In this document: positions 1 through 64,000 of the stretch, piece by piece
How the letters are laid out: every line of letters starts with the position of its first letter
How positions within the stretch are numbered: the stretch's first letter is position 1
Assembly (NCBI RefSeq): GCF_003947415.1
Contig: NZ_QHKL01000002.1
Span: 620,001 to 684,000, forward strand
Length of the DNA: 64,000 nucleotides
Source of the DNA: Amycolatopsis sp. WAC 01376
Lineage (GTDB): Bacteria > Actinomycetota > Actinomycetes > Mycobacteriales > Pseudonocardiaceae
Direction of reading: 5' to 3'
The notes under the pieces: generated by a model
Told to the model about the DNA's origin: nothing
Databases searched by the model: none
Seen by the model: the letters and a program-made list of their open reading frames with translations, nothing else
Translations under genes and position numbers: made by a program

Positions 1-567
1 CCGCACCAGCCGTCCCGGCACGGAGTTCCTCGCCGCGACCGCGCCGATCACGACCAGCGTCGAAAGCGTCAGCGCGATCGCCTCGGCGGGGACACCCGCG
101 CTCCGCGCCGCCCCGGTGCCGAGGCTGCACGTCAGCAGGCCGACGCTGAACAACGCGTGCGCGCGGTTCATGACGCGTGGCCCGTCGCCTGCTTCGGCGG
201 ACGCCGCCAGCGCGACCACGACGACATTGCAGGCACCGGATCCGAATCCGAACAATCCCAAGGTCAGGAACAAGCCTGGAACGGATCCGGCGAGTGCGGG
301 CATCGGTGCGATGAGCGCGAATCCGGCGAAGGTCGCGACGGCCACCGGGCGGCCGAACCGGTCGAGCAGCTTGCCGATCGCGAACATGGCGGGCATCGCC
401 GCGAGCGCGCCGATCAGCAACGCGGCACCGAGTTGCGCCTCGCCCGCGCCGGTGGCGTGGCGGACGTCCGGCAACATCGAAAGGTACGGGCCCCACAATG
501 CGCCGTACGCGGCGAATCCGGCGAAGACCGTGCCGGTCCGCGGAGCTGCGGTGATGACGGCGACCAT
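1..567 (-). CDS. MFS transporter, 3' end outside window
   Basis: Reading leftwards from an ATG at 567, the minus strand is open for 189 codons to the window edge, so only the N-terminal half of a major facilitator protein is present. The translation is a run of hydrophobic Ala/Gly/Leu/Val segments. One inter-helix loop (residues 57-63) reads GKLLDRFGRP, which fits the conserved MFS loop between helices 2 and 3 (G-x-x-x-D-R-x-G-R). An AGGAAAGG sequence lies upstream of the start. It is divergent from the ABC exporter genes and is probably a second export pump at the cluster edge. The substrate cannot be read from the sequence. Confidence 0.75.
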   Translation of the reverse strand, partial: MVAVITAAPRTGTVFAGFAAYGALWGPYLSMLPDVRHATGAGEAQLGAALLIGALAAMPAMFAIGKLLDRFGRPVAVATFAGFALIAPMPALAGSVPGLFLTLGLFGFGSGACNVVVVALAASAEAGDGPRVMNRAHALFSVGLLTCSLGTGAARSAGVPAEAIALTLSTLVVIGAVAARNSVPGRLVR

Positions 568-869
568 GGCCGAGGCGGTCCTTTCCTGGCTGGGTAATCG
601 CGTTTTCGCCGAAAGGCGGACATTCGCAGATTAGCAGCGGAATTCGGGAGACGACCACGATTATTTACCGCATTTATGGAGAAGTGCGGCCACCTGCCGC
701 GCGGGTATGGTCGGCGGCAATGTGATGTTTTCATGATGGGACATTTATCCCGAAAATGAGGAATTCATGCCCGAGAGGTTAACCAATCACTCCTCCCGCG
801 CCGCGTCCGGTCGCATGATGTAACCGCACGAGAGTGTCTCCGTAGTGAGGAACAGGAAGGTAGTGCGTC
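568..869. promoter_or_regulatory. divergent intergenic region, MFS / ABC exporter
   Basis: About 300 bases without a gene lie between two divergent transporter genes, with a locally AT-richer patch at about 640-765. It must hold both promoters. I see no clear operator palindrome and no regulator gene next to it. Confidence 0.4.
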
Positions 870-1898
870 ATGTTGCAGAACGTCGAACCCGCGACCGCGT
901 CGAGGGCCGGCCCGGAGCCGCGGGGGATCGAGACGGAATTCGCGATCCACGCCGAGGGGCTGGTGAAACGGTTCGGCGAGACGACCGCGCTCGACGGGGT
1001 CGACTTGACCGTCCGCACGGGTACCGTGCTCGGGGTCCTCGGCCCGAACGGCGCCGGTAAGACCACCACGGTCCGGATCCTGTCCACACTGGTGACACCG
1101 GACGAGGGCCACGCCACCGTGGCCGGCTACGACATCGAAAAAGACGCCCACCAGGTGCGGCAGCTGATCGGACTGACCGGGCAGTACGCCTCGGTCGACG
1201 AAAGCCTGACCGGCGTGGAGAACCTGCTGCTGATCGGGCGGCTGCTCGGCTTTTCGCGGCGGGCGGCCAAGGCCCGCGCGCATGAGCTCCTGGAGCGGTT
1301 CTCCCTCACCGAGGCGGGCGGACGGGCAGCCAAGGGCTACTCGGGCGGTATGCGCCGCCGGCTCGATCTGGCCGCCAGCCTGGTCGGCGACGCGCGCCTG
1401 CTGTTCCTGGACGAACCCACCACCGGCCTCGACCCGCGCAGCAGGCTCGAGCTGTGGGACGTCGTGCGCGGCCTGGTCGCCGACGGCGTCACGGTGCTGC
1501 TGACCACGCAGTACCTCGAAGAGGCCGACGACCTCGTCGACGAGATCGTGGTCGTCGACCACGGCAAGGTGATCGCCAAGGGCACCCCGGACGAGCTCAA
1601 GGCCAGCACCGGCGCCCAGCGCCTCACGGTGCGCGGCGCCCAGCCCGCCGACCTCGAGAAGGTCGTGCGGCTGATCGGCGAGATCGCCGGCGTGACGCCG
1701 GACATCTCGGGCCAGGTCGTCAGCGTCCCGGTCACCGACCCGGCGGCGTTGCCCGGCGCGGTCCGGCGGCTGGAGGAGGCGGGCATCGTCATCGGCGAGC
1801 TGTCCCTGCGCAGCTCCAGCCTGGACGAGGTGTTCCTGAGCCTGACCGGGCGTCCGGCCGAGGAGACCACCGAAGAGACCGAGGAGGAGGTCCGATGA
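870..1898 (+). CDS. DrrA-type ABC exporter ATPase
   Basis: ATP-binding subunit (342 aa) of a drug-resistance ABC exporter of the daunorubicin DrrA family. Walker A (GPNGAGKTTT) lies near residue 58, the signature is YSGGMRRRLDLA, and Walker B reads LLFLDEPTTGLD. The C-terminal ~100 residues match the extra domain of DrrA-type ATPases. An AGGAAGG sequence precedes the ATG. The stop overlaps the start of the permease gene in ATGA, so the two subunits should be translated together. It likely exports the cluster product and confers self-resistance. Confidence 0.93.
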   Translation: MLQNVEPATASRAGPEPRGIETEFAIHAEGLVKRFGETTALDGVDLTVRTGTVLGVLGPNGAGKTTTVRILSTLVTPDEGHATVAGYDIEKDAHQVRQLIGLTGQYASVDESLTGVENLLLIGRLLGFSRRAAKARAHELLERFSLTEAGGRAAKGYSGGMRRRLDLAASLVGDARLLFLDEPTTGLDPRSRLELWDVVRGLVADGVTVLLTTQYLEEADDLVDEIVVVDHGKVIAKGTPDELKASTGAQRLTVRGAQPADLEKVVRLIGEIAGVTPDISGQVVSVPVTDPAALPGAVRRLEEAGIVIGELSLRSSSLDEVFLSLTGRPAEETTEETEEEVR

Positions 1899-2710
1899 CC
1901 GCCGCGACCACGACGCTGCCGACGAGGCAGTTGTCGGCCAGGGTCGGGTTCTTCCAGGGCATCTCGCAGATGTTCACCCTCGCCTGGCGAAGCACGGTTT
2001 CGGTCAAGCACGAGCCGAAACAGCTGGCCGACATCAGCTTCCAGCCGATCATCTTCACCCTGCTGTTCACGTTCGTCTTCGGTGGCGCGATCTCCGGGGA
2101 CCGGCACGCGTACCTGCAGTTCATGATCCCGGGCATGCTGGTGATGAGCATGCTGTTCGCGACCATCAACGTGGGCATCGGCCTCAACACCGACCTGTCC
2201 CAGGGCGTGTTCGACCGGTTCCGTTCGCTGCCCATCGCGCGCTGGGCGCCGCTGGCCGGGCGGATCATCGGCGACCAGTTCAAGCAGGTCTGGTCCGTGC
2301 TGTTGGTGGTCGGTGTCGGGCTGCTGCTCGGTTTCCGGCCGGAGAAGGGATTCCTCGGCGTGCTGGCGGCCGGGTTGCTGCTGCTGGTGTTCGCGATCGC
2401 GTTCTCGTGGGTGCCCACGCTGGTGGGCGTCGCCGCCGACCAGGCGGAGAAGGTCCAGGTGTTCGCGTTCGCGGTGATCCTGCCGCTGAACTTCGTCAGC
2501 GGGGTGTTCGCGCCGGTCGAGTCGATGCCGTCATGGCTCCAGGCGTTCGCGGAGGTCAGCCCGGTGGCGATTCTGCTCAAGGCGTGCCGCGGCCTGATGA
2601 ACGGTGGTGTCGGGGTCACCTCGGCGGTGGTCTGGTCGCTCATCTGGGCGGCCGTGATCGCGATCGTGTTCGGGGCACTTTCGGTACGTGCCTTGAAGAA
2701 GCGGATCTGA
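1895..2710 (+). CDS. DrrB-type ABC exporter permease
   Basis: Membrane subunit (271 aa) of the ABC-2 type, partner of the preceding ATPase. I chose the ATG at 1895, which overlaps the ATPase stop, because the residues that follow match the DrrB N-terminus; longer open frames upstream are out-of-frame readings of the ATPase gene. About six hydrophobic segments are visible, including one near residues 50-70 (IIFTLLFTFVFGGAI) and a C-terminal pair. A strong hairpin follows 15 bases after the stop. Confidence 0.9.
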   Translation: MTAATTTLPTRQLSARVGFFQGISQMFTLAWRSTVSVKHEPKQLADISFQPIIFTLLFTFVFGGAISGDRHAYLQFMIPGMLVMSMLFATINVGIGLNTDLSQGVFDRFRSLPIARWAPLAGRIIGDQFKQVWSVLLVVGVGLLLGFRPEKGFLGVLAAGLLLLVFAIAFSWVPTLVGVAADQAEKVQVFAFAVILPLNFVSGVFAPVESMPSWLQAFAEVSPVAILLKACRGLMNGGVGVTSAVVWSLIWAAVIAIVFGALSVRALKKRI

Positions 2711-2724
2711 GTATTCGTCGCTCG

Positions 2725-2766
2725 AACACCGAAGCCGTGACGCCTGCGCGCCACGGCTTCGGTGTT
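2725..2766 (+). terminator. hairpin terminator after ABC exporter operon
   Basis: Perfect 15-bp inverted repeat (arms 2725-2739 and 2752-2766) around a 12-base loop, just after the permease stop. There is no clear U-tract, as is usual in actinobacteria. Confidence 0.8.
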
Positions 2767-2792
2767 TCGGCGGCCTGGACCGGGGAGCGCTG

Positions 2793-3545
2793 ATGGACGA
2801 ACTGGATTACAACACCTGCAATGCCACCTTCCGGAGCCTGACCGATCAGCAGCGGCTGATGGTCGAGGAGACATCGAGACTGATCGGCGCGGGCGACGAT
2901 CTCGAACTCACGTCGTACGGCTGCGGGTTCGGCATGTTCGAACTGGAGCTGATCGCGCGGGTGCCGCGGAGAACGGTGTGGTTCCAGGGTGTCGACACCA
3001 ACGGCGAAGCGGTGGCACGGCTGCGCACGGAGCTGACCGGACTGCCGAAGGTGCGTGGCCACCGCGTGCTCACGGCTAGCATGGCCGACGTCGCCGACCT
3101 CCGGATCGCGCCGACCGAGTATGGCTTGTTCGTCCAGTCGCTGTGCTATCTCGACGCCGACGACGGCATGGCCGTGCTGAAGGAGGCCCGCAACCGCCAT
3201 CGGGTCCTGATCGTGGCGGTGACCCCGCTGAACCGGCTGAACGGTCCCTTCGCGGAATCCCTCGCACGGCAAGGCGTCTCGCGTCCGCTCTTCGCGCAGA
3301 CGCTCGCGGAGGAACTGGCGCGGTTCGGCTTCGAGTTCCGGTCCGTCACCGTGGGCGCGGAGATCGCGGTGCCGGTTTCCGAGCCGGCGCACCGTCTTCT
3401 CGAGTTCCTGACCTTCGCCCGGCACCAGCCGTGGCACGGCGGGACGAGCCGCGCGGAGCTGCTCGACGCCGTCGGTGAGCTGGGGACGCTCTCCGCGGGG
3501 CACGTTCGCATTCCGCACCCGGTCGAGGTCTTCGCCATCGGGTAG
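2793..3545 (+). CDS. class I SAM-dependent methyltransferase-like protein
   Basis: A 250-aa soluble protein with a glycine-rich SAM-binding loop (YGCGFGMFE, about residues 49-57) followed by an acidic second strand (FQGVDTNG), the Rossmann pattern of class I methyltransferases. The rest is divergent and the acceptor substrate cannot be predicted. It sits between the exporter operon and the halogenase operon, so a tailoring role is likely but unproven. It starts 26 bases after the exporter terminator and so probably has its own promoter. Confidence 0.7.
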   Translation: MDELDYNTCNATFRSLTDQQRLMVEETSRLIGAGDDLELTSYGCGFGMFELELIARVPRRTVWFQGVDTNGEAVARLRTELTGLPKVRGHRVLTASMADVADLRIAPTEYGLFVQSLCYLDADDGMAVLKEARNRHRVLIVAVTPLNRLNGPFAESLARQGVSRPLFAQTLAEELARFGFEFRSVTVGAEIAVPVSEPAHRLLEFLTFARHQPWHGGTSRAELLDAVGELGTLSAGHVRIPHPVEVFAIG

Positions 3546-3550
3546 GAGGC

Positions 3551-3695
3551 CGTAACTCGCGTGATCAGAGGCGTAACTCGCGTGTCTGGAGACGTAACTC
3601 GCGTGTCTCCGGCCGGATGACACCTGGTGGCGAGAGTTCCGCCTCCAAGCACGCGAGTTACGTCTCCAATCACGCGAGTTACGCCTCTGATCACG
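3551..3695. repeat. inverted cluster of ACTCGCGTG units
   Basis: Three direct copies of a CGTAACTCGCGTG-type unit (3551-3605) face two inverted copies (3649-3695), giving a large imperfect palindrome. The same unit recurs near 21600 and 47030. It has no coding potential. It may be a dispersed intergenic repeat or a recombination-type element. Confidence 0.7.
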
Positions 3696-3730
3696 GACTT
3701 CGGTGGGGTAAGGGCAAGGCTGGGGTGTCG

Positions 3731-3754
3731 CCAGCCAGCCAGCCAGCCAGCCAG
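3731..3754. repeat. (CCAG)6 tetranucleotide repeat
   Basis: Six perfect tandem copies of CCAG in intergenic DNA. It could slip in replication, but it lies outside coding sequence and no effect can be assigned. Confidence 0.85.
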
Positions 3755-3776
3755 GCCGCCCGTCACGTCCAGAAGT

Positions 3777-3827
3777 CCGTGAGGGCCTCCTTCCCTACCC
3801 TGAAGGTAGTGAAGGAGGCCCTCACGG
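3777..3827. repeat. intergenic palindrome, GTGAGGGCCTCCTT family
   Basis: Near-perfect 51-base hairpin. Relatives lie at 21406-21452 and 47122-47177. It may act as a terminator for the convergent genes on either side. Confidence 0.75.
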
Positions 3828-3855
3828 CCTGCCGGCCCGCCGGACCCGGGAAAGG

Positions 3856-3895
3856 GCCGAACCCGGGCCCAGAGGAGGGGAGGCCCGGGTTCGGC
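3856..3895 (-). terminator. hairpin terminator after NTF2-like gene
   Basis: Perfect 14-bp GC-rich stem (arms 3856-3869 and 3882-3895), ten bases beyond the stop of the minus-strand gene ending at 3906. It is the likely end of the halogenase operon transcript. Confidence 0.75.
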
Positions 3896-3905
3896 GTGGG
3901 GAGGG

Positions 3906-4343
3906 TCAGGCGGCCGTGCCCGGTTTGGGCAGCTGCTGCTTGGCCGGGGTGTTCTGATAGGACGCCAGCTGCCAGCCGCCGTCCCGTTTGACGACCGTCC
4001 ACGAGGCACGGATCGACTGGGAGTCGGCGACCTCGGTCTCGCCGGGGCCGAGCACGCCGCCCTGGGTGATCAGGACGCCGGAGTCCGGGGTGAAGAACCG
4101 GATCTCCAGCGGACGCCCGGTGACCTGGGTGCCCTTGTAGTTGCCTTCGAACGATTCCACGAGGAACGACCGGATCTCGTCGCGGCCCTTCTTGTAGACG
4201 CCGGGAAGGATCATCGTGCCGTCTTCGGTGAAGACGCCGGCGAAGGAATCGGCGTCGTGGTAGGCCCACGCGGCGATCACCTTCTGGGTCAGTGCCGCGA
4301 TCGCCGCCTGGTCGGCGGCGGTGCCGGTTTCGGTCGTGGTCAT
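3906..4343 (-). CDS. SnoaL/SgcJ-like NTF2-fold protein
   Basis: A 145-aa protein with the NTF2-like cone fold pattern: an N-terminal helix (AIAALTQKVIAAWAYHDADS), then a FTEDGTMILPG strand and a C-terminal RDGGWQLASYQNT strand. This matches the SgcJ/EcaC group (TIGR02246-type). SgcJ is a conserved accessory protein of nine-membered enediyne pathways, but the wider family is very large, so this is only a weak pointer. It is the last gene of a five-gene minus-strand operon, 12 bases after the flavin monooxygenase. Its role is unknown; a small-molecule cyclase or binding role is possible. Confidence 0.75.
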   Translation of the reverse strand: MTTTETGTAADQAAIAALTQKVIAAWAYHDADSFAGVFTEDGTMILPGVYKKGRDEIRSFLVESFEGNYKGTQVTGRPLEIRFFTPDSGVLITQGGVLGPGETEVADSQSIRASWTVVKRDGGWQLASYQNTPAKQQLPKPGTAA

Positions 4344-4355
4344 CGGCGGATCCTC

Positions 4356-5525
4356 CTAGATGTAAAGGGTGTTGGGCTCGAGCCCGCAGAGCACGCGGCC
4401 GTACAGCTCGGTGTTGGTGTTGGGGTGCATCAGCGCGTGGAGGTTGACCGCGGCGACGTCGCGGGCGATGCGCTGGATCGGGATGCCTTGGTACACCGAC
4501 GAACCGCCGGAAGCACCGGCCAGGATGTCGATGCCTTCCTTGGCGAGGCGGACCACGGCGCCGAGGTCGGCCCGCGCGATCGCGCGTTCCTCGAGTTTCC
4601 ACGGCGTGCCGTCCGCGACCTTCCGGTCGACCAAAGTCGACAGACGATGCGCGTGGAATTCGGCCTCGTCGATCTTCAGCGCCGACTCGGCGACCTGGTG
4701 GTGCGTGATCGGGGCTTCGCGCTGCGAATCGTAGGCCGTGTAAGTGATCTTGCGGTCCGGCAGACGCTTGAGGAAGGTGTCCTGCGCGCCCTTCGCCATC
4801 CCCACCAGTGTTCCCACCGAGGACGCCGAGGCGACCGGAAGCAGCGGCGCCCGGTAGATCGAGGCCGAACCGGCGCCCTGACCTTCCAGCACCGCGGGCA
4901 GGGGGAGCACCCGCTCAGCCGGAATGAAGACGTCCTGCGCCACCGTCGACACGCTGCCGGTGCCGCGCAGGCCCGAGGTGTCCCAGTCGTCCACGATCAG
5001 CAGATCCGAGATCGGCACCAGCGCCATGATCGGGTACGGCTCGCCCTCCGGCGGCACGAGGATCGCGATGATCTCCTGCCACTGCGCGTGCAGTGCCCCG
5101 CTGATGAAACCCCATTTTCCGTTCACCACGACCCCGCCGTCGACCGGCGCGGCCATCGCGGTCGGGCTCAGCGTGCCGCAGACGCGGACGTCCGGGGTGG
5201 CGAACACCTCGTCCTGCACGGCCTCCGGGAACTGGCAGGCCATCCAGGTCGGGATCCAGTACACCGAGGCCACCCAGGAGGTGGAGCCGTCGGCGCGGCC
5301 GATCTCGGTGGCGACGTCGACCAGGGTCCGGGTGTCGGCTTCGTAGCCGCCGTAACGCTGGGGGCGGCGCAGTTTGAAGACGCCGGCGTCGGCCAGTGCC
5401 TCGATGGACTCCTCGTGCACCCGCCGGTTCTGTTCCTGCCAGTTCGAGTGCTTCTTCAGTGCGGGGGCGAGTTCGGCCACGCGGCGAACCAGTTCCTCCC
5501 GCGTCGGAACATCGGTGCTCGACAC
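4356..5525 (-). CDS. acyl-CoA dehydrogenase-fold flavin monooxygenase
   Basis: A 389-aa protein of the acyl-CoA dehydrogenase fold, most like group D two-component flavin hydroxylases (HsaA, NcnH or HpaB-like) that take reduced flavin from a separate reductase. The N-terminal helical region is followed by a GTGSVSTVAQDVFIP-type beta domain. The C-terminal part has AGASGGSSVYQGIPIQRIARD, a pattern seen in hydroxylases rather than true dehydrogenases. No flavin reductase is encoded in the window, and the adjacent halogenases would need reduced flavin as well. It is fourth in the halogenase operon. The substrate is unknown. Confidence 0.8.
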   Translation of the reverse strand: MSSTDVPTREELVRRVAELAPALKKHSNWQEQNRRVHEESIEALADAGVFKLRRPQRYGGYEADTRTLVDVATEIGRADGSTSWVASVYWIPTWMACQFPEAVQDEVFATPDVRVCGTLSPTAMAAPVDGGVVVNGKWGFISGALHAQWQEIIAILVPPEGEPYPIMALVPISDLLIVDDWDTSGLRGTGSVSTVAQDVFIPAERVLPLPAVLEGQGAGSASIYRAPLLPVASASSVGTLVGMAKGAQDTFLKRLPDRKITYTAYDSQREAPITHHQVAESALKIDEAEFHAHRLSTLVDRKVADGTPWKLEERAIARADLGAVVRLAKEGIDILAGASGGSSVYQGIPIQRIARDVAAVNLHALMHPNTNTELYGRVLCGLEPNTLYI

Positions 5526-5601
5526 CTTGACCTCCTAGATCGTCGACTGTTTCAGCTTCGCAGCGGCCGGAAGGCGTCGCGTCTTCCTGCTTGCCGGTGC
5601 G

Positions 5602-7005
5602 TCAAGCTGCCGCACGTTCGGAGGTGCGGTCGAGGAAAGGCACCACGTTCTGGCCGTCGCGCCGGGCGAACCAGGTCGCCATCGGCGCCGCCATCGCGGT
5701 CGAGATCAGCGCCATGATCACCAGCATGGTGAACAGCGTCGGGGACAGCACGCCGAGGTCGAGCCCGATGTTGAGGACGACCAGTTCGGTCAGGCCGCGG
5801 CAGTTCATCAACGCGCCCACCTGCAGTGAGCGGTTCCAGTTCTCGCCGACCGCACGCGCGGCCAGCGCCGAGCCGCCGAACTTGCCGGCGACGGCCACCA
5901 GCAGGATCGCGCCGCACCAGAGCCACGCGCCGCCGCCGGAAAGCAGGCCGATGTCGGTGCGCAACCCGCTGTAGGCGAAGAACAGCGGCAGCATCAACGC
6001 CGTCGTCAGCCCACCGGCCTTGTCGTGCAGCCAGGTCGCGATCGGATTGTCCCTGGGGAAGACCACGCCGAACACGAACGCGCCGAACATCGCGTGCACG
6101 CCGATCCACTCGGTCGCCATCGCGCACACCAGCACGCCGACCACCGAAAGCGGCGCGGCCTTCTGCAGGCTCGCCACCGGAACCCGCGTCACGAGCTTCC
6201 GCAGCAACGGCCGGACGACCAGGCCGAGCAGTGCGACGAACGCCGCCGTCAGCAAGACCGTCAGTACCACTCCGAACAGCGAAGACGCGGTGGTCAGCGC
6301 GATCACCAGCGCCAGCAGGCTCCACGCGGTCACGTCGTCGACCACCGCGCAGGTCAGTGTCACCACGCCGATCTCGCTGCGGAAGAGCCCGATCTCGTGC
6401 AGGATCCGCACCAGCACCGGCAACGCCGTGATGCTCATCGACACGCCGAAGAAGAGCGCGAACGGCAGGAATCCGCCGCCGGGCGGGGCGAACCGGGTGT
6501 AGGCGAGCATGGCGAGCCCGACGCCGAGCAGGAACGGCAGCGCGATGCTGACGTGGCTGACGACCAGTGCGAGCCGACCGCGCCCGCGTAGCAGCCGGGT
6601 GTTCAGTTCCAGCCCGGCGAGGAAGACGAAGAAGATCACGCCGAGTTGTGCCACGACGTTGAGCTGCGGCACCACCGACGGCGGGATCAGCACGGCCGCG
6701 CCCGAAGGCCACAGCGCGCCGAGCACCGACGGACCGAGCAGGACGCCCGCGGTGATCTCGCCGATCACCGCGGGCTGCCCGATCCGCTGGGCCAGCCAGC
6801 CTGCCACCTTGCAGGCGCCGACCACCACGGCGATCGCCAGCAGCAGTTGCGCCAGCGTCGGCCCGGAGGACGTCTTCGCCGTGGCGACGATGTCACCGTC
6901 GTCGCCTTGGGTCAGCAGGATGATCGCGACCACGACGGGCACCACGACCAGTCCTATGTAGACACCCAGCGCCCGGTAGCCGGTGCGGGGTTTGCTCTCC
7001 ACCAT
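5602..7005 (-). CDS. CPA2-family cation/proton antiporter
   Basis: Integral membrane protein (467 aa, about 12-13 hydrophobic segments) of the Na+/H+ exchanger domain family. Conserved pieces include IGEITAGVLLGPSVLG near residue 100, and VVDDVTAWSLLALV, which carries the paired Asp residues of the ion site. An RBS (GGGGAG) lies before the ATG, and only 12 bases separate it from the halogenase gene upstream. Antiporters of this family occur in several natural-product clusters. It could help export or adjust pH/ion balance, but its link to halogenation is inference from the operon. Confidence 0.88.
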   Translation of the reverse strand: MVESKPRTGYRALGVYIGLVVVPVVVAIILLTQGDDGDIVATAKTSSGPTLAQLLLAIAVVVGACKVAGWLAQRIGQPAVIGEITAGVLLGPSVLGALWPSGAAVLIPPSVVPQLNVVAQLGVIFFVFLAGLELNTRLLRGRGRLALVVSHVSIALPFLLGVGLAMLAYTRFAPPGGGFLPFALFFGVSMSITALPVLVRILHEIGLFRSEIGVVTLTCAVVDDVTAWSLLALVIALTTASSLFGVVLTVLLTAAFVALLGLVVRPLLRKLVTRVPVASLQKAAPLSVVGVLVCAMATEWIGVHAMFGAFVFGVVFPRDNPIATWLHDKAGGLTTALMLPLFFAYSGLRTDIGLLSGGGAWLWCGAILLVAVAGKFGGSALAARAVGENWNRSLQVGALMNCRGLTELVVLNIGLDLGVLSPTLFTMLVIMALISTAMAAPMATWFARRDGQNVVPFLDRTSERAAA

Positions 7006-7017
7006 TCAGCTCCCCGC

Positions 7018-8283
7018 TCAGGGTTCGGTGACGTTCGCGATCAGGTCGTCGAGACTGATCTTCAACAGCGGATGTTTGCCCGACAGTCCGGAGACCAGCG
7101 TGACGAAGTCGACACTCGGCGCGTGGAGCTGCTCCGGGTCCACGACCTCCTGTGCGAGGTCGTAGTAGTACTCCTTGTACTTGGTCCGGTCGTAGAAGCG
7201 CTCGACGAAGTTACGGATCTCGTCGAAGAAGGCGCGGTAGTTCCCGGCGTATCGGTCGAGCGCCTTCTCCTCGATGGCCGGGTGTTCCAGGATCTGGTGG
7301 ACCACTTTGGACAGTGAACTGCCCGCCAGCGTCGCGAGCGCGACACCGGTGGAGAACAGCGGGTCGACGAACGCGGCGGCGTCACCGACGAGCACCCAGC
7401 CGTCGCCGTAGAAGGTTTCGTTGGTGTAGGACCAGTCCCGCGCCGTCCGGTATCCCGCGTGCTGACGGGCGTTGGCCAGCAGTCCCTTGAGCCGGGTGGT
7501 CTTGTCCCGCTCGCTCAGGAAGAGCTGTTCCAGCGACTGGTCGTCCGCGTTGGCGAGGTCCGACTTGGTCACGTAGCCGACACTCATCGTGCCCTTGTCG
7601 ATCGGGATTCCCCAGAACCATCCGTCGGCGGTGCCTTCGATGAGGATGTTGGTCCACTCGTCACCGGGCAGCCGGTCGCAGTTGTCGTAGTAGGTCCAGA
7701 CCGCGACGTTGCGGAGCTCGTTGTGCCAGGTGATGTCGCTGAACTTCCGGCCGATCACGCGGGACTGGCCGGACGCGTCGACGACCAGCGAGGCGCTGGC
7801 CTCGTAGTCGCCCGCCGAACCGCGCAGGGTGAACCGGACGCCGGTGACCCGGCCGGTGTCGGACTGGAGCACGTCCTTGACCGTCGTCTCCTCCACGACG
7901 TACGCGCCGAGTTCGCGGGCGCGGTCGAGGATCAGCGTGTCCAGGTCGGCGCGGCGGGTGTGATACGCGTAGGTGCCTTCCGCGGCCTTCATGAACGAGA
8001 AGTTCCATGGCACGTCCCGGTTCCCCCACACCAGGCTGCCGCCGTACTTGCGTTCGAAGCCGCGGGCCTCCATGCGCTCGAGCAGGTCGAGCTCCTGCAG
8101 CGGGCGCATCCCGACCGGGATCAGCGATTCGCCGATGTGGTAGCGGGGAAACCGTTCGCGCTCGAGGACCAGGACCGTACGCCCCTCCTTCGCGAGGAGA
8201 GCGGCGCAGGTCGCGCCCGCCGGGCCGCCACCGATGACGATGACGTCGAACCGCTCGGGCATACCGTGAAGCGTGGCTGACAT
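7018..8283 (-). CDS. flavin-dependent halogenase
   Basis: A 421-aa FADH2-dependent halogenase. It has the N-terminal dinucleotide motif GGGPAG (residues 18-23), a candidate catalytic Lys79 (FERKYGG), the diagnostic WxWxIP motif (WFWGIP, 222-227) and FVDPLFSTGV (305-314). The length and lack of the tryptophan-halogenase insert suggest a variant B enzyme, which usually acts on carrier-protein-bound aromatic or pyrrole substrates (PltA/CndH-like). It sits 39 bases downstream of a second halogenase and shares its operon. GGAAAGGG lies before the ATG. Confidence 0.93.
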   Translation of the reverse strand: MSATLHGMPERFDVIVIGGGPAGATCAALLAKEGRTVLVLERERFPRYHIGESLIPVGMRPLQELDLLERMEARGFERKYGGSLVWGNRDVPWNFSFMKAAEGTYAYHTRRADLDTLILDRARELGAYVVEETTVKDVLQSDTGRVTGVRFTLRGSAGDYEASASLVVDASGQSRVIGRKFSDITWHNELRNVAVWTYYDNCDRLPGDEWTNILIEGTADGWFWGIPIDKGTMSVGYVTKSDLANADDQSLEQLFLSERDKTTRLKGLLANARQHAGYRTARDWSYTNETFYGDGWVLVGDAAAFVDPLFSTGVALATLAGSSLSKVVHQILEHPAIEEKALDRYAGNYRAFFDEIRNFVERFYDRTKYKEYYYDLAQEVVDPEQLHAPSVDFVTLVSGLSGKHPLLKISLDDLIANVTEP

Positions 8284-8322
8284 GAGGACCCTTTCCCTAG
8301 GCCGGTGGAGGAGTGGCGGCGC

Positions 8323-9711
8323 TCACGCGCGCCGGATGCCGATCTGCGGCTCATAGCTCAGGTACAGCCCGTTGATCGCCTTTTCGGGCTTCTCCGGCGC
8401 CTGTTTGTGCTCGTGGACGCGGTTGAGGTTGTCCAGCGGGTTGTGCTTGCCGCTCTCCTCGCCGAGCAGGTGGCCCTGGATCCGGCGGTAGACGTCCTCG
8501 GTGTCCTCGAGATCGGCGATGCCGGTGACGAACCGGTCGAACGCGGCCTGCACGTCCATGCCCGCCCAGTCCTTTTCGGACAGTTGCTGTGCGCGGAAGA
8601 AGTGGTGCTCCTTGCCGCGGTAGCTCTCGTAGAAGGTGGACACCAGCACCAGCAGCCGCTCGTAGGCGCGGCGGTACACGACCTCGTAGAAGTCCCAAGC
8701 CTCGGTTTCGCCGATCTCACCGCGGATGACGCTGCTGATCGCGGCGGTGCCGATCAGCGCGCTGTAGGTGCCCAGGTGCACACCGGTCGACAGCAAGGGG
8801 TCGAGGAAGCAGGCGGCGTCGCCGGCGAGCAGGTAACCGGGGCCCTGGAACTGCTCGGCCGCGTACGAATAGTCCTGCTCCACCTTGACCTCGGTGACCT
8901 GCTCGGCCTCGACCAGCAGCTGCTGTATCGCCGGGCAGTCGCCGATCGCCTTGTGGTACACCGGATCCACGCCGCCGAGTTCGTTGCGCGCGGCATTGAA
9001 CGAGTCCTTGCCGGTGACCAGTCCGACGCTCATCGTGCCGTCGGGCAGCGGGATCCCCCAGAACCAGCCGTCGCCGACCGAGGCGACGGTGATCGCGCCA
9101 CGCGGCCCGCGGTCGAGTTCCTTCGCGTCCTTCCAGTACGACCAGGCGGCGACGTTGCGGAACACGTTGTGGAACTTGCGGTTCTTCAGGTACTTGGTGG
9201 CCATCACGCCGCCGCGGCCGGAAGCGTCGACGAGGTAGTCGAACTCGATCCGGCCGGCGTTGGCCGGGTTCTTCGCCTCGGCCCAGTGCGCCGCGACCGG
9301 GCGGTCGCCGTCGAAGTCGAGCTTCTTCACCGCGATGCCTTCGTGGACCTCGACGCCGACCTCGCGCGCGTGGTCGAGCAGGATCTTGTCGAAATCGGCG
9401 CGGATGACCTGCCACGCGCTGGTGCTGCCGTCACGGCCGTGCGGCCGGAAGCGCACCTCCCACTCTTCGGGTCCCCAGAAGTAGTAGGCGCCGCCCTTGG
9501 GCTGGAATCCGGCCGCGGCGATCTTGTCCCAGACGCCGAGGCGCTCGAGGATCGGGCGGCACGAGGGCAACAGCGATTCGCCGATGTGGTAGCGCGGGAA
9601 ATGTTCCCGCTCGAGAAGGGTGACTTCGAATCCCTCTTTGGCCAGAAGCCCGGCAGCGGTCGAACCCGCCGGTCCGCCGCCGATCACGAGGATCCGGGTC
9701 TTTGCGCGCAT
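8323..9711 (-). CDS. flavin-dependent halogenase (second copy)
   Basis: A 462-aa FADH2-dependent halogenase, first gene of the minus-strand operon. It has GGGPAG (residues 11-16), Lys72 in FQPKGGA, WFWGIP (216-221) and FLDPLLSTGV. It resembles its neighbour in motifs but has a different C-terminus about 40 residues longer, so the two are diverged paralogues and not a recent duplication. Two active enzymes suggest at least two halogenation events or two substrates. GGAGAGG lies before the ATG. The element (Cl or Br) cannot be read from the sequence. Confidence 0.93.
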   Translation of the reverse strand: MRAKTRILVIGGGPAGSTAAGLLAKEGFEVTLLEREHFPRYHIGESLLPSCRPILERLGVWDKIAAAGFQPKGGAYYFWGPEEWEVRFRPHGRDGSTSAWQVIRADFDKILLDHAREVGVEVHEGIAVKKLDFDGDRPVAAHWAEAKNPANAGRIEFDYLVDASGRGGVMATKYLKNRKFHNVFRNVAAWSYWKDAKELDRGPRGAITVASVGDGWFWGIPLPDGTMSVGLVTGKDSFNAARNELGGVDPVYHKAIGDCPAIQQLLVEAEQVTEVKVEQDYSYAAEQFQGPGYLLAGDAACFLDPLLSTGVHLGTYSALIGTAAISSVIRGEIGETEAWDFYEVVYRRAYERLLVLVSTFYESYRGKEHHFFRAQQLSEKDWAGMDVQAAFDRFVTGIADLEDTEDVYRRIQGHLLGEESGKHNPLDNLNRVHEHKQAPEKPEKAINGLYLSYEPQIGIRRA

Positions 9712-9915
9712 GACACCTCTCCAACTACGCCGACAGCCGGAATTACTTGATCGACGCTAACAACCGGGAATGGAGAGCCGCTCGAGAACACGTTGCCGCA
9801 CAACGCTTTGGGGAACAGCAGTCGAAGAGACGCTCGCCGGCCGCCGTCGGACGACGATTCTTCACGTGTCGGACTCCGACGGCCCGGCCGACTACCCTAT
9901 TGGAGGAATCCCGCG
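9712..9915. promoter_or_regulatory. divergent promoter region, halogenase operon / monooxygenase operon
   Basis: 204 bases between the minus-strand halogenase operon and the plus-strand monooxygenase operon. Both transcripts must start here. GGAGG at 9902-9906 is the ribosome binding site that fixes the monooxygenase start at 9916; longer frames upstream lack one. No clear operator was seen. Confidence 0.6.
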
Positions 9916-11310
9916 ATGGGCGAATACCTTGGCGAACGCGCCGTCGTGCTCGGCGGCGGCATGGCCGGCCTGCTGACCGCCCGCGTACTTTCGGAACGCT
10001 ACCGCTCCGTCGTGATCGTCGAGCGTGACACGATCGTCGGCGTCGCCGGGACCCGCCGCGGCGTACCGCAGGCGCATCACGCGCACGCGCTGCTCGCCCG
10101 CGGCCAGCAGATCCTCGAAGACCTCTTTCCCGGCCTGCAAGCGGAGCTGACCGACAACGGTATCCCCAGCGGCGACCTCTCCGGCAGCCTGCGCTGGTAC
10201 TTCAACGGCAAACGCCTGCGGCAGAAGAACTCCGGGCTGCTCAGTGTGTCCGCGACCCGGCCGGAGCTCGAAGAGCACGTCCGGGCGCGCGTCGTCGCGC
10301 TGCCGAATATGGAGGTCCGCGAGCGCACGGTGATCCAGTCGCTGGTCGCCACCGACGACCACTCGCGGATCGTCGGTGTGCGGGTGACCGGTGACGACGC
10401 CGAACCCGAGACGATCCTCGCCGACCTGCTCGTCGACGCCACCGGCCGCGGCAGCCGTTCGTCGGTGTGGCTGGAGGAACTCGGCTACGAGCGGCCCGCC
10501 GAGGAGAAGATCAAGATCGATCTCGCCTACACCTCGCGGCTGTTCGAACTGGACACCGACCCGTTCGGCGACGACCTGGCGATCAACCCGGTCGCCTCGC
10601 CCGCGAACCCGCGCGGCGCCTTCTTCGTGAACCTGCCGGGGAACGTCGCCCTGCTGTCGCAGACCGGCCTGCTCGGCGACCACCCGCCGCGTGACGCCGA
10701 GGGTTTCCTCCGGTTCGCCAAGACGCTGGACGCGCCCGAGATCCACCAGGCCGTGCGCACCGCGAAGCCGATCAGCGAGATCACCAGCTTCAAGGTGCCC
10801 GCCAGCGTCCGCCGCCGGTTCGACAAGCTGCGCCGCTTCCCCGAAGGCATGCTGGTGATCGGGGACGGCGTCTGCGCGTTCAACCCGGTGTACGGCCAGG
10901 GCATGACGGTCGCGGCCATGGAGGCCGCCCAGCTCGCCACGCATCTCGACGCCGGTGGCGTGCGGCCGCTGCGGTTCTTCAAGGAGATCAGCCCGATCAT
11001 CGACGTGCCGTGGGACATCTCGGCGGGCGGCGACCTCGCGTTCCCCGGTGTCGAGGGCCCGCGTCCGCTGAAGGTCAAGATGGGCAACGCGTACATGGCG
11101 AAGCTGCACTCCGCGGCGACCGTCGACGGCCGGTTCACCGAAGCGTTCTTCCGGGCCGCGGGCCTGGTCGACCCGCCGACCGCGTTGATGCGGCCGAGCC
11201 TCGTGGTCGGCGTGCTGCGCACCGCGCGGCGCGTCAAGACGGCCGGACCTCTCGCCCCCACCGCCACGATCGGCCAGGCTCCGCCCGCGTCCGGCGACCT
11301 CGCGGCCTGA
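9916..11310 (+). CDS. FAD-dependent monooxygenase, polyether epoxidase type
   Basis: A 464-aa flavoprotein of the family that includes the polyether epoxidases Lsd18 and MonCI. It has GGGMAG (residues 14-19), a VDATGRGSRS segment and the late FAD motif (GDGVCAFNPVYGQGM), which includes the NPVYGQG signature. It has no WxWxIP motif, so it is not a halogenase. It is followed at 11330 by a close paralogue with shared blocks such as NPVASPA-PRGAFF and GLLGDHPP. It probably epoxidises or hydroxylates an alkene of the cluster product. Confidence 0.85.
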   Translation: MGEYLGERAVVLGGGMAGLLTARVLSERYRSVVIVERDTIVGVAGTRRGVPQAHHAHALLARGQQILEDLFPGLQAELTDNGIPSGDLSGSLRWYFNGKRLRQKNSGLLSVSATRPELEEHVRARVVALPNMEVRERTVIQSLVATDDHSRIVGVRVTGDDAEPETILADLLVDATGRGSRSSVWLEELGYERPAEEKIKIDLAYTSRLFELDTDPFGDDLAINPVASPANPRGAFFVNLPGNVALLSQTGLLGDHPPRDAEGFLRFAKTLDAPEIHQAVRTAKPISEITSFKVPASVRRRFDKLRRFPEGMLVIGDGVCAFNPVYGQGMTVAAMEAAQLATHLDAGGVRPLRFFKEISPIIDVPWDISAGGDLAFPGVEGPRPLKVKMGNAYMAKLHSAATVDGRFTEAFFRAAGLVDPPTALMRPSLVVGVLRTARRVKTAGPLAPTATIGQAPPASGDLAA

Positions 11311-11329
11311 GCACCAAGGAGCCATGGTC

Positions 11330-12715
11330 ATGAACGAACCCGTCGGCAAACGCGCGGTGGTGATCGGCGGCAGTGTCGCCGGCACCCTGGCGGCGAGAGT
11401 GCTTTCCGAGTTCTATCGCGAGGTCGTGGTCGTGGACCGCGACGAGGTGCTCGGCGTGGACAAACCGCGGCGCGGGACCCCGCACACCTGGCACGCGCAC
11501 GGGCTGCACGCGCGCGGCTACTTCATCCTCGAGGAACTGTTCCCGAACCTGCTCGACGACCTGCGGGACTCCGGCGTCCCGGTCGGCGATCTCGCGCGGA
11601 TGAAGTGGTACTTCAACGGGAAGCAGGTCATGCCCGCCGACAGCGGGCTGCCGTCGATCACGGCGTTGCGCCCGGTGCTGGAGCACCATCTGCGGCTGCG
11701 CACGGCGGCACTGCCGAACGTCACCTACCGCGAACGCACCGACGTCCACGGCCTGCTCGCCACGCGTGAGGGCAAACGGATCATCGGGGTCCGCGTGCAG
11801 GCGAGGGACGGCTCGCCGGAGGAACGCCTCGGCGCGGACCTGGTCGTCGATGCCTCCGGACGAGGTACGCGCACGCCGGTCTGGCTGGAGGAACTGGGCT
11901 TCGAACGGCCGGCCGAGGAGCGCGTGAAGGTCGGGCTGGCCTACACCACCCGCATGTTCCGCAAGCGGCCGGAGATGTTCGGCGGCTGGCAGTCGATCAA
12001 CCCGGTCGCCTCGCCCGCGCATCCGCGGGGCGCGTTCTTCGGGCAGGTCAACGAAGACGAGTGCATCCTTTCGCTGACCGGCCTTCTCGGCGACCATCCG
12101 CCGACCGACGCACGCGGCTACCTCGACTACGTGAAGTCGTTGCCCGCCAAGGAGATCTACGAAGCGGTGAAGGACGCGCAACCGCTGATCGAGCCGGTGA
12201 CGTTCAAGTTCCCGGCGAGCCTGCGGCGGCGATACGAACGGCTCAAGCGGTTCCCGGAGCGGCTGTTCGTGCTCGGTGACGCGTTCTGCAGCTTCAACCC
12301 GGTGTACGGCCAGGGTATGACGGTCGCGTCGATGGAGGCGATCGCGCTGCGTGAACACCTCCGCCGCCGGTCCGAACCGGACTCGCGGCGATTCCTGCGC
12401 GAGATCGGCAAAGTCGTCAACGACCCGTGGGACATCTCGACCAGTGGTGACCTGGACTTCCCCGGTGTGGAGGGAAAGCGGACGCTGAAGGTCAAGATGG
12501 GCAACGCGTACATGGCGAAGGTCCAGTACGCGGCGACGATCGATCCGGAGATCACGGCGGCGTTCATGCGGGTGGCCGGGCTCGTCGACCCGCCGACCGC
12601 GCTGATGAAGCCGAGCGTCGTGCGCAAGGTGCTGCGGGCCAACCGGCGGCGTCCGGTGGCGGGGGCGACCGTGACGGAACTGCCCCGCTCCGGCAGCGAG
12701 TCGCGCGCAGCGTAA
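11330..12715 (+). CDS. FAD-dependent monooxygenase, polyether epoxidase type (second copy)
   Basis: A 461-aa paralogue of the preceding gene, collinear over the whole length, including the late FAD motif with NPVYGQG. Two ATGs lie near the start. I chose 11330 because AAGGAG is then eight bases upstream, while for 11324 it is only two. The tandem pair suggests two sequential oxidations of the same chain or a heteromeric enzyme. A long palindrome begins 19 bases after the stop. Confidence 0.85.
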   Translation: MNEPVGKRAVVIGGSVAGTLAARVLSEFYREVVVVDRDEVLGVDKPRRGTPHTWHAHGLHARGYFILEELFPNLLDDLRDSGVPVGDLARMKWYFNGKQVMPADSGLPSITALRPVLEHHLRLRTAALPNVTYRERTDVHGLLATREGKRIIGVRVQARDGSPEERLGADLVVDASGRGTRTPVWLEELGFERPAEERVKVGLAYTTRMFRKRPEMFGGWQSINPVASPAHPRGAFFGQVNEDECILSLTGLLGDHPPTDARGYLDYVKSLPAKEIYEAVKDAQPLIEPVTFKFPASLRRRYERLKRFPERLFVLGDAFCSFNPVYGQGMTVASMEAIALREHLRRRSEPDSRRFLREIGKVVNDPWDISTSGDLDFPGVEGKRTLKVKMGNAYMAKVQYAATIDPEITAAFMRVAGLVDPPTALMKPSVVRKVLRANRRRPVAGATVTELPRSGSESRAA

Positions 12716-12733
12716 CCCTGCCCTAGCGCGAAC

Positions 12734-12839
12734 CGGCGATCTCGCGTGACTGGATGGACGACACACGTGATCAGACGGACGACTCGTGTGTCGTCCGTCT
12801 GATCACGTGTGTCGTCCGCTCAGTCACGCGAGATCGCCG
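12734..12839. repeat. 106-bp near-perfect palindrome
   Basis: Left arm begins CGGCGATCTCGCGTGACTG and the right arm ends with its complement. The inner arms (GGACGACACACGTGATCAGACGGACGAC and its complement) surround a 5-base loop. It follows the monooxygenase pair and precedes the hydrolase gene. It could terminate transcription, but it is far longer than a normal terminator and shares the CTCGCGTG core of other repeats in the window. Confidence 0.85.
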
Positions 12840-12960
12840 TTTCGGTACGGTGGCCGTGAATGTTTTTCCTCCTCCGCAACAATCGAGATGCGTCTTTCGG
12901 CCCATCCGGCTGATCATTGATGTGTCGATGACCATTTCCCTGGCGGTGGGAGAGAAATTC

Positions 12961-13935
12961 ATGAGCAGGTTCAAGAAGGTCATGATCGCGCTGGCCGCGG
13001 TCGCGGCGGTGGTACTGCTGGGGGGCGCGGCGGCGGGAACCTCCGCGAATACGAGCTGGAGACATTCCGACGCGGCGCTCGCACGTTCGCTGCAGGGCGG
13101 ATTCGAAAGCTCTCACGCCGACGTCAACGGCGTCCGGCTGCATTATGTCGCCGGTGGTTCCGGCAGCCCGGTGGTCCTGCTGCCGGGCTGGCCGCAGACG
13201 TGGTGGGCATTCCACAAGGTGATGCCGGCGCTGGCCGCGAACCACCGCGTGATCGCCGTCGACCTCCGCGGGATGGGCGGATCGTCGAAGCCGCAGGCTG
13301 GCTACGACAAGGAGACGATGGCCGCCGACATCCACGCGTTGCTCGCCAAGCTCGGGTACGCCAAGGCGGATATCGTCGGGCACGACATCGGCGCCATGGT
13401 CGCCCACAGCTACGGGATCAAATACCCGCAGGCGGTCGGGAAACTGGCGCTGATGGACGTGGTCGCGCCCGACAAGAGCCTCTACCAGCTGCCGTTGCTG
13501 CCCAGCGGGCCCGGCCAGTTCTCGCCGTGGTGGTGGACGTTCAACCAGCTGCAGGGCCTGCCGGAGCAGCTCGTCTCCGGTCGCTCGCGGTACCTGGTGG
13601 ACGCGATGATCGACCAGCTTTCGGTGGCGCCGTCGGCGGTGAGCGACTTCGACCGGAACGTCTACGCGCGTGCCTACCAAACGCGTGAGGCCGTCCGGGC
13701 CGGGAACGGCTGGTACCGGACGCTCAACCAGGACATCGCGGCTGGATCGTCGTACGGGAAGCTGACCGTGCCTGTGCTCGGTCTCGCGGGCGAGTTCAAT
13801 TACCAGTACTTCACCCAGGTGATACCCGCCAAGGCGGCCGATCCGCAGGTGGTCAAGATCGCCGGGGCCGGGCATTACCTTTCCGAAGAACAACCCGCTC
13901 AGGTCATCGGCGCGCTGAAGAATTTCCTCGGCTGA
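12961..13935 (+). CDS. secreted alpha/beta-hydrolase, epoxide hydrolase-like
   Basis: A 324-aa alpha/beta-hydrolase with a clear signal peptide: basic MSRFKK, a hydrophobic core to residue 22, and a likely cleavage near AAAGTSA. The nucleophile elbow is GHDIGA with Asp142 in place of Ser, and the oxyanion motif is PGWP near residue 75, as in epoxide hydrolases and haloalkane dehalogenases. A His in AGAGHYLSEEQPAQ completes the triad. I chose the ATG at 12961, which has GGGAGAG upstream; an upstream extension would run into the palindrome. Next to two epoxidase-like enzymes, extracellular opening of an epoxide is plausible. Dehalogenation is the alternative. Confidence 0.85.
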   Translation: MSRFKKVMIALAAVAAVVLLGGAAAGTSANTSWRHSDAALARSLQGGFESSHADVNGVRLHYVAGGSGSPVVLLPGWPQTWWAFHKVMPALAANHRVIAVDLRGMGGSSKPQAGYDKETMAADIHALLAKLGYAKADIVGHDIGAMVAHSYGIKYPQAVGKLALMDVVAPDKSLYQLPLLPSGPGQFSPWWWTFNQLQGLPEQLVSGRSRYLVDAMIDQLSVAPSAVSDFDRNVYARAYQTREAVRAGNGWYRTLNQDIAAGSSYGKLTVPVLGLAGEFNYQYFTQVIPAKAADPQVVKIAGAGHYLSEEQPAQVIGALKNFLG

Positions 13936-14040
13936 ATCCTTTGGAGGCAGTATTGAAGGCGTCCAGGCGAACTCGCCGATGGGATTCTGCGAAAAGGAAA
14001 AGTCCTGGAATTCCCAGCCTATCGGGCAAAGGTGGCTAAA

Positions 14041-14991
14041 ATGAAGGTTGGTGTTACCGGTGGCACCGGGTTCATCGGGCAGTACGTCTGCGAGGAACTC
14101 GCCGCGAGAGGACACACGCCGGTCGTGTTCGACCATCGTGGCGAGGGGGACGGCGGGCCGTGGGAGGTCATGCTGGGCGACATCCGTGACGCGACGGCAC
14201 TGACCGAACTCGCCGCGCATTGCGACGGGATCATCCACCTGGCCGCCGTGCTGGGCACCCAGGAGACGATCACCAATCCGCGTCCCGCGGTGGAGACCAA
14301 CGTCATGGGCGGCCTGAACTTCCTCGAGGCCGTCGCCCAGTACGACCTGCCCGGCGTGTACATCTGCGTCGGCAACCACTGGATGAACAACAGTTACTCG
14401 ATTTCGAAGACCACGGTCGAGCGGTTCGTCCGCATGTTCAACGCCGACCGCGGCACCCGCGTGAACTGCGTCCGCGCGGTCAACGCCTACGGCCCGCGCC
14501 AGAAGGCCGCGCCGCCGTTCGCCGCGGGCAAGGTCCGCAAGATCACCCCGGCGCTTGTCTGCCGGGCGCTGTCCGGCATCCCGGTGGAGCTCTACGGCGG
14601 TGGACGGCAGATCTCGGACATGGTGTGGGTCGGCGACGTCGCCCGCACCCTGGTGTCCTCTTTGGAGGTCGCCGCCGAGGGGCGGGTGCTGGAGAACACG
14701 GTCGAGATCGGGCCCGCCGATTCGGTGACGATCCGCGAGGTCGCGGAGCTCGTCATCGGCCTGTGCGAGCAGCGCGGCTATCCGCGGGTCGGCATCACCG
14801 ACCTGCCCATGCGCCCGGGCGAGACGCCGAACACCCCGGTCACGGCCGACGTTTCGACGCTGCTCTCCGTCGGCATCCAGCCGGAATCGCTGGTCACGCT
14901 GGAGGAGGGCATGACGAAGACGGTGGACTGGTACCTCGAGCACCGCGGCACCGCCTGGGACGTCCCCCCGGCCGGCCTCCGCGCGGCCTAG
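14041..14991 (+). CDS. NAD-dependent sugar-nucleotide epimerase/dehydratase (SDR)
   Basis: A 316-aa extended SDR with GGTGFIG at residues 7-13 and the catalytic YSISK pair (Tyr-x-x-x-Lys). It is the only sugar-nucleotide enzyme in the window. It lies close to a GT2-GtrA and GT39 pair, so it probably makes or modifies the sugar they transfer. The 4,6-dehydratase needed for a deoxysugar is absent, so the sugar may be a simple epimer. The ATG at 14041 has AAGGTGG six bases upstream. Confidence 0.85.
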   Translation: MKVGVTGGTGFIGQYVCEELAARGHTPVVFDHRGEGDGGPWEVMLGDIRDATALTELAAHCDGIIHLAAVLGTQETITNPRPAVETNVMGGLNFLEAVAQYDLPGVYICVGNHWMNNSYSISKTTVERFVRMFNADRGTRVNCVRAVNAYGPRQKAAPPFAAGKVRKITPALVCRALSGIPVELYGGGRQISDMVWVGDVARTLVSSLEVAAEGRVLENTVEIGPADSVTIREVAELVIGLCEQRGYPRVGITDLPMRPGETPNTPVTADVSTLLSVGIQPESLVTLEEGMTKTVDWYLEHRGTAWDVPPAGLRAA

Positions 14992-15002
14992 GTCCGCTCT
15001 CT

Positions 15003-15057
15003 GCGCGTGAAGGCCCCCTTCCCTCGGCTCAGCCGAGGGAAGGGGGTCTTCACGCGC
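15003..15057. terminator. 55-bp palindrome, GAAGGCCCCCTTCCCTCGGCT family
   Basis: Almost perfect hairpin just downstream of the SDR gene. A truncated relative lies at 57091-57122. It is the first of three different palindromes packed into 15003-15217 between convergent genes, and likely acts as a terminator. Confidence 0.75.
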
Positions 15058-15083
15058 GTCGTGTGGCTGGTAGGGCGGCCGTT

Positions 15084-15134
15084 CCGTGAAGGACTCCTTG
15101 AGGGACCCAGAGTCCCTCAAGGAGTCCTTCACGG
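15084..15134. terminator. 51-bp palindrome, GTGAAGG-CTCCTTGAGGGAC family
   Basis: Perfect 23-bp stem with a 5-base loop (CCAGA). Near-identical copies lie at 21319-21373 and 57247-57297, with the same loop and a compensatory pair change in each stem. Confidence 0.8.
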
Positions 15135-15162
15135 ACTGCGGAGCTGCCGCACCACCGGCCAA

Positions 15163-15217
15163 GTACATGAAGGCCCCCTTCCTTGCGCCAGGCGCAAGGA
15201 AGGGGGCCTTCATGTAC
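15163..15217. terminator. 55-bp palindrome, GTACATGAAGGCCCCCTTCC family
   Basis: Perfect stem ending three bases before the stop codon of the minus-strand methyltransferase at 15220. An almost identical copy lies at 57139-57193. Confidence 0.8.
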
Positions 15218-15219
15218 CG

Positions 15220-15918
15220 CTAAGGCTTGTGGACCTTCAGGATCAGCGAGACACCCCGCCGCGAGCGCGTCGGGAGGTATCGCTCCGCCGTGACGATCGC
15301 GGTCAGGGCGCGGTTGACCAGCCAGGGCGTGTGCTCGTTGAGTTCGTTCCCGCGGGCCGAACGCCGCCGCAGCGCCACCACCGGACGGAGCAGGACGTTC
15401 CAGCTCCACAGTTCGTCGACGACGAAGCCGGCGTCCTCGATGACCTTCCGCAGCGAAGCCCGGTCGTAGCGGCGCACGTGGTGCACCGCTACGTCGTGCG
15501 CCGACCACAGGTCCATTCCGGACGGGACGCTGATCAGCGCGGAGCCGCCGGGCCGCAGCACCCGGAACAGTTCCGCCGCGGCCTGGTCGTCTTCCTGGAT
15601 GTGCTCGAGGATTTCGAACGCCACCACCAGATCGAACGACGAAGACGGCAGGGGCAGGTCACGGGCGTCGGCGTGGATCGCGTCGAGACCGCGTGAGCGC
15701 GCGATTTCGACGGCGTTCTCGTCGTAGTCCGTGGCGACGACGTCCCAGCCGCGCGAGCGCAGCACCCGCGTGTTGCCGCCGCCCGCCGCGCCGATGTCGA
15801 GCGCGCGGCCGGGCGGGCCGAGCCGGTTCAGCTCGTCGGCGAGCAGGTGCCGCTTTTCCCGGAACCACCAGTGGTGGTCCTCCATCTCGGTGATACGCGT
15901 GACGTCCGCCGTCTTCAC
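15220..15918 (-). CDS. SAM-dependent methyltransferase
   Basis: A 232-aa class I methyltransferase with motif I LDIGAAGGGNTRV (near residue 41), acidic ATDYDEN, and FDLVVAFEILEHI for motifs II/III. The N-terminal HHWWFREKRHLL stretch is typical of methyltransferases found in glycan and lipid-linked sugar loci. The GTG start at 15918 has GGAAGGAG upstream and overlaps the GT2-GtrA stop in GTGA, so the genes are translationally coupled. It probably methylates the sugar or lipid carrier product handled by its neighbours. Confidence 0.87.
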   Translation of the reverse strand: MKTADVTRITEMEDHHWWFREKRHLLADELNRLGPPGRALDIGAAGGGNTRVLRSRGWDVVATDYDENAVEIARSRGLDAIHADARDLPLPSSSFDLVVAFEILEHIQEDDQAAAELFRVLRPGGSALISVPSGMDLWSAHDVAVHHVRRYDRASLRKVIEDAGFVVDELWSWNVLLRPVVALRRRSARGNELNEHTPWLVNRALTAIVTAERYLPTRSRRGVSLILKVHKP

Positions 15919-17153
15919 CGGCGCTCCTTCCGGTGCTGGGCGAAGACCCAGCGGTCGAGGGCCACGAACCGCAGCAGCGTCATCAGCCCGTAGGCGACGA
16001 TGAGCACGAGCAGTTCGACGACCGGCCCGGAGCCCGGGGCGATCAGGTGCAGCCCGGTCACGGCCGCCGTGGTCAGCAGATACGTGGTGGCGAACAGGAT
16101 CGCGGCGCGGGTGTGCAACCCGAGCCGGTGCCCGCCGCCGCGGTTGAACGTCCAGCGCCGGTTCGCCTCGGTGTTGGCCACCCCGACGAGTACGAGCGCG
16201 ACCAGGTTCGCCCCCGCCGGCGTCAGCGGTACGCGCAAGGGGAGATACAGGAGGGTGTAGAGCACTGTCGAGATGACGCCGATGACCGCGAAGCCCAGGA
16301 ATTTCGCCAAGGTCGCGGCCCGTGGTTCGGCGAGCACGGCGTCGGGATGGGTGGCGCGCAACTGCGGGATCTCCGGCACGTTCACCCGTCCTTTCCCGGC
16401 GGCGATCGCCCGGCCCACGCGGACCAGGCCCTTCAGGTTCCCCATCGCGGTCTGCGTGACCTTGACCCGCGAATCGATGTCCTCGACCCAATCCAGCGGC
16501 ACCTCGTGCACCCGCAGGCCGTTGTGCTCGGCCAGCATCAGCATTTCGGTGTCGAAGAACCAGTGGTCGTCCTCGACCGCTTCCAGCAGCTCGGCCACGG
16601 CGTCGCGCCTGGCCGCCTTGAAGCCGGCGGACGTGTCGGTGCTGCGCAGCCCGAACACATGCCGCGTGATCGCGTTGTAGGTGCGGGAGACGATCTCGCG
16701 TTTGAGGCTGCGGCGGATCCGCGAGCCGCGGCCGAGCCGGGTCCCGATGGTGATCTCGCAATGCCCGCTGACCAGTGGCGCGATCAGGGGAAGCAGGCTC
16801 TCGAGCCCGGTCGAGAGATCGACGTCCATGTAGGCGACGATGTCGGCGGTGCTGGCTCCCCACGTCGCCTTGATCGCCGCGCCCCGGCCGCGGACCGGCA
16901 CCCGCCGCGCGGAGATACGCGGGTTCCGTTCGGCCAGTTCGGTGGCGATCTCCCAGGTCCGGTCGGTGCTGCCGTTGTCGGCGATGGTGATCGACCAGGG
17001 AAACGGGAAGCCGTCGCCGAGGAACGCGCTCAGCGTGGTGATGCAGCCGTGCAGGGCACGTTCCTCGTTGAGCACCGGGATGACGATCTCGACGGTCGCC
17101 GTCGTGCGGCTCCCCGGGGCGAGGCGGGGTGCCGCGGTGAGTTCAGCCGTCAT
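15915..17153 (-). CDS. GT2 glycosyltransferase fused to GtrA-like membrane domain
   Basis: A 412-aa protein. Residues ~18-250 form a GT2 domain of the polyprenyl-phosphate sugar synthase type: VIPVLNEE, then YMDVDLSTG as the metal-binding DxD region. Residues ~280-410 have four hydrophobic segments and match GtrA. It is expected to put a sugar from a nucleotide donor onto a polyprenyl phosphate and help flip it. It lies six bases downstream of the GT39-type enzyme, giving a YkcC/YkcB-like pair. The GT39 partner would use this lipid-linked sugar on the outer face of the membrane. Confidence 0.88.
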   Translation of the reverse strand: MTAELTAAPRLAPGSRTTATVEIVIPVLNEERALHGCITTLSAFLGDGFPFPWSITIADNGSTDRTWEIATELAERNPRISARRVPVRGRGAAIKATWGASTADIVAYMDVDLSTGLESLLPLIAPLVSGHCEITIGTRLGRGSRIRRSLKREIVSRTYNAITRHVFGLRSTDTSAGFKAARRDAVAELLEAVEDDHWFFDTEMLMLAEHNGLRVHEVPLDWVEDIDSRVKVTQTAMGNLKGLVRVGRAIAAGKGRVNVPEIPQLRATHPDAVLAEPRAATLAKFLGFAVIGVISTVLYTLLYLPLRVPLTPAGANLVALVLVGVANTEANRRWTFNRGGGHRLGLHTRAAILFATTYLLTTAAVTGLHLIAPGSGPVVELLVLIVAYGLMTLLRFVALDRWVFAQHRKERR

Positions 17154-17159
17154 CGGGCA

Positions 17160-19160
17160 TCACGCTCCCGGTTTGCAGTCGAACAGGGCGGAGGTGAAGC
17201 CCATCCACGGGTTCGCGGTGTAGGCGGGCGGCGGGACGCGGGTGCAGTTGCGCACCACCCAGTCCTTGCGGGCGAGCGCGGTCGGGCTGTCGTAGGCGAA
17301 TCCGCCGAACAGCACGAACCGCACCTGTCCACTTTGGACGGCTTCGGCGAGACCGGCGGCGGTCGGCATCGGCATGGTGCCGACGAAGCCGCCCATCGGC
17401 ATCACGGACAGGCCCGCCCGGATGTAGGGCGAGGCGCCGGTGCCGCCGAAGGTCGCCAGGTCGAAACGCTCGCCGCGGTCGTTGGCCTTGAGGAAACCGA
17501 GGAGCTTCTGATCGGCGTCCGACGGCATCATCTGGAACATGATCGGCGGGGGCAACGGCATGGGCTGTCCGCCTGCCGCGCCGGGCTTCGGGCCGCCCGC
17601 CATGAACTTCGTCAGGTCGATGCCGGTGGAGAGCGCGTTCGGATTCGGCCCCGCGAGCGGGTTGAAGTTCTGGAACATCGCCGTACGCGGATCCGTCGGC
17701 GGCTGGAAGGCGGGCGCCGCCCAGGCGACCGGCCCGGCCAGCAGCGCGACCCCGGCCACGGCCCCGGTCACGATGGCGAACTTCCCCGTGCGACGCACGA
17801 GGACCAGCACCGCGGCGAGAACGGCCGCGACCGCGACGACAGGCCGCAGCCACGGCAAGTAGTCGCCGGAACGGCTCATCAGCACGAACGCCCAGGCGCC
17901 GGTGGCGAGCAGCCCGACCGGCAATACCCACGGGTGACGGCGGGTCGTCCAGGCGAAGTGCAGGCCCACGCCGGCGATCGCGGCGATGGCCGGTGCCAGG
18001 ATGCTCGTGTAGTACGGGTGGATGCTCTGCGAGAAGCTGAGCGCGCCGGCGAAGAGGACGAGCCAGCCGCCCCACAGCAGCCAGCCCGCGCGCTGCTTGT
18101 CGGTGCGCGGAGCACGGCCCGCGGCGACCAGGCCGACGACGAGCAGCAGCAGCGCCAGCGGCAGCAGCCACGAGATCTGGCCGCCGATCAGGTCGTTGAA
18201 CAGCCGGAACACGCCGGTGTCGCCGCCCTGGTCGACCGGCGTGACCTTGCCGTCGGGCAGGACGGGCAGTTCGGCCGAGTTCCCCGCCTTCGCGGCGTCC
18301 GTGCGGTCGAAGAGGTTGTAGGACCAGACCATCTGCCACACTGAGTTCGAGGTACTGCCGTCCATGTACGGGCGGGAGCCCGCGGGCGTGAACGACACGA
18401 TGAGCATCCAGATCGACGACACCGCGGCGGTGACCGTACCGGCGCCGAGCAAGTGCAGCACCCGGCGTCCCGCCGAGGTCGGCGCGGCGACGAGGTAGAC
18501 GATGCCGAGCACCGGCAGGATGGCCAGCGCCATGGCGAGCTTGATGTGGAAGCCGACGCCGACGAGCGCCGCGGTCAGCAGCAGCCAGCGCGGCGACGCC
18601 TTCTCCAGCGCCCGCCAGAAGGCGTAGGTCGCGACGAGCAGCGTCAGGATCAGCGTCGAGTCGGGCAGGTTGACCCGGGTGGCCGCGACCGTGATCGGCG
18701 TCGCGGCGAGCAGGACGGCGGCCAGTGCCGCCGGCGCGTGCCCGGCCCAGCGGCGCACGAGCACGAACAGGACGAACACCGAGACACCGCCCGCGATGAC
18801 GCCGGGCAACAGCAGCGCCCACGTCTCGTAGCCGAAGACGCGGACGGAGAGCGCCTGCAACCAGAGCGCGCCGGGTGCCTTGTCGACACTCATGAACCCG
18901 GCGGGATCGTAAGCGCCGTAAAGGAAGTTGTGCCAGTTCTGGGACATGCTGCGAACCGCGGCGGCGTAGGCGTAGTGTGCGGCGTTCCCGCCGATACCCC
19001 ACCCGTAGGCGACGCCGGCGACGAGTGCGCTCAGGACGGCGATGCGTTTGGCCGCCAGTGCGGACAACCCCGTCTTGGTCTTCTTCTTCGGCGTCCGCGC
19101 GGGCGGGGCAGCGCCCCGCGGCGGGGTGCTCGTGACCGGGGTGCCTAGGTCTTGGGACAC
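17160..19160 (-). CDS. GT39/ArnT-like membrane glycosyltransferase
   Basis: A 666-aa membrane protein with about 12 hydrophobic segments and a C-terminal extracytoplasmic domain. The first loop holds YDPAGFMSVDKAPG, the region with the conserved acidic residue of PMT/ArnT enzymes. The N-terminus is basic and Pro-rich (PKKKTKTG). The C-terminal domain is rich in Met, Pro and Gly (residues ~530-565), as in YkcB-type proteins. It should transfer a sugar from a polyprenyl phosphate to an acceptor outside the cytoplasm. The acceptor could be the cluster product, its carrier protein or a cell-wall lipid. Confidence 0.85.
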   Translation of the reverse strand: MSQDLGTPVTSTPPRGAAPPARTPKKKTKTGLSALAAKRIAVLSALVAGVAYGWGIGGNAAHYAYAAAVRSMSQNWHNFLYGAYDPAGFMSVDKAPGALWLQALSVRVFGYETWALLLPGVIAGGVSVFVLFVLVRRWAGHAPAALAAVLLAATPITVAATRVNLPDSTLILTLLVATYAFWRALEKASPRWLLLTAALVGVGFHIKLAMALAILPVLGIVYLVAAPTSAGRRVLHLLGAGTVTAAVSSIWMLIVSFTPAGSRPYMDGSTSNSVWQMVWSYNLFDRTDAAKAGNSAELPVLPDGKVTPVDQGGDTGVFRLFNDLIGGQISWLLPLALLLLVVGLVAAGRAPRTDKQRAGWLLWGGWLVLFAGALSFSQSIHPYYTSILAPAIAAIAGVGLHFAWTTRRHPWVLPVGLLATGAWAFVLMSRSGDYLPWLRPVVAVAAVLAAVLVLVRRTGKFAIVTGAVAGVALLAGPVAWAAPAFQPPTDPRTAMFQNFNPLAGPNPNALSTGIDLTKFMAGGPKPGAAGGQPMPLPPPIMFQMMPSDADQKLLGFLKANDRGERFDLATFGGTGASPYIRAGLSVMPMGGFVGTMPMPTAAGLAEAVQSGQVRFVLFGGFAYDSPTALARKDWVVRNCTRVPPPAYTANPWMGFTSALFDCKPGA

Positions 19161-19332
19161 GTTCTACTCCCTTCCCAGGAATAGGAGATGACGCGGCTCA
19201 CGGACGTGAGATACGCACCGCGAATTCGTGATCGTCTCCGAAAGTGTCGCACCGCGGTTTCGGTCACGTCTTATCCCAGCCTGCGCGTTCGCCGCCCGGG
19301 TTCACCGGCGAAGTGTCCTTTGAGGACAATTG

Positions 19333-20583
19333 TCAGCGAAGCCGGACGGGAAGCGCTTCGAGGCCGTGCATCACCATGCTGACGCGCCAGCGGAGACTTT
19401 CCGTGGGAACGGCTTCGCGCAGATTCGGGAACCGCGTGAGCAGGGCGGCGAGCGCGATTCCGCCTTCGAGCCTGGCCATCGGCGCGCCGAGGCAGTGGTG
19501 GATGCCGTGTCCGAAGGCGAGCTGCGGATTGTCCGCGCGGTCGAGCTCCAGTGCGTCCGCGCCGGGGAAACGGGCGGGGTCGCGGTTCGCGGCCAGCAAT
19601 GACACGATGACCAGCGACCGTGCCGGGATCGTCACTCCGCCGAGCTCGACTTCCTCGGTGGAGTAACGCATCGCCGCGTGTACCGGGCTTTCGTAGCGCA
19701 GGAACTCCTCGACCGCGGCGGGCATCCCGTCCGGATTCGCGCGCAACGCGGCGAGCTGCGCCGGGTTCTCGAGCAGGGCGAGAGTGGCGTTGCCGATGAG
19801 GTGCACGGTGGTCTCGTGCCCGGCGATGAGCAGGAGGAAGACCATCGACGTCAGCTCGTGCTCGGTCAGCCGGTCTTCGCCGTCGTGCACCGTGACGAGC
19901 GCCGAAAGCAGGTCCGTGCCGGGGTTCTCGCGCTTCTCGGCGAGGAGTTTCCTGACATAGCGCAGCATTTCGGCGGCCGCCGCGTCGAGTTCGTCGACGG
20001 GGAGCGCGCTGGCGGTGAGGATCTCGGTCCAGCCGTGGAAGGCGCCGGCCTCGTCCTCGGGTACGCCGAGCATCTCGGTGAGGACGCGGATCGGCAGCGG
20101 CAGCGCGAGCGCCTTGATCAGATCGACCTCGTCGAAGTCGGCCACGGCGTCGAGGAGTTCCGCTGTGATGGCCTCGATCCTGGGGCGCAGCTGGGCGATC
20201 CGGCGCACGGTGAACGCGGCGGACACCAGCTTTCTGAGCCGGGTGTGATCCGGCGGATCGAGGTTCAGCATATGCGTGTTCATGCCGAGCCGGACGTCCT
20301 CGGACAGCCCACGCCGGTCGCCGACGACGCCGGTGCGCCCGCTCAGCCCCGGATGCGCGAGGGCCTGGCGGACTTCGGCGTAGCCGCTGACCAGCCAGCC
20401 GCTGGTGCCGGAGGAGAGCGTGATCCTCCGGACCGGGCCGGTTTCGCGCAGCGCGGTATAGGCGGCGTGCCTTTCTGGCGCGCCACCGAACAGGAAATCG
20501 GAGCTGGAAGAGGTCGCAGAGGTCACTGAATCAGGTTCCCGTGCGCGCACTCGCGCCTTCTTCTCCTGGCTTGCCCGCGGCAT
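19333..20583 (-). CDS. cytochrome P450
   Basis: A soluble class I bacterial P450 (416 aa from the first ATG). It has the I-helix motif AGHETT, the K-helix EEFLRYESP and the heme loop FGHGIHHCLGAPMAR, where Cys is the heme ligand. It resembles the CYP105/107 groups common in biosynthetic clusters. A GTG at 20526 has GGAACC eight bases upstream and may be the true start, giving 397 aa; the ATG at 20583 has no clear RBS. No ferredoxin gene is adjacent. It is divergent from the apoprotein gene and likely oxidises the cluster product. Confidence 0.92.
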   Translation of the reverse strand: MPRASQEKKARVRAREPDSVTSATSSSSDFLFGGAPERHAAYTALRETGPVRRITLSSGTSGWLVSGYAEVRQALAHPGLSGRTGVVGDRRGLSEDVRLGMNTHMLNLDPPDHTRLRKLVSAAFTVRRIAQLRPRIEAITAELLDAVADFDEVDLIKALALPLPIRVLTEMLGVPEDEAGAFHGWTEILTASALPVDELDAAAAEMLRYVRKLLAEKRENPGTDLLSALVTVHDGEDRLTEHELTSMVFLLLIAGHETTVHLIGNATLALLENPAQLAALRANPDGMPAAVEEFLRYESPVHAAMRYSTEEVELGGVTIPARSLVIVSLLAANRDPARFPGADALELDRADNPQLAFGHGIHHCLGAPMARLEGGIALAALLTRFPNLREAVPTESLRWRVSMVMHGLEALPVRLR

Positions 20584-20770
20584 ATGAATTACGCACGAAG
20601 CGCGTGAGTTTATTGCACCTTTTTTCTTTCGGCCTACTCGAAAACTGCTCGAAGAAATCGTTGACGATCTAGGTCCGATGATCGTAACGTTGTTACCAGG
20701 ACGCCGGGGGTAACGGAACCCGCGCCTGGTGAAGTCGGAAAATCCCTGTCAATGAATCGGAGTGATTACT
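20584..20770. promoter_or_regulatory. divergent promoter region, P450 / apoprotein
   Basis: 187 bases, AT-richer than the surroundings (TTTTTTCTTTCGGCC near 20622), between divergent genes. GGAG at 20759-20762, eight bases before GTG 20771, decides the apoprotein start; the GTG at 20762 lies inside this RBS. Confidence 0.6.
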
Positions 20771-21190
20771 GTGTCCGCAAAGCTTGTCGCCAAGTTCGCC
20801 GGTTCCGCCATCGCCGCTCTCGGCCTCCTGGCCGTCGTCGCCCCTGGTGCCTCCGCCGCGGCGGCCGTCACGGTCACGCCGTCGTCGGGGCTCTCGGACG
20901 GTGCGGTGGTCCAGGTGGTCGGAACCGGCCTCACGCCGGGCGGTACCTATCGCGTCGGCGAGTGCGCCCAGGACGCGGCGGGGCAGTTCCCTTGCAGCCC
21001 TTCGCAGCAGTCGCTGGTCGCTGACGCGGCCGGGAAGATCTCGGCCTCGGTCACCGTGCAGAAGAACTTCACCGGCGTGCTGCCCGACGGCAGCAGCTAC
21101 GGCGCGGTGGACTGCAAGGCCATCACCTGCGTCGTCGGCCTCGGTGACGCCGCCGGCAACGGTGGCGGCGTGGTCATCAGCTTCAGCTGA
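20771..21190 (+). CDS. secreted neocarzinostatin-family apoprotein
   Basis: A 139-aa secreted protein of the enediyne chromoprotein apoprotein family (neocarzinostatin, C-1027, actinoxanthin, macromomycin). A signal peptide covers residues 1-29 (cleavage near PGASA), and the mature form is about 110 aa, the family's usual size. Family hallmarks: VTPSSGLSDG at the mature N-terminus, Cys65/Cys75 spaced by ten and Cys115/Cys120 by five as in the two disulfides of neocarzinostatin, and the C-terminal VGLGDAAGNG plus VVISF. Known members form a seven-stranded beta sandwich that binds and protects a labile hydrophobic chromophore. Here it sits alone between a P450 and an SsuD-like gene, in a cluster with no visible enediyne PKS. 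It may sequester the cluster product. Stand-alone members also exist, so ligand identity is open. Confidence 0.92.
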   Translation: MSAKLVAKFAGSAIAALGLLAVVAPGASAAAAVTVTPSSGLSDGAVVQVVGTGLTPGGTYRVGECAQDAAGQFPCSPSQQSLVADAAGKISASVTVQKNFTGVLPDGSSYGAVDCKAITCVVGLGDAAGNGGGVVISFS

Positions 21191-21216
21191 TGCTCGCGGC
21201 CGGCACAAAACGGCGA

Positions 21217-21253
21217 TGGAGGAATTGGGACGTCGCGTGTCCCAATTCCTCCA
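21217..21253. terminator. hairpin after apoprotein gene, GGAGGAATTGGGAC family
   Basis: Perfect 15-bp stem with a 7-base loop, 26 bases after the apoprotein stop. Relatives lie at 41421-41471 and 57030-57076. Confidence 0.8.
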
Positions 21254-21318
21254 CCGTCGAGTAAGAGGATAAGCGCCCGAAGGCCTCAATGCACGTCTTG
21301 AGTCGTGTCAGGTGGTCG

Positions 21319-21373
21319 GTCCGTGAAGGCCTCCTTGAGGGACCCAGAGTCCCTCAAGGAGGCCTTCACGGAC
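21319..21373. repeat. 55-bp palindrome, GTGAAGGCCTCCTTGAGGGAC family
   Basis: Perfect hairpin with loop CCAGA, near-identical to the copies at 15084-15134 and 57247-57297. Confidence 0.8.
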
Positions 21374-21405
21374 TACAAGGGCTCGGGGCCGGAGCGGGCC
21401 AGGTA

Positions 21406-21452
21406 GTGAGGGCCTCCTTCGCTACCTTCAGGGTAGGCAAGGAGGCCCTCAC
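21406..21452. repeat. palindrome, GTGAGGGCCTCCTT family
   Basis: Strong stem with a slightly imperfect middle. Related to 3777-3827. It is the third hairpin in the 540-base gap between the apoprotein and SsuD-like genes, which holds no gene. Confidence 0.75.
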
Positions 21453-21584
21453 GGACCGGTGAACGCCTCGCTCGACGGCACGGCACCTTTCCTTACCTCT
21501 CAAGAGAACTGTCCTTGCCGCTCACGACCGCCGTCAGACACCCACGTGGCTTCGCCTACTGTCCAGCGTTGGTGATTCCAGCCG

Positions 21585-21706
21585 GATCTCGCGTGTTTCT
21601 AACCGCATCTCGCGTGCTTGAAGCCGTAACTCGCGTGTTTGAAGCCGTAAGACAAGGTGCGGGCCGGGCCGCGGTGAGTTCCGCCTTCAATCACGCGAGT
21701 CGCGCC
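21585..21706. repeat. ATCTCGCGTG / ACTCGCGTG repeat cluster
   Basis: Three direct CTCGCGTG units (21588-21640) face one inverted unit (TCACGCGAGT near 21691). The design matches the clusters at 3551-3695 and 47021-47073. It lies just downstream of the minus-strand gene ending at 21729. Confidence 0.65.
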
Positions 21707-21728
21707 AAAGCCCACCCGCGCCGCGAGC

Positions 21729-22823
21729 TCAGAGCGTCTCCGCGAGCAGACCGCGTTTCCGCAGCAGCGGCATGACGCCTTCGCCGAACGTGTAGGCCTC
21801 TTCGAGGTGCGGCTGAGCGGAAAGGATCAGGTGGTCGAGGCCGAGGGCGTGGTACTCCTCGATCCGTTCGGCCACTTCCTCGTGGCTGCCCACCAAGGCC
21901 GTGCCGACGCCGGGGCGCACGAGGCCGTAGCCCGCCCACACGTTGGGGTGGATCTCCAGCGAGTCGGTGCTGCCGGAGTGCAGCGCCGCCATCCGCCGCT
22001 GGCCCTCGGATTCGGTGGCGGCGAACCGTTCCTGCGCCTGCCGGATCCTGGCCGGGTCCATCCCGGCGAGCAGCTGGTCGGCCACCTTCCACGCTTCGGC
22101 CGAGGTGTCCCGGCTGATCACGTGGAATCGGGTGCCGAAACGCAACGAGCGGCCCAAGGCCTCCGCTCGCGCACGTGACCGTTCGAGGTGTGAGGCCATC
22201 GCCGCGGGCGTTTCGCCCCACATCAGCAGGACGTCCGCCTGCGCGGCCGCGACTTCCAGCGCGGCCGACGAAGAACCGCCGAGGAACAGCGTGGGCCGCA
22301 CCGCGTGCGGGCGGGCGACCATGCCGGCCTTCAACTTGTAATGCGTGCCGGTGAAGTCGAACCGCGAACCCGGCCAAGCCTGACGGAAGACGTCCATGAA
22401 TTCGCCGGTGCGCGCGTACCGCTGGTCGTGGTCGAGCCAGTCGCCGTAGCGGCGCTGCTCGTCGGGGTCGCCGCCGGTCACGATGTTCAGCAGCAGCCGC
22501 GAATCGGAGACGCGCTGGAACGTCGCCGCGGTCTGCGCGGCCAGCAGCGGCGAGATGAAACCCGGCCGCATCGCGATCATGAACTTCACCGACCGCGTCA
22601 CGCCCACCAGCGCCGACGCCACGACCCACGGGTCCTCGCAGAACAACCCGAACGGCGTGAGCATCCCGGTGAACCCGAAGCGGTCGGCTGCGAGCGCGAC
22701 CTGGGTCAGGTACTCGATGTCCGGTTCGCGCCGGGCGCCGGGTGCCGCGACGCCGTCGGCGGTCTTGGCGACTTCCCGCCCGTCGCCGTGTGACGGCAGG
22801 AACCAGTGCAGTTGCAGGCTCAT
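21729..22823 (-). CDS. SsuD-type FMNH2-dependent monooxygenase (LLM class)
   Basis: A 364-aa luciferase-like monooxygenase that closely follows E. coli SsuD (alkanesulfonate monooxygenase) from the start: WFLPSHGDG, then NIVTGGDP and a late PHLEEAY. SsuD uses FMNH2 and O2 to release sulfite from alkanesulfonates. No sulfonate transporter or FMN reductase is adjacent, so a biosynthetic oxidation is as likely as sulfur scavenging. The ATG at 22823 overlaps the stop of the acyl-CoA dehydrogenase upstream (ATGA), so it is coupled to that gene. It is the last of three genes in a minus-strand operon. Confidence 0.85.
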   Translation of the reverse strand: MSLQLHWFLPSHGDGREVAKTADGVAAPGARREPDIEYLTQVALAADRFGFTGMLTPFGLFCEDPWVVASALVGVTRSVKFMIAMRPGFISPLLAAQTAATFQRVSDSRLLLNIVTGGDPDEQRRYGDWLDHDQRYARTGEFMDVFRQAWPGSRFDFTGTHYKLKAGMVARPHAVRPTLFLGGSSSAALEVAAAQADVLLMWGETPAAMASHLERSRARAEALGRSLRFGTRFHVISRDTSAEAWKVADQLLAGMDPARIRQAQERFAATESEGQRRMAALHSGSTDSLEIHPNVWAGYGLVRPGVGTALVGSHEEVAERIEEYHALGLDHLILSAQPHLEEAYTFGEGVMPLLRKRGLLAETL

Positions 22824-23824
22824 GAGTGCTCCCCGAACAGTGAGTGCGCGATCGCTTCCAACGGTCCCGAGGCGAGTTCCGCCTCCAGCCACAACGCGCG
22901 CCGGAACCAGCGGTGCAGCGGGAATTCCCAGGTGACGCCCATGCCGCCGCAGACCTGGATCGCCGTCTCACAGACGGTGATCGCGGCGCGGCTCGCGGCG
23001 TGCGCGGCGCACGCGACGGCTTCCGCGGAGGGGGCTTCGCCTGCCGCGGCGCGGTAGGCCAGTGAACGCGCGAGCTCGACCTCGGCGTAGCCATCGGCGA
23101 GCTGCTGGCTCACCGCTTGGAAGGAACCGATGGGCCGGTCGAACTGGGTCCGCGCCTTCGCGTGCTCGACGGCGATCGCCAGCGCCCGGTCCGCGACGCC
23201 GATGGCCTCGCCCGCGAGCAGGGTCGTCGCCCGGCCGCGGATCGCGGTGAGCAGCGGCGCGGCGGCGGTCGGCCCGATCAGCAGCCGTCCCTCGGCTCCG
23301 GCCAGCGCGATGTCCGACGTCGCCCGGAGCGGGTCGACGCCGTCGCGCGCGGACAGCGAAGCGGCAGCCGGGTCGACGCCGAACAACGCCACCCCGGCAG
23401 GCGTACGGGCGGCGACCACGATCTCAGTGGCGACGTCGGCGTGCAGGACGGCCTGCACCGCGCCGTCCAGCCGCCAGCCGTCGTCGCGACGTGCCGCGCG
23501 ACAGGTGCCGCTGCCGTCCGCCAGCGTCGCCGGGCCGGGCGGTTCGACGCCCGCGGCCCGGTAGACGGGCAGGGCGAGCGCGGCCGTGGCGAACCAGGGC
23601 ACCGGGTGCAGCGCGCGACCGCCCTCCTCGGCCAGCAGAACGAACTCCGCCAGGCCGAGATCCGCGTCCAGCCAGCCCTGCCGGACCAGTTCGGGCCACG
23701 CGGCGAGGTCCTGCTCGCCGTCGTCGGCCAGCGCCGCGATCCGATCGAGGCCGTACGTGTCCTCGAGGTAGGTGCGGGCGGCGGTCTTGAGCCCGGTCTG
23801 GTCCTCGGTCAGCGCGAAATCCAT
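22820..23824 (-). CDS. acyl-CoA dehydrogenase, FadE partner-type subunit
   Basis: A 334-aa acyl-CoA dehydrogenase-fold protein. It has the C-terminal GGMGVTWEFPLHRWFRRA block typical of one subunit of actinobacterial FadE heterotetramers, but lacks the catalytic-Glu motif (EGTSEI) that its neighbour has. In that family two unlike subunits share active sites. I chose the ATG at 23824, which has AGGGAG upstream; an in-frame TTG lies one codon earlier. It likely pairs with the 24991-23834 gene, and would oxidise a CoA-bound acid used as starter or side chain. Confidence 0.83.
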   Translation of the reverse strand: MDFALTEDQTGLKTAARTYLEDTYGLDRIAALADDGEQDLAAWPELVRQGWLDADLGLAEFVLLAEEGGRALHPVPWFATAALALPVYRAAGVEPPGPATLADGSGTCRAARRDDGWRLDGAVQAVLHADVATEIVVAARTPAGVALFGVDPAAASLSARDGVDPLRATSDIALAGAEGRLLIGPTAAAPLLTAIRGRATTLLAGEAIGVADRALAIAVEHAKARTQFDRPIGSFQAVSQQLADGYAEVELARSLAYRAAAGEAPSAEAVACAAHAASRAAITVCETAIQVCGGMGVTWEFPLHRWFRRALWLEAELASGPLEAIAHSLFGEHS

Positions 23825-23833
23825 CAATGCTCC

Positions 23834-24991
23834 CTAACGTGATTTCGGCAGACCGAGGACCCGCTCCGCGACGATGCCGCGCAGGATTTCCGATGTTCCG
23901 CCCTCGATGCTGTTGGCCCGGCTGCGTAACCGCTGGTGCTGCCAGTAGCCGCCCCAGAAGGCGTCGGTCCCGTCCGCCGCCGCGCCCGCGCCGAGCAGCC
24001 GCAGAGCGAGCGCGCTCACCCGCTGGTTCGCCCGCGACCAGCGCAGTTTCAGGATCGAGCTCTCCGGTCCCGGTTCGCCGGTCCGTTCCATCGCGGCCAG
24101 CGCGCGGTATCCGGTGAAGCGCAGACCCTGCAGATCGACGTAGAGCTCGGCGATCTCGGCGCGGACCCGCGGGTCGGTGTCGCCTCCGCACGCCTTGGCG
24201 GTCTTGACCAGCCTGTCGAGCTGGACGGCCAGCCGCGCGGTGAGCGTGATGCCGAACGTGCCGCGCTCATGCGCGAGAGTGGTCAGCGCGACTCGCCAGC
24301 CTTGTCCCGGTTCGCCGAGCACACAGTCATCGGGAATTTCGACACCGTTCACCAGGATCTGGTTGAAATCGGTGTCGCCGGACAATTGTCGCAGCGGCCG
24401 CACTTCGACACCGGGTGCGCGCATGTCGAGCAGGAAACAGGTCAGTCCGCGGTGTTTGGCCGCGTCCGGGTCCGTGCGGGCGAGCAGCAGACAATAGTCG
24501 GCCAAATGGGCGTAGGAGGACCACACCTTTTCGCCATCGACGACGTAGCCGCCGTCGACGCGGCGGGCGCGGGTGCGCACCGATGCGAGGTCCGAGCCGG
24601 CGTCCGGTTCGGAGAAGCCCTGACAGAAGATCGTTTCCCCGGAAAGGATGCGGGGAAGATGGGTGGCCTTCTGCACGTCCGTTCCATAGTGGACGATCGC
24701 GGGGCCGACCATGCCGAGCCCGATCACCCCGGCGTGGTCCGGCGCCTCGGCCAGCGCGCTCTCTTCGGCGTAGATCGCTTGGTACGCGGGAGAAAGCCCT
24801 CGCCCGCCGTGTTCGGCAGGCCAGGTCAGCCCCGCGTATCCGGCCGCGTGCAGCGCCTTGCTCCAGGCGCGCAATTCGTCAGCGGACCAAGCACGAGGCG
24901 CGCTCGGCGTGCTTTCGGGTAACTGTCCGGCCAGCCAGGCTTTGAGGCCAGCCCGGAATGCCGCCTGATCTTCGCTGTCGTCCAGCCGCAT
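23834..24991 (-). CDS. acyl-CoA dehydrogenase, catalytic FadE-type subunit
   Basis: A 385-aa acyl-CoA dehydrogenase with CQGFSEPDAGSDLASVRT (FAD/substrate loop) and SIEGGTSEILRGIVAERVLG near the C-terminus, which carries the catalytic Glu. Its partner gene starts ten bases after its stop. The start is set at ATG 24991 rather than further upstream because MRLDDSEDQAAFRA matches the family N-terminus. It should introduce an alpha,beta double bond in an acyl-CoA. It is first in its operon and divergent from the thiolase operon. Confidence 0.87.
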   Translation of the reverse strand: MRLDDSEDQAAFRAGLKAWLAGQLPESTPSAPRAWSADELRAWSKALHAAGYAGLTWPAEHGGRGLSPAYQAIYAEESALAEAPDHAGVIGLGMVGPAIVHYGTDVQKATHLPRILSGETIFCQGFSEPDAGSDLASVRTRARRVDGGYVVDGEKVWSSYAHLADYCLLLARTDPDAAKHRGLTCFLLDMRAPGVEVRPLRQLSGDTDFNQILVNGVEIPDDCVLGEPGQGWRVALTTLAHERGTFGITLTARLAVQLDRLVKTAKACGGDTDPRVRAEIAELYVDLQGLRFTGYRALAAMERTGEPGPESSILKLRWSRANQRVSALALRLLGAGAAADGTDAFWGGYWQHQRLRSRANSIEGGTSEILRGIVAERVLGLPKSR

Positions 24992-26300
<1,309 letters not shown>

Positions 26301-26302
26301 CC

Positions 26303-27514
26303 ATGCGCGAAGAGGAGTTCTTCCGCCGGGCGCGGGCAGGTTCGGCCGGCCCGCTGGAGGGTGTGCGCGTCCTGGACGTGACCAAGGTCTGGTCCGGTCC
26401 GCTCGCCACCTGCGTGATGGCGGACATGGGGGCCGACGTGGTCCGGATCGAACTCGCCGACGGCCACGACGGCGAGGTGCCGCCGAACATCCCCGGCACC
26501 GGGCTGTCGTGGTTCCGGGAAACCGTGCACCGCAACAAACGCAGTGCCGGGCTGGACCTGCGCGTCGACTCCGACCGCAAGCGCTTCCTGGAACTGGTGG
26601 CACACGCGGACATCGTGGTCGAGAACTACAAACCCGGCACGCTGGACGGCTGGGGTGCCGGGTACGAGGCCTGCCGGTCGGCACGCGAGGACGTCGTGTT
26701 CGTGTCTGTGTCCGGCTTCGGGCAGTACGGCCCTAAGTCGCATCTGCCCGCCTACGACCCCGCGATCCAGGCCGCGGCCGGGTGGATGTCGCTCAACGGC
26801 CTGCCCGAGGGGCCGCCGGTGCGTGCTCCGACGTTCCTCGCCGACGAGCTGGCCGGTCTGCACGCGGCGATCGGCGCGCTCGCCGCGCTGACGCACCGGA
26901 ACCGGACCGGCGAAGGACAACACGTCGATGTGTCCATGGTGGACTGTCTGCTCGCCAGCAGCAGCGGCCTGCCGACCCTCGCCGCGACGGGCGCCCCGCC
27001 GCCGAGGGTGGGCAACGAGACCGATTTCGTCGTACCCGCCAATGTCTACGCATGCGCGGACGGCCATTTGTATCTCGCCGTCGCGATCAACCGGCATTGG
27101 CGCGCGCTCGCCGAGATCATCGGCAGACCGGAACTCGGCCTCGCCGACGGATTCCGCACGGCCGCCGAACGGATGACCAACCGCGACGCGATCAACACGA
27201 TGATCTCCGGCTGGTGCGCGGGACGTCCGCTCGCCGAAGCACTCGACGTGCTGAACGGCCGCGGGCTCGTCGCCGCGCCGGTGCGCACGCTCACCGAAGC
27301 CGTCGCCGACGAGCATGTCCAAGTGCGGGCGATGCTCCAGGAAACGGTGCTGAGCAACGGCACCACCGCGCCGATCGTCGGGCCGGCGGTGAAATTCTCT
27401 CGTACTCCGACGAAGGTCCGCCACGGTGCGCCGAGGCCGGGCGCGGACACCGCCGAAGTACTCGCGGAGCTCGCGGCAAACGATGAGAAGAATAGTTTGC
27501 GCCGCGCTTCTTAA
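26303..27514 (+). CDS. class III CoA-transferase (CaiB/BaiF family)
   Basis: A 403-aa CaiB-type CoA-transferase. The N-terminus PLEGVRVLDVTKVWSGPL and the catalytic Asp in AYDPAIQAAAG fit the family, as do NYKPGTL and GQYGP. Such enzymes move CoA between acids through an aspartyl anhydride. The start at ATG 26303 has GGAAAGG upstream. It probably activates or recycles an acid for the type II PKS. A second, unusual CoA-transferase lies at 43060. Confidence 0.88.
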   Translation: MREEEFFRRARAGSAGPLEGVRVLDVTKVWSGPLATCVMADMGADVVRIELADGHDGEVPPNIPGTGLSWFRETVHRNKRSAGLDLRVDSDRKRFLELVAHADIVVENYKPGTLDGWGAGYEACRSAREDVVFVSVSGFGQYGPKSHLPAYDPAIQAAAGWMSLNGLPEGPPVRAPTFLADELAGLHAAIGALAALTHRNRTGEGQHVDVSMVDCLLASSSGLPTLAATGAPPPRVGNETDFVVPANVYACADGHLYLAVAINRHWRALAEIIGRPELGLADGFRTAAERMTNRDAINTMISGWCAGRPLAEALDVLNGRGLVAAPVRTLTEAVADEHVQVRAMLQETVLSNGTTAPIVGPAVKFSRTPTKVRHGAPRPGADTAEVLAELAANDEKNSLRRAS

Positions 27515-27551
27515 AATGGAAACAAATTGTGCTGGAAAACGAGGAGGCGTC

Positions 27552-28292
27552 GTGGCGGAGCACCACCGGGCCCTGGTCACCGGGGCTTCACGAGGGATCG
27601 GCCGGGCCGTGGCGCTGCGGCTGGCCCAGGAGGGCTACGCCGTCGCGGGTTGTTTTTCGAAAGCGAGCGCCGCGTCGGAGGAAACCGAAGAGGACATCGC
27701 CGCCGTCGGCGTGCCCTCGTATTTCGCGGAATGCGACGTCGCCGATTCCGAAGCGGTCGAGCGATTCGTCAAGGACGCCGAGGAGAAGCTCGGCCCGATC
27801 GATCTGCTGATCAACAACGCCGGGATCACCAAGGACAGCCCGCTGGTACTCGCCAGCGCCGAGGACTGGCACGCGGTACTGGCCACGAACCTCACCGGCA
27901 CCTGGAACTTCTGCCGCACCATGGCCTTCCGGTTCATGAAGAACCGTGGCGGCGTCGTGGTCAACATGTCCTCGGTCGCCGGCGTCTACGGCCACGCGGG
28001 CCAGACCGCCTATTCCGCCAGCAAGGCCGGGATCATCGGCTTCAGCAAGTCGCTGGCCAAGGAGGTCGCCGGGCACGGTGTCCGGGTCAACGTCGTCGCT
28101 CCCGGTTTCATCGAGACCGACATGACCGGTTCCCTCGGCGAAAAGCAGCGCGCCAAGGCGCTCACGCAGATTCCGGCCAAACGCTTCGGCACCGGCGAAG
28201 ACGTCGCCGAACTGGTCGCGTTCCTGGTCTCCGACCGCGCCTCGTACATCACCGGACAGGTGCTGCAGATCGACGGGGGGATCACGCTGTGA
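27552..28292 (+). CDS. 3-oxoacyl-ACP ketoreductase (FabG-like)
   Basis: A 246-aa SDR with TGASRGIG, NNAGIT, Ser in NMSSVAG and the catalytic YSASK pair, and a C-terminus ending ASYITGQVLQIDGG, all as in FabG. The GTG at 27552 follows GAGGAGG. It overlaps the dehydratase gene in GTGA. It is the ketoreductase of a dissociated, reducing PKS: with the dehydratase it would turn each beta-keto group into a double bond. No enoyl reductase is in the window, so a polyene is the expected product. Confidence 0.93.
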   Translation: MAEHHRALVTGASRGIGRAVALRLAQEGYAVAGCFSKASAASEETEEDIAAVGVPSYFAECDVADSEAVERFVKDAEEKLGPIDLLINNAGITKDSPLVLASAEDWHAVLATNLTGTWNFCRTMAFRFMKNRGGVVVNMSSVAGVYGHAGQTAYSASKAGIIGFSKSLAKEVAGHGVRVNVVAPGFIETDMTGSLGEKQRAKALTQIPAKRFGTGEDVAELVAFLVSDRASYITGQVLQIDGGITL

Positions 28293-28675
28293 CCGGGATT
28301 CCCGCCTACGCCGCGCCGTTGCGGGCGGTCGACACGCTGGACGTCCGGCAGCACGGGGACGATCTGGAGCTGGTCGCCCGGATCACCGTGGACGGCAAGG
28401 AACCCAACCTGCGCGGGCATTTCCCCGGCCAGGCGGTGTACCCCGGCGTCTTCGTCATCGAGACGCTGGAGCAGGCGATGCGGGAGGCCGCCAACGCCCG
28501 GTTGCGCACCGTCCGCTCGGTCCGGTTCCTGGCGCCCCTGCTCGACGGCGACCTCATGGTGCTCACGGCCACCGCGAAGCGCACCCCGGACGGCTGGGAA
28601 GTCATCGGTAGGGCCGTACTCGGCGAGACGACGACGGCCAAGGTCCGCGCCACCTTCGAGGAGGACGCGGAATGA
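28289..28675 (+). CDS. FabZ-type hotdog 3-hydroxyacyl-ACP dehydratase
   Basis: A 128-aa hotdog protein with the FabZ active-site segment GHFPGQAVYPGVFVIE: catalytic His44 and Glu58 at the normal spacing. It overlaps both neighbours by four bases. With the next gene, which lacks the His, it likely forms a heterodimeric dehydratase as described for aryl-polyene systems (ApeI/ApeP). Confidence 0.88.
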   Translation: MTGIPAYAAPLRAVDTLDVRQHGDDLELVARITVDGKEPNLRGHFPGQAVYPGVFVIETLEQAMREAANARLRTVRSVRFLAPLLDGDLMVLTATAKRTPDGWEVIGRAVLGETTTAKVRATFEEDAE

Positions 28676-29136
28676 CCGAGCACCACGACATCCGGATCCT
28701 CCTCCCGCAGCGGTATCCGCTGCTGCTGGTGGACCGGGTGCTGGACCTGGTCCCCGGCGAGTCGATCGTCACGATCAAGGCGGTCACCGGCACCGAGCCG
28801 TGCTACGCGGGGATTCCCGACGGCGCACCGGCGAGCCGGTACGACTACCCGAAGTCGCTGATGATCGAGTCCTTCGGGCAGAGCGCCGCGCTCCTCTGGC
28901 TCGACGGCCGCGCGCCGGTCGAGGACGACGACTCGACGTTGATGTTCATCGGTGCCCGTGACTACCACTTCACGGCCGCCGCCCGCCCTGGTGACGTGCT
29001 GCGCCACGAGGTCCGCCTGGAATCGGTACTGGCCGACACGGCCTTCGCCACCGGCCGGACCTGGGCCGGTGATCGCCTGATCGCCACCGTCACCACCTTG
29101 ACCGCGACGCGGCGCCCTGTGCGGCCCGCGGCGTGA
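28672..29136 (+). CDS. FabZ-like hotdog protein lacking catalytic His
   Basis: A 154-aa hotdog protein. LLPQRYPLLLVDRV matches the FabZ N-terminus. The expected HFPG segment is replaced (RYDYPKSLMIES): Glu66 is kept but the position 14 residues before it is Ala52, not His. It is probably a non-catalytic or half-active partner of the preceding dehydratase. It starts four bases before that gene's stop, which supports equal production. Confidence 0.85.
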   Translation: MTEHHDIRILLPQRYPLLLVDRVLDLVPGESIVTIKAVTGTEPCYAGIPDGAPASRYDYPKSLMIESFGQSAALLWLDGRAPVEDDDSTLMFIGARDYHFTAAARPGDVLRHEVRLESVLADTAFATGRTWAGDRLIATVTTLTATRRPVRPAA

Positions 29137-29171
29137 GAACCGCACGCGGACAACGAAACCGGAGGATCGTC

Positions 29172-29426
29172 ATGACGCAGACCGACACCCAGCTCGAGGA
29201 GCTCCGCGAGCTGGTCGCCGAGGTGCTCGAGCTCGAGCCCGAGGAACTTGAGGACAACGGGGACTTCATCGACGACTACGAGGCCGACTCCCTGCGTGCC
29301 ATCGAGATCCTCGCCAGGATCGACAAGCAGTACAAGATCGAGATCCCGCAGGCCGAACTGCCGGAGCTGCGCACGCTCAAGGCGGTCAACGACGCCCTGA
29401 TCCGGCACTCCGTCAAGAAGGGATGA
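29172..29426 (+). CDS. acyl carrier protein
   Basis: An 84-aa acidic ACP. The phosphopantetheine site is Ser40 in YEADSLRAIEI. ATG 29172 has GGAGG upstream. It is the only carrier protein in the window, so starter loading, extension and perhaps halogenation may all occur on it. The KS gene follows three bases after its stop. No phosphopantetheinyl transferase is in the window. Confidence 0.93.
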   Translation: MTQTDTQLEELRELVAEVLELEPEELEDNGDFIDDYEADSLRAIEILARIDKQYKIEIPQAELPELRTLKAVNDALIRHSVKKG

Positions 29427-29429
29427 ACC

Positions 29430-30632
29430 GTGGCCCGCGTTGTCGTGACCGGGGTCGGCCCGGTGTCGAGCATCGGGATCGGGATAGCCGCGTTCGCCGA
29501 GGCGCTGCGCACCGGCCGATCCGGGATCTCGCCCATCACCAGCTTCGACCCGGCCGGGTTCCCGCACCGGAACGCGGGCGAGGTCCAGACCTTCGATCCG
29601 GGTGCCCAGCTCCGCCGGGTCGACCCGGCGGGGTGGGGCCGGTCCAGCCAGTTCGCGGCCAGCGCCGCGCGGCTGGCGCTCGCCGACGCCGGGCTCGACC
29701 TGACGTCGGTGGCGCCGGGGCGTGCCCACGCGATCATGGGCACCACCAGTGGTGAGTCCGCGGTCGCGGAGGCGCTCACCGCGCAGATCATCGAGGGTGG
29801 TTTCGCCGCGCAGGACCCGGCCCTGCTGACCCAGCTGCCCGCCAACCGGCTGGCGAACGCGGTCAGCGAGGAGCTGGGCTTGTCCGGCGAGTCGCTGACC
29901 ATCGCGACCGCCTGCTCGGCGAGCAACTACGCGATCGGCTACGCCTACGACCTGCTGGCCGGCGGCGAGGCCGACGTCGTCTTCGCCGGCGGCGCCGATT
30001 CGGTGTGCCGCTGGGCGCACGCCGGGTTCTACCGGCTCGGCGCGTTGGCGAAGGACGCCTGCACCCCGTTCGACAAGGACCGCGCGGGCATCCTCACCGG
30101 CGAGGGTGGCGCCGTGCTCACCTTGGAAACCTATGACCACGCCCGGAAAAGGGGCGCCACGGTCTACGCGGAACTGCTCGGGTACGGCGTCAACTGCGAC
30201 GCCATCCATCCGGTCACGCCGGACGCGCCGACGGTCGCGGAATGCATGCGCATCGCACACCGCAACTCCGGCATCTCACCGTCCGATGTGGACTACATCT
30301 GCGCGCACGGCACCGGCACGCAGGTGAACGACCTGGTCGAGAGCAAGGCCGTGATCGAGGTCTTCGGCGAGCGCCCGCCGCCGATCAGCTCGATCAAGTC
30401 GATGCTCGGCCACACCATGGGCGCGGCCTGCGGTTTCGGGGCGATCGCCTCGACCATCGCGATCGACCGCGGTTTCCTGCCGCCCACGGTCAACTGGACC
30501 ACCGCGGATCCGGAACTGGGCGTCGACCCGGTGCCGAACGCGGCCCGCGCGGCGACCGTGCGGGTGGTCCAGAACGACGGTTTCGCCTTCGGTGGCAACA
30601 ACGCCATCGTGATGTTGGGAGCGCCAGAATGA
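29430..30632 (+). CDS. ketosynthase KS1 (active, type II)
   Basis: A 400-aa FabF-like ketosynthase with a full catalytic set: Cys162 (TACSASN), His293 (CAHGTGT), Lys323 and His328 (SMLGHTMGAA). It ends in GFAFGGNNA, as FabF does. The next gene is CLF-like and overlaps it by four bases, so the pair should form the KS-CLF heterodimer that sets chain length. With the KR and dehydratases it forms a highly reducing type II PKS. Confidence 0.95.
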   Translation: MARVVVTGVGPVSSIGIGIAAFAEALRTGRSGISPITSFDPAGFPHRNAGEVQTFDPGAQLRRVDPAGWGRSSQFAASAARLALADAGLDLTSVAPGRAHAIMGTTSGESAVAEALTAQIIEGGFAAQDPALLTQLPANRLANAVSEELGLSGESLTIATACSASNYAIGYAYDLLAGGEADVVFAGGADSVCRWAHAGFYRLGALAKDACTPFDKDRAGILTGEGGAVLTLETYDHARKRGATVYAELLGYGVNCDAIHPVTPDAPTVAECMRIAHRNSGISPSDVDYICAHGTGTQVNDLVESKAVIEVFGERPPPISSIKSMLGHTMGAACGFGAIASTIAIDRGFLPPTVNWTTADPELGVDPVPNAARAATVRVVQNDGFAFGGNNAIVMLGAPE

Positions 30633-31741
30633 GCGGTGTGGTGGTGACCGGCTGGAGCGCGCTGACCTCCGCGGGCGTCGGCGTGGACGCGCTGGCGAAG
30701 CGGCTCGCTCTGGCCGAGGCAGGTCAAGTCGAAAATGGCCACGAGATCGGCGACCTCTACGAAGAGCCGCTGCCCGCGACGAGCGGGCACTTCCTCCCCA
30801 GCTTCAGCCCACGGGAACATCTGGGGCGCAAGGGGACCAGCACCTTCGACCGGGCCACCGGGCTGGCCGTGGTGTGCTGCCAGGAGGCGTTGCGCGAGGC
30901 CGGGGTGTCCCTCGACGACGAGGTCCGGCCGCGGATCGGCGTGGTGCTCGGGACCTCGCTGGGCAGCTTCAAGTCCACCAGCGACTACACCCGCGAGACC
31001 CTGGTGCAGGACAAGCCGTACCTGGTCAACCCGATGCTGTTCCCGAACACGGTGATGAACTGCGCCGCCGGGCAGGTCGCCATCCGGTTCGGCCTCCGAG
31101 GGGCGAACACCACCATCGCGGGCGGCACCCTCGGTTTCCTCAACGTGCTGCGGTACGCCGGCAACGCCATCGAGCGCGGCCACGTCGACGTCGTCGTCGC
31201 GGGCGCGGTGGAGGAGTTCACCCCGCACCGCGCGTGGGCGACCCATCTGACCGGGGCGACCGACGTCGTCGCCGCCGGTGAGGCGGCCGGGATGTTCGTG
31301 CTGGCCAAGGAGAACACCCCGGAGTGGGCGGGAACGCGGCAGCGCGCCGGTGTCCTCGCGGTCGCGACGGCCTACGGGCCGGGCGGGGGCGAGGCGGCCG
31401 AAACCGCGCTCGCCGGATGCGTGCACCGCGTGCTGGCGAAGGCGGGAGTCGACGCGACCGAAGTGTCCACTGTGTACACCGGCGAGGTCGAAGACGGCGA
31501 CGAGCGCGAGTACGGCCCGATCGTCCGAGTGTTGGGCCACCGCCCGGAGCGGGTCATGGTCAAGCGGCTGTTCGGCGAATGCGACGCGGCCTCCGGAGCG
31601 GTGGCGCTGGGTGTCCTGCTGGCCGAAGACCGCGATGCCGGCCCCGGCGGGCTGAGCCTGCTCACCGCGCGGGGCGCGGACGGTGCCGTCGGCGCCGCCA
31701 TCGTGAGGAGGTACGCCGATGGCGGTCTTGATCGCGGGTAG
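30629..31741 (+). CDS. chain-length-factor-like ketosynthase homologue CLF1
   Basis: A 370-aa ketosynthase-fold protein without catalytic residues: the Cys segment reads NTTIAGGTLG, the first His block is VYTGEVED, and the second reads LFGECDAASG with Glu in place of His. This is the expected state of a chain length factor paired with KS1. The next ketosynthase starts 23 bases inside its 3' end. Confidence 0.88.
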   Translation: MSGVVVTGWSALTSAGVGVDALAKRLALAEAGQVENGHEIGDLYEEPLPATSGHFLPSFSPREHLGRKGTSTFDRATGLAVVCCQEALREAGVSLDDEVRPRIGVVLGTSLGSFKSTSDYTRETLVQDKPYLVNPMLFPNTVMNCAAGQVAIRFGLRGANTTIAGGTLGFLNVLRYAGNAIERGHVDVVVAGAVEEFTPHRAWATHLTGATDVVAAGEAAGMFVLAKENTPEWAGTRQRAGVLAVATAYGPGGGEAAETALAGCVHRVLAKAGVDATEVSTVYTGEVEDGDEREYGPIVRVLGHRPERVMVKRLFGECDAASGAVALGVLLAEDRDAGPGGLSLLTARGADGAVGAAIVRRYADGGLDRG

Positions 31742-32834
31742 CGCGGTGCGCACCTGCCTCGGTTCGGGAGCGGAGACGTTCGACGGTCTGGTCCGCGGCG
31801 TTTGCGGCGTCTCACCGCTGCGGTACGGCGATTCCGGACAGCTGAACGTGGCCTATGGCTACCACGCCGAGTTGGACGGTGAGCCGTTCCGCGCGGGACG
31901 GCTCCTGGCCGAATGCCTGAAGGAAGCGGTCGCTCAGTCCAAAGTAGACGCTGCGACACAGCGAGTCGCGGTCCTCGTCGGCACGGGACTGCGCGAGTTG
32001 TCCGCGGTGGAACGGCTGGCGCTCACCGGGGAGCCGGTGTCCGCCGGACGGCTGGACTTCGCCGACGTGGTGGCGGAAACGCTGCCCGGCGCCACGTACG
32101 TGACCACCGTCGTCAACGCGTGCAGCGCCGGCGGCCATGTGCTCGCGCTCGCTCAGGACATGCTCGAACTCGGCGAATGCGACGCCGTCGTGGTCGCCGC
32201 CGCCGACGCGATGACGCGGTCGATGCTCGCCATGGTCGGGCGCGTCGCCGAGACGCCGACCGAGCGCGTCCGCCCGTTCGACCGCGAGCGCGCCGGCGTA
32301 CTCCTCGGCGAGGGCGCGGCGGCGCTCGTCGTCGTGCCCGAGAGCTGGGACGGCCCGGCGCTCGGCCGGGTCGCCGCGACCGGCCTCTCCTGCGACGCCC
32401 ACCACGCCACGGCGCCGGACATCGAGGGCATCGCCCGCGCGATGTCCGACGCCTACACGCGTGCGGACCGCGCACCGTCCGATGTGGATCTCGTGGTCGC
32501 ACACGCGACCGGCACCGCGCTCAACGACCCGGTCGAATGCGAGGCGATGCGCAAGATCGTCCTCGGTGGCGGCGGGAACCCGCTGGTCACCGCGGTCAAG
32601 GGTTCGACGGGCCACACCTCGGGCAGCGCCGCACTGGTCAATGTGGACGTCGCACTGCGGATCTTCGCCTCCGGCGAGGTTCCCGCGGTCACGGGCCTGA
32701 CCGATCCGCTCGACGAGGGCATCGGATTACGGCTGGTCATCGGGGACACGGTCACCGCGCGGCCGGATCTCGTGCAGGTCAACTCGTTCGGCTTCGGCGG
32801 GGTCAACGCCGTCACCCTGTTGGAGCGCGTATGA
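31719..32834 (+). CDS. ketosynthase KS2 (active set of residues)
   Basis: A 371-aa ketosynthase with Cys135 (NACSAGG), His262 (AHATGT), Lys294 and His299 (KGSTGHTSG). It is divergent from KS1 in sequence. It begins inside the CLF1 gene, with GAGGAGG upstream of ATG 31719. One codon is TTA (32727-32729), rare in such GC-rich genes. It could run a second elongation set, or an initiation or side-chain step, with the short partner that follows. Confidence 0.9.
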   Translation: MAVLIAGSAVRTCLGSGAETFDGLVRGVCGVSPLRYGDSGQLNVAYGYHAELDGEPFRAGRLLAECLKEAVAQSKVDAATQRVAVLVGTGLRELSAVERLALTGEPVSAGRLDFADVVAETLPGATYVTTVVNACSAGGHVLALAQDMLELGECDAVVVAAADAMTRSMLAMVGRVAETPTERVRPFDRERAGVLLGEGAAALVVVPESWDGPALGRVAATGLSCDAHHATAPDIEGIARAMSDAYTRADRAPSDVDLVVAHATGTALNDPVECEAMRKIVLGGGGNPLVTAVKGSTGHTSGSAALVNVDVALRIFASGEVPAVTGLTDPLDEGIGLRLVIGDTVTARPDLVQVNSFGFGGVNAVTLLERV

Positions 32835-33664
32835 AATCCCGGTTGCTGCTCACCGGCTGGAGCCTGCATCTGCCGGGGGTCGCGGAGTTCGACGGCGCGC
32901 CGCCGGAGAAGGCCGCCACCGTACTCGGGCGGAAAGGCCTGCTGTACAAGGAACCCTCGACCCGGCTGGCGTTGTGCGCGGTGCATCGCGCGCTCGGCTT
33001 CGAACCAGGGCACCGGGTCACCGGGCCGATCGAGACCGGCACCGCCGTGGTCGCGTGCAGCAACCTCGGCAACGTCGAGACGGTCGCGAAGGTCACGCGC
33101 GCGGTCGAGGCGGAAGGCAGCCGCGGGGTGAGCGTGCTCGACGCGCCCAACGTGTCGCCGAACGTCGTGGCCAGCACGGTCGCGCTGTGGTTCGGCTTCG
33201 GGGGCCCCAACCTGATGCTGTGTTCCGGCAGTACGGCCGGGCACGCCGGGCTGCGGATGGCGAGTCTGCTGCTGCGCTCCGGCCGGGCCACCCGGGTGGT
33301 GCTCGTCGGCGCCGAACCGGAGGACGAGATCGCCTCGATCCTGCACGACGGACCGCTGCGGTCCGGGAGCGCCTGCGTGATCCTCGAACCCTGGCGCGAG
33401 AAAGCCGGCCACCTGGTCGTCGACGTCGACCCTGGGGAGGCCGCGCCGCTGCCCCGGCGCACGGTCGGATCCGGCGGTTTCGACGTCAAGGAACGGTGGG
33501 GCGACTTCTACGGCGCGCACGGGGTCGTGGAGCTCGCGCTCGCCGCCCACCTCGCCGTGGCGGAAGGCGAAGGCCGCGTGGGCATCGGCCCGCACCGGCC
33601 GGACGGCGGGCCGTCGGTTTCGGTCGCCGTCACACACCACAGCGATGAGATGGGGTACCGGTGA
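32831..33664 (+). CDS. short CLF-like ketosynthase homologue CLF2
   Basis: A 277-aa ketosynthase-like protein, about 100 residues shorter than its relatives. The segment LCSGSTAGHAG aligns without gaps to NACSAGGH of KS2, placing Ser134 at the nucleophile (Cys131 is three residues off). The HGTGT block is missing, and the second His motif reads WGDFYGAHG. It should be inactive in condensation. It overlaps KS2 and the hydrolase gene by four bases each, so it is under coupled translation and is no decayed remnant. Confidence 0.8.
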   Translation: MKSRLLLTGWSLHLPGVAEFDGAPPEKAATVLGRKGLLYKEPSTRLALCAVHRALGFEPGHRVTGPIETGTAVVACSNLGNVETVAKVTRAVEAEGSRGVSVLDAPNVSPNVVASTVALWFGFGGPNLMLCSGSTAGHAGLRMASLLLRSGRATRVVLVGAEPEDEIASILHDGPLRSGSACVILEPWREKAGHLVVDVDPGEAAPLPRRTVGSGGFDVKERWGDFYGAHGVVELALAAHLAVAEGEGRVGIGPHRPDGGPSVSVAVTHHSDEMGYR

Positions 33665-34458
33665 ACGGTTCGGCGGTGAAGGCGCACACGATCTCGCCCG
33701 GCAGGCCCGGTGCGCCGCTGGTGCTGTTCGCACACGGGATGGAAGGCCACTGGAAGAGCTGGACGCCGCTGGCCGCGCATCTCGACCAGGGCTACCGGGT
33801 CGTTTCGCTGGAGCTGCCGTGGAAGGCGGGCAACGACTTCCGCTGGCGCAACCGCTCCTTCGGCAAATGGCTCGGCGACGGCCTCGACATGGTCGGGGCC
33901 ACCCCGGACGTCCTCGTCGCGCATTCGTTCGGCGCCAACGCCGCGCTGGACCTGATGTGCCGGCTCGACCCGCGCGTCGGTTCGTCGGTGGCGTTGTTCT
34001 GCCCGTTCTACCGGCTGCCCCGGTTCGAGGTGACGTGGCGGATGTTCGAGCGCTCGCGCGAGACGTTCACCGCGCACGTCGGCGAGGGGGTCCGCGCCCG
34101 GCTCGGCAAACGAGCGGCCACTTTGGACCCCGAGGTCGTCGACGGCATGGTCAAGATCGCGTTGAACCGCGCCGGGCCGCTCGGCTTCGCGGCGGTGTTC
34201 GACCGCTACGCCGCGAGCGCCGACCTTCAGCTCGGCAACGTCGAGATCCCGACGAAGGTGCTGGTCGGCGGTATGGACCCGACGCTGCCCGCCGAATCGG
34301 CGCGCGCTCTCGCCGACGGCATGCCGGGGGCGACGCTGCACACGCTCGACCGCGGCGACCACTTCTTCCACGTTCGCTACGCCCGGTACGCCGCGGCCGA
34401 GGTGACCGGCCTCGTCGAAGACGTCCGGACCATTCCGAAGGTAGGTGAGCTCCGATGA
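33661..34458 (+). CDS. alpha/beta-hydrolase (thioesterase-like)
   Basis: A 265-aa cytoplasmic alpha/beta-hydrolase. The nucleophile is Ser89 in VAHSFGANA, and the oxyanion HG motif is FAHGMEGHW near residue 25. A late Asp (GGMDPT) and His (RGDHFFHVR) complete the triad. There is no signal peptide. It lies between CLF2 and a double-hotdog protein, with four-base overlaps on both sides. Release or editing of the PKS chain is the likely role. Confidence 0.82.
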   Translation: MNGSAVKAHTISPGRPGAPLVLFAHGMEGHWKSWTPLAAHLDQGYRVVSLELPWKAGNDFRWRNRSFGKWLGDGLDMVGATPDVLVAHSFGANAALDLMCRLDPRVGSSVALFCPFYRLPRFEVTWRMFERSRETFTAHVGEGVRARLGKRAATLDPEVVDGMVKIALNRAGPLGFAAVFDRYAASADLQLGNVEIPTKVLVGGMDPTLPAESARALADGMPGATLHTLDRGDHFFHVRYARYAAAEVTGLVEDVRTIPKVGELR

Positions 34459-35375
34459 CCGCAGTCCTGCGGCCAAGCCGGACCGTCACGCACGGCCGCC
34501 CCGCGTTCGAGGGCGCCAACATCCGCACCTGGATCGGTTTCAAGCACTTCATGTACCTGGTCGAGCAGGGTGTCCTGCAGTGGCTGCGCGACCAGGGCAC
34601 GAGTGCGCGCGACCTGTTCCTCGAGCACGGCCTCGGCGCGGAGATCGTGGACTGCTCGGTGCAGCTGCCCGCGGTGCTGGAACTCGACGACGAGGTCGAA
34701 GTCGAGGTCACCCCCGGCCGCGGCGACAAGCTGAACGTCCAGCTCTCGGTGGTCCGCGGCGGCGAGAAGGTCACCGTGCTGCGCGGCAAGGTCACCGTCG
34801 CGCTGGTCCGCGAGCGGGCGGCCGACAGCACGGCGGCCGCGCCCGAGGCGTTGGCGCAGCTGGAGGTCCCGGCGCTGACGTCCACGGTGGAGCGGATCGC
34901 GATCCCGGTGGGCGAGACCGCCGAGTCGGTGCTGACCGCGGCGCCGGGAGCGTTCCTGTGGTCCTGGCGGGCGCCGTACTTCTACTGCCACTACTCCGAC
35001 CGCGTCCAGCACTCCGGTTTCGTCCGGACGCTGGAGGAGGTCGTCGACCGCTATCTCGCCGAACGCGGCATCTCCGTCGGCCGCATGCTGTCCGAACGCG
35101 CGTGGATCCCGGTCGTCTCCCGCGCCCGCGTCCGGCTGCTGGAGGACGCGCGTATGGAGGAGACGGTGCACACCGTGTTCACCGTCACCGACATCCTGCG
35201 CGGGGTCATGTTCGACGGCCGCATGGACTGCTACGTCCAGCGTGGCCAGGAACTGGTCCCCGTCGCCACCGCCCAGATCCTGCACGGCTACGCCATCGCG
35301 GCAGGCCCTGGCGCGGGCGGGATGGCCCAGCTGGACGAGGGTGTCGTGCACGCGCTGATCGGGGACCGGGCGTGA
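34455..35375 (+). CDS. double-hotdog thioesterase-like protein
   Basis: A 306-aa protein with two 4HBT-like hotdog halves: residues ~20-115 (KHFMYLVEQGVLQWLRDQG) and ~165-290 (HYSDRVQHSGFVRTLEEVVD). Acyl-CoA or acyl-ACP thioesterases of this type release fatty or polyketide chains. Two release-type enzymes in a row (this and the hydrolase) suggest either chain release plus editing, or two products. Confidence 0.72.
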   Translation: MTAVLRPSRTVTHGRPAFEGANIRTWIGFKHFMYLVEQGVLQWLRDQGTSARDLFLEHGLGAEIVDCSVQLPAVLELDDEVEVEVTPGRGDKLNVQLSVVRGGEKVTVLRGKVTVALVRERAADSTAAAPEALAQLEVPALTSTVERIAIPVGETAESVLTAAPGAFLWSWRAPYFYCHYSDRVQHSGFVRTLEEVVDRYLAERGISVGRMLSERAWIPVVSRARVRLLEDARMEETVHTVFTVTDILRGVMFDGRMDCYVQRGQELVPVATAQILHGYAIAAGPGAGGMAQLDEGVVHALIGDRA

Positions 35376-36004
35376 CCCGGCCTGCCAAGCTGTACTTCTC
35401 GCTGCGCAGCCCGTACAGCTGGCTCGCGATCAACAAGCTGCGCGCCGAGGTGCCCGGCGCCCTCGAACAGCTGCAATGCTTCCCGTACTGGGATCCGGAC
35501 ACGGTGACCGGGGCCGGCCTCGACGAACGCGGCGGCGAGTTCCACTACGTGCAGATGAGCCGCGCGAAGCATCTGTACATGCTGATGGACACCAAGCGGA
35601 TCGCCGAGCAGCAGGGTCGCAAGATGGCCTGGCCGATCGACATCGAACCGTGGTGGGAGCTGCCGCATCTGGCCTGGCTGCGTGCCCGCCGCGAGGGTGT
35701 CGAGTGGCCGTTCTACGACGCGCTGAACGAGGCGCGGTGGGGCCGCGGCGAGAACATCTGCGAGCCCGGCATCGTGCGTGCCGCAGCCGAGCGGGCCGGG
35801 CTGGACCCGGAGCTGGCCGTGGGCGCCGTCGACGACCCGGAGATCCGCGCCGAGGGCGTCGAATGCCTCTACCAGGCCTATCTCGACGACATCTTCGGCA
35901 TCCCGTACTTCAAGTGGGGCCGCCACCGCTTCTGGGGATTCGACCGGCTGGACGGCTTCCTCGGCGTCTGGCAGCCCACGGTCCGAGAGGAGCGTGCCGC
36001 ATGA
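35372..36004 (+). CDS. DsbA-fold protein, 2-hydroxychromene-2-carboxylate isomerase family
   Basis: A 210-aa protein of the kappa-GST/DsbA fold. The N-terminal motif is SLRSPYSWLA, with Ser in place of the CxxC of disulfide oxidases, as in HCCA isomerases. A late IFGIPYFKWGRHRFWGFDRLD is the family's C-terminal block. These enzymes use glutathione in some cases for isomerisation; actinobacteria make mycothiol. In a polyene cluster, cis/trans isomerisation of a double bond is possible. Confidence 0.82.
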   Translation: MTRPAKLYFSLRSPYSWLAINKLRAEVPGALEQLQCFPYWDPDTVTGAGLDERGGEFHYVQMSRAKHLYMLMDTKRIAEQQGRKMAWPIDIEPWWELPHLAWLRARREGVEWPFYDALNEARWGRGENICEPGIVRAAAERAGLDPELAVGAVDDPEIRAEGVECLYQAYLDDIFGIPYFKWGRHRFWGFDRLDGFLGVWQPTVREERAA

Positions 36005-36123
36005 GCGACGACCAGGAGGCCACGGTCACCGAGCTGCCCACCGACCAGTGGTACGGCGTACCCGCCGAACTGCTGGACGAGGGCGCCGCCTACGACTGGG
36101 ACAGCCCGGGCGGCTGCGGATGA
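36001..36123 (+). CDS. 40-residue acidic peptide with C-terminal GGCG
   Basis: A short reading frame translationally coupled on both sides: its ATG overlaps the upstream stop in ATGA, and its TGA overlaps the aldolase ATG the same way. The peptide has ten acidic residues, no Lys, Arg or His, two Trp (residues 17 and 33), and ends in DSPGGCG with a single Cys39. I do not recognise a family. It could be a RiPP-like precursor, a small scaffold or chaperone for the adjacent enzymes, or a sulfur carrier. Overlapping ORF arrangement makes it unlikely to be noise. Confidence 0.6.
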   Translation: MSDDQEATVTELPTDQWYGVPAELLDEGAAYDWDSPGGCG

Positions 36124-36848
36124 GGACCGTCGAAGAGGAACGGCTCTACCGCAAGCAACGCCTGGCGGCGACCATGCGGCTGTTCGCGGTACGCGGTTTC
36201 GACGAGGGCGCGGGCGGGCACGTGACCGCCCGCGACCCCGGCGACCCGGACCGCTTCTGGATCAACCCGTTCGGTGTCCACTTCGGACACGTCCGGGTCA
36301 GCGACCTGCTGCTGGTCGACAGCCGGGGTGAAATCGTCGAAGGCGACGGGAGGATCAACCCGGCCGGGTTCGTGATCCACTCGCACGTCCACGCGGCCCG
36401 TCCCGACGTCGTCGCGGTCGCGCACGCGCACTCCACCTACGGGCGCGCGTGGGCCGCGCTGGGCCGCAAGCTCGACCCGATCACCCAGGACGCCTGCGCG
36501 TTCTACGAGGACCACGAGGTTTTCGACGAATTCGGCGGCGTGGTGCTGGATTCCGACGAGGGCAAGCGGATCGCGGTCCGCCTCGGCACGGGCAAGGCGG
36601 TGATCCTGCGCAACCACGGGCTGCTCACGGTCGGCGGCACGGTGCAGGAGGCGGCCTGGTGGTTCACCACCATGGACGGCTCTTGTCACGTGCAGCTGCT
36701 CGCGGAGGCGGCCGGGAAGCCGGTGCCGATCGAGCCCGGGGTCGCGCGGCACACCGCGTCGACGATCGGCACGCCGGGGATGGGGCGGCTCAACTTCCGG
36801 CCGCTGTACGCCGATCTCGTGCGCACGCAACCGGACTTGCTGGATTGA
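36120..36848 (+). CDS. class II aldolase/adducin-family protein
   Basis: A 242-aa protein with the zinc-binding pattern of class II aldolases: AHAHSTYGRA (two His) and ILRNHGLLTVGG (third His). The acid/base and substrate regions do not indicate a specific sugar phosphate. It may perform a retro-aldol or decarboxylation step on a cluster intermediate, or build a small precursor. It overlaps the acidic peptide gene by four bases. Confidence 0.83.
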   Translation: MRTVEEERLYRKQRLAATMRLFAVRGFDEGAGGHVTARDPGDPDRFWINPFGVHFGHVRVSDLLLVDSRGEIVEGDGRINPAGFVIHSHVHAARPDVVAVAHAHSTYGRAWAALGRKLDPITQDACAFYEDHEVFDEFGGVVLDSDEGKRIAVRLGTGKAVILRNHGLLTVGGTVQEAAWWFTTMDGSCHVQLLAEAAGKPVPIEPGVARHTASTIGTPGMGRLNFRPLYADLVRTQPDLLD

Positions 36849-36858
36849 GGGGAAGGTC

Positions 36859-39636
36859 ATGCCGACGCTACTGAACGACTACATCGCCGAGGACGGTGCC
36901 GGGATCGCGATCGTCGACGAGGCGGGCGCGGTCGGGTGGCGGCTGCTGGGGGAGCGGGTGAACCGCTGGATCGCGCTGCTGCGTGACCGCGGGATCGGCG
37001 AGGGTGACCGGCTGGCCTGCGTCCTCGGAAACCGCCGGGAGACCTTCGAGGTCCTCCTGGCGTGCCTGCACTCCGGGATCACCGTGGTACCGATCAACTG
37101 GCATCTCACCGATCCCGAAATCGCTTACATCGTCTCGGATTCCGGGAGCAAGGCGCTGATCGTCGAGCCCTCGTACGCCGAGACGGCCGGCCGCGCGGTG
37201 GCGCGGGCCACGGGGGAATGCGCGACGCTGATCGTCACCGGTTCCGCGGACGAGGCCGGTTTCGAAGCGGCGGAACCGTTGCTGGCGCGGATGTCCCCGG
37301 CCGAACCCGATGCACAGACCTGCGGCGCCACGATGTTGTACACCTCGGGCACGACAGGCGCGCCCAAAGGCGTGGTGAACGGTCTGTTCGTCGTCGGCGC
37401 GCCGTTCTCCCGGGTGGCGAAACTGACCCGGTACGCGCACGTCGTCCTCGACGTCCCGTCGCGCGAACGATGCCTGCTCGACGGCCCTTGGTACCACTCG
37501 TCCCAGCTGTTCTTCTCCCTGCTCGGGCTGCTGCTCGGCTCGACGCTGGTGATCCGCCGGTCGTTCGACCCCGAGTCCACATTGGACATCATCGACCGCG
37601 AGCGGATCACCGCCGCGCATCTGGTGCCCACCCAGTTCATCCGCCTGCTGCGGCTGCCCCCGGAGGTCCGCGCGCGGTTCTCGGGGGCGAGCCTCGGCCG
37701 CGTGTGGCACGGCGGCGGACCGTGCCCGCCGGACGTCAAGCGCCGGATGATCGACTGGTGGGGCCCCGTGCTGACGGAGTACTACGGCGCCACCGAGGGC
37801 GGTGCGGTCACGATCGCCGGCTCACGCGACTGGCTCGCGCATCCCGGCAGCGTCGGCAAGGCCATTCCCCCGAACGAAATCGTGATCCTCGGCGAGGACG
37901 GCACCCCGCAACCGACCGGTGCTTCCGGGCAGGTGTTCGTCCGGCGTGTCAAAGGCAAGAGCTTCTCGTATCACAACGCACCGGAGAAGACGCGGTCCGC
38001 GCATCTGGAACCGGGCACCTTCACCTTCGGCGACGTCGGCCACCTCGACGAGGACGGCTTCCTCTATCTCACCGGACGCGCGCAGGACATGATCGTCTCC
38101 GGCGGGGTCAACGTGTACCCGGCCGAGATCGAGGCCGTGCTGCTCAACCATCCGGTGGTCCGGGACGTCGCCGTCATCGGCGTCCCCGACGACGAGTTCG
38201 GTGAACGGGTCGCCGCCGTCGTCGAGGTCACCGACGATGCCCCAGCCGACCTGTTCGCTCTGCTGGACCCGTTCTGCCGCAAGTCCTTGGCGGGTTTCAA
38301 GACCCCGAGGACGTATCACGTCATCGAGCGGCTGCCCCGTGAGGCGACCGGCAAACTCCGCAAGGACGTGCTGCGCAAGAGCTTCGCCGCGATCGGCATC
38401 GAGCGGCCCGACATCGCGCATCCGGCGACGTTCGCCGACGGCGTGCCGCATGCGGAGTTCGCCCGTCGTCGCGAGACCGAACCGGTGGCCTGGACCCCGG
38501 AACCGTTGCTGACGCGGCATTCCAGCGCGGGCAGCAACACCCAGCGTGGCTCCGGCTACTGGGCGGTGACGCGCTACGACGACGTCTACTCGGTGTCACG
38601 GCGGCCTGAGGAGTTCTCCTCCGCGGCCAAGGGCGCCTTCTTGCCCGACCCGCGCACGCCGGGCGACCTCAAGCAGACCCGGCAACTGCTGGTCAGCATG
38701 GACGGCCCGGAGCACGTCCGGATCCGCCGTCTGGTCGCGACCGTGTTCACGCCCAAATCCGTCCGCGGGCTGAGCGACAGCATCGCCGGGCACGCGCGGC
38801 GGCTGGTGGAAAAGGTCACCGACGGCGCCGAGTTCGACGCCGTCGCCGATTTCGCCGCCGAGTTGCCCCTGCTGGTCCTGTGCGATCTGCTCGGGTTCCC
38901 GCCGGACGACCGGCATCTGCTCTACCGCTGGAGCAACGCGCTGGTCGGCTTCGACGACCCGGAGTTCGGCGGCGGCGACGTCGAGGCGTACCGCCGGACC
39001 TTTGCCGAAGCGTTCGCCTACGCGATGAAGCTAGGCATGTCCCGGCGCGAGACCCCGACCGACGACCTGATCAGCAGGTTGGTCAACGCCGAGGTCGACG
39101 GGAAACACCTGAGCGACCGCGAGTTCTGCAGCTTCTGGCTGCTGCTGGTGGTGGCGGGCAACGAAACCACCCGTCACCTGATCTCCGGTTCACTGGAGGC
39201 ACTGGTGAACAACCCGGCGGAACGGGACAGGCTGGTGTCCGGTGAGGTACCGGTGGCCACCGCGGCCGACGAGCTGATCCGCTGGGTCACGCCGATCATG
39301 CAGTTCCGCCGCACCGCCGTCCGGGACACGGAGATCGCCGGGCAGCCCATCGCCGAGGGCGACAAGGTCGTCGTCTACTACACCTCGGCCAACCGCGACC
39401 CGGCCGTGTTCACCGATCCGGACCGGCTCGACCTCGGCCGCGATCCCAACCCCCACCTGTCGTTCGGGATCGGCCCGCATTTCTGCCTCGGCGCGCATCT
39501 GGCCCGGCTGGAGATGTCGACGCTGCTGACCGCACTGCTGCCGCATCTGTCCCGCCTGCGCCTGACCGGGCCGGTGACCCGGCTCGAATCGAACTTCGTC
39601 AACGGCGCCAAGTCCATGCCCGCGCGCTTCGGATGA
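36859..39636 (+). CDS. acyl-CoA ligase fused to cytochrome P450
   Basis: A single 925-aa frame with two complete enzymes. Residues 1-525 form an adenylate-forming ligase (FadD-like): P-loop LYTSGTTGAPKG, YYGATEGG, GDVGHLDEDGFLYLTGR, and a C-terminal lysine in REATGKLRK. Residues ~530-925 form a P450 of the CYP124/125 lipid-hydroxylase type: a GNETT I-helix, and a heme loop FGIGPHFCLGAH with Cys876. The linker is short (about 10-20 residues). A substrate may be activated and hydroxylated in one complex. GGGGAAGG lies before ATG 36859. There is no frameshift or internal stop; I found no separate start for the P450. Confidence 0.93.
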   Translation: MPTLLNDYIAEDGAGIAIVDEAGAVGWRLLGERVNRWIALLRDRGIGEGDRLACVLGNRRETFEVLLACLHSGITVVPINWHLTDPEIAYIVSDSGSKALIVEPSYAETAGRAVARATGECATLIVTGSADEAGFEAAEPLLARMSPAEPDAQTCGATMLYTSGTTGAPKGVVNGLFVVGAPFSRVAKLTRYAHVVLDVPSRERCLLDGPWYHSSQLFFSLLGLLLGSTLVIRRSFDPESTLDIIDRERITAAHLVPTQFIRLLRLPPEVRARFSGASLGRVWHGGGPCPPDVKRRMIDWWGPVLTEYYGATEGGAVTIAGSRDWLAHPGSVGKAIPPNEIVILGEDGTPQPTGASGQVFVRRVKGKSFSYHNAPEKTRSAHLEPGTFTFGDVGHLDEDGFLYLTGRAQDMIVSGGVNVYPAEIEAVLLNHPVVRDVAVIGVPDDEFGERVAAVVEVTDDAPADLFALLDPFCRKSLAGFKTPRTYHVIERLPREATGKLRKDVLRKSFAAIGIERPDIAHPATFADGVPHAEFARRRETEPVAWTPEPLLTRHSSAGSNTQRGSGYWAVTRYDDVYSVSRRPEEFSSAAKGAFLPDPRTPGDLKQTRQLLVSMDGPEHVRIRRLVATVFTPKSVRGLSDSIAGHARRLVEKVTDGAEFDAVADFAAELPLLVLCDLLGFPPDDRHLLYRWSNALVGFDDPEFGGGDVEAYRRTFAEAFAYAMKLGMSRRETPTDDLISRLVNAEVDGKHLSDREFCSFWLLLVVAGNETTRHLISGSLEALVNNPAERDRLVSGEVPVATAADELIRWVTPIMQFRRTAVRDTEIAGQPIAEGDKVVVYYTSANRDPAVFTDPDRLDLGRDPNPHLSFGIGPHFCLGAHLARLEMSTLLTALLPHLSRLRLTGPVTRLESNFVNGAKSMPARFG

Positions 39637-39659
39637 TTCCACGAGAAAGGGAGGCCGTC

Positions 39660-41330
39660 GTGCCCTCGAAACCTGTCCAGCCGAGCCGTGCGGGAACGGT
39701 CCCCTGGCCCGCCGACCTCGTCGAGCGCTATGTCGCCGAAGGCCACTGGAAGGGCCAGGCACTCGCTTCGCGCTTCGTGACCGCCGCCGACGCGACTCCG
39801 GACGTCGAAGCGCTGACCGACGGCGACTTCCGGCTGACCTACGCCGAACTGCTGTCCCGTGTGGACGGTGCCGCGCAGCGGTTGCGCGCGCTGGGCCTCC
39901 GGCCCGACGACCGGCTCCTGATGCAGCTGCCCAACGGCTGGGAGTTCGTCGTGCTGACGCTGGCGTGCTTCCGGCTCGGCGTGATCCCGGTGATGGCGCT
40001 GATCCAGCACCGCAGGCACGAACTGTCCTACCTGGCCGAACTGTCCGAGGCCCGCGCGATCGCCGTGCCGGACCGCGTGAAGGACTTCGACCACCAGGAA
40101 CTCGCGGCCGGGATCGCCGCCGGGGCCGAGACGATCCAGCACGTCATCGTCGCCGGTGACGTCCGCGACGGCCACGTCGACCTGCGTGCCCTTTGTGCCC
40201 CTGCGGCGAATGCGGTGGCGGCGCGCACCGAGCTCGACGCGTTGGCCCCAGACCCGCGTTCGGTCGCGCTGCTGATCCTTTCCGGTGGCACCACGGGTCT
40301 GCCGAAGCTCATCGCGCGCACCCACGACGACTACGCCTGCTACGTCGACGGATCCGCCGACGCTTTCGGTTTCGACGCGTCTTCGGTGTATCTCGCCGTG
40401 CTGCCGTTCGGGCACAACTACCCGCTGAGCGCGATCCTCGGCGTGCTGTGGGCAGGCGGCCGCGTGGTCGTCTCGCCGTCGCCGTCCGCGCGTGACTCGC
40501 TCGGCGCGATCGAAACCGAACGTGCCACGGTGACGTCGGTGGTGCCGGCGATCGTGGTGCGCTGGCTCGAGTACCGCGAGGCCGACCAGCACCACGACCT
40601 GTCGTCGTTCCAGGTGCTGACGCTGGGCGCCGCGCGGCTGCAGGACCAGCTGGTCCGGCAGATCAGCTCGGTGTTCGGCTGCACGTTGCAGCAGGGCTAC
40701 GGAATGGCGGAGGGGCTGACCAACCTCACCCGGCTGGACGACCCGTTCGACATCACCTGCGACACCCAGGGCCGCCCGATCAACCCGGCCGACGAACTGC
40801 GCGTCGTCGACCCCGACGGGAACCCGGTCCCGCCGGACGAGCAGGGCGAGCTGATCACCCGCGGCCCGTACACGATCCGCGGCTACTACCGCGCGCCCGA
40901 ACACAACGAGCGCGCCTTCACCCCGGACGGCTGGTACCGCACGGGCGACGTCGTACGGCTGCGCCCGGACGGCTACGTCGTCGTCGAGGGGCGCACCAAG
41001 GACGTGATCAACCGCGGTGGCGAGAAGATCGCGGCCGAGGAGGTCGAATCCTTCGCGTATCAGCTCGACTCGGTGGAGATGGCGGCCTCGGTCGCGATGC
41101 CGGATCCGGTGCTGGGGGAGCGCGGCTGCCTCTACGTCGTGCCGGCACCCGGCAATTCCGTCGCACTGCAAGACGTCATCGACGTCATGGAGACGGCGGG
41201 GGTGGCCCGGTTCAAACTGCCGGAGCGGCTGGTCGTCGTCGACGCGATGCCGCGCACGCCGATCGGGAAGATCGACAAGAAGGTCCTGCGCGCTGACATC
41301 GCGCGACGCCTCGAAGAAGAAGCCGCCTGA
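39660..41330 (+). CDS. aryl-acid AMP ligase, DhbE/EntE-like
   Basis: A 556-aa stand-alone adenylation enzyme that follows DhbE (2,3-dihydroxybenzoate-AMP ligase) closely, with LILSGGTTGLPK, GYGMAEGL, RGPYTIRGYY and GRTKDVINRGGEKI. The C-terminal lysine is in TPIGKIDKK. It would activate an aryl acid and load it on a carrier, most likely the ACP at 29172, since no ArCP or siderophore NRPS is in the window. I chose GTG 39660 because GAAAGGGAGG precedes it; ATG 39633 overlaps the previous stop and is the alternative. It may supply an aryl starter. Confidence 0.88.
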   Translation: MPSKPVQPSRAGTVPWPADLVERYVAEGHWKGQALASRFVTAADATPDVEALTDGDFRLTYAELLSRVDGAAQRLRALGLRPDDRLLMQLPNGWEFVVLTLACFRLGVIPVMALIQHRRHELSYLAELSEARAIAVPDRVKDFDHQELAAGIAAGAETIQHVIVAGDVRDGHVDLRALCAPAANAVAARTELDALAPDPRSVALLILSGGTTGLPKLIARTHDDYACYVDGSADAFGFDASSVYLAVLPFGHNYPLSAILGVLWAGGRVVVSPSPSARDSLGAIETERATVTSVVPAIVVRWLEYREADQHHDLSSFQVLTLGAARLQDQLVRQISSVFGCTLQQGYGMAEGLTNLTRLDDPFDITCDTQGRPINPADELRVVDPDGNPVPPDEQGELITRGPYTIRGYYRAPEHNERAFTPDGWYRTGDVVRLRPDGYVVVEGRTKDVINRGGEKIAAEEVESFAYQLDSVEMAASVAMPDPVLGERGCLYVVPAPGNSVALQDVIDVMETAGVARFKLPERLVVVDAMPRTPIGKIDKKVLRADIARRLEEEAA

Positions 41331-41420
41331 GCCGGCTCGTGAGTGGTAAGGACGGGTTCTGGTGGTCTCGCACCGTGTCCCCGATCCTCCGTTGATCAAG
41401 GCTGAAACCGCAGTAGCTTG

Positions 41421-41471
41421 CTGACGATGTAGGAATCGGGACACTGAAGGTCCCAATTCCTACATCGTCAG
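41421..41471 (+). terminator. hairpin terminator ending the PKS operon
   Basis: 22-bp stem with one mismatch and a 7-base loop, 90 bases after the aryl ligase stop. Same family as 21217-21253 and 57030-57076. The remainder of 41331-41654 holds no gene; it must contain the promoter for the acyltransferase unit. Confidence 0.8.
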
Positions 41472-41654
41472 CCTTCGGACTGGTCTTCACGACCCCGCTC
41501 ACGGCGGAAATACTCGCAGAATGGGATAAGACGTAGCCCATACAGCGGTGCGAAGCTTGCGAGGCAGCCGGTTACTGGTCTGGGTTCCGCCGCGTGAAGT
41601 GGAAATGCTCGAACGCGGTTCACCCCCATCGCTTTTGGGAGAAAGGACGCACAA

Positions 41655-42974
41655 ATGAGCGTTACCGCAACGCGGACTGGCGGGCCGCCCGCAGCCGCGG
41701 AAAAGCCAGCCAAACAACGCTATCTCGCCGTCGACGGCCTGCGCGGGGTCTGCGCGCTGGCGCTGCTCTTCACGCACGTCGCGATGATCGCGGGAGTGCT
41801 CGGCACCAAGGAACTCGGCGGCACGATCGCTTCGACCAGTGCGGTCGGTGGCTTCTTCACCGGCGGGTTGCAGATCTTCGCCGGCGTCTTCTTCGTGCTC
41901 ACGGGCATGTTCGTCTACCAGGGTTTCGCGAAGTCGATCATCAACGGCACTCCGCGCAAACGCGAAGGTACGGTGATCCGGCGGGTGCTGCGCCTGGTCC
42001 CCGCGTACTACGCGATGTACCTCGTGGTGCTGGTCGCACTGAACCTTCAGCAGGTCGAGAACCTGTGGGACGTCCTCCGTCCGATGCTGCTGCTGCACAT
42101 CTACGACTGGGACGGCTGGAGCAACGGCATGGAGATCACGTGGACCGTGCCGGACATGGCGCAGTTCTACCTCCTGCTGCCGCTGCTCGCCTGGGCCACC
42201 TTCAAGTTCGCCTCCCGCGGCAAGACCGCGCGGGCGCGGGCGTACCGGATGATGCTCCCCGTGCCGCTCCTGTTCGCGGCCGGTATCGCCTGGCTGCTGT
42301 ACTCGCAGATGAACGGCCTCGGCACCCGCGCGCTGTTCTGGTACCCGATGGGCCTGATGCCCGAGGTCGCGATCGGTATGGTCATCGCGATCTGGCTGGA
42401 GCTGCAGAAGGCGTCGCCCCGGGATACGCCCAAGCTGCTCGCTTTCGCCGGCCGCCACCGCGTCCTGTTCCTGGGCATCGCGCTGACCTGTCTGCTCATC
42501 AACTGCGCCCGCCCGGGCAGTGAAATCGGCATGGACGACTATTACAGTCTCACCGCGCTCGGGATCTTCTACGGCCTCTTGGCCATTCTCTCGGCGAGCC
42601 TGCTGCTTTCGATGGTCGCACCGGGACCCGAGTCACGCTTCATCCGTGCGGTGTTCACCAACCGGGTGATCCTGTTCATCGGCAAGATCTCCTACGGCGT
42701 TTATCTGTGGCAGTTCGCGGTGATGCATTTCTATCTGCAGAAGCCGGACGCCTATTTCAACGGCGAGCCGATGCCGTTGATGATGATCCGTGCCGGTACC
42801 GGGTTCTGGGAGCTGCAACTGGTCACCCTGGTCGGCACGATCATCCTGTCGACGATCTCGTACTACCTGTTGGAACGCCCCCTGATGAACTGGGGCGAGC
42901 GGGTCATCAAGCGCCGCGCCGACCGCAAGGCCGCCGCGGTGCCGCCACCGCGCGGGGAATCGGTTTCGGTGTAG
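41655..42974 (+). CDS. acyltransferase-3 family membrane protein (OafA-like)
   Basis: A 439-aa membrane protein with about ten hydrophobic segments. The N-terminal YLAVDGLRGVCALALLFTHV has the conserved Arg and His of acyltransferase-3 enzymes, and the late ISYGVYLWQFAVMHF fits the family as well. Such proteins O-acylate sugars or macrolides using acyl-CoA. Here it may acylate the cluster's sugar. GGGAGAAAGG lies before ATG 41655. Confidence 0.9.
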   Translation: MSVTATRTGGPPAAAEKPAKQRYLAVDGLRGVCALALLFTHVAMIAGVLGTKELGGTIASTSAVGGFFTGGLQIFAGVFFVLTGMFVYQGFAKSIINGTPRKREGTVIRRVLRLVPAYYAMYLVVLVALNLQQVENLWDVLRPMLLLHIYDWDGWSNGMEITWTVPDMAQFYLLLPLLAWATFKFASRGKTARARAYRMMLPVPLLFAAGIAWLLYSQMNGLGTRALFWYPMGLMPEVAIGMVIAIWLELQKASPRDTPKLLAFAGRHRVLFLGIALTCLLINCARPGSEIGMDDYYSLTALGIFYGLLAILSASLLLSMVAPGPESRFIRAVFTNRVILFIGKISYGVYLWQFAVMHFYLQKPDAYFNGEPMPLMMIRAGTGFWELQLVTLVGTIILSTISYYLLERPLMNWGERVIKRRADRKAAAVPPPRGESVSV

Positions 42975-43059
42975 TCCTTTCGCCATCGGACCCCTCCGGC
43001 CTGGCGTCCGCCGCAGCGGACGCCAGGCCGTTCCCGCATTCGCTTTCCGGAGGTTCGTC

Positions 43060-44787
43060 GTGTCCTTTTCCGCCCCCTTGAAAGGTTTCCGGGTCCACTG
43101 TGGAGGGTCAGGCCCGGCCGTCGAGACCGCTCTCGATCGGCTGCGGATGCTGGAGGCCGAAGTCGATCGAGAGCGGCCCGGGGGACTCGGCCTGAGCGGG
43201 CCGGGCGTCTCCGTCGAGGCGGGTTTGCGCGGGCCGTTCCCGGAGAACCTCGTGCAGGCCGACTGCGGGATCATGGCACTGCACGGACGGTCCGAGGCGC
43301 AGCCGCGCCCGCTGGGCATCGACTATGTTTCGGTGCTCACGGGAATCGCCGCCGTCCAAGGCGTGCTGGCCACGACTTTGGCTCAGCTGCGCGGAAATCC
43401 GGTGTCCCGGGTCGAGCTGGGCGCGGACGCCGTCGCCTTGCTCGCGGTCGGGCAGTACATCGCGGCCGCCACCGCGGACGAGGATCCCGAGGGACCGGAA
43501 GCAACGCCGTCGGCAGCGCGGCCGCCATTCGTCTCCGCCGACGGGGTCGCGTTCGAGGTCGAAGCCTTCGGCGGTGAGGCCTGGCAACGGTTCTGGACCT
43601 CCCTGGGAACGCCGGAGCGAGCGATCGGCCGGGGCTGGCGGCCGTTCCTCCTCCGCTACGAACGTGCGTCGGTGTCGCTCCCGCGCGAGTTGCACGAGGC
43701 GGCCGAGTCCACCTCGTTCGAGGAGATCCGCTCGATCGCCGCGTCGACCGGGATGCACGTCTGCCCGCTGCGGACGGTGGCCGACCGGCGTGCCGATCCT
43801 GACGCGGGCCTGCCGCCGTGGTCCTTCCGTGCCGGACGTGCGGCGCCGCCCGGATCCGGCGCCACCGCCGGTCTGCCGCTCGCCGGAATCCACGTCGTCG
43901 AGTCGACGCGCCGGGTGCAGGGCCCGCTGGCGACCCGGCTGCTGTCGCTGCTCGGCGCGACCGTCACCCGGATCGAACCGCCGGGCGGCGACCCCTTGCG
44001 GGGTATGCCGCCGATGGCGGGCGACTGCTCGGCGAAGTTCCGCGTGCTCAACGACGGCAAGCGGGTCGCCGAGATCGACTTCAAGCAGGCGGAGGGCCGT
44101 GCCGCAGTCCTGGACCTGATCCGCGACGCCGACGTCTTCGTGCACAATTGGGCGCCCGGCAAGGACGTCGAGCTCGGCCTGGACGCGGCCACCATGCACG
44201 CGGTGAACCCCGGGCTGGTCTATGCGGCAGCGTGCGGCTGGGGTGACGCGCTGGGAAAGAACCCGCCCGCCGGCACGGATTACATGGTCCAGGCCTACTC
44301 CGGGGTGGCCGACGCGCTGACGCACGCCGGGGCACCGCCGCGTCCGACGTTGATGATCATGGTGGACGTCGCGGGCGGATTCGTTTCGGCGGAAGGGATC
44401 CTGGCCGCGCTGGTGGCGCGGCACCGTACCGGCCGCGGTGGCGCGGTCACGACGTCGCTGCTGGCCGCGGCCGACGCCCTGCTGCACAAGCCGTCGCCCG
44501 CCGCCGTCGACGGCGTCTTCCCCGCGGCCGACGGGCTGCTCGCGATCGTGACCGACGACGTCGGCATGCTGTGTTCGCTCCTCGACATTTCCTTACCCTT
44601 AAGCGAAGAATTGCCGGACGCGATCACCAAGGCACTGGGCACACGGCCGGCGGCGGACTGGGCACGAAGACTGGGCCCGATCGCGATGCCCGTCCGGCGC
44701 GACCTCGGCACGCTCGTGGCACGCCATCCCGGGCGGTTCGAGCGGAACGGATGCGCGATCGCCACTTCACCGTGGGCTTTTTCTTGA
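43060..44787 (+). CDS. two-domain class III CoA-transferase with degenerate N-terminal half
   Basis: A 575-aa protein. Residues ~270-575 form a CaiB-type domain with the catalytic Asp in GTDYMVQAYSG. Residues 1-250 look like a second CaiB-type half with no recognisable active-site motif, so it may be structural. It carries two TTA codons (44593-44595 and 44599-44601). GGAGG lies before GTG 43060. It may move CoA to an acid made in the pathway, or act as an acyl transferase. Confidence 0.75.
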   Translation: MSFSAPLKGFRVHCGGSGPAVETALDRLRMLEAEVDRERPGGLGLSGPGVSVEAGLRGPFPENLVQADCGIMALHGRSEAQPRPLGIDYVSVLTGIAAVQGVLATTLAQLRGNPVSRVELGADAVALLAVGQYIAAATADEDPEGPEATPSAARPPFVSADGVAFEVEAFGGEAWQRFWTSLGTPERAIGRGWRPFLLRYERASVSLPRELHEAAESTSFEEIRSIAASTGMHVCPLRTVADRRADPDAGLPPWSFRAGRAAPPGSGATAGLPLAGIHVVESTRRVQGPLATRLLSLLGATVTRIEPPGGDPLRGMPPMAGDCSAKFRVLNDGKRVAEIDFKQAEGRAAVLDLIRDADVFVHNWAPGKDVELGLDAATMHAVNPGLVYAAACGWGDALGKNPPAGTDYMVQAYSGVADALTHAGAPPRPTLMIMVDVAGGFVSAEGILAALVARHRTGRGGAVTTSLLAAADALLHKPSPAAVDGVFPAADGLLAIVTDDVGMLCSLLDISLPLSEELPDAITKALGTRPAADWARRLGPIAMPVRRDLGTLVARHPGRFERNGCAIATSPWAFS

Positions 44788-44875
44788 TCCGTGGCAGCGC
44801 AGGAGATGTCCACCCAGTGAGAACGCTGCGACCATCAGGTGCGAACAGTGGTCCGGTCGGCGGAGGAGCTTCGGG

Positions 44876-46096
44876 ATGAGTGGGAACACACTGGGCGTGC
44901 TGGGCTCCGACGTCAAAGTGGGGTTGGCCGACGGGACGAAGATCGCCTACGCCAACCTGGATTACGCGGCGAGCGCGCCGTGCCTGCGCGAAGTGGCCGA
45001 CGTGGTGGGGGAGCTGCTTCCGCTCTACGCGAGCGTGCACCGCGGTGCCGGTGCGCTTTCCCGGCTGTGCACGGAAAAGTACGAAGCCGCCCGCGAATCC
45101 GTCACTACGTTCCTCGGCTGCCGCCCCGACGACGAGGTGGTGTTCACCCGCAACACCACTGACGCGCTGAACCTGCTCGCACACGCCGTCCCGGCGAACA
45201 CTGTCGTCGTCGCGTTCGAAGGTGAACACCACGCGAACCTCCTACCCTGGAACGAAGTCGTCCGGCTCCCCGCGCCTTCGTCGCCGGGTGAAGCGATTTC
45301 CGCCGCTACGAACGCGCTTGTAAAGCAGCACGAGGGCCCGGTGCTGCTGGCCGTCACCGGAGCGTCCAATGTGACCGGTGAGGTCTGGCCGCTGGCCGAA
45401 CTCGCCGCCACCGCGCACCGCTTCGGCGCCCGCATCGCGGTGGACGCCGCGCAACTCGCGCCACACCGGCGCATCGACATCGCCGCGCTCGACCTCGACT
45501 ATGTGGCTTTCTCCGGCCACAAGCTGTACGCGCCCTTCGGCACTGGCATACTCGCGGGCCGCGCCGACTGGCTCGACCGCGCACGGCCGTACCTTTCGGG
45601 CGGCGGTGCCACCGCGCACGTCGGTGACGCGCCCGGCGACGTCCGCTGGGCGTCCGGTGCCGCGCGCCACGAGGCGGGCTCCCCGAACGTCATCGGCGCC
45701 GTGGCTCTCGCCGCCGCGTGCGATGCCCTCGCGGCGGCGGACCTGGACACGGTCCGAGCCGAGGAGGACGCCCTCATGACCCGGCTGCACGACGGCCTGG
45801 CGGCGATCCCCGCGGTGCGGATACTCGGAGCCGGCGGCAGCTGGCCGGACAGGCTGGGCATCGTCTCCTTCACCGTCGACGGCGTCGAGACGCGCACGGT
45901 GTCCACCCGCCTGGCCGCCGAATTCGGCATCGGCGTACGCGACGGCCTCTTCTGCGCACACCCCTTCACCCGGCGGCTGCTGGACGAAGCTGGTGCGACC
46001 ACGCCGACCGCGGTGCGCGCGAGTATCGGCATCGGCACGACGTCCGAACACATCGACCGGTTGATCACCGGAATCCGGGCCATCTCCGGGACCTGA
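44876..46096 (+). CDS. class V aminotransferase / cysteine desulfurase-like enzyme
   Basis: A 406-aa PLP enzyme of fold type I. The PLP lysine is in AFSGHKLYAPFG, the Asp in AVDAAQLAPH, and the late Cys360 in RDGLFCAHPF matches the position of the catalytic Cys of SufS/CsdA-type desulfurases. It lacks a SufU/SufE partner here. It may donate sulfur or act as a lyase on a modified amino acid. It is the last gene of the biosynthetic block on this strand. Confidence 0.82.
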   Translation: MSGNTLGVLGSDVKVGLADGTKIAYANLDYAASAPCLREVADVVGELLPLYASVHRGAGALSRLCTEKYEAARESVTTFLGCRPDDEVVFTRNTTDALNLLAHAVPANTVVVAFEGEHHANLLPWNEVVRLPAPSSPGEAISAATNALVKQHEGPVLLAVTGASNVTGEVWPLAELAATAHRFGARIAVDAAQLAPHRRIDIAALDLDYVAFSGHKLYAPFGTGILAGRADWLDRARPYLSGGGATAHVGDAPGDVRWASGAARHEAGSPNVIGAVALAAACDALAAADLDTVRAEEDALMTRLHDGLAAIPAVRILGAGGSWPDRLGIVSFTVDGVETRTVSTRLAAEFGIGVRDGLFCAHPFTRRLLDEAGATTPTAVRASIGIGTTSEHIDRLITGIRAISGT

Positions 46097-46105
46097 GTAG
46101 CGAGC

Positions 46106-46894
46106 CTATCGCCGGAACCAGCGTCGCCGCTTTTCCGTGGTGCCGGACGGCTGTAGACCCAGCCTTCCGGTCAGGAAGAAGGTCCCGGTCACGATGTTGC
46201 CGCGCGCGGGTGGTTCCTTGAGGGCGGTGGTCGCGATGGCGACGTCGACTTCGATCGCGGCGATGGTGCGGACCCGGATCCGATGGAATGCCGCACCGGT
46301 AACGGTATTCACGGGAGTCTCGGCTTCGATGACCTCGCCGGCGAACAGCGCGTGCGCTGAGGGCGTCCAGTCGGACGCGGGCTCTGCGAGCGCGAAGGTG
46401 CCGGAAGGGATGAAGTGGTCGGCGGCGAATTTCGGCCCATCGTCGCCCTGCGAGGCGTAGTAGGACTCGGCGTCGGCGTGCACGGTGACGTCTTCTGCCA
46501 GAGCTGCCAGCACCAGGGACCCGGTCTCGAGCTGCCCGCCCGCGTCGGCGAGGACCGCTCGGTCTTCAAGCTCCACCGCGATGGGACAGACCATTTCCCC
46601 CTCGACGCCGTCGAGGAGGTCGAGCGTCGCGGTCTCGTCGTCGACGAGGCGAACGTCGCGCACCGGTACCGCGGGCGTCGTGCCTGCCAGACACGGCAGG
46701 AGGTACTCGATCCCGCGGTTGCGGACCTGTGCGACCAGCCGGGCACCCGAAGCATCAGTCCAAACATGTTCACTGAGCTTTGCGGCGATCTGCCGGGTTT
46801 CGCCCATACCGACCAGGGAAATGACCTTCTCCCCGAACTCGTCCTGGTCGGTGAAGCCGATCCCGATCGCCTCGAAGTGGCTCGACACGCGCAT
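46106..46894 (-). CDS. hypothetical protein, 262 aa
   Basis: A soluble protein that I do not recognise. It has a conserved-looking N-terminus (HFEAIGIGFTDQDEFGEKV), a region rich in Asp/Glu/Val with beta-strand periodicity, and a basic C-terminus (EKRRRWFRR). AGGGGG lies just before the ATG. It is convergent with the class V enzyme and 9 bases from its stop. Function is unknown; it may be outside the cluster. Confidence 0.65.
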   Translation of the reverse strand: MRVSSHFEAIGIGFTDQDEFGEKVISLVGMGETRQIAAKLSEHVWTDASGARLVAQVRNRGIEYLLPCLAGTTPAVPVRDVRLVDDETATLDLLDGVEGEMVCPIAVELEDRAVLADAGGQLETGSLVLAALAEDVTVHADAESYYASQGDDGPKFAADHFIPSGTFALAEPASDWTPSAHALFAGEVIEAETPVNTVTGAAFHRIRVRTIAAIEVDVAIATTALKEPPARGNIVTGTFFLTGRLGLQPSGTTEKRRRWFRR

Positions 46895-47020
46895 TCCCCC
46901 TGTTTCGTTGTCCGCTGGAGACTACCGACCAGGCCGGACAAGGTCATCCAGGTTTATTTGAGGGGTTAGGCAAACGTGGCGTGTCTCGGGTGAGGCGGTG
47001 GCTGGGTGACGCGGCACCGT

Positions 47021-47073
47021 ACTCGCGTGCTCAGACCCGGATCTCGCGTGTCACGTCCCCAAGCACGCGACCA
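47021..47073. repeat. ACTCGCGTG repeat cluster
   Basis: Two direct units (TACTCGCGTG, ATCTCGCGTG) and one inverted AGCACGCGA unit, the third such cluster in the window. It lies in the 342-base gap at 46895-47236, which holds no gene. Confidence 0.6.
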
Positions 47074-47121
47074 GCCGCCGAGGCCACAGCCGCCCCACCG
47101 TCACCAGGGACCACATCCGAC

Positions 47122-47177
47122 GGTAGCGAAAGCCTCCTTCCCTACCGTCAGAGTAGGCAAAGAGGCCCTCACTACCA
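47122..47177 (-). terminator. imperfect palindrome, GCCTCCTTCCCTACC family
   Basis: A degraded relative of 3777-3827 and 21406-21452, downstream of the minus-strand carboxylesterase gene. It probably terminates that transcript. Confidence 0.6.
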
Positions 47178-47236
47178 GGAGAACGCGTACGCAGAAGCGA
47201 CACCGGCCCCACGCCACGACACGTTTGCCTTACCCC

Positions 47237-48574
47237 TCAATACCCGAGGTACCGGCTGAACCGCCGCTGCGGGTCGTACGCCGCCCAGCCCGGGTCCCCG
47301 GTACCGGCGAACGTGACCCAGGCGCCGTGCATCCGGGCCGCGAGGTCGTCCGGGGCAGGGTCGGGACCGAGCAGGCCAGTGTCGCCGTGCAGCCAAGGCT
47401 TGTCGGCGATGTCGAAGACGAAGGGCAGCTCGACGGTGTGGGCGGCGCCGAGTCGTCCGTTCAGGGCAGTCGAGCGATATCCGAACGAGTAGACGTGTGT
47501 GCGGCCGCCCGAGAGTTGTGCGTGGGCCTGCGCCATGCGTGCCGTACCGGCTCCGAACAGAGCCTCCCCGAGCACATCGGCCTCCGTGGAAGACTCCCGA
47601 TTGCCTTGCGGCGCAAGGTAAAGGTTCCCCTCTTCGGTGTTGGTGCCGATCAGCAGGTCCACGTCGCGCGCCGGGCCGTCCGCGAGACCGTCGGCGGGCT
47701 GGACCGCGAGAACCAGGCCGAATGGGCTGAGGCCTGCCAACGGGTCTGTTGCGGTGCTGGTGCGCAGGTCGAGTCCGGCCAGTGCGGGCAGGACTTCGAC
47801 GAAGCGCTCGTCCGGGATCGCGGCGAAGGCGTCGGCGGTCGGTTCGACGCCCAGCGTGGCGGCCGCGGTGGCGGTGACCCGCCGCGCCTGTTCCGGAGTG
47901 AAGGCGCCGGTGCCGCTGCCGCTCTGGATGATCGCCCGCCGGAACAGCCCTTTGGCTTCCGGCGTCGCGAGTAGCGCTCCGACGAGGGTGGCGCCCGCGG
48001 ACTGGCCGAAGATCGTGACGTTGTCCGGGTCGCCGCCGAAGGCCGCGATCGTGGCGCGCACCCAGCCGAGCGCGGCGAGCACGTCGAGCAGTCCGCGGTT
48101 GGGCGGAGCGCCATCCAAGTCGAGGAAACCGGGGATGCCGAGGCGGTAGTTCACCGTCACGAGGACGATGCCGTCGCGGGCGAACGCGCTGCCGTCGTAG
48201 AGCGCGGCGCGGTTCGAACCGGTGACGAATCCGCCGCCGTGTACAAAGACCAGGACGGGTCGCCCGCCGCTGTCGGCGGCAGGCGTGCGGACGTCGACGG
48301 TCAGGTACTCCTCACCCCGGACCCAGCCCGGTCCGAAATAGGGGGTCATGTCGAGCTTGCCGAAGTCGCGGACCGGTTGGGGAGCCGTCGGCGAAGGCCG
48401 GGTGCCGTCGCGGACGCCGGACCAGCCGGGATGCGGCGCGGGCGAGCTGAAACGGCGGGCACCGATCGGTGCCGCCGCGTAGGGGATGGCACGGTAGAAC
48501 TCGCCGGAGTCGTCGCGGACGCCGCGCACGGCGCCCGCCGGGGTTTCGACGACCGGGTCTGCGTACTGGGTCAC
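47237..48574 (-). CDS. carboxylesterase type B family
   Basis: A 445-aa type B carboxylesterase. The nucleophile Ser is in FGQSAGATLVGALL, the oxyanion FVHGGGF lies near residue 110, and the N-terminal TPAGAVRGVRD is usual for the family. It has no signal peptide. The GTG start has GGAAAGG about a dozen bases upstream. It is 25 bases downstream of the MBL gene and likely co-transcribed with it. The substrate is unknown. Confidence 0.9.
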   Translation of the reverse strand: MTQYADPVVETPAGAVRGVRDDSGEFYRAIPYAAAPIGARRFSSPAPHPGWSGVRDGTRPSPTAPQPVRDFGKLDMTPYFGPGWVRGEEYLTVDVRTPAADSGGRPVLVFVHGGGFVTGSNRAALYDGSAFARDGIVLVTVNYRLGIPGFLDLDGAPPNRGLLDVLAALGWVRATIAAFGGDPDNVTIFGQSAGATLVGALLATPEAKGLFRRAIIQSGSGTGAFTPEQARRVTATAAATLGVEPTADAFAAIPDERFVEVLPALAGLDLRTSTATDPLAGLSPFGLVLAVQPADGLADGPARDVDLLIGTNTEEGNLYLAPQGNRESSTEADVLGEALFGAGTARMAQAHAQLSGGRTHVYSFGYRSTALNGRLGAAHTVELPFVFDIADKPWLHGDTGLLGPDPAPDDLAARMHGAWVTFAGTGDPGWAAYDPQRRFSRYLGY

Positions 48575-48599
48575 GGGAAACGCTACCTTTCCTGGAATA

Positions 48600-49505
48600 T
48601 CAGGAGATGCGGGAGAAGCCCGCCCACTCCTTGATCGCGAACTTGGACCCGTCGCGTTCGACCTCCGCGGCGCCCTGGCCCGCGAAGTGCGCGGGGAAGA
48701 CGAGTGCGTTGGTCTCGGCGGCGTGGCCGAGCAGCTTGTGCCGGGTGGCCCTGGACTCGGCCGGGTCCTCGCAGAAGCAGGAATTGGTCTCCGGCTCCAC
48801 GATCTGCAGCGCGGTGTGCACCAGGTCCCCGACGAACAGGGCCCGGTCGCCGCCGGACTCCAGTGCGAGCACGGACGAGCCGGGGGTGTGCCCGGGAGCG
48901 AGGTCGAGCCGCAGGTTCTTGTCGATCCGGTACGACCCCTCCCACAAGTGCGTCAGCCCCGCCTCGTGGACCGGCGTGACGCTGTCCTCGAAGACGTTCT
49001 GGTTGCCGCGGCCGAGCACCGTCTCGTGCTCGTTGGCCGGGTCCCAGAACTCGAAGTCCCGCCGCGTCATCAGGTACGTCGCGTTCGGGAAGGTCGGCAC
49101 CCAGGTGCGGCCGTCCAGCCGGGTGTTCCAGCCGACGTGGTCGATGTGCAGGTGGGTGTTGACCACGATGTCGACGTCCTCGGGGCGCACCCCGGCGGCG
49201 GCGAGGTTGTCGAGGTAGCCGGTGTCCTGGCGGCTCCATACCTGCGCGTAGGGCCGGTCCTTGTGGTTGCCGACGCCGGTGTCGACGAGGATCGTGCGCC
49301 CTTCGCTGCGCAGCAGCCACGACTGGATCGCCGAGTGGCATTCGCCGGTCTCCGGGTTCCAGAAATCAGGCGCCAGCCAGCCGCGATGCTCGTCCCACGA
49401 GCCTTCGGGGCTGTCCGGGAAGAACTGGCCCGGGCTCATATCGACCGAGCCGTAGAACTCCATGACGCGGGTGACGGTGACGTCGCCCAGGGTGATCTGA
49501 TCCAT
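48600..49505 (-). CDS. metallo-beta-lactamase fold hydrolase
   Basis: A 301-aa MBL-fold protein with the zinc motif THLHIDHVGW and later Asp/His sites (APGHTPGSS and a C-terminal FPAHFAGQG). Lactonase, esterase and similar hydrolases share this pattern. It is divergent from the MmyB-like regulator at 49633, which probably controls it together with the esterase. Confidence 0.87.
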   Translation of the reverse strand: MDQITLGDVTVTRVMEFYGSVDMSPGQFFPDSPEGSWDEHRGWLAPDFWNPETGECHSAIQSWLLRSEGRTILVDTGVGNHKDRPYAQVWSRQDTGYLDNLAAAGVRPEDVDIVVNTHLHIDHVGWNTRLDGRTWVPTFPNATYLMTRRDFEFWDPANEHETVLGRGNQNVFEDSVTPVHEAGLTHLWEGSYRIDKNLRLDLAPGHTPGSSVLALESGGDRALFVGDLVHTALQIVEPETNSCFCEDPAESRATRHKLLGHAAETNALVFPAHFAGQGAAEVERDGSKFAIKEWAGFSRIS

Positions 49506-49632
49506 GTGGTCCGTCCTCGGTTCGGTGAATGAAACCGAGCCTGGCCACGGGAGCGCGCACGAACCAGTCCCGCGTTGTCCTACCCCTCACAGGGGGTGGC
49601 TGGGATCGGGCCGCGCGCCGGATACTGAAGGT

Positions 49633-50535
49633 ATGGACGGACCTGGCCCACTCGGCGACTTCTTGCAGGCCCGACGCGCGCTCCTCCGGCCGGCAGACGT
49701 CGGCCTGCGTGACCTCGGGCCGCGACGGCGGGTGGCCGGGCTCCGGCGCGAGGAACTGGCCCAGCTGGCGGGCGTCAGCGTCTCGTACTACACGAGGTTG
49801 GAGCAGGGACTGTCCCGCGGGGCCTCGGCCGAGGTGCTCGAGGCGATCGCCCGCGCCCTGCTGCTCGACGACCACGAACGCGAGCATCTCAACCGGCTCG
49901 CCGATGCCGCCCGCCACACTCCCCGCCCGCGCCGCCCCCGGCCCGAGAAGCTCGCCGACGAGACGCGGGACCTCCTGCGCGCCGTGGACGGCGTCCCGGC
50001 GCTGGTGCTCGGCCGGCGTACGGACGTACTGGCATGGAACACCCTCGGGCACGCCCTGCTGGCAGGCCACCTGGACTTCCACAGCCCGGACAATCCGGCG
50101 GAGCGGCCGAACATGAGCCGGATCCTGTTCCTGGACCCGCACTGCCGGGAGCTGTACACGGACTGGAAGCGCAAGGCCCGCGCGGTGGTCGGCAACCTGC
50201 GGAGCACCGTCGGCAGGCACCCGCAGGACCCACTGCTCGCGGAGCTGATCGGCGAACTGACGATGAAGAGCCCGGAGTTCGTCGCACTCTGGGGCGACCA
50301 CCGCGTGGCACCCTGCGACGCCGCGTCCTACGACCTGCACCATCCCGTCGTCGGCACGGTGACCATCACGCAGCAGACCCTGTCGATCGCCCGCTCACCG
50401 GAACAGATGCTGATCGTCTGCACGACCCCCGCCGGATCCCCCTCCGAAGAGGCTCTCGCACTGCTCCGACAGACGAGCGAACGTCGGTGGTCCTATGTGG
50501 ACACTTCGCTGAGCGCGAAGGCGGGTTTATCCTGA
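49633..50535 (+). CDS. XRE-family regulator with MmyB-like ligand domain
   Basis: A 300-aa regulator: helix-turn-helix near residues 20-75 (LRREELAQLAGVSVSYYTRLEQG), and an MmyB-like C-terminal domain (residues ~115-290) that binds fatty acid-like ligands in known members. I chose ATG 49633 because the sequence then begins at the HTH; the longer frame upstream lacks support. It is divergent from the MBL/esterase pair and likely regulates it. The next gene starts within its stop codon (TGATG). Confidence 0.9.
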   Translation: MDGPGPLGDFLQARRALLRPADVGLRDLGPRRRVAGLRREELAQLAGVSVSYYTRLEQGLSRGASAEVLEAIARALLLDDHEREHLNRLADAARHTPRPRRPRPEKLADETRDLLRAVDGVPALVLGRRTDVLAWNTLGHALLAGHLDFHSPDNPAERPNMSRILFLDPHCRELYTDWKRKARAVVGNLRSTVGRHPQDPLLAELIGELTMKSPEFVALWGDHRVAPCDAASYDLHHPVVGTVTITQQTLSIARSPEQMLIVCTTPAGSPSEEALALLRQTSERRWSYVDTSLSAKAGLS

Positions 50536-50909
50536 TGTCGATCGAATTCAGTGCTGCTCACCATGCCGTTGAGATGGGTGATCTTCCGCGGCTTCGTGAG
50601 ATTCTCGACGGCGGCGCTGACATCAATGAAGAGCATGATGGGCTTACTTTGCTGCACCATGCCATTGATGTCGAGATCGACAGTCACACGCAGACAGGCG
50701 AGCCGCTGCATGTGGACGTCACGGCTTATTTACTGGCGCGAGGAGCGGACCCGACGCGTCCTTCTGATGGCGGATGTGGCGTTACTGCCGAGCAGATGGC
50801 CTTCGCAAGCCGTCATTGGCTGGCGTCGGCTCTCTTTGAGGGATGGGCCAAGGCCGCCGCACCGCAGTGCTCTTCATCGTCGACTTCGGGGCCGTCCTGC
50901 GGCAACTGA
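50535..50909 (+). CDS. ankyrin-repeat-like small protein
   Basis: A 124-aa protein with ankyrin-type units (AAHHAVEMGDLPRLREILDGGADIN and a second DGLTLLHHAID...LLARGADPT). Its base composition is lower in GC than its neighbours, and it has a TTA codon (50730-50732), both signs of recent transfer. It overlaps the regulator stop by one base. It may bind a partner protein; no more can be said. Confidence 0.75.
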   Translation: MSIEFSAAHHAVEMGDLPRLREILDGGADINEEHDGLTLLHHAIDVEIDSHTQTGEPLHVDVTAYLLARGADPTRPSDGGCGVTAEQMAFASRHWLASALFEGWAKAAAPQCSSSSTSGPSCGN

Positions 50910-50969
50910 CCGATCTGCGCCGCAACGGCAGCCCACAGACCTGCGGCGGACGGTGCTGACCCGCCGGAG

Positions 50970-51003
50970 CACCGCCCCGGCGCTTGCCTGCTCCGGGGCG
51001 GTG
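50970..51003. terminator. bidirectional terminator hairpin
   Basis: Perfect 11-bp GC-rich stem (arms 50970-50980 and 50993-51003) between the convergent ankyrin-like and pectate lyase genes. Confidence 0.8.
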
Positions 51004-51008
51004 ACCGG

Positions 51009-51965
51009 TCAGGGCAGGATCTTGCCCGCTCCCGCGCCGGCGGTCACACTGCCCTTCACCGCGCTCGCGGACTCAAGGCTGTAGGAGTACGGAATTCCGG
51101 CCACCGTTCCGCTCGCCTGCGGTGAACCGGATCCGGTGAAGAGGTTCCCGCGTTGCACCAGGGTGCCTGCCGGCGAACCCGCGTAGCCGACCAGCGTGGG
51201 TTCGTCGACGTTGTCGAAATGGTTGTTCTCGACCAGTACGCCACCCTTGCAGGTGGACGCGACACCGTATTCGTTGTCTCGATAGTAGTTGTTGAACACG
51301 TGTACCGGATTGGCGAATCGCACACGCGGATGCCGTGTCCCCGAGCCGTCGAAGTAATTGTGGTGATAGGTCACCCGCAATTTGCCGGTATCCTGGCTCC
51401 CGTTGTCGTCACTGTGCCCGAGCAGCATGGACTTGTTGTGCCCGTGCACGCGGTTCCAGGATACCGTGATGTAATCCGAAGCGCGCTTGATGTCGACGGC
51501 GCCGTCGTATCCGTTGGTGAACGTGTTGTGGTCGACGACCACGTTGGTCGAGGCCTTTTCGATGTTGATCGCGTCGTCGTCCCAGTCCCGGAAGGACAGG
51601 TTCTGGATCACCACGTTCTTGGAGCCGCTCAAAGTCAGGCCGCAGCCGTCGATCGTCGCGCCGGCATTGCCGAGAATGGATTTGTTGGACCCCACCTTGA
51701 GCATGCCGGAACAGGAAATGGTGCCGGAGACCCGCACCACCGCCGCCGTGGTTCCGCTGATCGCCGAACTCAACGCGGACGCCGAGGTCACCGTGATCGG
51801 CGGTGCGGCACCGCCACCGTGGGTGCCGCCGTTCTGGCTCGCCCAGCCGATCGGTGCCGCCTGCGCGGAGATTTCCGCATTGACGCCGGTGGTCACCACG
51901 GTCGTCGAAGTGACCATGGTCAAAGTCAGAATCGAAAGAAATCGAAAAGGACGCAAATTCATCAC
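51009..51965 (-). CDS. secreted pectate lyase, PL1 family
   Basis: A 318-aa secreted lyase. A signal peptide (basic MMNLRPFRF, then a hydrophobic run to about residue 30) is followed by the parallel beta-helix domain. Hallmarks are VVDHNTF with its Asp, the calcium-site region DGAVDIKRAS, and TRHPRVRF, which includes the catalytic Arg. It cuts polygalacturonate by beta-elimination. It is divergent from a second pectate lyase, so both probably respond to the same plant-polymer signal. Confidence 0.93.
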   Translation of the reverse strand: MMNLRPFRFLSILTLTMVTSTTVVTTGVNAEISAQAAPIGWASQNGGTHGGGAAPPITVTSASALSSAISGTTAAVVRVSGTISCSGMLKVGSNKSILGNAGATIDGCGLTLSGSKNVVIQNLSFRDWDDDAINIEKASTNVVVDHNTFTNGYDGAVDIKRASDYITVSWNRVHGHNKSMLLGHSDDNGSQDTGKLRVTYHHNYFDGSGTRHPRVRFANPVHVFNNYYRDNEYGVASTCKGGVLVENNHFDNVDEPTLVGYAGSPAGTLVQRGNLFTGSGSPQASGTVAGIPYSYSLESASAVKGSVTAGAGAGKILP

Positions 51966-52239
51966 GCCGCCTCCTTGCGGTCGATGAAAACGGAATGTCC
52001 TAAGAGGATTGATTCGGATCCGATGGCGAAGTGCCGAGAACAGGAGACCAACGAACCGGCGTCACGTCAACCCTCGATCGCCGATTCCCGGTTCACACTG
52101 ATGAATCGTGAGGCCAGCCGTGCCGCGATTCACCGATATTGCTCCAGGTGGACGATCCGGCTTGACGGGAGCGCTCCCAGCTATCACGATGCGTTTACAA
52201 GTGTGGACGTCGTTCAGATATGTGAATCGAGATGTGATC
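51966..52239. promoter_or_regulatory. divergent promoter region between pectate lyases
   Basis: About 270 bases without a gene between the two divergent secreted lyases, locally AT-richer. A shared operator is likely, but I see no strong palindrome. Confidence 0.5.
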
Positions 52240-54003
52240 ATGAGTCTTACGCGCCGCAGCTTCGGATTCCTCGCCACCGCTGTGCCGGTGGCCGTCCTCG
52301 CGGGTGGACACCAGGCCGTGCAGGCCGCCGTGCCGGGAATTCCGGAGGCCATGCGCCGGGCCGCGGGGTTCTTCGACGAACAGCTCTCGCATCGCGGCGC
52401 CTATGTCTGGAGCTACCTGCCCGACCGATCCCAGACCTGGGGTGAGATGGCGGCTAGCCGCACCATGTGCTGGGTACAGCCACCGGGAACGCCGTCGATC
52501 GGGCACAGCCTGCTCGACGCTTACCACGCCACCGGTGACGAAGCCTTCTATCGCGCCGCCTCGCGCACCGGTCTCGCCTTGGCGGCGGTCCAGTTGCCGG
52601 TCGGCGGCTGGAACTACGTGCACGACTTCGCGGGTACGAAGGCGCTGCGCAAGTGGTACGACACCGTCGGTGCGAACGGCTGGCGACTGGAGGAGTTCCA
52701 GCACTATTACGGCAACGCGACTTTCGACGACGCGGGCACGTCCTCCGCCGCGCAGTTCATCCTGCGCCTCTACCTGGAACGCGGCGATAACCGGTTCCGC
52801 GTGGCCCTCGATCGTGCCCTGCGCTTCGTGGTGAAGGCGCAGATCCGCGGAGGGATCGCCGACGGCGGCTGGCCGCAGCGTTTCCCCCGGCTCGCGGGGG
52901 CCGTGAAAGACACGCCGTGGCCCGAGGTGCTGCCGTCGTGGCTGCCCGCCGACATCCGGCACGGCATGGAGGACGGCGACTACACCGGGCACGTCACCTT
53001 CAACGACGACGTCCTCGGTGAGAACATCAAGTTCCTGCTGATGTGCATGTCCACTTTGGACATGCCAGGCCTGGCCGGGCCGATCCGGCGCGCGATGGAC
53101 TGCCTGCGCCGCCTGCAGCAGCCGGGCCCGCAGGCGGGCTGGGCGTTGCAGCACCTGGCCAGGGAGTCGGGCGGCAGGCCCGCGGGTGCTCCGGCGGGTG
53201 CGCGGTCCTACGAACCCCGTGCACTGGCCACGCACACCACCCAGACCAATGTGCAGCAGCTGTTCCACTACTTCCGGCTCACCGGTGATCGAGTGTTCCT
53301 CGACCGTGTTCCCGAGGCCATCGCCTGGCTGGACAGTTGCCCGCTCACCGCGCGGCAGCACGCCGAGAACCCGTTGCTGGCCGGGCGAACCCATCCCACC
53401 TTCGTGGATCTGGACACCAACCGGGCGCGGTTCGTCCACCGCTTCGGCTCGAACGTCCGCAACGGCGCCTACTACACCGACAACGACCACCGTGCGACGC
53501 TGAGCCATTATTCCGGCGGCCGCGTGATCGACACCGCAGCCCTGCGCGCCACCTACGAGCAACTGCGTGCCCTCACCCCCGCGCAGGTCGCCGACCTGAA
53601 GGCGCGCTCGCCGCTCAGCGGCGTCTCGGTCCCGCTCCCTCGCTATTTCACCCCGCGCGAGCCTCAGCTCACCGACCTCTTCCTCGGTGCGCCGTCTCAG
53701 CTGCCGGTCGTGTCGGACGCGGAGGCGGCGGCGCTGGTCGACGGGCTCGGCGGCAACGACTACTGGCTGACCCCGGCGGACGCGATCACCAATCCTTATC
53801 GCGGTCCCTCCCCGGCCACGCCTTACGTCGGGAAGGCGTATATGAGCAAGCATGTGGGCGACCTGTACGACACCTCGCCCTACGATCCACTCACTCCACC
53901 GGAGGAGCCGCCGTACCGGCCGAAGGAGCGTCCGCCGGTGATCAGCGCCGGCACCTATGTGGCCAACATGGGCAAGCTGATCTCCTGGGCCGCGGCCAGG
54001 TAG
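52240..54003 (+). CDS. secreted pectate lyase, PL10 family
   Basis: A 587-aa protein with a twin-arginine signal (SLTRRSFGFLATAV) and an (alpha/alpha) toroid-type sequence. GGWNYVHDF and IADGGWPQRFPRLAG fit PL10 pectate lyases. The Tat signal implies export in folded form. The ATG at 52240 is preferred because it sets the RR motif near residue 5; GTG 52234 is an alternative. It works outside the cell with the PL1 lyase. Confidence 0.88.
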   Translation: MSLTRRSFGFLATAVPVAVLAGGHQAVQAAVPGIPEAMRRAAGFFDEQLSHRGAYVWSYLPDRSQTWGEMAASRTMCWVQPPGTPSIGHSLLDAYHATGDEAFYRAASRTGLALAAVQLPVGGWNYVHDFAGTKALRKWYDTVGANGWRLEEFQHYYGNATFDDAGTSSAAQFILRLYLERGDNRFRVALDRALRFVVKAQIRGGIADGGWPQRFPRLAGAVKDTPWPEVLPSWLPADIRHGMEDGDYTGHVTFNDDVLGENIKFLLMCMSTLDMPGLAGPIRRAMDCLRRLQQPGPQAGWALQHLARESGGRPAGAPAGARSYEPRALATHTTQTNVQQLFHYFRLTGDRVFLDRVPEAIAWLDSCPLTARQHAENPLLAGRTHPTFVDLDTNRARFVHRFGSNVRNGAYYTDNDHRATLSHYSGGRVIDTAALRATYEQLRALTPAQVADLKARSPLSGVSVPLPRYFTPREPQLTDLFLGAPSQLPVVSDAEAAALVDGLGGNDYWLTPADAITNPYRGPSPATPYVGKAYMSKHVGDLYDTSPYDPLTPPEEPPYRPKERPPVISAGTYVANMGKLISWAAAR

Positions 54004-54118
54004 ATGTGGCTCGGGTGTACCGGCAGCTCCGCAAGGCTCGCGAAGGCGCGGGAGATGGGCCCAACGCCGGTGACTTCTACTACGGTGAGATGGCAGCTGA
54101 AAGAGCTGTTCATCAGTG

Positions 54119-54191
54119 TGCCCTCGGCAGGATTCGAACCTGCGACACCTGCCTCCGGAGGGCAGTGCTCTATCCCCTGAGCTACGAGGGC
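54119..54191 (-). tRNA. tRNA-Arg (anticodon CCG)
   Basis: 73-base cloverleaf on the minus strand. Acceptor stem GCCCTCG pairs with CGAGGGC plus a discriminator A. D-arm GCTCAGGGGATAGAGC, anticodon stem CTGCC/GGCAG with loop CTCCGGA (anticodon CCG), and T-arm GCAGG TTCGAAT CCTGC all match. CCA is not encoded. Confidence 0.97.
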
Positions 54192-54257
54192 GTTGCCGCC
54201 TGAGCGACATTGGGAAGCTTAGCGCACGTCTCCGCGGGTCCGCGCGAGTGGTGGTCG

Positions 54258-54695
54258 TTAGCCGTTGTGGTGCTCGACGACGCGGGCGAGCAGTCTGGTC
54301 AGCTGCTCGCGCTCGGCGGGGTCGAGTGGCGCGAGGAGCGTGTCCTGCGTGTCTCTGACCAGGTCTTCCAGCTGATCCAGGCGCTGGGCGCCGGGTTCGG
54401 TGAGGCTGATCAGGTTGCGTCGGGCGTCGGCCGGGTCGGGGGAGCGGTCGACGTGGCCCGCGGCGGCGAGTTCGTTGATAACGGCGACGACGTCGCTGCG
54501 GTCGATGCCGGTGCAGCGGCTCAAGGTGGCCTGGCTCGACGGGCCGTTCTCGTCGATGGCCGCCAGGATCCCGTAGTGGTATCGGCGGGAGCCGCTTTTC
54601 ACGAACTCGTCCATGGCGAGCCGGTGGGCCACGGTGGCGGCCTGGTTGACCAGCCAGCTGGCCTTGGTGCGGAGCCGGAGGGGTGCGGTGGTCAT
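54258..54695 (-). CDS. MarR-family transcriptional regulator
   Basis: A 145-aa winged-helix regulator with the MarR core: HYGILAAIDENGPSSQATLSRCTGIDRSDVVAVINEL, then the wing DRSPDPADARRNLI. It is divergent from the epoxide hydrolase, and a perfect palindrome lies in the 44-base gap. The simplest model is repression of both genes until an organic ligand binds. Confidence 0.92.
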   Translation of the reverse strand: MTTAPLRLRTKASWLVNQAATVAHRLAMDEFVKSGSRRYHYGILAAIDENGPSSQATLSRCTGIDRSDVVAVINELAAAGHVDRSPDPADARRNLISLTEPGAQRLDQLEDLVRDTQDTLLAPLDPAEREQLTRLLARVVEHHNG

Positions 54696-54708
54696 CGGGA
54701 CAGCGTAG

Positions 54709-54725
54709 CGTTGGTGTCACCAACG
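54709..54725. promoter_or_regulatory. MarR operator palindrome
   Basis: CGTTGGTG-T-CACCAACG, a 17-base perfect dyad between the divergent MarR and epoxide hydrolase genes, centred 18-23 bases from both starts. Confidence 0.8.
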
Positions 54726-54739
54726 AACTGGGAGGGCGC

Positions 54740-55864
54740 ATGATCGAACCGTTCGAGGTGGCGATCCCCGAATCCGCCATCGCCGATCTGCGGGCCAGGC
54801 TGCGCGCCACGCGCTGGCCCGAACCGGCCACTGTGGACGGTTGGGAGCAAGGGGTTCCGCTGGAGTTCGCGCGCGAGCTTTGCCGGTACTGGGCGGAGGA
54901 CTACGACTTCGGTTTGGCGGTCCGTGTCAACGCTTTCCCGGGTTTCAAGACCACTGTGGACGGTCTCGGGATCCATTTCCTCCACGTTCGCTCGCCGGAG
55001 CCGGACGCGACGCCGCTCGTGCTCACGCACGGCTGGCCGGGTTCGGTGGTCGAGTTCCTCGACGTGTTCGGCCCGCTGACCGATCCCGCCGCGCACGGAG
55101 GCGATCCGGCGGACGCCTTCCATGTCGTGGCGCCGTCGCTGCCGGGGTTCGGCTGGAGCGACAAGCCGTCGTCGGCCGGGTGGAACGTCGAGCGGATCGC
55201 CCGGGCCTGGGACGAGCTGATGGGGCGGCTCGGCTACGGGCGTTACGCCGCGCAGGGTGGCGACTGGGGTGCCGGGGTGACGAACATGCTCGCCAAGGTC
55301 GCGCCGGAACGGCTGATCGGTGTGCACGTGAACATGGCGAGTGTTCCGTATGACGAGACCCGGCTCGGTGAGCCGACGGCGGAGGAGAAGGCGGCGATCG
55401 CCGATCTCGCCCGGTTCCGCGCGGTCGGTTCCGCGTACTCGCAGCAGCAGGCCACGCGTCCGCAGACGGTCGGCTACGGCCTCACCGACTCGCCGGCGGC
55501 GCAGGCGGCGTGGATCGCCGAGAAGTTCTGGGAGTGGACCGACAACGACGGCTCGCCGGAGACCGCGCTGTCCTGGCGGCAGATGCTCGACGCGATCTCC
55601 GTCTACTGGTTCACCGGGACGGCGGCCTCGTCGGCGCGGATCTACTGGGAGAGCAAGGAGCGGGACCTCTCCGCGGTTGAGGTTCCTTCGGGTATCTCGA
55701 TCTTCCCGAGGGAGATCATCCGGCCGTCCCGGCGCTGGGCGGAGCTGCGCTACACCGATCTTCGCTGGTACGAGGTGCTGTCCAAGGGCGGGCACTTCGC
55801 CGCGTTCGAGCAGCCCGAGGTCTTCATCGGCCAGCTGCGGGGGTTCTTCCGGTCGCTTCGGTAG
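54740..55864 (+). CDS. epoxide hydrolase, EHN-domain (microsomal/juvenile hormone type)
   Basis: A 374-aa epoxide hydrolase with the EHN domain (residues 1-110) and an alpha/beta core. Oxyanion HGWPGSV, nucleophile Asp in GGDWGAG (near residue 180), and His in SKGGHFAAFEQPE complete the site. GGGAGGG lies before the ATG. Enediyne clusters carry enzymes of this family (SgcF, NcsF2), but MarR-linked copies are common in actinobacteria and this one is 33 kb from the apoprotein. I treat it as detoxification. Confidence 0.9.
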   Translation: MIEPFEVAIPESAIADLRARLRATRWPEPATVDGWEQGVPLEFARELCRYWAEDYDFGLAVRVNAFPGFKTTVDGLGIHFLHVRSPEPDATPLVLTHGWPGSVVEFLDVFGPLTDPAAHGGDPADAFHVVAPSLPGFGWSDKPSSAGWNVERIARAWDELMGRLGYGRYAAQGGDWGAGVTNMLAKVAPERLIGVHVNMASVPYDETRLGEPTAEEKAAIADLARFRAVGSAYSQQQATRPQTVGYGLTDSPAAQAAWIAEKFWEWTDNDGSPETALSWRQMLDAISVYWFTGTAASSARIYWESKERDLSAVEVPSGISIFPREIIRPSRRWAELRYTDLRWYEVLSKGGHFAAFEQPEVFIGQLRGFFRSLR

Positions 55865-55934
55865 CGGTGCGTGTCGGTTCCAGGTTTCGGGAAGGCCCTC
55901 ATGGGGGATGGTTTCCATGTGTGGCTTAAGACAT

Positions 55935-55975
55935 GGTGAACTTAGGCTCACCTGTATTGCACATATGCGCATGTG
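55935..55975 (+). promoter_or_regulatory. candidate metal-regulator operators upstream of CDF exporter
   Basis: Two dyads lie upstream of the CDF gene. One is GGTGAACTTAGGCTCACC (55935-55952), which resembles DtxR/IdeR-like boxes. The other is CACATATGCGCATGTG (55960-55975), an imperfect palindrome of the ArsR/SmtB-like AT-rich sort. Both assignments are tentative. Confidence 0.4.
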
Positions 55976-56015
55976 ACAATATATTCGGCCTGTCGACTTC
56001 ACGAGAGGCGGAGCA

Positions 56016-56933
56016 ATGGGTCACGGGCACGGGCATGGGACGGCCTCGCCGTCGAGCGCGTCAGGCCGCTACCTCAAGAGCTTGACGATCGCCCTGGTCA
56101 TCGGCGCCGGCTTCATGGTCATGGAGTTCATCGTCGGGTTCGCCACGGGCTCGCTCGCGCTGATCTCCGACGCCGCGCACATGTTCACCGACGTCCTCGG
56201 GGTCGGCATGGCGCTGGCGGCCATCATGCTCGCCCGGCGAAGCGGCCCGACCCTCACCCGGACCTTCGGGTTCTACCGGGCCGAGGTGCTCGCGGCGCTG
56301 GGCAACGCCATCCTGCTGTTCGGTGTCGCGGGCTACGTCCTGATCGAGGCCATCGGCCGCATCAGCAACCCGCCCGTCGTACCCGGCCTGCCCGTCCTGC
56401 TGGCCGCCGCGGCGGGTCTCGTCGCGAACATCGTCTCCTTCCTGGTCCTGCGCAAGGGCGCGGAGGAGAGCATCAACGTCCGTGGCGCGTACCTCGAAGT
56501 CCTCGCCGACCTGATCGGCTCCGTCGGCGTGCTGCTGAGCGGCGCGATCACGCTGGTGTTCGGCTGGCGCTACGCCGACCCGATCATCGGTGTCGCGATC
56601 GGCCTGTTCGTCCTGCCCCGCACCTACGCCCTCGCCCGCCGCGCGCTGCGGATCCTGTTCCAGCACGCGCCGAAGGGGGTCGACGTCGCCGGAATCCAGG
56701 CCGAACTCGGTGGGCTGAAGGGCGTCGAAGACGTCCACGACCTGCACGTCTGGACGCTGACTTCGGGGATGGAGGTCGCTTCGGCGCACCTCACCATCGC
56801 GCCGACCGTCGAGCAGGCGGCGGTGCTGACAGAAGCGCAGAACCTCCTGGCGGACCGCTACTCGATCGAGCACGCGACGTTGCAGATAGAAGTGCCCCAA
56901 TGCGCGCAGCGCTGCCGGGAGCTTTCCTGGTAG
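56016..56933 (+). CDS. CDF-family zinc/divalent metal exporter
   Basis: A 305-aa cation diffusion facilitator with six hydrophobic segments. The His-rich N-terminus MGHGHGHG and the HxxxD site (SDAAHMFTDVLG, in TM2) fit ZitB/CzcD proteins, and the later site lies in YLEVLADLIGSVGV. The C-terminal cytoplasmic domain is present. It exports zinc or a related metal against a proton. GGAGC lies before the ATG. Confidence 0.93.
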   Translation: MGHGHGHGTASPSSASGRYLKSLTIALVIGAGFMVMEFIVGFATGSLALISDAAHMFTDVLGVGMALAAIMLARRSGPTLTRTFGFYRAEVLAALGNAILLFGVAGYVLIEAIGRISNPPVVPGLPVLLAAAAGLVANIVSFLVLRKGAEESINVRGAYLEVLADLIGSVGVLLSGAITLVFGWRYADPIIGVAIGLFVLPRTYALARRALRILFQHAPKGVDVAGIQAELGGLKGVEDVHDLHVWTLTSGMEVASAHLTIAPTVEQAAVLTEAQNLLADRYSIEHATLQIEVPQCAQRCRELSW

Positions 56934-56954
56934 CGCCTGCGGTGGTTTTCATCA

Positions 56955-57005
56955 GTGAGTGGGGAAGATTCGGGACGCTCAACGCCCCGAATCTTCCCCA
57001 CTCAC
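56955..57005. terminator. 51-bp palindrome after CDF gene
   Basis: Near-perfect hairpin (GTGAGTGGGGAAGATTCGGG and complement) 21 bases after the CDF stop. It is the first of five palindromes in the 381-base gap 56934-57314, which holds no gene. Confidence 0.8.
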
Positions 57006-57029
57006 CTGATGCGGGTCGGCGTGCCTCGC

Positions 57030-57076
57030 GACGATGGAGGATTTGGGACACTCAACGTCCCAAATCCTCCATCGTC
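57030..57076. repeat. 47-bp palindrome, GATGGAGGATTTGGGAC family
   Basis: Perfect 20-bp stem with a 7-base loop. Same family as 21217-21253 and 41421-41471. Confidence 0.8.
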
Positions 57077-57090
57077 AGCCCTCGATGGGG

Positions 57091-57122
57091 TGAAGGCCCC
57101 CTTCCCTCGGCTCAGCCGAGGA
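57091..57122. repeat. truncated palindrome, GAAGGCCCCCTTCCCTCGGCT family
   Basis: Left arm and loop match 15003-15057, but the right arm stops after CAGCCGAGG; a broken copy. Confidence 0.7.
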
Positions 57123-57138
57123 AACTCGACCTTGCCTA

Positions 57139-57193
57139 GTACATGAAGGCCCCCTTCCTTGCGCTAGGCGCAAGGAAGGGGGCCTTCATGTAC
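57139..57193. repeat. 55-bp palindrome, GTACATGAAGGCCCCCTTCC family
   Basis: Almost identical to 15163-15217, 42 kb away. The loop-proximal base differs on both arms, keeping the pairing. Confidence 0.8.
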
Positions 57194-57246
57194 TTCACGC
57201 GCATCGAGGGCACCTCGGCGCCCGCTCCAGGCTGGGTCACCTAAAG

Positions 57247-57297
57247 CCGTGAAGGCCTCCTTGAGGGACCCAGAGTCCCTCAAGGAGGCCTTCACGG
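57247..57297 (-). terminator. 51-bp palindrome, GTGAAGGCCTCCTTGAGGGAC family
   Basis: Perfect stem with loop CCAGA, same family as 15084-15134 and 21319-21373, just beyond the minus-strand DUF305 gene. Confidence 0.8.
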
Positions 57298-57314
57298 AAC
57301 AACAGAGAAACGCC

Positions 57315-58037
57315 TCAAGCAGGAAGCGGAGCCGCACCGCGCTCCTGCAACAGCCCCTTCATCAGGGTGATCTCGGCACCCTGCGACACCAGCATGCTCT
57401 GCGTCAGCGACTTCACGTCCGCGATCGCCGTGTGGTCGTGGCCGTACTGCGCCATCGCCGTCCCGCCCTCGTGGTGCCGCAGCATGAGCTGGAGGAAGAA
57501 GACGTCCATCTCCTTGCCGGTCAGCGACCGCAGTTTGGTGAGTTCGGCCGTCGTGGCCATGCCGGGCATCGGGGCGCCGTTCGACGGCTTCATGCCGGCG
57601 TCGCCGTGCGCGCCGTGGCCTGCCATCGGTTCGGTCATCCAGGTCATGTAGGCGCCGGTCGCCTGTTCGGGCCGGCCCCACAGGCCGAGCCAGCCCTTCA
57701 TCCGGCCGACCTGGCCGGTCTGCGTGCGCTCGATGTCGAACGCCAGGGTCTTGATCGCCGGATCGGCCGTGTGGTCCCGCGCCCAGCCCGCCATGGTGAC
57801 GGCCTGGAGGTGGTGCACCGACATGTCCTGCGCGAAGCCGACCTCGACCGAGCCCGCGGCCGGGGTCGCGGGCTCCGCGTCGGAGTCGATCAGCCTGGTC
57901 GTCAGGGCGCCGAGGCCGAAGCCGAGGATCAGCATGACGACCAGGGCGGCCCCGATCACCAGCCATCGGCTCTTGGTCGACCGCGAGGTGTCGTCCGGTT
58001 CGTCGACGTACTGGAGATCGGGGTCCACTTGGCTCAC
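57315..58037 (-). CDS. DUF305 protein, membrane-anchored
   Basis: A 240-aa protein with one N-terminal membrane segment (residues ~25-48, LVIGAALVVMLILGFGLGAL) and an extracytoplasmic DUF305 domain. The His pairs in MSVHHLQAVTMAGW and MLRHHEGGTAMAQYGH, with nearby Met residues, suggest metal (copper) binding. The GTG start overlaps the DUF3105 stop by one base. The DUF3105/DUF305 pair beside argS is common in actinobacteria. Confidence 0.87.
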   Translation of the reverse strand: MSQVDPDLQYVDEPDDTSRSTKSRWLVIGAALVVMLILGFGLGALTTRLIDSDAEPATPAAGSVEVGFAQDMSVHHLQAVTMAGWARDHTADPAIKTLAFDIERTQTGQVGRMKGWLGLWGRPEQATGAYMTWMTEPMAGHGAHGDAGMKPSNGAPMPGMATTAELTKLRSLTGKEMDVFFLQLMLRHHEGGTAMAQYGHDHTAIADVKSLTQSMLVSQGAEITLMKGLLQERGAAPLPA

Positions 58038-58876
58038 TACTTGCTCGCGGGCGCCGAGGGCTGGGTGGCGGGCGCGGACGGCTGACCGGCGCCGGGCTGG
58101 TCCTGCTGCGTTCCGGCGGTGCCCTTGTAGTCCATCGGCTTCGCGTCCGGCCCCGGCGGGGTCGGGTCGAAGTCGCCGGGCTCGATCTGCGCGTCGCAGG
58201 TGGCGTCACGCTCGGGGTACGCGCCGTACGGGTTGGTGCGCAGCGCGGCGATGAACTGGTCGATCCGCTCGTCGGAGGCGGAGTCGAGCTTCAGCTGGTG
58301 GCCCCAGGACTGCACCGAAATCGGCTTGTCCAGGTTCGGGTACGGCGACATCACCGTGTACGGCTTGCCCTCGACGCGGACCCGCAGCAGCTCCAGCGCG
58401 TCGCCGGAGATCTGGGCCGGGTTGTAGGCGATCCAGACCGCGCCGTGCTCGAGACCGTGGACCATGTTCTCGTTGCGGACGGCCTTCTCGTAGACGACGC
58501 CGTTGCACGCGGCCCAGGCCTGGTCGTGCGGGCCGCCGAAGGGCGGGGTCTTGTCGTAGGCGACGCGCTCGGCGGCCGTGACGTGCACGGATCCCTCGTA
58601 GGTCGCCGTGGTCACGCCGGCGATCCGCTTCGAGGGGTCGGGGTCCTGCTGTGAGGGTGCGAAGGCGGCAGCGGTCTCTTCGCGGGTCTTCTGCTCGCGC
58701 TTCGGGGCCGAGGCGACCATGTAATAGGTGACCACCGAGGCAGCCAGGGCGACGATCGCGACGACGGCGATGATCGTGCCCCAAGGCGTGCCCTTCTTGG
58801 ACACGACGGAACTACGGGCGGCCTTCATGGCGTTCTTCGACGACGCGCCCTTTTTTCTGGTTGTCCCGTTAGCCAT
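58037..58876 (-). CDS. DUF3105 protein, membrane-anchored
   Basis: A 279-aa protein with a basic N-terminus, one membrane segment (residues ~40-60, [21 protein letters not shown]) and an extracytoplasmic DUF3105 domain ([32 protein letters not shown]). The last 60 residues are Pro/Ala-rich and low in complexity. ATG 58876 is chosen; a TTG lies six codons upstream. Function is unknown. Confidence 0.88.
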
Positions 58877-59031
58877 GGCTCCTGCGTTCTCCAAAGGGGG
58901 TGGTCCCTGCGCGGGCCAGTGTAGAGACCCCGCGTCTGATCACCGTGAACAGTGCGAAGATCACCGGCTTGGCTCACACCTTCCGGCGGTCGCTGCGAAG
59001 CCCGGACCAGGTCACACCTAGAATTCCGCGA

Positions 59032-60687
59032 GTGACTCCCGCAGCTCTCGCCGACCTGGTCCGTAACTCCGCCGTGCAGGTTCTCGCCGCGCGCGGCCTC
59101 GACGATTCCGTGCTGCCGGAGAAGGTGACGATCGAACGTCCCCGCAACCCCGAGCACGGCGATTACGCGACCAACCTGGCGCTGCAGGTGGCCAAGAAGG
59201 CGGGGATGAAGCCCCGTGACTTCGCCGACGCGCTGGCCGAAGCCCTCGCCGCGACCGACGGGATCGACTCGGCCGAGGTCGCCGGGCCGGGCTTCCTCAA
59301 CCTGCGGCTCGCCGCGGACGCGCAGGGCCAGATCGTCCAGCAGGTGCTCGACGCCGGTGAGAAGTACGGCCTCGGCGACACGCTGGCGGGCCTCAAGATC
59401 AACCTCGAGTTCGTGTCGGCGAACCCGACCGGCCCGATCCACCTCGGTGGCACGCGCTGGGCCGCGGTCGGCGACGCGCTGGGCCGAGTGCTGTCCGCGC
59501 AGGGCGGCCTGGTCACCCGGGAGTACTACTTCAACGACCACGGCGCGCAGATCGACCGCTTCGTCCGGTCACTGGTCGCCGCCGCCAAGGGCGAGCCCGC
59601 CCCCGAGGACGGCTACGCGGGCGGCTACATCAACGACATCGCCGCCGAGGTCATCCGCCAGGAGCCGAGCGCGCTTTCGCTGCCGGACGACGAGCGGGCC
59701 GAGACCTTCCGCCGGGTCGGCATCGAGCTGATGTTCACCGAGATCAAGCAGAGCCTGCACGACTTCGGCACCGATTTCGACGTCTACTTCCACGAGAACT
59801 CGCTGCACGACTCCGGCGCCGTCGCGTCGTCGGTCCAGCAGCTGAAGGACTCCGGCAACCTGTACTTCGAGGACGGCGCCTGGTGGCTCAAGTCCAAGGA
59901 GCACGGCGACGACAAGGACCGCGTCGTCATCAAGAAGGACGGCAACCCGGCCTACATCGCCGGTGACCTCGCCTACTTCCAGGACAAGCGCAAACGCGGT
60001 TTCGACCTCTGCATCTACATGCTCGGCGCGGACCACCACGGCTACATCGCCCGTCTGAAGGCCGCAGCGGCCGCCTTCGGTGACGACCCGGCCGTGGTCG
60101 AGGTGCTGATCGGCCAGATGGTCAACCTGGTCTCCGATGGCAAGCCGGTCCGGATGAGCAAGCGGGCGGGCACCGTGATCACGATGGAGGACCTGGTCGG
60201 CACCGTCGGCGTCGACGCGGCCCGCTACGAGCTGATCCGCTACTCGGTCGATTCCACTTTGGACATCGACCTCGATCTGCTGCGCAAGCACTCCAACGAC
60301 AACCCGGTCTACTACGTCCAGTACGCCCACGCGCGGCTGGCCTCGTTGCAGCGCAACGCTTCCGACCTGGGCCTGAAAACCGATGGCGAAGTCGACTACG
60401 GCCTGCTTACGCTGCCGGCCGAGGGCGATCTGATCCGCACGATCGGCGAATTCCCGACCGTCCTCCGCCGGGCCGCACTGCTGCGCGAACCGCACCGCGT
60501 CGCCCGGTACCTCGAAGAACTCGCCGGCGCGTACCACAAGTTCTACACCGTGGGCCGTGTTCTTCCCCAGGGCGACGAGGAGGCCACCCCCCTCACGTTC
60601 GCCCGGCTCGCGCTGTGCCAGGCCGCCCGCCAGGTGCTGGCGAACGGCCTCAACGTGCTCGGTGTCTCTGCTCCGGAACGGATGTAA
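59032..60687 (+). CDS. argS: arginyl-tRNA synthetase
   Basis: A 551-aa class I synthetase that charges tRNA-Arg. The HIGH motif is in [13 protein letters not shown], a KMSKS-like motif reads [10 protein letters not shown], and an N-terminal tRNA-binding domain and a C-terminal DALR-type anticodon domain ([11 protein letters not shown] at the end) are present. The GTG at 59032 matches the family N-terminus; the longer frame upstream is less likely. lysA starts six bases after its stop. Confidence 0.96.
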
Positions 60688-60693
60688 CCCAGA

Positions 60694-62127
60694 ATGGCTC
60701 ACCCCGCGGGCCCCCGCCACGCCGACGTCTACCCCCACGCCGACGCCTCCGGTTTCCCGCCGTCGAGTCCGGAAGAACTCGACCGGCTGTACCCGAAAGT
60801 CTGGCCCCGTAACACCTTCCGCGGTGGAGACGGTGTCGTGCGCATCGCGGGCGTCGACGTCCGCGAACTCGCCGAGAAGTACGGCACGCCGCTGTTCGTG
60901 GTCGACGAGGCCGACTTCAAATCCCGCTGCGCCGACTACGCCGAGGCGTTCGACGACCCGGCGCTCGTGCACTACGCGTCCAAGGCGTTCCTCTCCATCG
61001 AGATCGCCCGCTGGGTGGCCGAGCAGGGGCTGAGCCTGGACGTCTGCAGCGGCGGCGAACTCGCCGTCGCGCAGCGCGCGAACTTCCCGGCGGAGCGGAT
61101 CACCTTCCACGGCAACAACAAGTCGCTGCCCGAGCTGGAAGCCGCTGTCGAAGCAGGCGTCGGCACGGTCGTGGTGGACTCCTACTACGAGATCGCGCGG
61201 CTGGCCGATGTCGCCGCCCGGAACGACGTCGTGCAGAACGTGCTGATCCGGGTCACCGTCGGCGTCGAGGCGCACACCCACGAATTCATCGCGACCGCGC
61301 ACGAGGACCAGAAGTTCGGTTTCTCGCTGGCCTCCGGTGACGCGGCCGAGGCCGTGCGCCGGGTGCTCAACGCGCCGTCGCTCAAGCTGATCGGCCTGCA
61401 CAGCCACATCGGTTCGCAGATCTTCGACGCCGACGGTTTCGAGGTCGCCGCCCGCCGCGTGGTCGGCCTGCTGGCCGAACTCGCCAAGGAGCACGGCACC
61501 GATCTGCTCGACCAGCTGGCCATCGTCGACCTCGGCGGCGGTTTCGGTATCGCCTACACCGACAAGGACAACCCGCCCCCGCCCGCGCAGATGATCACGC
61601 AGATCCGCGAGATCGTCCGCAAGGAATGCGAGTACGCGGGCCTTCCGGTGCCGAAGATCGCCGGCGAGCCTGGCCGCGCGATCGCCGGTCCCGGCACGAT
61701 CACGCTGTACGAGGTCGGCACCATCAAGGACGTCTCGCTCGGCGACAAGGCCGCCCGGCGGTACGTCAGCGTCGACGGCGGGATGAGCGACAACATCCGC
61801 ACCGCGCTCTACGACGCGGTGTACGACTGCCGTCTCGTTTCCCGCTCGGCCGACGACGACGGTGACGGCCAGGCCGCCGCCGCGTTGTCCCGGGTCGTGG
61901 GAAAACACTGTGAGTCCGGCGACATCGTCGTCCGGGACTGCTGGCTCCCCGACACTCTTGCTCCCGGCGACCTGCTCGCCGTGGCGGCCACCGGGGCGTA
62001 TTGCTACTCGATGGCCAGCGGCTACAACCGGCAGCCGCGGCCCGCGGTGGTGGCCGTGCGCAACGGCAGCGCCCGCGTGCTGCTGCGGCGGGAGACGACG
62101 GACGACATGCTGCGCCTGGAGGTCTAG
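60694..62127 (+). CDS. lysA: diaminopimelate decarboxylase
   Basis: A 477-aa PLP enzyme of fold type III that converts meso-diaminopimelate to lysine. The PLP lysine is in HYASKAFLS, with [22 protein letters not shown] and GKHCESGD as the remaining active-site blocks. It lies in the argS-lysA-hom-thrC order usual for actinobacteria. Confidence 0.96.
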
Positions 62128-62130
62128 CAA

Positions 62131-63441
62131 GTGTCTACTGTGGACGGACGCGTGATCAGGGTCGCCCTGCTCGGCTGCGGCACGGTCGGTGGTGAGGTGG
62201 TCCGGCTGCTCACCGAGCAGGCCGATGAGCTCGCCGCCAGGGCGGGCGCCAGGGTGGAACTGGCCGGGATCGCGGTGCGGCGCCCCGACAAGCACCCCGA
62301 GCTGCCGCCGGAACTGGTGACCTCCGACGTGACGAAGCTCGTCACCTCCGACGACGTCGACGTGGTCGTCGAACTGGTCGGCGGGATCGAGCCGGTGCGC
62401 GAGTGGCTGCTCGACGCGCTCAAAGCCGGGAAATCCGTTGTCACGGCGAACAAAGCGCTGATGGCCGAGCATTCCGCGGAGCTGTTCGAAGCCGCCGACG
62501 CGTCCGGCGTGGACCTGTACTTCGAAGCGGCCGTGGCCGGGGCGATCCCGTTGCTGCGCCCGCTGCGCGAATCGATGGCGGGCGACCGCATCACCCGCGT
62601 GATGGGCATCGTCAACGGCACCACCAACTTCATCCTCTCCGCGATGGACCAGACCGGGGCGGGCTACGCGGAAACGCTGGAAGAGGCCAGCAGGCTCGGA
62701 TACGCCGAGGCGGATCCGACGGCCGACGTCGACGGCTACGACGCCGCGTCCAAGGCCGCGATCCTCGCCTCGCTCGCGTTCCACACCCGGGTGACGGCCT
62801 CCGAGGTGCACCGTGAAGGCATCGCCGACGTCACCGCGTCGGACCTCGCCGCGGCGAAGGTGCTGGGCCGCACGGTGAAACTGCTCGCCATCTGCGAGCG
62901 CGTCACCGCCGACGACGGCACCGAATCCGTTTCGGCGCGCGTGCATCCGGTGATGATCCCGCGCAACCACCAGCTCGCCGGGGTCGGCGGCGCGTACAAC
63001 GCCGTCTACGTCGAGGCCGACGCCGCCGGTGAGCTCATGTTCTACGGTCAGGGCGCCGGTGGCGCGCCGACCGCGAGTGCCGTGCTCGGCGACCTCGTCG
63101 CGGTGGCTCGAAACCGGGTCGTCGGCGGCCGTGGCCCGCGCGAATCCGCGCACGCCGCGCTCCCGGTCAGGCCGATGGGCCAGACGCCGACGCGGTACCA
63201 CGTCAGTCTCGACGTGGCCGATCGAGCGGGCGTCCTCGCCCAGGTGGCCCAGGCGTTCGCCGGGCACGGCGTCAGCATCGCCGCGGTGCGGCAGCGCGAC
63301 GCCAACGACACGGCCAGCCTGGTCGTGGTCACCCACCTGGCGCCGGACGCGGCACTGCGGTCCACTGTGGACGACATTGCCGAGCTCGATGTGGTGAACC
63401 AGGTCGTCAGTGTGATGCGTGTGGAAGGCGAAGACCAGTGA
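62131..63441 (+). CDS. hom: homoserine dehydrogenase
   Basis: A 436-aa enzyme that reduces aspartate semialdehyde to homoserine. It has the Rossmann motif [11 protein letters not shown], the catalytic block [10 protein letters not shown] with VNGTTNFIL, and a C-terminal ACT-like domain (residues ~345-436) for threonine feedback. It overlaps thrC by four bases. Confidence 0.96.
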
Positions 63442-64000
63442 TTCCCCAACCATGGCCAGGAATCATCCAGGCTTATCCCGACCGGATCCCGGTCCCCTCC
63501 GGCGCGAAGGTGATCACGCTCGGCGAGGGCAACACCCCGTTGCTGCCCGCCCAGCACCTTTCCGGACTCACCGGATGCGAGGTCTACCTCAAGGTCGAGG
63601 GCGTGAACCCGACCGGTTCGTTCAAGGACCGCGGGATGACCGTGGCCATCACGCACGCGCTCGCCAGCGGGCTCCAGGCGGTCATCTGCGCCTCCACCGG
63701 CAACACCTCGGCGTCGGCCGCGGCGTACGCGGCCCGCGCCGGGCTCACCTGCGCGGTCCTCGTCCCGCAGGGCAAGATCGCGATGGGCAAACTGGCCCAG
63801 GCCGTGCAGCACGGCGCGCGGATCCTGCAGGTGGACGGCAACTTCGACGACTGCCTCGAACTCGCGCAGAAGACCGCGATCGACTACCCGGTGACCTTGG
63901 TCAACTCGGTCAACCCGGTGCGCATCGCAGGCCAGAAGTCGGCCGCGTTCGAGATCTGCGACGTGCTCGGCCGGGCGCCGGACATCCACTGCCTCCCGGT
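63438..64000 (+). CDS. thrC: threonine synthase, 3' end outside window
   Basis: The first 187 codons of threonine synthase, from GTG 63438 which overlaps the hom stop. The PLP lysine is in [10 protein letters not shown], and [17 protein letters not shown] is the phosphate-binding loop. It turns O-phosphohomoserine into threonine. The frame is open to the window edge. Confidence 0.95.

Follow-up and report, generated by a model that had tools for sequence, protein, structure and literature searches.

Gene content of the locus

The window, that is, the whole stretch of 64,000 nucleotides that was analyzed, corresponds to C21:620001-684000 of the 9.07 Mb genome of Amycolatopsis sp. WAC 01376; minus coordinates denote positions to its left. 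It contains a gene for a neocarzinostatin-family apoprotein, with predicted oxygenation, halogenase-like, and sugar-transfer genes on one side and a type II polyketide synthase (PKS) operon on the other. The predicted features outside that operon are as follows.

870-1898 (+), ABC transporter ATPase (Pfam; DrrA-type C terminus)
1895-2710 (+), presumed membrane partner of the ABC ATPase (from position and conservation only; 59% identity in the relative G072)
3906-4343 (-), SgcJ-family protein (NCBIfam TIGR02246, 128 bits; PDB SgcJ entry 4i4k, 155 bits)
4356-5525 (-), HsaA-type two-component flavin hydroxylase (Pfam Acyl-CoA_dh_2; PDB 3-HSA hydroxylase, 182 bits)
5602-7005 (-), Na+/H+ antiporter (Pfam)
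7018-8283 (-), halogenase-like FAD enzyme (Pfam Trp_halogenase; CmlS model 243 bits, below its cutoff of 900)
8323-9711 (-), halogenase-like FAD enzyme (profile matches; PDB halogenases, best 252 bits)
9916-11310 (+), Lsd18/MonCI-like FAD epoxidase 1 (PDB Lsd18, 176 bits; MonCI, 160 bits)
11324-12715 (+), FAD epoxidase-like enzyme 2 (58% identical to epoxidase 1)
12754-13935 (+), epoxide-hydrolase-like alpha/beta hydrolase (Pfam; PDB 6kxr, "putative hydrolase," 341 bits; Cif-type hydrolases)
14041-14991 (+), NAD-dependent epimerase/dehydratase (profile matches)
15220-15918 (-), methyltransferase (profile match)
15915-17153 (-), GT2/GtrA glycosyltransferase (profile match)
17160-19160 (-), PMT-type membrane glycosyltransferase (profile match)
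19333-20583 (-), cytochrome P450 (profile match; 59% homologue in the G072 cluster)
20762-21190 (+), neocarzinostatin-family apoprotein, predicted secreted carrier (start at 20762 or 20771; PF00960, PDB match, and dN/dS)
21729-22823 (-), SsuD-like flavin monooxygenase (transcribed toward the apoprotein gene; the two are also neighbors in G072)
22820-25048 (-), two acyl-CoA-dehydrogenase-like enzymes (profile matches)
25014-27514 (+), thiolase and CoA-transferase III (profile matches)
41655-46096 (+), acyltransferase 3, CoA-transferase III, and aminotransferase V (where the conserved island ends on the right)

Genes of the three kinds that the sequence-only reading had placed around the carrier, namely, halogenases, P450s, and glycosyltransferases, were thus recovered, the two halogenase-like genes being named from sequence similarity. 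The hydroxylase at 4356 to 5525 matches the HsaA model below that model's cutoff. Its PDB matches include no SgcC entry, and a candidate assignment as SgcC-like was dropped in favor of an HsaA-type enzyme. SgcJ, an accessory gene by which nine-membered enediyne clusters are recognized, is present in the island. Near the left end of the island lie a UvrA-like ATPase (PF17755), a probable MFS transporter (its portion within the window scores 32.6 bits; cutoff, 33.4), and, at -6041, a response regulator with a LuxR-type domain. Left of the island, C21:600516-607293 (L003) encodes a nonribosomal peptide synthetase (NRPS) with C-A-PCP-reductase domains and a dehydrogenase E1 alpha/beta-like pair; no match to this NRPS was seen where the genomes G060, G063, and G076 were compared.

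The carrier is a neocarzinostatin-family apoprotein

The reading frame from 20771 to 21190 (+) is free of stops and encodes 139 aa; an alternative GTG start in the same frame, 9 bases upstream at 20762, would give a protein of 142 aa. Membership in PF00960 calls for a full-length profile match above the curated cutoff, and the apoprotein aligns with positions 1 to 110 of the 110 in the profile (E value, 2.4e-39; 134 bits; cutoff, 25). Neocarzinostatin (NCS) chains in the PDB match at an E value of 3e-28, and 61 of 112 aligned positions are identical to NCS; homology to these solved structures gives the fold. The N terminus resembles a signal peptide as judged by eye, and all four cysteines align with Cys37, Cys47, Cys88, and Cys93 of NCS, giving the two cysteine pairs expected of PF00960. 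The earlier description of a neocarzinostatin-type carrier with a signal peptide and Cys spacings of ten and five is borne out. Among seven orthologues, dN/dS ranges from 0.04 to 0.24 across 21 pairs. The gene is genuine and under purifying selection. A search of viral contigs found no relatives of the apoprotein.

The sequence-only reading had proposed a comparison with the ligand pocket of neocarzinostatin, which we take to be lined by W39, L45, F52, F76, F78, Q94, and S98. By alignment, these residues are not kept: W39 is replaced by Q, L45 by F, F76 by V, F78 by P, Q94 by V, and S98 by G, and F52 is opposite a gap. Since the corresponding positions also differ across other aligned PF00960 members, the mismatch bears on the ligand and not on family membership. 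The aligned pocket residues would fit a ligand other than the NCS chromophore, and they do not indicate which one.

A highly reducing type II PKS operon adjoins the apoprotein

The operon to the right of the apoprotein gene contains the following features.

27552-29426 (+), ketoreductase (KR), two dehydratase-like proteins, and acyl carrier protein (ACP) of a type II PKS (profile and PDB matches)
29430-30632 (+), ketosynthase (KS; Cys-His-His intact)
30629-31741 (+), chain length factor (CLF; no catalytic Cys)
31719-32834 (+), second ketosynthase (Cys-His-His intact)
32831-36848 (+), KS-like fragment and alpha/beta hydrolase, hotdog thioesterase-like, DsbA-like, and class II aldolase-like proteins
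36859-39636 (+), fused acyl-CoA ligase/P450, 925 aa (profile matches)
39633-41330 (+), second acyl-CoA ligase (profile match)

The KR at 27552 is FabG-like (234 bits to PDB 3osu), the dehydratase-like proteins start at 28289 and 28672, and the ACP starts at 29172. With an intact KS triad and a CLF lacking the cysteine, all components expected of a highly reducing type II PKS are present, confirming the dissociated PKS reported earlier beside the apoprotein; the second ketosynthase goes beyond what had been listed. The KS at 29430 is nearest to PDB 6kxd (385 bits, versus 194 for the actinorhodin KS), presumably the ishigamide polyene KS.

The ligase-P450 served as a marker of the operon and was detected in 12 of 397 genomes of the order, eight of them in other genera. 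Five of these eight also have an enediyne PKS (PksE) (G136, G277, G312, G349, and G448), which in G277 lies on the same contig at about 58 kb; no PksE was found in the other three, G126, G134, and G425. The operon itself was inspected in G126, G425, G136, and G037, with gene calling recovering only part of it in G425, and the remaining marker genomes of other genera are assigned by the ligase-P450 only. G037 has a homologous operon and a PksE and lacks the apoprotein. Genome-wide, no PF00960 match above the cutoff was found in G037 or in any of the eight other-genus marker genomes. The sequence-only reading had named KS/CLF clusters lacking the apoprotein, in genomes carrying it elsewhere, as evidence against itself; operons or markers lacking the apoprotein do exist, and an apoprotein elsewhere is absent from all nine genomes. 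The fused gene of the window corresponds to two separate genes in G037 and G136. G126 (L123-L124) and G425 (L127-L128), which belong to another family, carry the operon, and neither PksE nor apoprotein was found there.

Enediyne PKS cassettes are present in trans

No PksE was found in C21:560001-704000, a stretch of 144 kb reaching from -60 to +84 kb of the window. A genome-wide search with the 2005-aa PksE of G072 hits nothing in this stretch except the KS of the window (34%), and the E3/E4/E5/E/E10 cassette expected of a nine-membered enediyne cluster is absent from -60 to +84 kb. The largest protein encoded there is a 1608-aa NRPS (C-A-PCP-reductase), whose domains rule out this gene left of the window as an enediyne PKS. 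The earlier remark that no enediyne PKS was in view thus holds for the 60 kb on the left side. The same reading had offered, as one refutation of a non-enediyne carrier, a PksE no more than about 30 kb away on that side; it is lacking here and nearly present in G072, where the distance is 32 kb.

Elsewhere in the genome, three full-length PksE matches occur, at C22:23699 (74%), C25:211938 (68%), and C24:423637 (65%). The C22 core cassette spans approximately C22:14-32 kb and encodes a PksE with the domain order KS-AT-KR-DH together with UnbV_ASPIC, two DUF1702 proteins, a GMC oxidoreductase, a P450, a thioesterase, and a carboxyl transferase. The matches of the DUF1702 proteins do not distinguish the E2 from the E3 subfamily. 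The thioesterase is nearest to PDB 4i4j ("ACP-polyene thioesterase," 248 bits), which we take to be SgcE10. Beside this cassette, no homologues of SgcJ, the flavin hydroxylase, or the epoxidases were found. The C25 cluster has homologues of SgcJ, the 4356 hydroxylase (72%), and both epoxidases (69% to epoxidase 1 and 62% to epoxidase 2), and the C24 cluster has homologues of SgcJ, the hydroxylase (62%), and epoxidase 1 (53%).

Three regulators that neighbor the C22 core share 82, 72, and 70% identity with the one at -6041. No upstream motif shared by island and C22 core was accepted; one dyad motif, found with its reverse complement in two and two regions, was treated as chance. Besides the apoprotein of the window, the genome encodes one weaker PF00960 match (69 bits; L008:80-379 (+), C24:453080), which lies 25 kb from the C24 PksE, a conventional linked locus; a third is absent.

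Island and core genes share one cluster in a relative

In G072, a single 80 kb stretch carries SgcJ, the P450, the ABC transporter, the KS/CLF operon, the apoprotein, an epoxidase homologue (54% to epoxidase 1), UvrA, the regulator, and a PksE cassette. Its apoprotein is 47% identical to that of the window, is convergent with the same SsuD-like gene, and lies 32 kb from the PksE; it is nearer to the type found in G034 (54%). The genes of G072, C25, and C24 were matched against the Amycolatopsis sp. WAC 01376 genome at 40% identity and 55% coverage. The 72 gene calls of G072 comprise 29 that match the island only, 15 that match the C22 core only, 27 that match neither, and one, a LuxR-type regulator, that matches both. 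Flanking control regions gave 1, 1, and 0 matches. In the C25 cluster (30 genes), 5 match the island only, 13 the C22 core only, 0 both, and 12 neither; the corresponding numbers for the C24 cluster (26 genes) are 3, 12, 0, and 11. The G072 PksE is 76% identical to that of C22 over 600 aa, and many other cassettes of the genus reach 77 to 83%. An MDMPI-type gene is common to the G072, C24, and C25 clusters and occurs in neither the island nor the C22 locus.

An EHN-type epoxide hydrolase is encoded outside the island at 54683 to 55864 (+) of the window, with homologues inside the G072, C24, and C25 enediyne clusters; the best C21 match of these homologues, at 54743 to 55858, is outside the island.

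In Actinomadura rupiterrae (L107), the apoprotein adjoins homologues of epoxidase 1 (68%) and epoxidase 2 (70%), the flavin hydroxylase, and SgcJ. Two homologues of PksE-cluster genes are also present (76% to C25:219786 and 64% to G072:53444). No PksE itself was found within the 20 kb seen, and no KS/CLF within 10 kb of the apoprotein. Because SgcJ, the hydroxylase, and the epoxidases recur in PksE clusters, including that of G072 (SgcJ and epoxidase 1), these island genes are best read as enediyne genes.

The island is conserved and, in single-contig genomes, lies megabases from the core

The conserved island measures approximately 52 kb, from about -6.0 to 46.1 kb of the window. Six other genomes of the genus (G060, G024, G015, G063, G007, and G076) keep the locus at 86 to 100% identity per gene, a range taken over 20 kb and called genes only, the caller having missed the dehydratase and ACP genes of G015. 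In G060, G063, and G076, which are single-contig genomes, every gene between -5278 and 46096 is retained (85 to 100%), and the immediate flanks change; farther out, G060 and G063 share flanks and G076 shares neither. Of these three genomes, G060 and G076 also have the -6041 regulator, which was not found in G063. To the right of the island, the variable stretch contains a tRNA-Arg gene at 54118 to 54191 (-), a possible insertion site; the 20 kb preceding the window contain no tRNA.

All seven island genomes possess a C22-type PksE, and it is the only PksE found in G007, G024, G076, and G060. Along the contig, the apoprotein and this PksE are 4.5 Mb apart in G063, 3.4 Mb in G060, and 3.1 Mb in G076; if the G063 contig is circular, the distance the other way is 3.5 Mb. 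Counting PksEs of every type, the closest one in G063 is 2.5 Mb from the apoprotein. This 7/7 co-occurrence of island and core may reflect shared descent, as the 19 of 80 genus genomes with the C22 core may be one lineage. The G060 PksE is split over two overlapping frames (G060:C1:6992762-6998583), an assembly error or a broken gene.

Amycolatopsis is very rich in enediyne cassettes, with a PksE of at least 50% identity in 64 of 80 genomes and three copies in the genome studied here. PF00960 occurs in 35 of the 80 and is not significantly associated with PksE over the genus (31/35 versus 33/45; P = 0.16). A PksE lies no more than 70 kb from 14 of the 44 PF00960 matches; another 25 are farther away or on another contig, and the last 5 come from genomes lacking PksE. 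The 14 matches above 100 bits all belong to the 25, 8 of them only through different contigs. Other genomes account for 42 matches, and the surroundings of 20 of these were examined.

The C22-type PksE (97 to 100% over 600 aa) accompanies the KS/CLF island in 7 of its 19 genomes. Four others (G013, G034, G002, and G038) have a different apoprotein locus, whose protein is 49 to 55% identical to that of the window. The G013 and G034 loci combine this apoprotein type with a PKS of 1776 to 1796 aa, and a methyltransferase of the G013 locus is nearest to PDB 3i53 (449 bits; next best, 263), presumably NcsB1 of neocarzinostatin. Homologues of epoxidase 2 at 45% identity or more occur in 17 of the 19 genomes; G050 has only a 37% match, and none was found in G014 at an E value of 1e-50. 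Where epoxidase and C22-type PksE share a contig (G063, G060, G076, G002, G026, and G020), they are 2.2 to 4.8 Mb apart, setting aside extra G063 epoxidase copies that belong to other PksE clusters. In the remaining 11 of the 17, the two genes fall on separate contigs; as the contig with the PksE often starts about 28 kb away from it, epoxidase and PksE may still be linked in these drafts. Further tailoring loci resemble that of G013 in G043 and G074 (PKS, 75%) and differ from it in G026, G045, and G020. G014 (L135-L136) has a C22-type core with its usual neighbors and no visible tailoring locus.

A split enediyne pathway as the likely explanation

We consider it likely, with a probability of roughly 0.6, that the apoprotein serves a chromoprotein enediyne of the nine-membered type, the pathway for which would be split over two chromosomal places and would draw an appendage from the polyene-type II PKS. 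This reading starts from what sequence comparison shows, namely, the gene identities, the conservation of the island, the three PksE cassettes in trans, and the one-cluster arrangement in G072. The island would supply the apoprotein and core-finishing enzymes (SgcJ, the FAD epoxidases, and the epoxide hydrolase), as well as halogenase-like, sugar-transfer, and methyl-transfer enzymes, export, and UvrA-like self-protection. The KS/CLF operon would make an acyl appendage, activated by the acyl-CoA ligases and presumably attached to the core. The unlinked PksE cassette, most likely that at C22:14-32 kb, would make the reactive core, so that both loci would contribute to a joint product. The exported apoprotein would then bind and shield the finished chromophore.

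Several observations count against a split pathway. G014 and G050 have the core and lack any FAD epoxidase homologue above 37% identity, PF00960 and PksE are not associated over the genus, and the G072 PksE is no nearer to that of C22 than are many others. The KS/CLF marker occurs in three genomes without PksE, and the G060 PksE is split. Moreover, the MDMPI-type gene is in neither locus, the EHN epoxide hydrolase is outside the island, no upstream motif is shared, the -6041 regulator is missing from G063, and the G072 apoprotein is nearer to the G034 type.

The sequence-only reading had suggested that the ligand is not an enediyne and that the apoprotein is a carrier for a halogenated, oxygenated polyene, the product of the KS/CLF PKS, in which case the PksE cassettes would be unrelated. 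The missing PksE from -60 to +84 kb and the loss of the neocarzinostatin pocket aromatics agree with such a carrier, as does the fact that MonCI/Lsd18-type epoxidases could also act on a type II PKS polyene; moreover, four genomes of the genus have PF00960 and no PksE of at least 50% identity, and that of G049 lies beside a modular PKS. However, SgcJ, the HsaA-type hydroxylase, and the epoxidases also recur in PksE clusters where no KS/CLF was seen (C25, C24, and, within 10 kb, A. rupiterrae), and the G072 apoprotein shares one cluster with a PksE. The KS/CLF marker without an apoprotein in nine genomes, three of them without PksE, also speaks against it, a weak comparison given that six of the nine (G037, G136, G277, G312, G349, and G448) have a PksE. 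A non-enediyne ligand is therefore unlikely, and this suggestion of the earlier reading is not retained. That two pathways merely lie side by side, one half for enediyne tailoring and the apoprotein (3906-21190) and the other for a separate type II PKS metabolite (21729-41330), would account for the operon or its marker occurring without the apoprotein, in three genomes without PksE, for the convergent genes at which the halves meet, and for the A. rupiterrae apoprotein, SgcJ, and epoxidases lacking a KS/CLF within 10 kb. It is made doubtful by the seven genomes that keep the halves together (ends checked in three) and by G072, where both halves adjoin a PksE and the apoprotein is convergent with the same SsuD-like gene.

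As for which core is used, the C25 and C24 cassettes are both present in the genome, and C25 has 62 to 72% homologues of island genes. A partnership of the island with either of them in place of C22 nevertheless seems highly improbable, as G007, G024, G076, and G060 keep the island with a C22-type PksE only, and C25 and C24 each already carry a copy of SgcJ, of the flavin hydroxylase, and of an epoxidase.

The same C22 core coexists with other unlinked tailoring loci, so the islands may be exchangeable. The KS/CLF type accounts for 7 genomes on this core and another type, neocarzinostatin-like by one methyltransferase, for 4. Somewhat short of even odds, we tentatively suggest that in one Amycolatopsis group a fixed core cassette is combined with exchangeable tailoring islands at unlinked places, several of which bring an apoprotein of their own, such that carrier and side group would be swapped together and the warhead kept constant. 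Natural swapping of this kind, if true, would allow the fit between apoprotein pockets and ligands to be studied directly.

Relation to known systems

The neocarzinostatin pathway uses an iterative type I naphthoate PKS, in contrast to the type II KS/CLF operon of the island. The two systems share the apoprotein family, with its four cysteines and signal-peptide-like start, and differ in that the island lacks a PksE. The genes for C-1027 (lidamycin) form one cluster, whereas core and tailoring genes are unlinked here; SgcJ is shared, the 4356 hydroxylase is HsaA-type here, and the thioesterase of the unlinked core is nearest to 4i4j. The highly reducing type II PKSs of ishigamide and of the skyllamycin side chain share KS/CLF, KR, DH, and ACP with the operon, including 6kxd as the nearest solved KS; here these genes are accompanied by the SsuD-like enzyme, fused ligase-P450, second KS, and apoprotein. 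A divided pathway may have been reported for the cyanosporaside clusters.

Amycolamycins come from Amycolatopsis (PMC8037709). According to the excerpted text of that report, the cluster of Amycolatopsis sp. HCa4, a strain of the same genus, is enediyne-derived with core genes E and E2 to E11, and the product differs in its dimethylsalicylyl and mandelate moieties, with no type II PKS named in the excerpt (PMC8037709). An excerpt on Amycolatopsis sp. BCA-696 places enediyne genes over about 590 kb (PMC11237095), and another proposes a type II PKS region as the acyl-chain source of an Amycolatopsis lipopeptide (PMC11446937). In the excerpted survey, E3/E4/E5/E/E10 are common to all enediynes, E2 predicts nine-membered rings, 21 nine-membered clusters are expected, and apoprotein genes occur in seven producers of those (PMC5181780). 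Enediyne mining in that work probes the PksE cassette and reads its neighborhood (PMC5181780). If core and tailoring loci can be unlinked, predictions from PksE neighborhoods would miss appendages and apoproteins, and the core would look orphan. Among the matches listed, open-licence titles and abstract starts describe neither an unlinked enediyne core with a tailoring locus nor a KS/CLF appendage. If a polyene-type II PKS does feed a chromoprotein enediyne, it would represent, within the open-licence literature searched, a side-group source not described before.

Other apoprotein loci of the genus

The genomes with PF00960 and no PksE of at least 50% identity are G016, G046, G049, and G071. 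Their proteins are better candidates for non-enediyne carriers than that of the window. The G049 protein (L060:9762-10202; 85.5 bits) follows a modular PKS and a BTAD regulator. In G029, G064, and G041, rough mapping places another apoprotein type at loci that are also unlinked to PksE.
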